From the NCBI GenBank assembly GCA_022563885.1, contig JADFMM010000030.1:1-33709 (forward strand): a DNA stretch of 33,709 nucleotides, given 5' to 3'. The translations under genes and the position numbers were made by a program. The DNA comes from Planctomycetota bacterium. GTDB lineage: Bacteria > Planctomycetota > Phycisphaerae > Sedimentisphaerales > Anaerobacaceae. Of the stretch, positions 1-33,709 are shown one piece after another; within the stretch, counting starts at the first letter, position 1, and the number at the start of each line of letters is the position of its first letter. Below the pieces are notes generated by a model, which saw nothing but the letters and a program-made list of their open reading frames with translations, made no database searches and had not been told where the DNA came from.

Positions 1-1
1 G

Positions 2-814
2 GGTTCGGTTTATGATGCAGACTTGAAAGGCTACTTTGACAGCATTCCGCATGACAAGCTGATGGCTTGTGTGCGAATGCGGGTAGTAGATCGCAGTGTA
101 CTCCGCTTGATCAAACTCTGGCTCAAAGCCCCGGTCATTGAGGAAGATGAACAAGGCAAGCGGCAATCTCCCCGTAAAACCACGCAGGGTACTCCGCAGG
201 GAGGCGTTATCTCTCCTCTGCTGGCGAACCTCTATTTACACTGGTTTGACAAGATGTTCCATCATGAGGGGGGGCCGTACCATTGGGCTAAAGCCCGACT
301 GGTCCGTTATGCCGATGACTTTGTGATTCTTGCTTACTGGCAGGGCGAACGGCTAGAGCGGTGGATAACGGAGACTGCTGAGGGTTGGCTTGGTTTAGAA
401 ATAAACCGTGCTAAAACCGCAGTTGTTCAACTAAAGCAGTCCGACAGTCTGGATTTTCTAGGATTCACTTTCCGTTTTGACAAGGATCTGAAGGGTCGTG
501 GCTGGCGGTATCTCAACCTAGTTCCGTCCAAGAAATCCTTAGAGAAATCTCGGGCAGTGATCCGTGTGAAAACAGGCCCGAAGCGTTGCTTTATGCCGAT
601 TCCGGCTGTCGTAAAGGATCTCAATCTTTATCTGAAAGGGTGGGGTCAATACTACCGCTTTGGTTATCCACGCAGGGCGTTTAGCTCGTTGAACTACTAT
701 GTTGGTGGTCGCCTGCTAACTCATCTGAATCGACGCAGTCAGCGTAAATACCATAAACTCAGAGACGTAACCCACTACCAACACCTGCAGCAATTAGGCT
801 TATATCGTCTATGA
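2..814 (+). CDS. ltrA: Group II intron reverse transcriptase/maturase, 5'-truncated by window edge
   Basis: This is the intron-encoded protein of a group II intron. It reverse transcribes the intron RNA and helps it splice. The reading frame is open to the left edge (frame of base 2), so the N-terminal RT blocks lie outside the window. Visible RT motifs are [13 protein letters not shown] at the very start, [19 protein letters not shown], and the catalytic box RYADDFVIL, which carries the YADD aspartates. A maturase (X) domain follows, with [15 protein letters not shown] and [15 protein letters not shown]. The protein ends soon after in [10 protein letters not shown]. No HNH endonuclease domain follows the maturase part, as in several bacterial lineages that insert without second-strand cleavage. 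The frame is intact throughout the visible part, so the element may be functional. Intron RNA domains V and VI lie directly downstream, as expected for an ORF housed in domain IV. Confidence 0.95.
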
Positions 815-825
815 CGAAACTTACA

Positions 826-914
826 GGAAAGCCGGATGCGGGAAAACTGCAAGTCCGGTTTGATGAGGGGGAGTAACGGGATTGGCAATAGCCGCCCGTT
901 ACTCTCTACTCTAC
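826..914 (+). ncRNA. Group II intron domains V and VI, 3' end of intron
   Basis: Domain V is seen at about 828-861. An AGC-type 5' strand (AAGCCGGATGCGG) and a GAAA tetraloop are closed by CTGCAAGTCCGGTTT, giving the conserved CCGGA/TCCGG stem. Domain VI is a strong hairpin: GAGTAACGGG (871-880) pairs perfectly with CCCGTTACTC (895-904). The intron probably ends at the CTAC near 914, which fits the usual purine-pyrimidine (AY) 3' terminus. The exact exon junction and the branch-point A are not certain, because the outer stem shows no obvious bulged A. Confidence 0.8.
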
Positions 915-984
915 CGGTTCAAATCATCTTTGCCACCACTTCTCAATCCCATACTACGTACACGGTTACGATCCCATGGACCTT

Positions 985-2487
985 TTAGGCGATGAGGTCG
1001 TGCATGACGTGGCCGTGGATGTCGGTGAGACGGAAATCTCGGCCCTGGTAACGATAGGTCAGGCGTTTGTGGTCGATGCCCAGGAGGTGCAGGATGGTCG
1101 CGTTCAAGTCGTGAATGTGCATGGTGCCCGGGGTCCAGTGCTCCTTACTCGGCTGTGGCTTCATCGGGTTGCCATGTTCGTCCGCGATGTTGTAGCCGTA
1201 GTCGTCGGTCTGTCCGTAGGTAATCCCCGCCTTGACGCCGCCACCGGCCATCCAGACGGTGAAGCAGCGGGGATGGTGGTCGCGGCCGTAGTTCTGGTGG
1301 GAAAGGCCCCCCTGGCAATAGGCGGTGCGGCCGAACTCACCGCCCCAGACGATCAGCGTGTCCTCAAGCATGCCCCGCTGCTTGAGATCTTTTATCAATG
1401 CGGCGGAGGCGCGGTCGACGTCCTTGCACTGGGATTCATGTTCCTTCGGCAAGTTGCCGTGGGCGTCCCATCCGCGGTGAAAGATCTGAATGTTGCGCAC
1501 GCCGCGCTCGGCGAGGCGCCGGGCGTTGAGACAACAGGCGGCGAAGGTGCCTGGCTCGCGTGCCTCCTCGCCGTAGAGTTCGAACGTGGCATCGCTTTCT
1601 TTGGAAAGGTCCATCAGCTCGGGCATGGAGGTCTGCATGCGGTAGGCCATTTCATGTTGACGGATGCGAGCGAGGACCTCGGGATCGGCGAAGCGTTTGT
1701 GCTGTTCCTGGTTGAGGGCGGCCAAGGCGTCGAGTTGGGCACGGCGATCGCTGCCAGTGACGCCGGCGGGATTGCTGAGGTAGAGCACGGGATCGCCTTG
1801 GCTGCGGAGCAGCATTCCCTGATGATCGGAGGGCATGAAGCCGGTTCCCCACAGTCGGGCAAAGAGGCTCTGCTCGGCGTGCCTGCTGCGGGCGTGCATG
1901 ACGATGTAACCGGGGAGGTTTTCGTTCACGCTGCCCAGTCCGTAGCTGAGCCAGGCGCCGAGGCTGGGACGGCCGGGGATCTGGCTGCCGGTTTGGATGT
2001 AGGTGATGGCGGGATCGTGGTTAATGGCCTCTGTGAAGGTGGTGTGGACGATGCAGAGGTCCTTGACGACGGTTGCAGTGTGGGGCAGCAGTTCACTGAC
2101 CCAGACGCCGCGGTCGTTGTTCTCATAGTGGGCGAACGCGTACTTGCTGGGGCAAACCGGCAGCGTCTTCTGGCCGGAGGTCATACCGGTGATGCGCTGG
2201 CCATCCCGGACGTGGTCGGGCAGGTCTTTGCCGAACATTGCTCGCATCTTGGGTTTGTAGTCCCAGAGGTCATGGTGGCTGGGGCCACCGCTCATGAAAA
2301 GGTAGATGACGCGTTGGGCTTTGGGGGCGTGGTGCGTTCCCGTCTGCCCGCCACCCTGGGCGGCAATGAGGTCGGGGCCGAGGAGGTTGGCCAGGGCCGC
2401 GGTGCCTAAGCCGAGCGCCGTGCGGCCGAATAGTTGGCGCCGTGTCATCATCAGGTCCTGTTCGCGGAGAGGATGGGTGTCTTTCAT
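985..2487 (-). CDS. DUF1501 family protein, Tat-exported
   Basis: This is a 500-residue member of DUF1501, an alkaline-phosphatase/sulfatase-like fold family of unknown substrate that is abundant in Planctomycetota and Verrucomicrobiota. A twin-arginine signal ([18 protein letters not shown], about residues 14-31) implies folded export. Family landmarks are [14 protein letters not shown] at 66-79, WDAHGN at 340-345, GGEFGRT at 382-388, GRDHHP at 401-406, and [14 protein letters not shown] near 459-472. The His/Asp positions resemble metal ligands of the fold. The gene starts 18 bp after the stop of the planctomycete-cytochrome gene, so the two form an operon, the standard neighbourhood for this family. 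The start is ambiguous: an AGGA motif lies 4-7 bases before a double ATG at 2451/2448, so translation could begin at residue 13 or 14. The enzymatic role is not known. Confidence 0.93.
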
Positions 2488-2505
2488 GGTGTCTGTGTCG
2501 GCCTT

Positions 2506-5343
2506 TCAGTAGAGCCCAATAGCAGCGTCGCTGGCCAATACGGTGATGGCAACTTGGGACCAGGCTGCATGCTCGGTAGGATTGAGGGTTTCATCGCGTT
2601 TTGCGTCCCCGCTCGATAGCAGCGCCAGGGCATCTCCTTGCGCGTCCGCGTAGCGCGTCCGCAGGGTCTGGAGTAGCTGGGTGCAGGCGGCCCGTTCCCG
2701 TTGAGAGGGAGTACGGCAGGTCAAGAGCATGAACAGTTGGTTCAGGCGTTCGCTGTCGTTGCTGCCCGCCCGCATGAGGCGTTCGGCCAGCATGCGTGCC
2801 ATCTCGAGACGCTGGGTCTCGTTGAGGAGTCCCAACGACTGCAAGACCGTGTTGGTCCGCGATCGTTTCACGCAACTGGCCTCACGGCTCGGGGCGTCGA
2901 ACAAGGTCATCATGGGGTGGGGGCTGGTCCGTTTCCAGTAGACATAGAGGCTGCGGCGATAGAGGCGTTGGCCATGGTCACGGATGTAGCGCTTGGTATT
3001 GCTGGCCGGGTGAGCCATGGCCATCCACATGCCGGCGGGTTGGTAAGGTTTCACGCCCTCCCCGCCCATATGGGGGTCGAGCAGGCCGCTGGCCCATAGG
3101 CCCATGTCGCGCAGAACCTCGGCGTCGAGGCGGTGACTCGGCCCGCGGGCCAGGAGGCGGTTCTCAGGGTCGTCGACATCACCGCGCCTGGCGGAGCTTT
3201 GGCGAAAGGTTTTGCTGGTCACCATCAGACGCAGCATATGTTTCATGTCCCACGCGCTTTCGTGCAGTTCAACGGCGAGCCAGTCCAACAGCTCAGGATG
3301 AGTAGGCTGTTGGCCCTGGAGGCCGAAGTCCTCGGGGGTGCGGACGAGGCCTTCGCCAAAGGTGCGTTGCCAGATCTGGTTGACGAGCACGCGTGCGACC
3401 AGGGGGTGTTCACGGGCGGTGAGCCAACGGGCCAATCCCAGTCTGTTGCGCGGAGCGTCTTCGGGGAATTGCCCCAAGACGGTGAGGATCCCGGGCTTGA
3501 GCGGTTCGCCGGTGGGGAGATTGTATTCGCCCCGCTGCAAGATCCGAGTGGTGCGTGGTTCTTTCCGATCCCTGGCCACCAGGCTGGTGGTGAAGGTACT
3601 CGTCGCCCTGGCGATGCGCTGCGCCAGGGTGCGGGCCTGCCTGTGCAATAGCAGATGTCCGAGCGGACCGCGCGGGTCCGCCAACATCAACAACCGATCG
3701 CGCTGGCTGCACAGGTTCCAGTCTTTGGTGCCGGCCATGGCCTGCCAGGGATTCTCTAAGTGCGCCTCAATGGGGGTTCCTTTTTTCGGCCCCACCATTT
3801 TCACTCGGACCCGATGTGAGCCCTTGGGCAGGACCAGTTCGATGCGGCTGGTTTGCTGCCGTGGCGAGGCTTCGGTCTCCGACGGGACGGGGGTGTCGTC
3901 CACCGTCACCTCCGAGCCCGGGCCACCGGAATAGACCAGCCAGAGGACCTGATCCACTGGAACGTCGATCTCGAACGAGAGCCAGACCGCCTTGTCGCTG
4001 GCGGGGAGGTGATTCTTCCGGATGCCGGGCAGCCCGCCGGCTTTGTCCCATTGCTTTTTCTCGTTGTCCGGCGGCGGGGCGTCCGCGTCCACCGTCTTGC
4101 TGATGCGCCACTCGCCCGTTTTCCAATCGGTTCTCTCTTTGGCATGCGCTGTGAGGGTGAGTATTCTCTCCTCGACCTGCACCGCAGCCCCGCTGAGTAG
4201 CTCGTCCATCTCCGACTCGAGAGCGCACCACCGATTCCAGGCGGACTGATCCTCCGGTGCCTTGATCACGGGGCCGTAGGTGTAGGAATTTCCGTCCAAG
4301 GCACTTTCCTCGGTGTTGTTGAAGAAGGCCAGGAGACGATAGTACTCGGTCTGGGGGATGGGATCGTACTTGTGGGTGTGACAGCGGGCACAGGTCAGGG
4401 ACATGCCGAGGAAGACCGTTCCGAAGTTTTCGGTGCGGTCGAAACTATTTTTGGCCTGGAACTCTTCCGGGATCGCGCCGCCCTCCGATGTGGTCGGGTT
4501 CATACGCACGAAGCCGCTGGCCACCTGCTGCGCCAGGCTGGCGCCGGGGATGAGGTCGCCTGCCAGTTGCCAGGTGATGAACTCGTCCAGAGGCAGGTTG
4601 TCATTGAATGCGCGAACGACCCAGTCGCGGTAGGGATAAATGCCGCGGCGATTGTCGAGGTGAAGGCCATGCGTGTCACCATAGCGGACGGCATCGAGCC
4701 AGTAGCGGGCCTGATGCTCTCCGAGCCGCGGGTTTGATAATAGTTGGTCGACGAGGCGTTCGTAAGCATCTTTGCGCTTGTCGGCGAGGAAGGTGGAGAG
4801 TTGCTCGGGCTCCGGCGGCAGGCCTGTCAGGACCAGGGCGGCGCGACGGGCCAGTGTGGCGCGACCGGCTTCGGGTGCGAAAGTGAGTTGTTTTTCCTCC
4901 AGCTTTGCCAGGACGAAAGCATCAATGCCCATTTTCATCGGATGTTTTCGTGGCGGGATGAAGGCCCAATGTTTGGCGTAGTGGCCGCCCTCACCTATCC
5001 AGCGGCTGATAAGCTCGCGTTCGTGGTCAGAGAGTTTCTTCTGCGAAGTCTGGGGGGGCATCGGGTCCAAGGCGTCGTGGATGCGGGCCAACATCTCGCT
5101 CTTTTCCGGATGATCCGTATCGATCGCCCGGTAGCCGCCGAGGTCACGGGTGGCGCCTCGGTAAGAGTCGAGCCGCAGTAGCTCCTTTTTCTTGGCATCG
5201 GGCCCGTGGCAGACGAAACACTTATTCGAGAGGATGGGAAGAATCTGGCGTGCGAAGTCTACCCCGGTGGCGTGAAGGCGTCCGGAAGCCCCGCTGACAG
5301 CCAGGGTGATCAAGAGGATGCTTCGTCTGGTTTTGAACTTCAT
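2506..5343 (-). CDS. Planctomycete cytochrome protein (PSCyt1-DUF1549-DUF1553)
   Basis: This 945-residue exported protein has a Sec signal peptide (residues 1-26, KFKTRRSILLITLAVSGASG). An N-terminal cytochrome-c-like PSCyt1 domain carries the haem motif CFVCH at 42-46. DUF1549 follows (about 135-345; ARYWLDAVRYGDTHG at 212-226) and contains a second CxxCH, CARCHTHKYDP at 318-328. The middle (about 405-525) is a beta-rich linker. DUF1553 (about 615-900) shows LARWLTAREHPLVARVLVNQ and PEDFGL. It is probably a periplasmic c-type cytochrome whose substrate is unknown; members are always found near DUF1501 proteins. It is the first gene of a two-gene operon. A GGAG sits 10 bases before the ATG. 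Haem attachment would depend on a maturation system such as resB-ccsA in this window. Confidence 0.94.
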   Translation of the reverse strand: MKFKTRRSILLITLAVSGASGRLHATGVDFARQILPILSNKCFVCHGPDAKKKELLRLDSYRGATRDLGGYRAIDTDHPEKSEMLARIHDALDPMPPQTSQKKLSDHERELISRWIGEGGHYAKHWAFIPPRKHPMKMGIDAFVLAKLEEKQLTFAPEAGRATLARRAALVLTGLPPEPEQLSTFLADKRKDAYERLVDQLLSNPRLGEHQARYWLDAVRYGDTHGLHLDNRRGIYPYRDWVVRAFNDNLPLDEFITWQLAGDLIPGASLAQQVASGFVRMNPTTSEGGAIPEEFQAKNSFDRTENFGTVFLGMSLTCARCHTHKYDPIPQTEYYRLLAFFNNTEESALDGNSYTYGPVIKAPEDQSAWNRWCALESEMDELLSGAAVQVEERILTLTAHAKERTDWKTGEWRISKTVDADAPPPDNEKKQWDKAGGLPGIRKNHLPASDKAVWLSFEIDVPVDQVLWLVYSGGPGSEVTVDDTPVPSETEASPRQQTSRIELVLPKGSHRVRVKMVGPKKGTPIEAHLENPWQAMAGTKDWNLCSQRDRLLMLADPRGPLGHLLLHRQARTLAQRIARATSTFTTSLVARDRKEPRTTRILQRGEYNLPTGEPLKPGILTVLGQFPEDAPRNRLGLARWLTAREHPLVARVLVNQIWQRTFGEGLVRTPEDFGLQGQQPTHPELLDWLAVELHESAWDMKHMLRLMVTSKTFRQSSARRGDVDDPENRLLARGPSHRLDAEVLRDMGLWASGLLDPHMGGEGVKPYQPAGMWMAMAHPASNTKRYIRDHGQRLYRRSLYVYWKRTSPHPMMTLFDAPSREASCVKRSRTNTVLQSLGLLNETQRLEMARMLAERLMRAGSNDSERLNQLFMLLTCRTPSQRERAACTQLLQTLRTRYADAQGDALALLSSGDAKRDETLNPTEHAAWSQVAITVLASDAAIGLY

Positions 5344-5663
5344 TCTGTCTGCACTCCAGAGACTTGAACGCGGGGGACAACGGCCATTGCGATTCTATAC
5401 GGCCATTATAGGCTATTGGGTTCGCAAGCGGAATCGTGGATATCCCTAATACTTTGTTTGTGGGCGTGTCAATTTCCTCTCCGTTTCTGCCCAAATCACC
5501 ATGCCACGACGGGCTGCCAAGCTGGCAGATATTGGATGTCGGCCAGCCCGTCTCCGAGATTGGCTTCTTGTCAAATGTGAGATAAGCATCTCCAAAATAA
5601 AGAGATACGGAAGTTATCGTCTTTTCCTGAGAAGATGGCACAAAACTTGCTCAACGGCACCTC
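5344..5663. other. Divergent intergenic region
   Basis: This stretch separates the minus-strand cytochrome operon from the plus-strand receiver-groESL cluster. It contains the candidate minus-strand -10 box and a short direct repeat, ACGGCCATT, near 5389 and 5399. An open frame that runs from inside the cytochrome gene into this region has no recognisable protein features. No convincing plus-strand promoter was found. Confidence 0.5.
5405..5433 (-). promoter_or_regulatory. Possible promoter for the DUF1549-DUF1501 operon
   Basis: On the minus strand a perfect TATAAT occupies 5410-5405, about 60 bases before the ATG at 5343. The hexamer 17 bases upstream (TTCCGC) is a poor -35, so the call rests on the -10 and on position alone. 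Confidence 0.3.
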
Positions 5664-6071
5664 ATGGTATGTGCCGACTCAGATCCGGGTGAGATCAATG
5701 TGTTGGCTAGTCAAACAGACTGGGCCTGGCCGACCGCCTTGGGGAATATTTTTAGGCCCCGAGGGGTAAATCTGATCGTGGCAAGCACTGCCAACGAGTT
5801 TGTCTCTGTGCTGAAGAGTCGACGTGTGCAAGCGACTATTGTGGATGCGGACACGAGTCTCGGCGGGCTGGCAACCATTCGAGTCATCCGCATGGGATTT
5901 CCTCGCCTGCCCTGTTTGGTCGTCTCGAGTGACTCGCATCAGGCCCTGCTTCAGCAGGCCCTGGATCTAGACGTGTTCAGCGTGATTGGCAAGCCCGTCG
6001 ATATGGGAATCCTGCAGCAGCAGTTGAACAAGCTGTTCATGAAGGTTTACCGCAGCAATGTGTTTGAATAA
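5664..6071 (+). CDS. Receiver-like (response regulator) single-domain protein
   Basis: A 135-residue protein with the pattern of a CheY-type receiver domain and no output domain. The candidate phospho-acceptor is D61 in ATIVDADTSLGG, the beta-4 Ser/Thr position is in CLVVSSDS (about 84-91), and the conserved lysine is K110 in VIGKPVDMG. The acidic pair normally at the end of beta-1 is missing (INVLASQTDW), so magnesium binding may be poor and the domain could be a pseudo-receiver. A GTG at 5700 preceded by GGGTGAG six bases upstream is an alternative start that would remove 12 residues. The gene lies 77 bp before groES on the same strand, so it may be co-transcribed with the chaperonin genes. 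The partner kinase is not in the window. Confidence 0.72.
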   Translation: MVCADSDPGEINVLASQTDWAWPTALGNIFRPRGVNLIVASTANEFVSVLKSRRVQATIVDADTSLGGLATIRVIRMGFPRLPCLVVSSDSHQALLQQALDLDVFSVIGKPVDMGILQQQLNKLFMKVYRSNVFE

Positions 6072-6100
6072 GCTCTCGTAAGCTCTCGTAAGCTCTCGTA
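6069..6100 (+). repeat. Three tandem copies of TAAGCTCTCG in the groES leader
   Basis: A 10-bp unit, TAAGCTCTCG, is repeated three times perfectly, beginning at the TAA stop of the receiver-like gene and followed by two further matching bases. It lies 48 bp before groES. The 10-bp period is about one helical turn, which would suit a regulator binding on one face, but slippage alone could also produce it. Confidence 0.9.
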
Positions 6101-6148
6101 GACAACAGATGCGTTTTAAATGAATGGTTTTGAAAGGAGTACCTGAAT

Positions 6149-6436
6149 ATGAAGATTCGGCCACTAGCGGACAAAGTGTTGGTAGAGCGAATTGAAGCTG
6201 AAGAAAAAACGGCAGGGGGCATCGTATTGCCTGACAACGCCAAGGAGAAACCCAAGCGAGGTGTCATCGTAGCGGCCGGCGATGGTAAAGTGCTCGATGA
6301 CGGCACGCGTCAATCGCTCCAGGTCAAAAAGGGGGATGAAGTGCTCTTCACCAGTTATGCCGGCACAGACGTCAAGGTCGATGGCGATGAGTTCTTGATC
6401 ATGGATGAATCAGACATCATGGCGGTCATTGAGTAG
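6149..6436 (+). CDS. groES: Co-chaperonin GroES (Hsp10)
   Basis: A 95-residue co-chaperonin of normal length. It begins [20 protein letters not shown] and contains the mobile-loop motif [15 protein letters not shown], which docks onto GroEL, and the beta-barrel segment [20 protein letters not shown]. It caps the GroEL ring as a heptamer in the cytoplasm during ATP-driven folding. A strong ribosome binding site, AAAGGAG, precedes the ATG. groEL follows 64 bp downstream, the classical order. No CIRCE element (TTAGCACTC-N9-GAGTGCTAA) is present upstream, so HrcA control is not indicated. Confidence 0.98.
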
Positions 6437-6500
6437 TTTCAAAAATGCGCATGCCATTGACGGCAGACATGGAAACCTTAGCAATTGGAGATGAACAGAC

Positions 6501-8126
6501 ATGGCAGCAAAGAAAATCGCTTTCGGCACTGAAGCCAGAGACGCCATCAAAGCGGGCGTTCAAAAGCTTTCAAATGCGGTCAAGATAACCTTGGGCCCTT
6601 GCGGCCGCAATGTGATCATTGAGAAATCCTTTGGGTCACCCACGGTGACAAAAGATGGCGTCACGGTCGCGAAGGAAATCGAGTTGGAGGATGCCTATGA
6701 GAACATGGGTGCCCAGATGGTGAAGGAAGTTGCTTCCAAGACGTCATCTGTGGCGGGTGATGGGACGACAACGGCGACGATTATGGCAGAGAGCATCTTC
6801 GTGGAAGGTCTCAAAAACATTACCGCAGGCGCGAATGCGATGATGGTCAAACGCGGTATCGACAAGGCCGTTGAAAGTATCGTCACCGAACTGCACAAAC
6901 TGGCCGTCCCCGTGGAGTCCAGCAAGCAGATCGAGCAGGTGGCGACCTGCTCAGCCAATCAGGATGCCGAGATTGGCAAGAAGCTGTCCGAGGCCATGGA
7001 GAAGGTCGGTAAGGACGGTGTCATTACGGTTGAGGAGGGGCAGTCGCTGGAGACGACGGTTGAGCTGGTTGAGGGCATGCAGTTTGACAAAGGCTATCTC
7101 AGCCCGCACTTTGTGAACAAGCAAGAGAACATGACCGTGGTTCTCGACAAGCCCTACATTCTCGTCCATGAGAAGAAGATCACCTCGATCAAGTCCCTAG
7201 TTCCATTGCTCGAGAAGGTGGCCAAGCAAGGCAAGCCGCTCTTGATCATTGCCGAAGACGTCGAGGGAGAGGCACTGGCGACACTGGTCGTGAATAAGTT
7301 GCGTGGCGTACTCCAGGTCGCGGCCGTTAAGGCGCCGGGGTTTGGCGATCGTCGCAAGGCCATGTTGGCGGACATCGCGGTGGTCACCGGTGGTGACGCG
7401 ATTTTTGAGGATCTGGGCATCGATGTGGAGAACATCGAAGTGCGCCAACTGGGTCGAGCGAAGCAAGTCACGATCGACAAGGACACCACCACGATCATCG
7501 AAGGTGCCGGCGCCTCCAAAGCCATCAAGGGACGGATCGAACAGATCAAGACGGAGATCGACAATACGACCAGCGACTATGACATTGAGAAACTCCAAGA
7601 ACGTTTGGCCAAACTGGCAGGCGGAGTCGCACTGATCAACGTTGGGGCGGCGACCGAGGCCGAAATGAAAGAGAAGAAGTCCCGCGTCGAGGACGCACTG
7701 CATGCCTGCCGTGCCGCCGTCGAAGAGGGCATCCTACCGGGTGGTGGTGTGGCCGTTGTAAGGGCCTTGGCTGCCGCGGGCAAGATCAAGACGACGGGCG
7801 ACGAGCGGATCGGAGTAGAAATTGTGGAGCGTGCCATCATCGCTCCTATCAAGCAGATCGCCAAGAATGCCGGGCTGGATGGTTCGATTGTAGCTCAGAA
7901 GGTACTTGACAGTAAGGATACCTTCTTCGGCTATGATGCCATGAAGAAGAGATACGGAAACATGATAGATTTCGGCATTATCGTTCCCACCAAAGTTGAG
8001 CGTATCGCCCTACAAAACGGCGCTTCCATCGCCTCGCTGCTGCTTACGACAGATGCCATTGTCAGCGAGATTCCCGAGAAGAAGGAAGCGTCGGCTACGC
8101 CTCCAGGGGGTGGCGGCATGTACTAG
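6501..8126 (+). CDS. groEL: Chaperonin GroEL (Hsp60)
   Basis: The 541-residue chaperonin that forms the double-ring folding chamber. The equatorial ATP-binding signature is present ([20 protein letters not shown], then [16 protein letters not shown] near residues 83-99). The family pattern in the C-terminal half is [19 protein letters not shown]. The C-terminus is PPGGGGMY, a short version of the flexible GGM tail. Length and motifs are complete. GAG (AATTGGAGATG) lies just before the ATG, and a terminator follows 24 bp after the stop, so groES-groEL ends there. Only one groEL copy is in the window; many PVC bacteria have several. Confidence 0.98.
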
Positions 8127-8149
8127 GCTATGCGGACAGGACTCTCGGA

Positions 8150-8177
8150 AGCGGACTCAACTGAGTCCGCTTTTTTT
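8150..8177 (+). terminator. Rho-independent terminator after groEL
   Basis: GCGGACTCA (8151-8159) pairs perfectly with TGAGTCCGC (8162-8170), followed at once by seven T residues. This is a textbook intrinsic terminator closing the groESL transcript. Confidence 0.93.
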
Positions 8178-8209
8178 CTGTCAGTGTAAGTACCGAAAGG
8201 AGTTTCGTG

Positions 8210-8494
8210 ATGGTTTTTCGATACTACAGCAGTGCGGTCTCCCGCGCGACGCGAGGTATCGCCATGACCATCCTCGTGGTGGGGTTGCTGCTGATCGGGT
8301 TCGGATCGCTTATCCTGGCCATGCCGGAGTTGTTTGCGTTTGTTGCGGCGGCCGTTTTTTTCTTTGCAGGTTTTAGTTGTGCGCTGACGGCGCTGAAGAT
8401 CTTTCTGGCTCAGCGTCACGTGGATGGCAGGGTCGATGAAGGAGCTTCTTCCTACCGTGAAAATGTGCGTCTCCACACGCGCGACGTGTTTTAG
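8210..8494 (+). CDS. Small two-helix inner-membrane protein
   Basis: A 94-residue protein I do not recognise. Two hydrophobic segments are clear: about residues 18-37 (AMTILVVGLLLIGFGSLILA) and 41-65 (LFAFVAAAVFFFAGF and following), joined by a short turn. The remaining 27 residues are polar and end RENVRLHTRDVF. The start ATG at 8210 is favoured over the GTG at 8207 because AAAGGAG sits seven bases before it. It lies just after the groESL terminator and so has its own promoter. Its TAG stop coincides with the left edge of the MITE-like element. Confidence 0.75.
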   Translation: MVFRYYSSAVSRATRGIAMTILVVGLLLIGFGSLILAMPELFAFVAAAVFFFAGFSCALTALKIFLAQRHVDGRVDEGASSYRENVRLHTRDVF

Positions 8495-8738
8495 GGATCG
8501 GCAAGAAATAAGTTGGGCAATTTGGGGTCCAAGTGTGTCCCATGTTTGGTCGCGCCCGATTGAGCGAAGCCACAGGCGTAGCTGTCCTAACATTGCGGAT
8601 TGCTTGAGATGCTTTTTATGCCGCTATCGCAGCCAGCTTTGCTCCAAGGAAGCCGCTGTTTTCGCGATTGAGAAGCGATCAAAGATGGGGTGCAATTGGG
8701 CATTCAAAAGTCCAAGTTATTTCTTGCCGTTCCCTTAG
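8491..8738. mobile_element. MITE-like element, long copy
   Basis: A 248-bp non-coding element bounded by terminal inverted repeats. The left end is GGGATCGGCAAGAAATAAGT and the right end, read on the other strand, is GGGAACGGCAAGAAATAACT; about 21 of 23 bases match. Both ends are flanked by TTA, the likely target duplication. A second copy at 27915-28101 is about 80-90% identical but lacks some 61 bp present here (about 8600-8661). There is no transposase gene inside, so it would be moved by an enzyme encoded elsewhere. Confidence 0.8.
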
Positions 8739-8905
8739 CTTGGTCCGACGCCGGGTCTTGGCAGCTACGCGTCCCGGTGCTCGTAGCGGATGTGGGAAAC
8801 TTTTCTGCAATCTGCAAGCTTTGCTGAACTCCTCGAAGCAGATGGTCGATACCAGTAGCACAGCAGTAACAGGGATCGACACGGATTTTTGAGGACAACC
8901 AGACT

Positions 8906-9358
8906 ATGCAGTGCCCCGCCTGTGGACGTGAGCTTGTTTCGAAAATCGTGAATGAATTGGCTGTGGACGTGTGCGAGGGAGGATGCGGGGGGGTGTGGTT
9001 CAATTGGTCGGAGGTGATCCGGTCGAACGGGCTCCTGCCGTCACCGGCAGAGCAGCAGTTGGTGGTGGCCCGCGACGAACAAATCGTGATCGACCATTCT
9101 CGTCGTTATCGCTGTCCCCACTGTGAAAACATCGCCATGTCACGCGACTTTTCGTCAGTCTTACCCGATCTCCTATTGAATGACTGCCCCAGTTGCGGGG
9201 GATTCTGGCTCAATGGCGACGAGGTCGACGAGATTCCCCACCATGCGATCCCTCGGCCCGAAGAAGGTGGGAGGCAACCGAACGAGTCCCGCGCGCATCG
9301 CGTGATTCAGGCGATTCATCGGCTCTGTCCCGCGTCCTGTGTGGGCGGCCTGCTCTAA
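8906..9358 (+). CDS. Double zinc-ribbon protein (zf-TFIIB type)
   Basis: This 150-residue protein has two copies of the TFIIB-like zinc ribbon. The first has CPACG (3-7) and CEGGCGGVWFNWSEV (23-37). The second has CPHC (about 70-73) and CPSCGGFWLNGDEVDE (about 95-110). The CGGxWxxxxE ending of each repeat is the hallmark of the family. It should bind two zinc ions; a nucleic-acid or scaffold role is possible but unproven. The final 40 residues are polar and not conserved in any way I can name. GAGGA lies about nine bases before the ATG. It is a lone gene facing the DUF1501 operon tail. Confidence 0.85.
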   Translation: MQCPACGRELVSKIVNELAVDVCEGGCGGVWFNWSEVIRSNGLLPSPAEQQLVVARDEQIVIDHSRRYRCPHCENIAMSRDFSSVLPDLLLNDCPSCGGFWLNGDEVDEIPHHAIPRPEEGGRQPNESRAHRVIQAIHRLCPASCVGGLL

Positions 9359-9413
9359 GGTCCTCTGCGTGTGAAGCTCTGGCGTACCCAGCGCCGGCGG
9401 CGCGTGCGTGGCA

Positions 9414-10778
9414 TCACGCCAGAAAACTGAGCAGTCTGAAATCGCTCGGATAGGCCAAGGCCGCCTCTGAATACCCCGGTATTACCATGTCAAGCAGGGC
9501 ACGGTCGTTGCCAAAGTGATTCATGAAGATCTCGCCCAGGACGGCCCGGTAGTCAGTCTTGCGATCGACATAGCGATCGCGCGAGCTGAACATGTCGCCG
9601 TCGGCCCAGGTCGTGCTGTCACAGTTGTAGACGCCCCCGCGCACGGCCCCTCCTGCCACAAACATCACGCATGCCTTACCATGATCGGTCCCGGCGCTGC
9701 CGTTTTCCCGAGAGGTCCGGCCAAATTCGGTCAAGGTCACGATGATCAACTTGTCCCACTGATCCTGTAGATCGCGATAGAGGGCCTGAAAGCCCTGCGC
9801 CACCTGGGCCAGCAGGTCCCCCTGCCGGCCGTAAATCTGTCCCTGGTTGGTGTGGTTGTCCCACCCGCCAATATTGATGCCCAGCACGCGGATTGGCGTA
9901 CGTTTCATCAGCATGGCCGCGTCGGCGCAGTGCTGTCCAAATCGACCATTGGGGTAGACGGCGCCCCCGGAGGGCTCATAGCGGCCTTGGGCCATGGCTT
10001 CCTGTACGATGCTCATCGCGTCAGTCAGGGCGAGTCCGGTGTTGTAGACGAGGTCGCGGTAGTTCTTGCCGAGATGGTCGCGCGGTCCCCCATAGGCCCC
10101 CAGCAGGCCGGAGCCGTCCGGTCCTCCCTCCAGGGTGGGCAGATTCCCGATGAACTTCTGTACCTTGGCCGCGCTGCCGGAGAAGGTAAAGCGAGCCGGA
10201 TCGTTGATCGTCGCCATCGGCAGGGGGCCCTTCAAGGAGACCATTTGGGACCCTGACAGGGCCGCGGCAGCGAGGCGGTTCTCCGTTGGATTCATGGTGA
10301 GGGCGACCTGACGGTACATCATGCCCTCCTCAAAGCTGGGATCTCCGGGCACACCGTTTTCCCAGTACTGCTGACCATCGAAATGGGATTGAGATTGCTT
10401 GCTATAGCCCACCCGATGGATGACCGCCAGGTTCCCCGGTCCCGGCTGGCCATTGAGATCTTGGCGGTTGTAGATCTCCATCATGGGCCCAAGCCGTGGA
10501 TTTAGACCGGCAAAACCGTTGCCCAGATTGAGACTGCTCGCATCGGGAATGAAGAGGGTGGGCCTAGTGGTCGTGTTGTACTCGGAGTCCCCATAGGGGA
10601 TCACCGTGTTGACGGCATCGTTGCCGCCCCGCTGGAAGATGAAGACGAGTTTGGTGTCATCACCGGGAGAGGCGGCCAGCAGGCTCCGTCTCAGGAGGAC
10701 CGGTGCCGTCAGGTTGAGACCCAGGCCGAAGGCCGTCAGGCCCCCCGCTCTCAGAAAGTCGCGTCGATTCCAATGCAT
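9414..10778 (-). CDS. DUF1501 family protein (DUF1800 partner), Tat-exported
   Basis: This 454-residue DUF1501 protein belongs to the subgroup found beside DUF1800 genes. The N-terminus MHWNRRDFLRAGGLTAFGLG carries the twin-arginine export motif (RRDFLR, 5-10). Family motifs are QRGGNDAVNTVIPYGD at 49-64, GGWDNHTNQG at 304-313, TEFGRTSREN at 350-359, TDHGKACVMFVAGGAV at 364-379 and a C-terminal GYSEAALAYP. It differs clearly from the DUF1501 protein at 985-2487, so the two are old paralogues. GAGG lies eight bases before the ATG, and the gene follows the DUF1800 gene by 51 bp in the same direction. DUF1800 and DUF1501 are a well-known conserved pair of unknown function, probably in the envelope or exported. 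Confidence 0.93.
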   Translation of the reverse strand: MHWNRRDFLRAGGLTAFGLGLNLTAPVLLRRSLLAASPGDDTKLVFIFQRGGNDAVNTVIPYGDSEYNTTTRPTLFIPDASSLNLGNGFAGLNPRLGPMMEIYNRQDLNGQPGPGNLAVIHRVGYSKQSQSHFDGQQYWENGVPGDPSFEEGMMYRQVALTMNPTENRLAAAALSGSQMVSLKGPLPMATINDPARFTFSGSAAKVQKFIGNLPTLEGGPDGSGLLGAYGGPRDHLGKNYRDLVYNTGLALTDAMSIVQEAMAQGRYEPSGGAVYPNGRFGQHCADAAMLMKRTPIRVLGINIGGWDNHTNQGQIYGRQGDLLAQVAQGFQALYRDLQDQWDKLIIVTLTEFGRTSRENGSAGTDHGKACVMFVAGGAVRGGVYNCDSTTWADGDMFSSRDRYVDRKTDYRAVLGEIFMNHFGNDRALLDMVIPGYSEAALAYPSDFRLLSFLA

Positions 10779-10829
10779 CGCAATGCCTCATTCCTTGGGT
10801 GGAGGTTTCATGTGTCTCGGTTCTTCAGT

Positions 10830-13694
10830 TTATTGAAACTGCCACTGAGGCAGACTCAGGATCAGACCCACACAGGACTGCACTTTCTCCTCAAATGCCG
10901 CCAGTTTGCGACGATTGTAACGATCCAGGGGCTCCGGGGCGCCGCTATCGTTCGTGTTGAGGAACTCCAGCAATAGTTCCCGATTTGGCGCGGAGAGTTC
11001 GCCCTGAAAGAGCAGCGTATCGAAATAATCGACGACATCCTCCGCGGTTACCAGGCCATTGTTGTCCACCGTCGCCCAGATGTCCCAGCCAAACTGGCTG
11101 GCCTTGTTTTCTGCCAGAGACTTCGCGAACTCGATGCGATTCAGCATGGAGGCCGTGTCCATCCAGTCAAAGCCCAACTCTGAGAATCCGTCGGGATCAT
11201 CTCGCTTGAAGAGGTCCATGCCCATGCCACGGTTCAGCTCCGGCAAACCCGCGCCGGTGGCGTCAGATTCGAGCGCTCGCAGACTGCTGTTGATGAACTC
11301 AATCGCCGTTTTGACCTTGGAGCGGTAGGCGCGCGGCGACCAAAAGACACCGGCCTGATCGCTCGGATCGAGCAACGTTCGCATGACGGTCTCGATATGG
11401 CCGGGCGGCGCAGTAGATCCCCAGGCAACTATCGCCGCATCGACGAGGTCAAGCAACTCTGCGGGGGCACTGCGGTCCTTGAAACTCGTCAGCGTCACCT
11501 CGTCCGAGACGAAACGCTGAACCAACTTGATACAGATGTACTCCTTGGTGGAAGGATGGTTCGCCAAGGCTTGGACGACCACCAGCGTGTCCTCCAGGCC
11601 ATCTGCCGCCGCGCCCTCCCCGGACCTGGCGGGAAGCCTGATTTCGTGTTCGGTGCCCCCGAACAACACTTTTGCCCCGGTATCGTGCAGTTCCGGATCG
11701 AAACGAAAGACCCAAGTGCCATTGCGGTCTCCATGTTCAATGCTGCCCGGCAAGATCCTGCGTTCAATCAATCTCGGTGCGATGGTCAGGTCGGAACTCC
11801 CCAGGTTCACGTTGTGGGCCTGTAGGGCGAGTACGTTTTCACCCGGCCGCAAGAGACTCAGGAAGCGGTTCAGGTTGATATAGTCTGCCCCCTCGCTGGC
11901 CTCATGGCCTCCGTCTGTGCGCTGATCGAAAGCCGGTGGTGTGCCCTGGCCCTTCATTGTTTCACTGCGAGCCACCTCCGTGCCGTTGAGGTAGGCCACG
12001 TAACCGTCGTCATAGCGAACCTCCAGCAGCAGCAGGTTTTCGAACTGGTCGGGGTCCTCAACAACAAAGGAGCGTCGCAGGTAGACCGACAGATACTGGT
12101 TCCTCATGTCCATCAATACCGTGGCATCGTCCCCATCACCATACCCGATTCCCGTGCTGCCTCGGGACCAACCGGAAGCGTCAAACCCCAATTGGGTCCA
12201 CTCCGTCGTGGGGCTGTCCCCGGCCGGGCTTGGCTCGCGTCTGCCTTTGAAGTAACGCCAGCGGGGGCCCAGATCGAGCCAGGCATCGTCGACGAATTGT
12301 ACACCGCAGCGGGTCGGCGGGGTCAGGGCCGCTGCGGGGAAGGGCAGCGCCTGATCGGGAAAGACCTTGCACACCGTCCAGCCCGTAAAGCACATGGCCA
12401 GTTCCTCGATATCCTTCTGCGTGTAGCGGTTGTCGACGCCGAAGGCGAAGAGTTCCAGTATTTCCCGGGAATAGTTCTCATTGGCGGCGCCCTTGACGTT
12501 GAGCACGTTGTCCAGATAGATCAGCATGGTCGGACTGGTGGCACTGTAGAGCAACAGGTCCCCGAAATACCCCAACGCGTTGTCATAGAAGAACTGATAC
12601 TCCTGGTATTCTGCGTGAGCAGCCTCGGACTCGGCTTGACCGCGGGGCATGGCGTCCGTGGCATCCGAATCCGTCAACTCGTCGAAGTAGTCGACCAGTT
12701 TGTCGTAGTCCGTCGTGAAGTGATTCTCCCAGAACTCGGCCAGCACGGTCTGGAGCTGACGGTCCGTATGGACGCCCCGCACATGGACCAGTTGCTGCAG
12801 GGCATCGACGTCGCGGATCACACGCAACGGTGGCCCGGGGAGCAGTATGCGGTTGATGAGTTCGGGGATCATGCTCAGGTCGCTGCTGGTCAGGTTGCGG
12901 TTGTGCACTTCGATGGCCAAGACATTCGCCCCTTCGCGTAGCAGCCCCAGGAAGGGGCTAAGATCAAACTCTTCCGGCGTCCCCGCCTCATGACTACCGT
13001 TTGCGGCGGTCTGGTACGTGATGGTTCCCGAGGGCAGGTTTGCATTGGCCACCTGCCGACCATTCAAATAGGCCCGGAAGCCGTCATCATAGTCGACCCG
13101 CAGCAATAGCTGGTTTATCTCGGCGAGCGCCTCGGCGCTCAGCTGAATGGTCTGTCGGAGATAGACCGATAGATATTGGTTCTGCATATCATCCAATACC
13201 GTGGCGTCGTCGTCGTCGCCGTAGCCAATCCCCGTGGCCCCCAAGGACCAATGGGCATCGCGGTATCTCCTCTTCTGCCAACCCTCGCCCGGAGCCCTGA
13301 CGCCCTTTACGTAACGCCACAGCGTGCCAGCGGCGATCAGGACGTCCTCGCGGGCGGCCACCTTTTCCACAAACAACGCGTCCTCCAACTCCTGCAGGAG
13401 CGGTGGGACACCAGCGGCCAAGTCAGCGGGACCGAGTTGCTCTTCCAGGTAGGCCTCGACCCCCATGGCCTGGACCCGAGCCAAATCGGCAGGGGAAGGG
13501 CCATACGCGACCCGGTTGAGCACGTGTCCGGCCTTCGTCAAAGGATCTTGAGGCGCCTCAGCGGCCTCAACGGCGGCCAGGGCCAGAAGAAAACATGCCA
13601 GCAAGGAAAACGCTCTCAAACTGGGATGGCGAGGCCTGCTCCACGCCGGCTTCCGCGCAAGCGGGCCACCCGTGGACACAGCATCCGTAGACAT
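10830..13694 (-). CDS. DUF1800 protein with two inserted beta-sandwich-like domains
   Basis: The protein has 954 residues, roughly twice the usual DUF1800 length. An upstream in-frame extension of 57 codons is rejected for three reasons: a signal peptide (LRAFSLLACFLLALAAVEAA, about 26-45) fits the ATG at 13694, AAAGG precedes that ATG, and a promoter lies inside the extension. DUF1800 signatures are KAGHVLNRVAYGPSPADL (54-71), FWENHFTTDY (321-330), ANENYSREILELFAFGVD (404-421) and YTQKDIEELAMCFTGWT (424-440). Two homologous inserts break the domain: about 122-288 and 478-650. Both contain GIGYGDxDDATVLxDM, NQYLSVYLR, a VRYDDGYVAYLNG-like strand and a GxNVLAxxxHNxNLxSSDL ending. They resemble galactose-binding-like jelly rolls. 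No CxxCH motif is present. The likely location is periplasmic or on the cell surface. Confidence 0.92.
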   Translation of the reverse strand: MSTDAVSTGGPLARKPAWSRPRHPSLRAFSLLACFLLALAAVEAAEAPQDPLTKAGHVLNRVAYGPSPADLARVQAMGVEAYLEEQLGPADLAAGVPPLLQELEDALFVEKVAAREDVLIAAGTLWRYVKGVRAPGEGWQKRRYRDAHWSLGATGIGYGDDDDATVLDDMQNQYLSVYLRQTIQLSAEALAEINQLLLRVDYDDGFRAYLNGRQVANANLPSGTITYQTAANGSHEAGTPEEFDLSPFLGLLREGANVLAIEVHNRNLTSSDLSMIPELINRILLPGPPLRVIRDVDALQQLVHVRGVHTDRQLQTVLAEFWENHFTTDYDKLVDYFDELTDSDATDAMPRGQAESEAAHAEYQEYQFFYDNALGYFGDLLLYSATSPTMLIYLDNVLNVKGAANENYSREILELFAFGVDNRYTQKDIEELAMCFTGWTVCKVFPDQALPFPAAALTPPTRCGVQFVDDAWLDLGPRWRYFKGRREPSPAGDSPTTEWTQLGFDASGWSRGSTGIGYGDGDDATVLMDMRNQYLSVYLRRSFVVEDPDQFENLLLLEVRYDDGYVAYLNGTEVARSETMKGQGTPPAFDQRTDGGHEASEGADYINLNRFLSLLRPGENVLALQAHNVNLGSSDLTIAPRLIERRILPGSIEHGDRNGTWVFRFDPELHDTGAKVLFGGTEHEIRLPARSGEGAAADGLEDTLVVVQALANHPSTKEYICIKLVQRFVSDEVTLTSFKDRSAPAELLDLVDAAIVAWGSTAPPGHIETVMRTLLDPSDQAGVFWSPRAYRSKVKTAIEFINSSLRALESDATGAGLPELNRGMGMDLFKRDDPDGFSELGFDWMDTASMLNRIEFAKSLAENKASQFGWDIWATVDNNGLVTAEDVVDYFDTLLFQGELSAPNRELLLEFLNTNDSGAPEPLDRYNRRKLAAFEEKVQSCVGLILSLPQWQFQ

Positions 13695-13772
13695 CGAAGC
13701 GCCTTTCCGCAAGTAAAACTCTTTCCCATTGCGACCAACGTGCTTGGTCTCCATGTCAAATGAAGGTCGCCT

Positions 13773-13802
13773 AATATACCACATTGGGATGAGGGACCGC
13801 AA
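13773..13802 (-). promoter_or_regulatory. Extended -10 promoter for the DUF1800-DUF1501 operon
   Basis: On the minus strand TTGCGG (13802-13797) is followed by an 18-base spacer and then TATATT (13778-13773). TGG directly before the hexamer gives the extended -10 TGn motif. The start codon at 13694 would lie about 70 bases downstream of transcription start. Confidence 0.5.
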
Positions 13803-14236
13803 GTGTTTTGAGGGGCACACAGAGCCAAGGAGCCAAGCAGGGCATCTCAATGGTGATCTGAGCATGTCTAGAAGTAGATGGCTGAGGCTGGGGTTTTATT
13901 TGAGAGCCAAGCCTGGGTGCAGGATGCCGTCTGTTCGCCCTTTCGCATAGGGACCTGTCCCTCTGACTTTTCGAACATCGCTCTTCGCAAGCCGCCGTGG
14001 CGAAACCTAACAGACACGATTCCGACCAACCATGGCACATTTTAGCCTTGAGTCGTCTTTTCCCTTATGCCATAATTGCTCTGGGTCAAAATCTACACAA
14101 TGGAATCGGGCAGTCAAAGAGCTGTACCAGACGCATCCTTGGCGCCCAGAGTTTCCTAAGTAGTTTGGACTTAATGTGTTACAGGGACGGCAGGTCAATC
14201 AACCTGCTCAATCCTTGAAAGGCCTATCGGAATTCA
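13803..14236. other. Divergent intergenic region before resB
   Basis: About 430 bp with no supported gene between the DUF1800 promoter and resB. It holds a short palindrome, GGGACCTGTCCC, near 13950. Short open frames here lack ribosome sites and family features. No tRNA, riboswitch or convincing promoter for resB could be identified. Confidence 0.5.
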
Positions 14237-15490
14237 ATGCTTAAGAAATACGTCCAGATCATCTCGCTGAAACTGACCGTTGCCTGTCTGGTATGTGCTC
14301 TGATTCTGGTGTTCGTAGGCACCCTGGCCCAGGTGAATCTGGGGTTGTATCTTGCCCAGGAGGTGTTCTATCGGAGTATCTTTATCTCGGCGCGCGACTT
14401 TGCATCTTTTCATCCCAACTGGCCGGACTGGCCGTTTAAGGGATCAAACCTGTCTTTTCCCGTGTTTCCCGGAGGCATTCTGATCGGCGGGACATTGTTG
14501 GTCAATCTCATTGTTTCGCATCTGGTCCTCTTCAAGTGGACCAAAAAGAGGATTGGCATCATGTTGACACATATCGGTATCATCCTCCTGCTCTTGGGGC
14601 AGATGTTCACCGAAATGTTTCAAGTCGAAAGTTCCATGCGGATCGAAGAGGGCCAATCCAAGAACTATTCGGAGAGCTACCGCACCATGGAACTCGCCGT
14701 CATCGAGACCTCGCATGACGACTTTGATCAGGTCACGGCCTTTTCGCAATCTCTGCTGACCAAGGGAGCGATCTTAGCTGACCCTGGTCTTCCGTTCGAG
14801 ATCAAGGTCAGGCGTTACGATCTAAACAGTGACGCCTCGGTCCGAGCGCCCTTCAGGGACCCACCGCCGCCCGGCCTACAAGGTATTGGGAGAAAGGTAA
14901 AGTTTTCTTCCGCGGAGGAAGTGAGGGGCATGGACACCAAGAACGTCCCGACGGCTGAAGTCGGGATCGAGTTTCCGGATGGGCAGGTCCGCAGTTGGTT
15001 CGTCTCTCATTGGCAAACAGATGTCAACCTGGTTCGGTTTCTAACGGAAAACAGGTTTGGTCCTAAATGGGGGCCCATCTTGGGTCCGGCTTTGGAGACA
15101 CCCCAGACCTTTGCCTACGAAGGTCGCCAATTTCAGCTCTGGCTGCGACCGGTGCGCTACTACAAACCCTTCAGTATCAAGCTCAAGGAGTTTCGTCATG
15201 ACAAGTACATGGGCACCGAAAAGGCCAAAAACTTTTCCAGCCGCGTTCAGTTGAACAACGAGCAGACGGGGGAGCGACGTGACGTCTTAATCAAGATGAA
15301 CAGCCCTCTGCGCTATCAGGGTGAGACCTATTACCAGTCGGGGTATGAGGGCGACGCCGTCACGATTCTGCAGGTCGTTCGTAATCCGAGTTGGCTCGTC
15401 CCCTACGTGTCTTGTGTGTTGGTCGGGGTCGGGTTGGCCGTGCAGTTCCTTATGCACCTGTTTGGATTCATTAAGAAGAGGGCCGCATGA
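14237..15490 (+). CDS. resB: Cytochrome c biogenesis protein ResB (Ccs1)
   Basis: A 417-residue ResB/Ccs1 protein of cytochrome c maturation System II. With CcsA it carries haem across the membrane and attaches it to CxxCH apocytochromes. Four membrane helices are visible in the family pattern: about 12-31, 79-99, 106-123 and 384-411. A large extracytoplasmic domain lies between helices three and four. Histidines in helices two and three (H95, H112) could be haem ligands, which is an inference. The domain after helix three opens with FQVESSMRIEEGQSKNYSES, typical of the family. The stop codon overlaps the ccsA start (ATGA at 15487-15490), so the two are translationally coupled. The ribosome site is weak (AAAGG some 14 bases upstream). 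Confidence 0.9.
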   Translation: MLKKYVQIISLKLTVACLVCALILVFVGTLAQVNLGLYLAQEVFYRSIFISARDFASFHPNWPDWPFKGSNLSFPVFPGGILIGGTLLVNLIVSHLVLFKWTKKRIGIMLTHIGIILLLLGQMFTEMFQVESSMRIEEGQSKNYSESYRTMELAVIETSHDDFDQVTAFSQSLLTKGAILADPGLPFEIKVRRYDLNSDASVRAPFRDPPPPGLQGIGRKVKFSSAEEVRGMDTKNVPTAEVGIEFPDGQVRSWFVSHWQTDVNLVRFLTENRFGPKWGPILGPALETPQTFAYEGRQFQLWLRPVRYYKPFSIKLKEFRHDKYMGTEKAKNFSSRVQLNNEQTGERRDVLIKMNSPLRYQGETYYQSGYEGDAVTILQVVRNPSWLVPYVSCVLVGVGLAVQFLMHLFGFIKKRAA

Positions 15491-17463
15491 AAAAGAGACT
15501 TCCCCTAATCCTTCTGGGTGTTATCTTGCTGTGGACCCTGTCGGCATTGCGTCCGGCACGGGACAAAGCGGACGCCCTGAAGGTCCATGCCTTTGGCAGG
15601 CTGCCCGTGGTACTCAACGGCAGGGTTCAGCCGATCGATTCCGTCGCCCGCAACGCCCTGATCATTATCAGTGGCAAGCAATCGCTCACGTTGGAAGGAA
15701 ACGGCGGCAACAAGAAATACTGGGGAGACCTCCTGGAAATCAGTCAACACGCCGATGCGGCGCCGCTGAAGCTGCGCGATTGGTGGCAGTTCGGCAAGCA
15801 TCCCCAGAAGATGACGGCGGTCGAGTGGCTGATGGAGGCGGCGATGACGCCTGACGTCGCGGATCGGCGTTACATTTTTCGAATACACCATCCGGAGGTC
15901 ATCCGCGATATGGAATTGGAGACCGGTGGCGTAGAAAAGAGTGGCATGCACTGGTATTCCTATAACGAGTTGAAGCCGAAGTTTTCCTTGATCATGGAAC
16001 AGGTGGAGCGAATTCGGGGAATCGATGCCAAGCTACGCTCGCCCTACGAACGGCAGATGACCCAGGTATTCTCCTCTCTCGGGTTATACCGTCGCATCAA
16101 GAACAGTTTTAGACCAGAAGAATCCCACAACTTTCCCGCGGAGATTCAGGCCTACGAACAAAACCTCAGGCCCGGCATCGCTGCCATCCGAAACCAGATG
16201 GCGGGTCGTTCATTTGATGAAAAGGCTGTTGAGGCCATCAGGGGAAGTCTGCAGCAGTATGAGCAGCTACGAAAACTGGCCTACCCCCTAATCATTCCGC
16301 CGTCACCGAATAGCGCCGACCGGGAGGCTTGGTCCAATATCGGGACCAGCCTGGTCAACGCCGCCTTCTCGAATGGCGTGCCCCCCGAAGTCACCGCCTA
16401 TGCAAACATGGTCTCCGCCTATCGCCGCAACGATCTGAGCACATTCAATCATATTGTCGAGGGCTTTCGCGTCCATTTGGAACATTCTATTCCCGCAGAA
16501 GTGAAGAAGGGCAGCCGAGAACACTTCTTCAACAGCTATGCCCCGTTTCGAAAGAGCATTGTCCTCTATCTGTTCGCCTTCGTTTTGGCCTGTTGTAGTT
16601 GGCTCAACATGTCGGATAATCTGAGAAAATCTGCATTTTACCTGATTATTCTGTCCTTTGTCATCCATACCTCCGGCTTGATTTTTCGCATGGTGCTGGA
16701 GGGTCGGCCGCCCGTGACCAATCTTTATTCTTCTGCCGTATTCATCGGTTGGGGCGCGGTGCTGTTGGGCTTGATCCTCGAACGCTTTCATCGCAACGGC
16801 ATCGGCATCGTCACGGCGGCATCGGTCGGATTTGTCACGCTCTTGATCGCCCATTTTCTATCCTTGAAAGGCGACACCATGGAGATGATGCAGGCCGTGC
16901 TGGACACCAATGCCTGGCTGGCCACCCATGTCGTGGTGATCAATCTGGGCTATTCCTCTACCTACATCGCCGGCTTCCTGGCCATCATTTATGTCTTGCG
17001 GGGTGTCTTTACGACCTCGCTCACCAAAGACACCGCCAAGAGCCTGGGACGGATGGTCTACGGCATCGTCTGTTTCGCCACCCTCTTTAGCTTCGTCGGC
17101 ACGGTCCTGGGGGGCATCTGGGCAGACCAGTCTTGGGGTCGCTTTTGGGGGTGGGACCCGAAGGAAAATGGGGCACTGATGATCGTGATCTGGAACGCGA
17201 CGATCTTGCACGCCCGCTGGGGCGGCATGATCAGAGAAAGAGGGATCATGGTGATGGCGATATTCGGGAATGTGATCACCTCCTGGTCCTATTTCGGCGT
17301 CAACACCTTGGCCATCGGATTGCACAGCTATGGCCATATGGACGGATCCTACAAGTGGCTCATGATTTTTAACGCGGTTCAGGTCGTCTTCATGGTGTGC
17401 GGCGGCATACCACAACGATTCTGGTTGAGTTTTGCACCGCGGTTCCAAGGCGCCAAGGCGTAG
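15487..17463 (+). CDS. ccsA: Cytochrome c biogenesis protein CcsA with long N-terminal extension
   Basis: A 658-residue CcsA protein of System II. The tryptophan-rich WWD haem-handling motif is SWGRFWGWDPKENGA, about residues 548-562. Flanking membrane histidines are seen in WLATHVVVINLGY (about 478-490) and GLHSYGHMDGSY (about 610-621). About eight helices occupy residues 355-650. Before them lies one N-terminal helix (6-21) and about 330 residues predicted outside the membrane, beginning VHAFGRLPVVLNGRVQPIDS. Short CcsA proteins lack this region, but similar long forms occur in PVC bacteria. The ATG overlaps the resB stop by four bases. The apparent clients are the CxxCH proteins of the nearby cytochrome operons. 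No terminator is visible after the gene. Confidence 0.92.
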   Translation: MKKRLPLILLGVILLWTLSALRPARDKADALKVHAFGRLPVVLNGRVQPIDSVARNALIIISGKQSLTLEGNGGNKKYWGDLLEISQHADAAPLKLRDWWQFGKHPQKMTAVEWLMEAAMTPDVADRRYIFRIHHPEVIRDMELETGGVEKSGMHWYSYNELKPKFSLIMEQVERIRGIDAKLRSPYERQMTQVFSSLGLYRRIKNSFRPEESHNFPAEIQAYEQNLRPGIAAIRNQMAGRSFDEKAVEAIRGSLQQYEQLRKLAYPLIIPPSPNSADREAWSNIGTSLVNAAFSNGVPPEVTAYANMVSAYRRNDLSTFNHIVEGFRVHLEHSIPAEVKKGSREHFFNSYAPFRKSIVLYLFAFVLACCSWLNMSDNLRKSAFYLIILSFVIHTSGLIFRMVLEGRPPVTNLYSSAVFIGWGAVLLGLILERFHRNGIGIVTAASVGFVTLLIAHFLSLKGDTMEMMQAVLDTNAWLATHVVVINLGYSSTYIAGFLAIIYVLRGVFTTSLTKDTAKSLGRMVYGIVCFATLFSFVGTVLGGIWADQSWGRFWGWDPKENGALMIVIWNATILHARWGGMIRERGIMVMAIFGNVITSWSYFGVNTLAIGLHSYGHMDGSYKWLMIFNAVQVVFMVCGGIPQRFWLSFAPRFQGAKA

Positions 17464-17531
17464 CGCGGTTGAGCAAGGCGATTGGCTGGGTTCGAACCCT
17501 TAGGGATCCGGTTGCTGCACCGACACGCTCT

Positions 17532-19487
17532 TCAGAGCATTTGCCCTGCTCTGTCCAGTTGTGACATGACCTTGTCGCCCCGCTTCAACGTTTCTTGCGT
17601 GTGCCGCTCAAGGGCACTTAGAAAGTCATGCGTAGCGGCCGTGCCGCGGACGGCTGAAAAGTCCGCCAGTCGCGCCTCTTCCGATCCATCCAGACCATAA
17701 CCGATTTGACTGCGCGGCGAGAATTCTTTGCCGGCATCTTTGATTGCGAGTTCGGTCAATGCCTGCGTGGCATCTTTCCAACGGGTGAGTTGCTCGCTGA
17801 GGTCGGCGGGATCCAGGTCCCCAAGTGCCTTGCCCAGACGGTCTTGTAGGAGTTGGGCGGCCCAGGACCATTGCATGTCGCCATAGGCCCGACAGGACTC
17901 GGCAAATTGCCGATTGATCTGAGTCAAGGTAGTGGTCTTGCCCTCTTCGATGGCGTGGAGCAGTAATTCCAGGCGTTGTTTGGGCAGCAGCAGTCCCGCG
18001 ACGTCCACCCACTCACCGAGTCCAGACTCATCTGCCTGCAATGTCATGTCGCCGGCTGTCTCGATTCGTTCCAACAGCAGGTCACCGAGGAATTTGTCAA
18101 TGGCCCAGTTGTAGTAGTCCATGCCTTTTTCAATGTCGCTGGATGCGATCTTCAATCCGCCGACACTGTTGCCCTTTTCGCTCTTGAGGGCCCGCAGCCG
18201 ATCAAGCCCCTTGACGAGTTTTCCGACGGTGTAGGGGCTGAGCCAAGCGAAGCAGATCTGGTCGGTCTTCTCCGGGTCGCTACGACGATCGCGTTGGGGC
18301 CACTTGCCGGTGTCTCGGTGGAGACCGACGTTACTCAGGGCGGCGCCGGGCATGAGCATGCCGGTGCCCTCATGCTCGATGACGTAGGAAAAGGGAAAAT
18401 CCCGCGTATCCGGGTTGTTGGTGTGTTTGCCCTTGATAAGCGAGAATGCCCCGATGTGGGCAGGCCAGAGAAGGTAGGCTCCGCTCGCCGTCTTGCATCC
18501 GCGTTCGGTGATGCCCTGGTGGTTGGGACCCAATCGATACATGTGGTTGCTCTGATGGGTGCCGCTGCCTATGTTGGCGAAGGAGTAGTATCCGGCGATC
18601 AACAGGGAGGATTTGTGGTGAGTCACGGTATAGGGACCGGCAAAGACGGCACAGGTCTCGCCCAGGTGTGCTTCACAATTGGCGAAGAAGAGCGAGTCTT
18701 GTGCCGAGAATTGCTTCATGGTGCAGCCCTGCCCGACGAAGCATCTCTCCAGGTGGGTGGCATCGCTGATGTTGCTTCCCGTCCCGACGATGAAGTCACG
18801 GGCGATCACATCCGGTCCGATGAAGGTGGGGGCCTCGCGCTTGCTTCGGATCGTCCCGTTTTCCAGAGTGCTGACACAGTCCAAGCGGGCGTGTGTGCCT
18901 ACGTTGATGCTCTCGATGACCTTGCAGTGGGTAATGCTCGAGTGCGATCCGATGTGCCCTTGCGTGGCGGTATGCTGTTCGGCGTAGGTCTGTATCATCT
19001 CCTGCAATCGTTCGATCAACGCAGGTCGATGGCGGTAGAAGGCCAGGCAGTAGGCAATCTGCGCCGAGAGTTCGTCGAAGAGTGTCACTTCCCGGCCACC
19101 TGACTCATTCACGACGGCGACCCGCACACCGTTGCCAAAACCGGATGCCTCCGTGACGGTGAGTCGTCCCACATCGGTGATGATTACATTGGCGTCGATT
19201 CGGTAGTTGGCAATCGCGCCGACGTTATGAATCAGGCAGTTATCGCCCACGGTGCAGTGATCCAGCGTGGCATTTGCGAGACCCGCCGGGCGTGTGATGC
19301 CTCCGGGAAGCGTGATTTGCCTTTCAAAAAGACCGAGCTTGACGTGACCACCGAAGTGGGTCCTGGTGATCCCATCGACGCGGCCACCGGCTGCGATCTG
19401 CACCGTTGCCCAGTCCCGGCAAGTACAGCCTTGGCGGGTGAGGCTCTCGATCTGTTGGCTTGTCAGTGGGCGGTGTGGGCGCGTCAT
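17532..19487 (-). CDS. DUF4954 family protein with left-handed beta-helix repeats
   Basis: A 651-residue protein matching DUF4954, a family related to the hexapeptide-repeat (LbH) acyl- or nucleotidyl-transferase fold. Repeated hydrophobic hexads run through about residues 70-420: NATLDHCTVGDNCLIHNVGA, GSHSSITHCKVIESINVGTH, LSNVGLH and others. These would build a triangular beta-helix. The C-terminal 220 residues are helical and polar. Members are known from Bacteroidota, spirochaetes and PVC bacteria. The fold suggests a sugar-nucleotide or acyl-transfer role, but no catalytic residue can be named with confidence. No signal peptide is visible, so the protein is cytoplasmic. The gene converges on ccsA with only 68 bp between stops. 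Confidence 0.87.
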   Translation of the reverse strand: MTRPHRPLTSQQIESLTRQGCTCRDWATVQIAAGGRVDGITRTHFGGHVKLGLFERQITLPGGITRPAGLANATLDHCTVGDNCLIHNVGAIANYRIDANVIITDVGRLTVTEASGFGNGVRVAVVNESGGREVTLFDELSAQIAYCLAFYRHRPALIERLQEMIQTYAEQHTATQGHIGSHSSITHCKVIESINVGTHARLDCVSTLENGTIRSKREAPTFIGPDVIARDFIVGTGSNISDATHLERCFVGQGCTMKQFSAQDSLFFANCEAHLGETCAVFAGPYTVTHHKSSLLIAGYYSFANIGSGTHQSNHMYRLGPNHQGITERGCKTASGAYLLWPAHIGAFSLIKGKHTNNPDTRDFPFSYVIEHEGTGMLMPGAALSNVGLHRDTGKWPQRDRRSDPEKTDQICFAWLSPYTVGKLVKGLDRLRALKSEKGNSVGGLKIASSDIEKGMDYYNWAIDKFLGDLLLERIETAGDMTLQADESGLGEWVDVAGLLLPKQRLELLLHAIEEGKTTTLTQINRQFAESCRAYGDMQWSWAAQLLQDRLGKALGDLDPADLSEQLTRWKDATQALTELAIKDAGKEFSPRSQIGYGLDGSEEARLADFSAVRGTAATHDFLSALERHTQETLKRGDKVMSQLDRAGQML

Positions 19488-19629
19488 GCAGAGTTTCTTT
19501 CGCTAGTAGGGCCGGTCCGGGCGAGTATAGAGCGCCGCCTTTGGGGATTCAAGGTCCAGTTTGGGACGACCCCGCCACCGCTACCCGACGTCCCATGTTG
19601 ATTGGGTGACGAGCGCTCTGGGGTGACTT

Positions 19630-19983
19630 CTAGTCCTTCTTTGTTTTCGCCCGCCGCCTACGCCTGTCTTTCTGTTTGCGAAGTTTGGCCATCCGCTGCG
19701 CTTCGGGACTCTGTCGGCCCAGTTGGTCCCGTTCCAGCAGTTCACAGATCCGCCGCCGCGCGTAGAAGCGGTTTAGGGGCTGACTGCGGGCTTTCTGCAT
19801 CTTGACGGTGTGCCCGGTAGGCAGGTGCCTGAGTTCTACGCAGGTCGATGCCTTGTTGACATGTTGTCCACCCGGTCCTTGGCTGCGGATGAAGCGCTCT
19901 CGCAGGTCGGCTTCCGTGATGCCACAGGCAGCCATCCGTTCCGCGAGCTGTCGGACCTTCTGTTCGGAGACACCAAAATCCAT
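19630..19983 (-). CDS. Release-factor-like GGQ-domain protein
   Basis: A 117-residue protein with only the peptidyl-tRNA hydrolase domain of class I release factors. The catalytic loop is SQGPGGQHVNKASTCVELRH (GGQ at 38-40), and a Lys/Arg-rich tail follows (residues 100-117, RKQKDRRRRRAKTKKD). There are no stop-codon recognition domains. This is the layout of ArfB-type rescue factors, which free ribosomes stalled without a stop codon by inserting the basic tail into the empty mRNA channel. The GGQ flank and the sequence before it are closer to a general RF-like group than to E. coli ArfB. The ATG at 19983 is chosen over a far longer reading frame that overlaps the preceding gene. It lies 10 bp after that gene's stop, so the two are probably co-transcribed. 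Confidence 0.85.
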   Translation of the reverse strand: MDFGVSEQKVRQLAERMAACGITEADLRERFIRSQGPGGQHVNKASTCVELRHLPTGHTVKMQKARSQPLNRFYARRRICELLERDQLGRQSPEAQRMAKLRKQKDRRRRRAKTKKD

Positions 19984-19993
19984 GGGTGACCGC

Positions 19994-20947
19994 TCAGGGG
20001 GTTGGGGGATGGGAAGAGGGATGGGAAGAGGGTGGAGTCCGTCTGTAAAAATAGATGGGTTGGTTCTTGCCTTCGCTGGTGGTGTAGTAACCGGTGCCCT
20101 GGGCGTTAAAACAGATGGCCTCCCCTTGCCGCTCTTGTCGCAGCGGAACGAGAGTAGAGGGCTCAAGAAAGGCCTGCCAGAGAGGTCCCTTTGCGGGTCG
20201 TTTGAACATCGATGCGCTGCTGTAGCCACGGATGAGGATCAGTTGACCGTCCGCCGAGATGTCGCCGCCCACGGCAAAGCCCCACGGCATGAGCGCAACC
20301 TGTTCTAAGAGGATTCGCTCTGTGGTGGAATGAGGAGGGGACGCCCGGTAGACTCTCGAGAACAGGTCGCGCTTGGTGATGATATAGAGGTCTCCCGACA
20401 AGGGATCCACCAGCAGCGTCTCCGCATCGTGGGGTCCGTCCGGGTAGCTCAGACGGAGGGCTTGCGCGGGAGAGGTGCGGGCAATCACGGTGGTGTTCTT
20501 GTTCTTGTGTCCTACCCGGGGCTCCGGCACTCGATAGAGAACAACGTAGGGGCGCTTGGCCCCATTGTCGCCTATGTCACCGATGTAGAGATAGTCTTGA
20601 CCGGCCTCTGGGCCGGGCCCCAAGGCAATATCCTCCCAATCACGCGCGCTAGCGCCGGTGACGCGATAGGAGGCCACTGTCTCTCCGCTCTCCGTCACGG
20701 CGAACAACTCCGCGCCGGCCCCCGAGTCGTTGTGCATCCACAGGATCCCGGCGTTTTGGCGGCTTGCCACCATACCGGAGGTCTCCCGGAGTTTCGCGGA
20801 GCTAATGTGGCCCGTACAAACACCCTGGGCAAATTCCGTCTGTTTAGCAGAGACCGGAGTCGAGACGGCATGGAGGACCACGCAGCACGCGACGCTCCTG
20901 AGGAGGCTAGAAATCGAGCTTGGTTTCTCCGCTGGCGTCTGAATCAT
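19994..20947 (-). CDS. Secreted protein, probable beta-propeller
   Basis: A 317-residue protein with a signal peptide (about 1-34, ending VSTPVSA). The mature part begins with a Cys-containing stretch and has KLRETSGMVASRQNAGILW, then HNDSGAGAELFAVTESGE, DWEDIALGPGPEAGQDYLYI and GDIGDNGAKRPYVVLYRVPE. Strand-turn repeats like these, with acidic loops, are typical of six- or seven-bladed propellers of the phytase-esterase-like type. No enzymatic function can be assigned. The C-terminus is a low-complexity SSHPSSHPPTP, encoded by a direct repeat of GATGGGAAGAGG, so the tail may vary between strains. It is followed 10 bp later by the release-factor-like gene. Confidence 0.75.
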   Translation of the reverse strand: MIQTPAEKPSSISSLLRSVACCVVLHAVSTPVSAKQTEFAQGVCTGHISSAKLRETSGMVASRQNAGILWMHNDSGAGAELFAVTESGETVASYRVTGASARDWEDIALGPGPEAGQDYLYIGDIGDNGAKRPYVVLYRVPEPRVGHKNKNTTVIARTSPAQALRLSYPDGPHDAETLLVDPLSGDLYIITKRDLFSRVYRASPPHSTTERILLEQVALMPWGFAVGGDISADGQLILIRGYSSASMFKRPAKGPLWQAFLEPSTLVPLRQERQGEAICFNAQGTGYYTTSEGKNQPIYFYRRTPPSSHPSSHPPTP

Positions 20948-21063
20948 GATGTGTCACGGGTCTCCGGTAAACGAACTGTTGCTGCATTCTAACATAGCAG
21001 ACCGCACGATGGGGAACAAGCCTCGCCTCCACTCGATCAACAATGTCGACCCGGCTTTGACTC

Positions 21064-21128
21064 GAAAAAAAGGTGCCTTGGCAAAACGCAGAACCACGCA
21101 TCCCTGTGCGGTTTTGCGTTTTCCAAGG
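21064..21128 (-). terminator. Terminator after the sigma factor operon
   Basis: Read on the minus strand, CCTTGGAAAACGCAAAACC pairs with GGTTCTGCGTTTTGCCAAGG to form an imperfect stem of about 19 bp. CACC and a run of seven T (21071-21065) follow. It sits just past the stop of the 1221-residue gene. Confidence 0.85.
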
Positions 21129-21131
21129 CTC

Positions 21132-24100
21132 TTAAAGGGGGGGGTATATTGAGTCCAATCGTATCTGAACGACCGGGCGTGTAGGATTTAGGGCGAGAAT
21201 GTCATTGGATTCTATGGTGACTTGCGCTTGCCCCGCTTTGAACTCTGGGTGCAGCACGTGCAAGCTGTACTCGCCCACCGGAGCAATGAAGATGATTTCC
21301 GAGCCTGTTCTCAAAAGGGGCTCAATCTGCCCTGTGATGTCTTCCAGCCAGGCAATGGCCGAGGGCAGTGGTAACCCATCTTGACCGGCAACGTACACGC
21401 TGAGCAGACCTTGCCCCGTGGTGATCCAGTTGGAGGCGTCCAGGTCAAGTTTCAGAGCCTCTCCCTCGGCCAAATGGAACTCGGCCAGGGGCGCAGTGTC
21501 CCCCAGGGTGGCATTGCCAATAAAGTAGTCGCCGGCGGGAAGGGTGTTGACCTGGTAGGAACCGTCACGACCGGCGATGTCGACAAGCAGTGTCTGTGCT
21601 CGGTTAAAGAGGACCAGCGCTTGTTCCAATCTGGCTTCAAGCTTGCCGCCGACCCATGCGGTCCCTGAGAGGAGCTTGAGGTCAAGGGCATGCATGAACC
21701 GTTCGGGTGTGACATCCACGGGCTGGCGGATCGTCATGAATCCATCGGCCCGTCTGGCCACCACATGGTAGAGCCCGGCGGGCACCCGATGGATGATGTA
21801 GGGCGCCCCCAACCCTTGGGGTGGCTCAACCTCACCGATCATCTGGCCCTGCAATCCACTGCCTTCCTGCAAATAGACGGTCCAGTCGCCGACGTTCCGT
21901 TGTCCGTTTGACAGCAGGGTGACCTGCAGCTCGTGCAGTTGTTTCGGCAAGATGCCCAACGTAATCGGCCGGTGTCCGACATCGACCGTTTCCACCTTGG
22001 TCCACCGGCTGGCGCTGTTCGGGCGACGATAGATCCCATAGCGCCCCACCGGGATGCCATTGAACAGAAAGGCCCCATTGCCGTCGGTTTGGGCAAAGCA
22101 CTGGAAGGCCTTAGAATGGGGTGTCTCAGGATCGCCCAGAAGAATCCTCTGGTCAGCCACGGGCAGGCCGTCCCACTGTAGGATGCCCATCACCGCGGGG
22201 CCAACCCCAAAGTCGACGCGTGTCGTCTGTCCATCGCTGGGGATGACGCTCCGTCGAACGACGCCGGTATTTCTGTGGGGATTCCGTCGATAGACAAAAC
22301 ACAGTTCAGGCGGCAAGCCCTGGATGCGATAATAGCCCTCTTCATTGGTGACGGCCGTGCCCAGTTGTCCGACCACGTCTTCATCGACCAGCCCGTCATC
22401 GGCAATGATAATGGCATTGTTCACGGGTAGACCGTCCTGATTGAGGATGTAGCCTTCGATTGTACCGCCGGGGTACAAGGCCAGCTGTCCCAGGTTGGTC
22501 GTCAATTCGTCTACCACATCTCTGACGGTGATGATGACGGATCCGAACTCAGCATGGGAGATTCGTACTTTGTGATGTCCCGGCGGGACATGGGAGAGGG
22601 TAAATGTTCCGCCCGTCGTTTGGGTCGCACGTTTATCTCTGACAGCCGTGGCACTTGGGTGGTTGTAGGCGCCGGGGAGCAGAGTCACATCCGCACCGGA
22701 TACTGGGTGGCCACTCGCATTGACAACACTACCCACGATCCGGCCGCCCCGTTGTAACTTGATCAAGAGGGGGTCGCTCTGGGTGTCGATGACTTGCTCC
22801 AGCGTGACGGGCACATATCCCTCTGCTGTGAAGCGAAGACTGTAGGTGCCCGGACCGCTGGATATGATACTGAACTCGTCGTTGACGTCGACGAATCTGT
22901 GGACGGTCGGCGATTCTGCAACGACGGTCATCCCGGGCAGATAGAGTTTCTTCCTAAGCGATACGGTGTAGTTCGCGATCAATTCCCGGGTGTTGGTCTG
23001 TACGACATAGCCCTGAATAAAGGGAACTTCGGTATAGACCAAGGGAACCGTCAGGTCGTCACTGGGGGCATTGACGTTCGTCACGGTCAATTCTTGGACA
23101 TTCGCTCCATGGAAGAACAGCGCGTAGGGTCCCGGCTCCAACCCATTGATTGTGAAGGTCTCCAGGTCGTCCCCCCTCAGGGTCTGTTTCTGGAGACCCC
23201 AGTCACTATAGGCGAGCAAGTCCACGTAGTCCGGCCTGGCGTTACTGGCCCATTGGATCTGCCCGTGGATCGTTGCCAAGGATTGCGGTGATCGTTGCGG
23301 CAGTGTCAGAGTCAGCAGTCCGCCGTCTTTCAACGGTAATTTCACCTGGGCTACTTCCAGCGACGAACGCGAGAGGTCATCGTGACCCGTCATGGCGTAA
23401 ACCGAATAGGTGTCGGGCGTGACATGCGCCAAGGAGAAATCACCCGCCGGTCCCACTCGATGGCCCTGTGGGGGCTGGCTGCTGTGCCACCACTGGGGTT
23501 TCACATAGATCTCAACCCCGGCAGCGGGAACGCCATCTGCGTAGGCCGCGTAGCCAGGAATGGCCTGGCCCTCTTGCATGATCATACTGACTGGTGTCAC
23601 CGCGTCGACATCATCGCAGAGGACAGTCGCCTGTTGCGGTGCGAAGTCGGGATGCAGCGCGGTCACCCTATAGGCGATGTCGGAAGCCGCCAGTGTGCTC
23701 AGGACGGCGAAGCCCTTCTGATCGGTGGTTGCGGGCCGTCCGGCCCCCTTGGTTTGCTCAGAGCCCAGCCAACTGGCTGCCAAGCGAACGTCCTGGATCG
23801 GCTGTCCTGATGCGTCGGTGACGTTGACCTCGACCAAGCATCCGCGTTCCAAGGCAAAGTGGCGAATGATGGGTTCGTTTTGGCTGAGCGACACGATGGG
23901 CAGATCCGCCAGGGACGCGTCCATCAGATAGCCCAGTCGAGAGATCTTTATCTGGTAGCGGCCGTCTCGCTCAACATGCTCGAAGCAATAATAGCCGTTG
24001 GCATCTGTCAGGGCATAGTAGCGGGTGTCGCCGAAGACCTCGATCTCGACATCCCGTAGGGCATGGCCCGTCAGACGATCCGTCACCAGTCCACAGAGGA

Positions 24101-24797
24101 GGCCCTTGATCTCTTGCTGGGCGGCTTGCAGTTGAGCATCTTTGAGCGAGCTAACTGGGTCGGTCGAACCGGCAAGTTCAGTTGAGTCACCAGCATCGGT
24201 TGCCTGGATGCGTCTGCTGATGGCATCAAGGGCAACCTGGTAGGGGTTCTGATCTTCTAACTCGCTCTCTTGGCTCGCAAAGCGCTCAAGCGTCGCAATG
24301 GCACTGGCGTCGCCCATCTGCCCCAGGTGCTGGGCAATGAGGACGTTATTCTCCGGACCAGCGCCCTCCATCAACGCCAGCAGACCGGTGACGTCTCCCC
24401 GGGCGGCGAGGGACTCGATCTTCTCCCGTCGCAGCACCGCAGCAATCGCCTGCGCAGTGGGCTGCTCGACTTTTTCAGTGCTGGCCAGCGCCGGGGGATG
24501 AGATTCCAGTTGGGGCGGCTCAGATCTGCCGTAACGATGCCACAGTGCCCAACCCAGCGTCATGGTGAGAAAGACAAGGGCCGCCACCGCGGCCTTGAAG
24601 GCAGGCTGAGCGAAGAGTTTGATGGTCCGGGGGGGGGAGGAGGTCTCGCCGTCCAAGTCACCCGCTTGCGTCTGAGCCTGAGCCAATAGGGCCTGCCGAG
24701 CCTTGTTCAACGCCCGTTCCGTCGCTTCCGGACTGGGCTTGATGCGGGAGATCATCTCCAGTTGACGCAGGAGGTCTCTGTCTTCGGGCTGAGACAT
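21132..24797 (-). CDS. Giant single-pass membrane protein with carboxypeptidase-regulatory-like repeats
   Basis: A 1221-residue protein with three parts. The cytoplasmic N-terminus (1-66) begins MSQPEDRDLLRQLEMISRIK. One membrane helix follows (67-86, FKAAVAALVFLTMTLGWALW). After a helical spacer rich in Ala/Glu (about 95-225), the protein has about 990 extracytoplasmic residues of tandem beta-sandwich domains of the CarboxypepD_reg type. Examples are CGLVTDRLTGHALRDVEIEV, GGRIVGSVVNASGHPVSGAD and GGTIEGYILNQDGLPVNNAI, each followed by a TxxxGxYxxxxLPPG-like strand. The start overlaps the sigma factor stop by one base (TAATG), so translation is coupled. A likely role is membrane anti-sigma factor or sensor for that sigma factor. 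No zinc anti-sigma motif (HxxxCxxC) is visible in the N-terminus. Confidence 0.88.
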   Translation of the reverse strand: MSQPEDRDLLRQLEMISRIKPSPEATERALNKARQALLAQAQTQAGDLDGETSSPPRTIKLFAQPAFKAAVAALVFLTMTLGWALWHRYGRSEPPQLESHPPALASTEKVEQPTAQAIAAVLRREKIESLAARGDVTGLLALMEGAGPENNVLIAQHLGQMGDASAIATLERFASQESELEDQNPYQVALDAISRRIQATDAGDSTELAGSTDPVSSLKDAQLQAAQQEIKGLLCGLVTDRLTGHALRDVEIEVFGDTRYYALTDANGYYCFEHVERDGRYQIKISRLGYLMDASLADLPIVSLSQNEPIIRHFALERGCLVEVNVTDASGQPIQDVRLAASWLGSEQTKGAGRPATTDQKGFAVLSTLAASDIAYRVTALHPDFAPQQATVLCDDVDAVTPVSMIMQEGQAIPGYAAYADGVPAAGVEIYVKPQWWHSSQPPQGHRVGPAGDFSLAHVTPDTYSVYAMTGHDDLSRSSLEVAQVKLPLKDGGLLTLTLPQRSPQSLATIHGQIQWASNARPDYVDLLAYSDWGLQKQTLRGDDLETFTINGLEPGPYALFFHGANVQELTVTNVNAPSDDLTVPLVYTEVPFIQGYVVQTNTRELIANYTVSLRKKLYLPGMTVVAESPTVHRFVDVNDEFSIISSGPGTYSLRFTAEGYVPVTLEQVIDTQSDPLLIKLQRGGRIVGSVVNASGHPVSGADVTLLPGAYNHPSATAVRDKRATQTTGGTFTLSHVPPGHHKVRISHAEFGSVIITVRDVVDELTTNLGQLALYPGGTIEGYILNQDGLPVNNAIIIADDGLVDEDVVGQLGTAVTNEEGYYRIQGLPPELCFVYRRNPHRNTGVVRRSVIPSDGQTTRVDFGVGPAVMGILQWDGLPVADQRILLGDPETPHSKAFQCFAQTDGNGAFLFNGIPVGRYGIYRRPNSASRWTKVETVDVGHRPITLGILPKQLHELQVTLLSNGQRNVGDWTVYLQEGSGLQGQMIGEVEPPQGLGAPYIIHRVPAGLYHVVARRADGFMTIRQPVDVTPERFMHALDLKLLSGTAWVGGKLEARLEQALVLFNRAQTLLVDIAGRDGSYQVNTLPAGDYFIGNATLGDTAPLAEFHLAEGEALKLDLDASNWITTGQGLLSVYVAGQDGLPLPSAIAWLEDITGQIEPLLRTGSEIIFIAPVGEYSLHVLHPEFKAGQAQVTIESNDILALNPTRPVVQIRLDSIYPPL

Positions 24798-25324
24798 TAT
24801 GACTGACCCCCACCGTCAGCCTTCACTTGCACCTTGGAACAGATCTCCCTGACACGGGCCAGGGACCGCGACGCCAAGGCACGCACGTGATGGGGGGTCT
24901 TGTCGGTCTCCGTGGCGATCTGCTCAAAAGAACGCTGCTCAATATAGCGCAGCACGAAGACTTGGCGCTGAAGCTTGCTCAAGTTTTCCGCGGCATCGAG
25001 GACGGCCTTGACTTGTTCGTTTTCTACCAGATGGGACAGCACGCTCTTGCCGTCGGCGACCGCGTCGATCAGGTCGTCCGAACAGGTGGTGAGTCGTTTC
25101 TCCCGCCGCCGCCAGTCGAAGGCCAAATTCATGGCACAGGTCCTGGCATAGGCAGCCAGATTGTCCACCTGGTCCAGCCTCTCCGAGCCTGATAATTTAA
25201 TAAACAGATCCTGCATCAAGTCCTCAGCGACATCTTCACGGAGCGTCAGTCTGGTCAGAAGAGCGTGCAGGCTGGGTCCTTGCCGATCCAGCAGGCTTAG
25301 GAGTGTTTCCATACTAGTCTGCAA
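24797..25324 (-). CDS. ECF-family RNA polymerase sigma factor
   Basis: A 175-residue sigma-70 factor of the extracytoplasmic-function type. Region 2 (about 28-78) has EDVAEDLMQDLFIKL and LAAYARTCAMNLAFDWRRRE, which recognise the -10 element and core polymerase. Region 4 (about 115-165) has LSKLQRQVFVLRYIEQRSFE followed by QIATETDKTPHHVRALASRS, the helix-turn-helix for the -35. Regions 1 and 3 are absent, as usual. The TTG at 25324 has a good GGGGA site eight bases upstream; an ATG four codons later (25312) is the alternative. The gene is coupled to the giant membrane protein. Its target promoters and signal cannot be read from the sequence. Confidence 0.95.
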   Translation of the reverse strand: MQTSMETLLSLLDRQGPSLHALLTRLTLREDVAEDLMQDLFIKLSGSERLDQVDNLAAYARTCAMNLAFDWRRREKRLTTCSDDLIDAVADGKSVLSHLVENEQVKAVLDAAENLSKLQRQVFVLRYIEQRSFEQIATETDKTPHHVRALASRSLARVREICSKVQVKADGGGQS

Positions 25325-25623
25325 AGAGCCTATTCCCCTACTTACGCTCGTCTACTCCAATGACTATCGACGCAGTGCAGGCGCAACGCTAATTCTTGGG
25401 TCCGTAGCAATAAAAGATGAATCGACGCCATCTTAGCCGGCCGAATCCGGCCGGGCCATCAAAAAAGGGGCGGTCTTGCTCAAAACGATGATAGGCTAAA
25501 TAGTTTAACTATAATGAGTTGTGTCGATCGACGCGGATTTTAAAATGAGTCAAGTGGGAATGAGAAAAGGGGGAGTTGCAGGTAACGTAGTCGACACAAA
25601 AGTGTCATAGCAGCTCTCACGCC
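25325..25623. other. Intergenic region upstream of the ECF sigma gene
   Basis: About 300 bp without a supported gene. It contains a GC-rich hairpin: CCGGCCG (25437-25443) pairs with CGGCCGG (25448-25454) around an AATC loop, with no T-run on either strand in terminator position. A plus-strand TATAAT occurs at 25510-25515 without a matching -35. A small GACAC/GTGTC hairpin near 25593-25608 follows the PEP-module gene but is not followed by T residues. Confidence 0.5.
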
Positions 25624-27789
25624 TCAGTTTATCCAGGGGCGAGCCTGCTTAATGGCCAGCCTCCCTTCCGCTGTAATCTTGAACTCGATGTCCATGGCAA
25701 AATTCCGGTCTCGACTGGCGTAGAGCTGTCGGAAGTGGTCCTGGATGAGGTTCATGTGGTCGGCCAACTCGAAGACCTGCACCTTAGTCAGAAGGTGTTC
25801 GCCCACCGGGATGGCGTTCGAGAATCGAATGTATTGGATCTCATAGCGTTCCTGGCCCAGCAATTCGGCGACCAAGAACTCCTCGGGTACCGAGGCTGCA
25901 TCCGGATTCGTGACCAGATCCTCTCCCAGTTGGGCATTGACGTAGTAGCCCCGCCAGTTGACGTCAAAGATGTTCTTGGTCACGGCCACGCCGTTGACCT
26001 GTTCATTCTCATAGTTGCGATGGACCAGTACGCCCATGGCGGCGGAAAAGTGATCGATGCGGTGGAAGTCGCGCTCCTCAAACGCCCGGTAATTCCAAAG
26101 ACTCGCCCACACCTGCTTCATCGACTTTTCGATGTGTCCCTCGTGGGGATGATGGGTGTAGGAATCGTAGAGACCCGCGCCGTTGAAGCCGGGCAGGTCT
26201 TCGTTGTTGGTACTGGATCGACAGCGCAGCGAGGTGCCGGGGGGATACCGCCTTTGCCGATGCATCGCGTCCAGGGCCGAGCGCATCCACTCTGGGAGTG
26301 TGCCCTGCTTGCGGATCGTCCGTCGGAATTCCTTCAGAACCAAACGGCGGATCTCCGGGTCTGTCTTGAATTGTGGGTCGGCGATGAGATCCCGGGCCAT
26401 ATCGTAGAAGCCATTGTGTTCCATGAAGGTGTCGTAGAAATAGAAGGGCACGGCAAAGCCTGCCGGTACGACACCCGCCGGCAGGAGTCTCCAGAGTTCA
26501 GCGACGTTAGCAGCCTTGGCCCCAAAGGCCGGAGAGTCATGAAATCCAATGGTTGGCGTGGGGGCGATGTCGATGACCGAGAGGTCGCGAGGAGGCACCT
26601 GAGTCTCTTTGGGGCGTATATTTTCGAAGAAGACATTGACGTCTTCAAAAGAGGCGGGCGTGAGGGAGAATCCGTCCGGCAGAACTTCATAGCGCACGTA
26701 TTGGCCGATCAGATTCGTGATGTTGGGGTCGCTGCTGGCGTTCCTGATGTAGGCATTGGGCGTGTCGTTCTGCTTGGCCTTGATGTTGATGTGGGAGAGC
26801 GGTGTTTGCGGGACCTCGGTAATGATGCCGGAGACATGGCTGAGGGTGTTCGGCAGCGTCTTCAAGATCACGATGTCTCGCGCCGACACCACGTCGAAAC
26901 TGTTGGGCTGCCTGAGCAGACCGTAGGCGTGGCCCAGGTTCAGCGGCGCGTAACGCTGCCGGCCGAAGAGTTCCTCCGTAGAGATGACCCGCATCCCTGA
27001 GTCGTCATAGTCCTCGCGCTGCTGGTCATAGAGGAATCGCTGGGTCTCACCGGGCGCGTGGTAGTGTAGCAGCTCCGCGGCAAAGGGCATCGTGTCGGTA
27101 ACGAGATCGTAGGCCAGTTGCACGTGTTCGTAACTCACGGGATCGGTCGGCCAGAACTCCAGCGTATAGATGCCTGCCGGCCCTTCGTTGGGTTGATAGT
27201 TGTCGTGGGCTACCAGACTGCCCGCCAAGTTGTGGCGCTGGTCGGAGAAATAGGTGACGCTGTTGAACTGGCTGAGGGATAGGGTCAAGCCCAGGCCCTG
27301 GGTCGCGAAGGAATAGTGAAAGGCAAAGGTCTTGGTGTTTTGAAAATAGAGTTGGGGACTGGACGTGTGGACATCCAGGATCAAGAACTTGACTTCCCGC
27401 ACCCGCATGGCCCCGGGAAAATCGGCTCGGGCCGCAAAGAACTCGAAGTCCGACCGGGTCTCGATTCGGTCTGTGCCATGCTGCGGCGGCAGGCCCACCG
27501 CAGACTGGACCACATTCACCCACGCGAGGCAGACGGTCAGAAAACAGGCCAGGCTGTGTCGGAAAACTCGATCTGGCTTCGAGATGCCTTTTTTCTTGAA
27601 TCGTTTTATCTGCTGCTGTCGCAGCAACTGTCGGATCAAGGCAGCCGCAGTTGTCCGCCTGGCTGCATCCGGCTGCATCGACGATACAACCAACATCGCC
27701 TGCTTCGCCGTCTTTGCCAGGCGAAAAAACTGCTCGCTCTCGGGCCAACGAGCAAGTTTTCCGACAAAGCCTGGTGCGCCGAATCTCAT
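25624..27789 (-). CDS. Export-directed protein with PEP-synthase-type swivel and ATP-binding domains
   Basis: A 721-residue protein. The C-terminal half is the ATP-grasp domain of the pyruvate phosphate dikinase/PEP synthase family: FGAKAANVAELWRLLPAG (422-439), SLRCRSSTNNEDLPGFNGAG (520-539) and the end IEFKITAEGRLAIKQARPW (701-719). Before it lies the swivelling phosphohistidine-type domain with SGIITEVPQTPLSHINIKAK (320-339; H333 is the candidate phosphate carrier). The order is swivel then ATP-grasp, as in glucan water dikinases and the reverse of PpsA. There is no PEP/pyruvate TIM barrel. Residues 98-300 form a beta-rich domain I do not recognise. A hydrophobic stretch at about 77-99 (RHSLACFLTVCLAWVNVVQS) looks like a signal peptide or anchor. 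A minus-strand TATAAT (27803-27798) lies almost on the ATG, so the true start may be Met32 or Met38. Confidence 0.82.
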   Translation of the reverse strand: MRFGAPGFVGKLARWPESEQFFRLAKTAKQAMLVVSSMQPDAARRTTAAALIRQLLRQQQIKRFKKKGISKPDRVFRHSLACFLTVCLAWVNVVQSAVGLPPQHGTDRIETRSDFEFFAARADFPGAMRVREVKFLILDVHTSSPQLYFQNTKTFAFHYSFATQGLGLTLSLSQFNSVTYFSDQRHNLAGSLVAHDNYQPNEGPAGIYTLEFWPTDPVSYEHVQLAYDLVTDTMPFAAELLHYHAPGETQRFLYDQQREDYDDSGMRVISTEELFGRQRYAPLNLGHAYGLLRQPNSFDVVSARDIVILKTLPNTLSHVSGIITEVPQTPLSHINIKAKQNDTPNAYIRNASSDPNITNLIGQYVRYEVLPDGFSLTPASFEDVNVFFENIRPKETQVPPRDLSVIDIAPTPTIGFHDSPAFGAKAANVAELWRLLPAGVVPAGFAVPFYFYDTFMEHNGFYDMARDLIADPQFKTDPEIRRLVLKEFRRTIRKQGTLPEWMRSALDAMHRQRRYPPGTSLRCRSSTNNEDLPGFNGAGLYDSYTHHPHEGHIEKSMKQVWASLWNYRAFEERDFHRIDHFSAAMGVLVHRNYENEQVNGVAVTKNIFDVNWRGYYVNAQLGEDLVTNPDAASVPEEFLVAELLGQERYEIQYIRFSNAIPVGEHLLTKVQVFELADHMNLIQDHFRQLYASRDRNFAMDIEFKITAEGRLAIKQARPWIN

Positions 27790-27844
27790 GGTGATCTATT
27801 ATACCGAACGGATACGGCAAAGGTCGCGAAATTCTCCGGCGTGA

Positions 27845-27893
27845 CTAAGGAACCGCCAAGAAATAGCTTCCGCATTTGAATGCCCAATTGCAC
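27845..27893. mobile_element. Fragment of a MITE-like element end, inverted
   Basis: The stretch starting CTAAGGAACCGCCAAGAAAT and running through TTTGAATGCCCAATTGCAC matches, in inverted orientation, the right end of the elements at 8491-8738 and 27915-28101, with scattered differences. It breaks off after about 50 bp. It sits 22 bp from the complete second copy. Confidence 0.7.
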
Positions 27894-27914
27894 AACTTTT
27901 TCCTTGACGCTCCC

Positions 27915-28101
27915 TTAGGGATCGGCAAGAAATAAGTTGGACAATTTGGGGTCCAAGTGTGCCTCATATTTGGTCGCGCCCGATTGAGCAAAACCACAGG
28001 CGTAGCCGTTCTACGTCGCGGATTTCGCGATTGAGAAGCGATCAAAGATGGGGTGCAATTGGGCATTCAAAAGTCCAAGTTATTTCTTGCCGGTCCCTTA
28101 G
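27915..28101. mobile_element. MITE-like element, short copy
   Basis: A 187-bp copy of the element at 8491-8738. The left terminus is GGGATCGGCAAGAAATAAGT and the right terminus, inverted, is GGGACCGGCAAGAAATAACT, flanked by TTA on both sides. About 61 bp of the longer copy are missing between GCGGAT and TTTCGCGATT. No coding capacity beyond short incidental frames. Confidence 0.8.
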
Positions 28102-28148
28102 TTCAACAACAACATAGAGCCACGGGTTAGCGGAGGACAAGTTACGCC

Positions 28149-28331
28149 ATGGACGATGAAGCCACCTACATTTGCGATGCCTGCGGCGAAGAAATCGTAA
28201 TCCCGATTGATTCATCAGCCGGGGCGAGCCAAGAGTACGTTGAGGATTGCCCGGTGTGTTGTCGAGCCAGCGTGATCCATGTGGTAATCGACAAGGATGG
28301 AGAAGTTCAAGTGTGGGCGAAAGGGGAATAA
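28149..28331 (+). CDS. CPXCG-type cysteine-rich small protein
   Basis: A 60-residue protein of the Cys-rich CPXG family. Two Cys pairs, CDAC (9-12) and CPVCC (34-38), are joined by the family signature SQEYVEDCPVCC, and the tail is a short acidic/aromatic strand. The first pair is CDAC rather than the usual CPxC. It probably folds as a small zinc ribbon; the cellular role is unknown. The gene starts 47 bp after the MITE copy. GGAGGA lies about 10 bases before the ATG. Confidence 0.85.
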   Translation: MDDEATYICDACGEEIVIPIDSSAGASQEYVEDCPVCCRASVIHVVIDKDGEVQVWAKGE

Positions 28332-28402
28332 GACCGAGAATGGTCCAGAGTCTTTGCCAGTTGTTGCAGACAGATCGCCGGATTCAAAGGTAAACTCCTG
28401 GC

Positions 28403-28723
28403 ATGAGACGGTTCTCACTTCACCCCGCCTGCAAGCTCTTCCCGAAGCTCGCTCACCGAGAGCTTCGGGAACTCGCCGACGACATCAAGGCGAATGGACT
28501 CAATTTCGAGAGGGTCAAAGAGATCAATGCGAACGCTCCCAAATTGATCGACAGGATTTGTCCTGGAGAATTGAACGTCCCCGAAGCCAAAAGGATAGCC
28601 GGGCACGAAGTTCGGAAGGGACGAAAGGCTCTTGCTTTAGGGGTTCCGAGTTTCCGCTTCGATTCGGGGCTGGCTCGGCATGAACCCACATTAGGACGAG
28701 ACCCAAACACTGTCAATACCTAA
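28403..28723 (+). pseudogene. ParB-like nuclease-domain gene with internal deletion
   Basis: The first 33 residues (RRFSLHPACKLFPKLAHREL, then ELADDIKANGL) match the start of ParB/Srx-type N-terminal domains, in which KANG(L) is normally followed by REPI and a DGRNRxxA catalytic stretch. Here that part is missing. The frame continues as ERVKEINANAPKLIDRICPG and ELNVPEAKRIAG, which resembles the segment after the ParB helix-turn-helix (pattern: xxPxLxxxVxxGExxxxxA). The sequence therefore looks like an in-frame deletion joining the two ends, followed by a tail of no recognisable type. It is probably not functional. A transcribed 106-residue peptide cannot be excluded. Confidence 0.6.
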
Positions 28724-28756
28724 ATAAAAAGCCTGACCCCAATTCCCCTCGCTTTC

Positions 28757-30094
28757 TTAGGCCTTGAAGATCTGGTCGAGATTGCCTTTGCTGTCCGCGA
28801 ACCTTTCGGTGGGAACATCCAAGGCGTTTAGCATGCTGACAAATAGATTGGACAGGTTTTCCTTGTTCTCGTCGAACTTCATGTAGCGCCCGTGCTTCAG
28901 CCCCATGTTCTTGCCGCCCGCCAGGATGAGCGGGTAGTTCCGGGCATTGTGATAGGTGCTGTTGCTGCTGCCGTAAAAGACCAGGGTGTTGTCCAGGAGC
29001 GGTCCGTGTTCATCCTTTGCGTCGGTCAGACGCTGGAGCAGATAGTCCAGCTGCTCGATCAGGAAGCGGTCGTAGGTCGCCCATTCCTTGTAGTTCTTCT
29101 CGCTCTTACCGTGCGACATCCCGTGATGATCGGGAAACCCAAAGAGGACAGTCGAGAACTTGGAGCCGAGGCCCAGGTTGTCCTCGCGCACCAGCATGTA
29201 GTTCGCCACCCGCGTGATGTCCGTCTCGAAGCCCAGTACCATGAGATCGCACATGCTGCGGATATATTCCTTGGGCGACTTCAGGGTCACCGACAGGTCC
29301 AGGTGGGAAGAGTCGAACTTCTTCATCGGTATATTCTGCCAGGCCTCGAGCCGCTCGATCCGGGCTTCCAGGTCTCGCAGGGTCGCCATGTACTCGTCCA
29401 GCTTCTGCTGATCTGCCTTTCCAAGATTCTTCTTGAGCCGCCTGGAATCCTGCAGCACCAGATCCACCACACGGCGCTTCTTCTGAAGCTCGATCTTCCG
29501 AGCCTTCAGACTCTTCGCGTTGTCGATCTGGAAGAGGCGCTCGAAGATCCCGCGCACGTCGTTCTCGGCGGGGATGGGCTGGCCGTTCCGGTCAAAGGCC
29601 AGGGTGGTGGCCCGGCCGCGGTAGCCGGTGCCGCCGTCCGTCGACAGGTTCATGTATGAATACCGGGTCTCGTCCTTGTAATGCTCGGCCACCACCTGGT
29701 CCAGGGAAATCGTATTGCGATACTCACCGCCCACATTAGCGCCGGTGAGCCAGCTGTCGCCGGCGGTGTGGCCCAGCAGAGGACGGGATTTCGGGTGGGA
29801 CAGCCCGCCGAAAATGGTGAATTGGTCGCGTTTCGCCTTCAGCGGTTCCATGACCTTGGTCATTTTGTAGTCACTTCCGGCTGCGTGCGGGAACCAATGC
29901 CAGTCGTCACGGATTTTGGTGAACTTCTTATGGGGCAGGCTGACACCGTTGCCCACGTACAGGTTCAAGAGCCGTCGCGGCTGCGTTGTTTGTCCGGTGG
30001 TCTTGGCCATGGCCTCGAAGAAAGGCAGGCAGCAGCACACGCCCATGCCCTTCAGCATGGTTCGCCGATCGAGATGCCACGGTTTATCGTTCAC
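28757..30094 (-). CDS. DUF1552 family protein, Tat-type signal
   Basis: A 445-residue DUF1552 protein, a distant relative of the DUF1501 group. The N-terminus has a twin-arginine-like signal, LDRRTMLKGMGVCCCLPFFE (8-27), with a CCC run unusual for the h-region. Family features are LLNLYVGNGVSLP (about 42-54), GGLSHPKSRPLLGHTAGDSW (about 96-115), FGFPDHHGMSHG (about 319-330), LDNTLVFYGSSNSTYHNARN (about 371-390) and NLSNLFVSMLNALDV near the C-terminus. The gene starts nine bp after the DUF1592-type gene, its usual operon partner. The function is unknown; the motif spacing suggests the same hydrolase-like fold as DUF1501. Confidence 0.92.
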   Translation of the reverse strand: MNDKPWHLDRRTMLKGMGVCCCLPFFEAMAKTTGQTTQPRRLLNLYVGNGVSLPHKKFTKIRDDWHWFPHAAGSDYKMTKVMEPLKAKRDQFTIFGGLSHPKSRPLLGHTAGDSWLTGANVGGEYRNTISLDQVVAEHYKDETRYSYMNLSTDGGTGYRGRATTLAFDRNGQPIPAENDVRGIFERLFQIDNAKSLKARKIELQKKRRVVDLVLQDSRRLKKNLGKADQQKLDEYMATLRDLEARIERLEAWQNIPMKKFDSSHLDLSVTLKSPKEYIRSMCDLMVLGFETDITRVANYMLVREDNLGLGSKFSTVLFGFPDHHGMSHGKSEKNYKEWATYDRFLIEQLDYLLQRLTDAKDEHGPLLDNTLVFYGSSNSTYHNARNYPLILAGGKNMGLKHGRYMKFDENKENLSNLFVSMLNALDVPTERFADSKGNLDQIFKA

Positions 30095-30103
30095 AACACG
30101 CTC

Positions 30104-32647
30104 CTATTTCCCGGAGAACAAGGGGCTGGTGATCATCGCCCGAAGTAGCCCCTGTAATCTATGGTTGTCTTTTTCAACTTGTTTGACAATTTCATCGATG
30201 GCGGCCCGGTCCGTAAACGACAGGGATCGACCCAGTGCGTAGCGGAGCAGGTGCTGGACCAGCGCCCGAGTGAACTGCTCGTTCTTCTCGTTGAGAATAT
30301 ACTGCTTCAGGGCGTCAACACCGTCAAGCGTCTTGCCGCTGGGCAAGGTGGCCTCGGCGGCGCCGTCCCGGTGCGTCCACAGCCCCACCGCATTGTAGTT
30401 CTCAAGCAGCAGCCCCCAGGGATCCACCTTGCTGTGACAGTCGACACAGGACGGGTTCTCCCGGTGCCGCTTCAGTTGCTCCTTAATAGAGAGCTTGGCG
30501 ACGGCCGGGTCGTCCTCGTCGATCCGCGGCACATTGGGCGGCGGCGGTGGCGGCGGGTCGTCCAGGATACGGCTGATCAGCCATGCCCCACGTTTGATGG
30601 GGTGTGGCTCCTTACCATTGGAGTTGCCGGTGAGGAAAAGGCCCTGAGAAATCAGCCCGCCCCGCTTGGCGTCATCGGCGAGGGTCACCTTTCGGAACTG
30701 CCCGCCCTTGACATTGTTAATGCCGTAAAACTGCGCGAGGTTCTGGTTAAGCATGGTGAAGTCGGCGTCCACCAGATTCATGATGCTCATGTCCTTGTGC
30801 AGGACTTCGGCAAAGAACAGGCGGGTTTCCCTGAGCATGTCGTCTCGGACGAAACGGTTGAAGCGCGGGAACTTCCGAACATCCACTTTGGTGTGCGTCA
30901 TCTTCTCCATCTGCAACCATTGCTCGCAGAAGGCAGTGACAAAGTCCCCCGACCTCGGGTCCTTGATCATGCGATCTATCTCAGCCGGCAGCTTGTCTCG
31001 GAGTTGCTTCTGCTCAGCGAGCTTTAAAAGCCGGTCGTCGGGCATGGAGTTCCAGAGGAAATACGACAGTCGGCTGGCCAGCTGATGCTCGGTGATGGTG
31101 TTCGGTGCCGCAGCAGGCGGGGCCGGGGACTCGACGAGATACAGGAAGTTCGGCGAGCACAGCACACTGACCAGGGTTTCTCGGATGCTCTGCTCGAAGC
31201 TCGCGCAGTCCGGGCGCAGGGATTTCCACAGCCCGTGGTAGGCGTCAACCTCTTCACGGGTCGCCGGGCGCCGGAACGCTCTGTTCATGAAGTTCTGGAT
31301 GACTTCTCGGCTGTACACCGCTTCTGTGCCGCTGTGCTTCGACGCGATAAGAATGTGCTTCTGACTGGCCGGCGGCCAGGCACCCACGTGGCCACATTCG
31401 AATTCCATTGACTTGACGATGATGGCCGGGCCCTTGACCGACTCGTCTCTCGCCATGGCGTCGTTCCAGACACCCACGACGATCATGGTGGCTATGTCCT
31501 TTTTCTCCGGGTCGTAGATCGGGACGGGGAAATTCTCGAGGCGGCCGCGAAATTCTATGGTCTGGAACTTGTCGAGGGTGCCTGTGACCTTGACCGAGCG
31601 TTCAAGGGTTTCGTAGTCCTCGCCATGGTCGAGCCACTCGCCGATGCAGGCCCGGAGGTAGGGCGACGCTTCATTCTTGGCGTCGGCCCGGGCCACTTTC
31701 ACACGCAGCACGAAATCGCCTTCCATCGGGAAATCCCGCAGGTGCAGTTTCAGGCTGGGCATGGGCGTGAGCCAGATAAAATCGCCACGCTCCACATGGG
31801 GGATTGCGGGCTTAAGCAGGACCCCGTCCTGCTCGATACTGAAACGCTTGTTTCGCGCGCCGCGCAGATCGGGGTAGCTGCGTTGCCCAAAGTCGTTCAC
31901 CACAAAAGCACTGGCCGCCGTTCCCACATGGCGGTTCTCCGAGGTCACCACCGTGTGGTCTCGGGTCGATACCGGGACTTCTCGGGCGCCTGACTTCCTG
32001 TCGTCTTTAGGCCTGGGGTCTTTGTTGATCCCGGAGCCGAACTTGAAGCTATAGCGATAGGACACAGGCGGGGTGTCGGTGATGATGGCCTTCTTCAAGG
32101 CGCGCTCGGCGATGGTCATGAAATACTCGGTCTGCAGCAGGGAAATGACCTGCTCCTCACCGTTGTTCTTGAAGCCGTCAACAGACAAGCCATCGGGCGG
32201 TAGGTCCTGGCCGAAATTCAGGTCCAGTTTTAACAGATCCCGAAGTGAGTTGGTGTATTGCTCCTTAGTGAGTCGACGCATCACGACGCGCACGTCTTTT
32301 CGCTTGAGTTCAGCGGCTTCCTTAAGGGACGCGGTCAGCCAGTTCACCAATGCCCGGCGTTCGCTGTCCTTTGGCCGCCTCTTCGCCTTCTTCGGCGGCA
32401 TGTCGCCGAGGTTCAACTGGTCCAGCACCAATTGCCAGGTTTCAGCATCCTTACCGTGAACGATGTCCGGATCCAGCTTGTCGAAGCGGATGTCGCCTTT
32501 CTGCTTCTCCTTACCGTGGCAGTCGGCACAGTATTTGGCAAATATCGGCTGGATTGTATTCGGGAATCCGGCGTCGGACTCGCCCAATACCGCAGTCGCA
32601 GTAAGAGCCAAAAGCGCCAGGACAGGCAAGCCCCGGCCCCTGTTCAT
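30104..32647 (-). CDS. DUF1592-type planctomycete cytochrome protein
   Basis: An 847-residue exported protein (signal peptide MNRGRGLPVLALLALTATAV at the chosen start). The upstream in-frame codon at 32674 would add nine residues. Domains in order: PSCyt1 with CADCHGKEKQKG (40-51), DUF1587 (PPDGLSVDGFKNNGEEQVIS), a beta-rich middle, DUF1595 (RAFRRPATREEVDAYHGL), DUF1592 (LASRLSYFLWNSMPDDRLLK), DUF1588 (RGGLISQGLFLTGNSNGKEP and RILDDPPPPPPPNVP) with a second haem motif, CVDCHSKVDPWG, and DUF1585 (LLRYALGRSLSFTDRAAIDE). It is probably a dihaem c-type cytochrome in the periplasm or cell wall. It is the first gene of the operon with DUF1552. Confidence 0.94.
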   Translation of the reverse strand: MNRGRGLPVLALLALTATAVLGESDAGFPNTIQPIFAKYCADCHGKEKQKGDIRFDKLDPDIVHGKDAETWQLVLDQLNLGDMPPKKAKRRPKDSERRALVNWLTASLKEAAELKRKDVRVVMRRLTKEQYTNSLRDLLKLDLNFGQDLPPDGLSVDGFKNNGEEQVISLLQTEYFMTIAERALKKAIITDTPPVSYRYSFKFGSGINKDPRPKDDRKSGAREVPVSTRDHTVVTSENRHVGTAASAFVVNDFGQRSYPDLRGARNKRFSIEQDGVLLKPAIPHVERGDFIWLTPMPSLKLHLRDFPMEGDFVLRVKVARADAKNEASPYLRACIGEWLDHGEDYETLERSVKVTGTLDKFQTIEFRGRLENFPVPIYDPEKKDIATMIVVGVWNDAMARDESVKGPAIIVKSMEFECGHVGAWPPASQKHILIASKHSGTEAVYSREVIQNFMNRAFRRPATREEVDAYHGLWKSLRPDCASFEQSIRETLVSVLCSPNFLYLVESPAPPAAAPNTITEHQLASRLSYFLWNSMPDDRLLKLAEQKQLRDKLPAEIDRMIKDPRSGDFVTAFCEQWLQMEKMTHTKVDVRKFPRFNRFVRDDMLRETRLFFAEVLHKDMSIMNLVDADFTMLNQNLAQFYGINNVKGGQFRKVTLADDAKRGGLISQGLFLTGNSNGKEPHPIKRGAWLISRILDDPPPPPPPNVPRIDEDDPAVAKLSIKEQLKRHRENPSCVDCHSKVDPWGLLLENYNAVGLWTHRDGAAEATLPSGKTLDGVDALKQYILNEKNEQFTRALVQHLLRYALGRSLSFTDRAAIDEIVKQVEKDNHRLQGLLRAMITSPLFSGK

Positions 32648-32834
32648 AACCGCTATGTTCCTGCATTGAACCACGTTCTTGTCCTCGCACAGCAGGTCTA
32701 ATTGACCGGGCCCGGTGGGCCGAACTTGGTGTAAGCTTGCAAGAGCCTACCCGAAAACTCCAGTTTACGCCCGACAATCCTACCGTATCCCCCAGATACA
32801 CGCAGGTGGCGCAAAACCGAACCCCGGTAGTCGA

Positions 32835-32945
32835 TCTTGATCTTTTTCAGACTTGCTGTATCGCTTGTACGGTTTTCTGGTCATGGGACAGCTCCTTCTG
32901 GGACCAGTATAGCCCCTTTTTGAGTGTCCACCAAACCGGGCTTAC
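32835..32945 (-). mobile_element. Remnant of an IS3-like element: end and orfA start
   Basis: Read on the minus strand, GCCCGGTTTGGTGGACACTC resembles an IS3-type terminal repeat. It is followed by a leader with a strong ribosome site (AGAAGGAG, seven bases before ATG at 32884) and the opening residues MTRKPYKRYSK, like the first residues of IS3-family OrfA. Similarity stops after about 11 codons and no transposase catalytic region follows. It is a fossil end only. Confidence 0.4.
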
Positions 32946-32996
32946 TTCAACTTGACCCCAATTGTTCCTCTAGGCATGGTCTTCTTAAACGGTCCA

Positions 32997-33031
32997 TTTT
33001 GGGGGTAAAAACATGCCTCTAACCCCCAAAA
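32997..33031. repeat. Inverted repeat (hairpin)
   Basis: TTTTGGGGGT (32997-33006) pairs perfectly with ACCCCCAAAA (33022-33031) around a 15-base loop. There is no U-tract after the stem on either strand, so it is not a standard terminator. Confidence 0.7.
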
Positions 33032-33071
33032 ACAGGATGACATTCATTGTATCCTATTACTAGAAACCAAC

Positions 33072-33206
33072 TTAGCCAGGTCCGACCCCAGTAATTACCC
33101 AGTAATTACAGTAATTCTGCCTCTCGAGTGAACATCCCACGCAAAGCCGTCTCTCCGCTCTTGAGTCGTCTTCCTCGTCGCCGTAGCGCATTCGCTCGAT
33201 CTTCAT
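33072..33206 (-). pseudogene. Truncated Cys-rich small protein, paralogue of its neighbour
   Basis: A 44-codon frame whose ATG (33206-33204) overlaps the TGA of the upstream gene (ATGA). The first 30 residues, including RYGDEEDDSRAERRLCVGC, align with the neighbour's PYGSETDSTDADEPSCACCG segment: acidic linker, then a Cys-x-x-Cys. The similarity ends at about 33116, exactly where the CAGTAATTAC tandem repeat begins, and the remaining 14 residues (NYCNYWVITGVGPG) are translated repeat. The gene therefore appears to be a 5' fragment cut by the repeat insertion. Confidence 0.6.
33089..33116. repeat. Tandem CAGTAATTAC repeats
   Basis: CAGTAATTAC at 33089-33098 and 33100-33109, then a partial CAGTAATT at 33109-33116. 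They are preceded by GGTCCGACCC, a motif often seen at the edge of dispersed repeats. They mark the break point of the truncated Cys-rich gene. Confidence 0.75.
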
Positions 33207-33709
33207 CCGAAGTCCTCCTCACAGGAACACATGACAAGCCAATCACCACAATGTCGGCATTCCTCTGCAGCGCAGCCGGATACATGCAATTCCCCCTTTT
33301 CCACCCCACAACAAGCGCACGAAGGTTCGTCGGCGTCCGTGCTGTCGGTCTCGGAGCCGTAAGGTATGCGGCCGTAGTATGGGTAGCTCTCGCCTTCCTT
33401 GTAATGAGCCTCTTCAGGAGTCCCCGGTTTCTCTGGCAGAGGCTTTAGCATTAGTTCGTCCGGGTGCGGCTCCATACGGTTCACCACCGCGAATGTTTCA
33501 GGGGAGAATCTGACCATTTCCTTTGCCTCTCCGGATAGTCGGTTCATCACCTCAGGGTCCGTCAGGAAATCACAATCCCAAAAGTACATATCAAAGAGCC
33601 AGTCAAAATCTATCTCGCCAACCAATAAACTGCCGACTTTAGTCGCGGGCTCCTCGTCACTCAAAGAGTCGTTATGCAGTTCTGCGAATCCGCTGATTAC
33701 ATCGTATAG
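33203..33709 (-). CDS. Cys-rich C-terminal domain protein, 5'-truncated by window edge
   Basis: The frame is open to the right edge (LYDVISGFAELHNDS precedes a TTG at 33664), so the real start is probably outside the window. At least 168 residues are visible. The N-terminal part is acidic and aromatic (DFDWLFDMYFWDCDFL). The C-terminus has a compact Cys cluster, SCACCGVEKGELHVSGCAAE followed by ECRHCGDWLVMCSC. The pattern CxxCGxxxGxxHxxGC-xxxxCxxCGxxLxxCxC recurs in small bacterial proteins of unknown function and should bind zinc. The TGA overlaps the ATG of the truncated paralogue downstream, so the pair was once coupled. Confidence 0.75.
   Translation of the reverse strand, partial: LYDVISGFAELHNDSLSDEEPATKVGSLLVGEIDFDWLFDMYFWDCDFLTDPEVMNRLSGEAKEMVRFSPETFAVVNRMEPHPDELMLKPLPEKPGTPEEAHYKEGESYPYYGRIPYGSETDSTDADEPSCACCGVEKGELHVSGCAAEECRHCGDWLVMCSCEEDFG

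Follow-up and report, generated by a model that had tools for sequence, protein, structure and literature searches.

A candidate sigma/anti-sigma operon in Planctomycetota with a constant inner segment and exchanged outside parts

Taken together, our analyses of the window (the whole 33,709-nucleotide stretch of DNA, contig C355 within a 6.5 Mb draft genome) suggest that an ECF sigma factor gene and the gene of a giant membrane protein directly behind it form a sigma/anti-sigma operon, in which a short two-helix membrane clamp carrying a large and swappable sensor would control an autoregulated sigma factor, a reading to which we give a probability of roughly 80%. Among named organisms, the locus has its nearest relatives in Planctomycetota, for the most part in Phycisphaerae/Sedimentisphaerales. 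Many ECF sigma factors of Planctomycetota lack an assigned regulator or target, and one subfamily now gains a predicted partner; the 42-residue segment of this partner is a marker by which it can be located in any genome, and the promoter sequence described below is directly testable.

The gene pair and its conservation

Both open reading frames of the pair named in the initial annotation, the sigma gene and the gene of the 1221-residue membrane protein, were confirmed, as was their one-base stop/start overlap, with base 24797 belonging to both frames in the junction sequence TCATAATG (Table 1). Pfam places Sigma70_r2 at residues 13-77 of the sigma factor (1e-9) and r4_2 at residues 107-157 (8e-10), both above cut-off, and with regions 2 and 4, a short linker and no region 3 the protein is an ECF (group IV) sigma factor. 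Its TTG start is supported by a near-identical sister locus, which has ACG at the position of the internal ATG of the window's gene.

Table 1. Positions of the features of the gene pair within the window
Feature	Position	Strand	Basis or remark
ECF sigma factor gene	24797-25324	minus	ORF, 175 aa, TTG start; Pfam, subfamily alignment
Giant membrane protein gene	21132-24797	minus	ORF, 1221 aa, ATG start; predicted anti-sigma factor
Stop/start overlap TAATG	24797..24797	minus	one base in both ORFs
N-terminal segment, residues 1-42, putative anti-sigma	24672..24797	minus	conserved across family; two predicted helices in relative
Single membrane helix, residues 67-85	24543..24599	minus	hydrophobicity, sole stretch of such kind
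Six-helix HEAT-like domain adjoining membrane, residues 115-229	24111..24455	minus	AlphaFold2 secondary structure; weak Pfam HEAT_2 in relatives
CarboxypepD_reg/transthyretin-like beta-sandwich rod, residues 234-1221	21135..24098	minus	Pfam, AlphaFold2, Foldseek
Predicted operon self-promoter	25360..25387	minus	GTTGCGC (-35) N15 AGTCAT (-10 region)

Close relatives of the sigma factor occur in many genomes of its family (41-94% identity, E<1e-32), and the other ECF sigma factors of the same genomes stand clearly apart from this subfamily (E>1e-12). A scan with the sigma alignment across bacterial and archaeal genomes found 71 loci. Downstream sequence of at least 150 nt was available for 64 distinct, intact sigma genes of the subfamily, and the next same-strand gene carried the segment motif (the first ~38 residues, consensus E..I..RL..IS.I.PS.EAT.RA..RVR..L) in 62 cases at E<0.01, the remaining two partners being visibly similar to it. 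At 25 control loci, which surround other ECF sigma genes in these and related genomes, the motif did not occur (best E 0.14).

The same relation was seen from the side of the segment. A 42-position segment profile run against 89 whole genomes of the taxonomic family gave 45 matches, every one of them directly downstream of a subfamily sigma gene, and of the 48 subfamily sigma matches in these genomes the three lacking the motif were contig-end pieces or had an unread base within it. Counted by genome, 38 possess both sigma and motif, 50 possess neither and one has a truncated sigma alone (Fisher p = 2e-24, a value that overstates the number of independent events, as the 89 genomes are related). 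Since the rows of the profile were built from such pairs, recovery of the seed rows is expected, and the result draws its weight from the lack of matches elsewhere and from the pairing of non-seed members as well. Genes further downstream, behind that of the predicted anti-sigma factor, show no conservation across genera, so the conserved unit comprises two genes. Sought in other genomes, the pair is thus conserved, with sigma and N-terminal segment co-occurring one to one, and its pairing is no accident.

Once past the motif and its membrane helix, partners differ greatly, in length between 134 and more than 1,200 residues, and while the N-terminus is common to all, grouping at E<1e-8 divides the outside parts into 13 sets. 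The largest group (20 members) is mixed, with LamG, DUF2092- and RseB-like hints; the second (18 members) consists of helical parts of ~200 residues, and a group of nine, the window's protein included, has CarboxypepD_reg domains. The constant inner segment is the part that one would expect to be in contact with the sigma factor. A more distant relative (L128:3100-6651) has a partner that ends in an outside thioredoxin/AhpC-like domain, possibly a redox sensor or an enzyme.

Architecture of the giant protein and its related arrays

The cytoplasmic part of the giant protein comprises 66 residues, and one hydrophobic stretch around residues 67-85 agrees with the single helix noted at the outset. 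The earlier figure of about 990 residues outside holds for the beta array (residues 234-1221), but the whole outside part amounts to about 1,130 residues, in which a helical domain (115-229) comes before the array. Six CarboxypepD_reg stretches were recognised by Pfam (1.7e-54), and an AlphaFold2 model of the array (8 sequences, pLDDT 75) shows the six-helix domain next to the membrane, followed almost only by beta sandwiches. Foldseek matched the array to tandem Ig-like rods, adhesins and pilins with low overall TM-scores, and this fold search returned tandem beta-sandwich rods only, with no hint of a ligand.

Homologous arrays are wired to other transducers in the same genome. On contig C55 (L192:3316-7371) a 1351-residue chain begins with regions 2 and 4 of a different ECF sigma factor and continues through membrane segments into a CarboxypepD_reg array of more than 1,000 residues, which is 30% identical to residues 187-1211 of the window's protein over 1,074 positions (E 1e-133), and contig C110 (L196:3384-7214) encodes another fusion of an ECF sigma factor to a CarboxypepD_reg array of more than 1,000 residues. 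On contig C241 a related array sits on an N-terminus with the zinc motif H-x3-C-x2-C, just downstream of a sigma gene, where zf-HC2 scores just under cut-off and an NCBIfam 'anti-sigma factor' model matches below threshold; on contig C21 a related array is carried by a fourth N-terminus behind its own sigma gene. In a sister genome zf-HC2 lies above cut-off (8.9e-8) in a 977-residue array protein that is again preceded by a sigma gene. The presence of a zinc anti-sigma domain at the equivalent place is the strongest hint from these comparisons that the window's protein is itself an anti-sigma factor. Through this exchange of arrays, one anti-sigma domain can inform on the role of another, and the distribution of related arrays over short clamp, zinc clamp and sigma fusion within a single genome illustrates the rewiring of outside sensing to transcription. 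We consider the chances about even that the segment represents a previously undescribed family of anti-sigma clamps in Planctomycetota, with the rod as a plug-in sensor that a single genome has connected to RNA polymerase by at least four routes (the short clamp, the zinc clamp and a further N-terminus, each with a separate sigma factor, and the direct sigma fusion).

Several further loci of this kind were noted. The C110 fusion chain ends with an AhpC/TSA-like domain. Contigs C307 (L195:3389-7277) and C44 (L197:3350-7155) of the same genome hold apparent sigma-array fusions, each in two overlapping frames, and the split may reflect assembly error, decay or frameshifting. In a sister genome two divergent sigma-array pairs stand back to back (L089:153-7154), one of them with a zinc anti-sigma N-terminus.

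Proposed mechanism and comparison with known anti-sigma systems

At present we would picture the pair as follows. The first ~42 residues would form a helical clamp by which the ECF sigma factor is kept on the cytoplasmic side of the membrane, as the strict pairing suggests; the single helix would span the membrane, placing the helical domain and the beta rod outside as a sensor or as a tether for a partner. A signal from outside, which for the rods could be surface polymers or cell contact, would most likely cause the anti-sigma protein to be cleaved, as happens in the RseA, RsgI and IutY systems, and so free the sigma factor, which would then read the motif GTTGCGC-N15/16-CGTCTATAAT found before its own operon and amplify its own synthesis. 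Across the family, the putative clamp and the sigma factor stay together and the outside part is exchanged.

Structural data on the segment come from a relative, L115, in which the sigma stop TGA is in frame with the partner, so that both can be read as one chain under NCBI table 4 (the window's two genes lie in different frames). The AlphaFold2 model of this joined chain, whose read-through linker is artificial, places segment helices at 179-190 and 197-226 with pLDDT 74-82 over most of the segment, and its sigma part is nearer to CnrY-, RsiW- and NepR-bound sigma chains than to RNAP-bound ones (4cxf_A, Z 12.8, rmsd 5.4 over 142). The model is weakly consistent with a two-helix clamp similar to class II. 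Co-variation between sigma and segment over 60 pairs gave no signal above shuffled pairs. The initial annotation had proposed a new type of anti-sigma factor, and of this the anti-sigma role gains support from the strict pairing and from the homologous arrays linked to zinc domains and sigma factors. As to novelty, the segment has no Pfam or NCBIfam match and a PDB sequence profile search reached a best E of only 0.15, with the low power of a 42-residue profile, yet its predicted two-helix shape resembles that of class II (CnrY).

For release of the sigma factor, regulated proteolysis is a common route in single-pass anti-sigma factors (PMC4598750; RsgI, PMC12203970; IutY, PMC8999054), and the main alternative is that the segment binds the sigma factor but the membrane helix passes the signal on by a conformational pull, a mode that has been proposed for CnrX/CnrY. 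In its favour, CnrY, to which a two-helix clamp bears resemblance, is presumed to let go of its sigma factor through a change of conformation (PMC4598750), and a long rod could transmit force. Considering that the genome encodes an M50 site-2 protease and that single-pass anti-sigma factors more often relay their signals by proteolysis (PMC4598750), we hold conformational release to be rather unlikely, if still a serious candidate.

The one-base overlap and the co-occurrence are also compatible with a co-expressed partner of any kind, such as an activator or a co-sensor, and the giant protein might be a co-activator or a membrane scaffold that the sigma factor needs and recruits through the N-terminal segment. 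The pairing data show partnership and not its sign, and some sigma C-terminal extensions are known to be required for activity (PMC8999054); however, related arrays carry a zinc anti-sigma domain in both the own and the sister genome, and a two-gene operon of a sigma factor and a single-pass protein is the standard anti-sigma layout, which makes such a role improbable. That the giant protein is a structural or adhesion protein of the surface, made together with its own sigma factor and with a segment that merely targets it to the membrane, would suit the adhesin, pilin and Ig rod matches and the frequency of such arrays in surface proteins, but we regard it as very improbable given an outside part that varies while the 42-residue inner segment is constant, and an inner segment that throughout the 89 genomes always accompanies the sigma gene.

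As a predicted anti-sigma factor, the giant protein shares with RsgI of the RsgI/SigI pairs of Clostridium thermocellum (PMC12203970) a short, here putative, sigma-binding N-terminus, one membrane helix and an adjacent sigma gene, as well as a large outside part, putatively the sensor, that differs between members as it does between RsgI paralogues (PMC12203970). Unlike SigI, however, the sigma factor is of the ECF type, and unlike in RsgI the outside part consists of CarboxypepD_reg-type rods in which no carbohydrate-binding module was recognised; Pfam matched no RsgI-type N-terminal domain in the window's protein, and no SigI assignment of the sigma factor was among the Pfam and NCBIfam matches listed. 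With class II CnrY (PMC7406223, PMC4598750) it has in common a short cytoplasmic segment, two helices (predicted in the L115 relative) and no zinc motif, although the 42-residue profile gave no credible sequence match to CnrY or NepR, and whereas CnrY uses the separate sensor CnrX, the putative sensor here is part of the same chain and exceeds 1,100 residues. By analogy, then, the pair would work like RsgI/SigI and, in the shape of its clamp, like CnrY, and we claim membership in neither.

In ECF52 proteins such as SCO4117 (PMC5826349) and in IutY (PMC8999054), the sigma factor, a membrane helix and a large outside domain are one signalling unit, as in the C55 sigma fusion; unlike in ECF52, the window's sigma factor and membrane part are two proteins, and ECF52 proteins, for which Actinobacteria are the only described source, contain a zinc domain together with a carbohydrate-binding module. 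Class I zinc anti-sigma factors of the RsrA type (PMC4598750) share the gene order and, as we infer, the role. Their H-x3-C-x2-C motif is absent from residues 1-66, which contain neither Cys nor His, in agreement with the first reading of the sequence, and with no zf-HC2 match by Pfam the window's protein is excluded from this class, unlike homologous arrays of its own genome that do carry the zinc domain. The zinc-free class I domain of the RseA type has about 100 residues and four helices, against 66 cytoplasmic residues here, ~42 of them conserved, and two helices predicted in the L115 relative; Pfam found no RseA-type domain in the window's protein.

A predicted self-promoter and the surroundings of the operon

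Upstream of the sigma genes the motif GTTGCGC-N15/16-CGTCTATAAT scored above the 99% level of shuffled sequence in 54 of 62 cases, mostly 22-50 nt before the sigma start. The window's copy, with 31 nt between the extended -10 and the sigma start, scores 15.7 against a 99.9% null of 13.3; its -10 (AGTCAT) is weaker and it is not among the strict sites. Across the 89 genomes the strict pattern has 33 sites and its reversed control 0; for 31 of the 33 a subfamily sigma gene is no more than 300 nt away, with the other two adjoining masked bases or a contig end. Positive autoregulation is common in ECF systems and has been treated for ECF52 (PMC5826349), and the motif, presumably used by this sigma factor, fits a positive autoregulation of the sigma operon. 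One strict site (G384 contig C1:1376629-1376658, L264) precedes a masked stretch whose first bases resemble another subfamily sigma gene.

In the genome that contains the window, a relaxed pattern gave 12 matches, compared with 3 for its reversal, and those besides the window site lie mostly inside genes or have no close downstream start, two of them being repeats of one coding stretch; with this pattern a wider regulon of the sigma factor was not found in its own genome. Two sites stand before genes of secreted proteins: an intergenic GTTGCGC-N15-AAGTCAT at C129:39238 (L255 around 9239-9266), 297 nt before the gene of a 781-residue secreted protein and a possible second target, and a relaxed GTTGCGC-N15-TGTCGA at C162:4036 (L260 around 4036-4063), 70 nt before that of a 442-residue predicted secreted protein.

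Elsewhere in the window we noted a fragment of a group II intron reverse transcriptase/maturase where the contig ends on the left (23-814) and neighbouring gene pairs for secreted proteins of planctomycete type, in which DUF1501 is paired with PSCyt1/PSD1 (985-5343), DUF1501 with DUF1800 (9414-13865) and DUF1552 with PSD/PSCyt (28757-32674).
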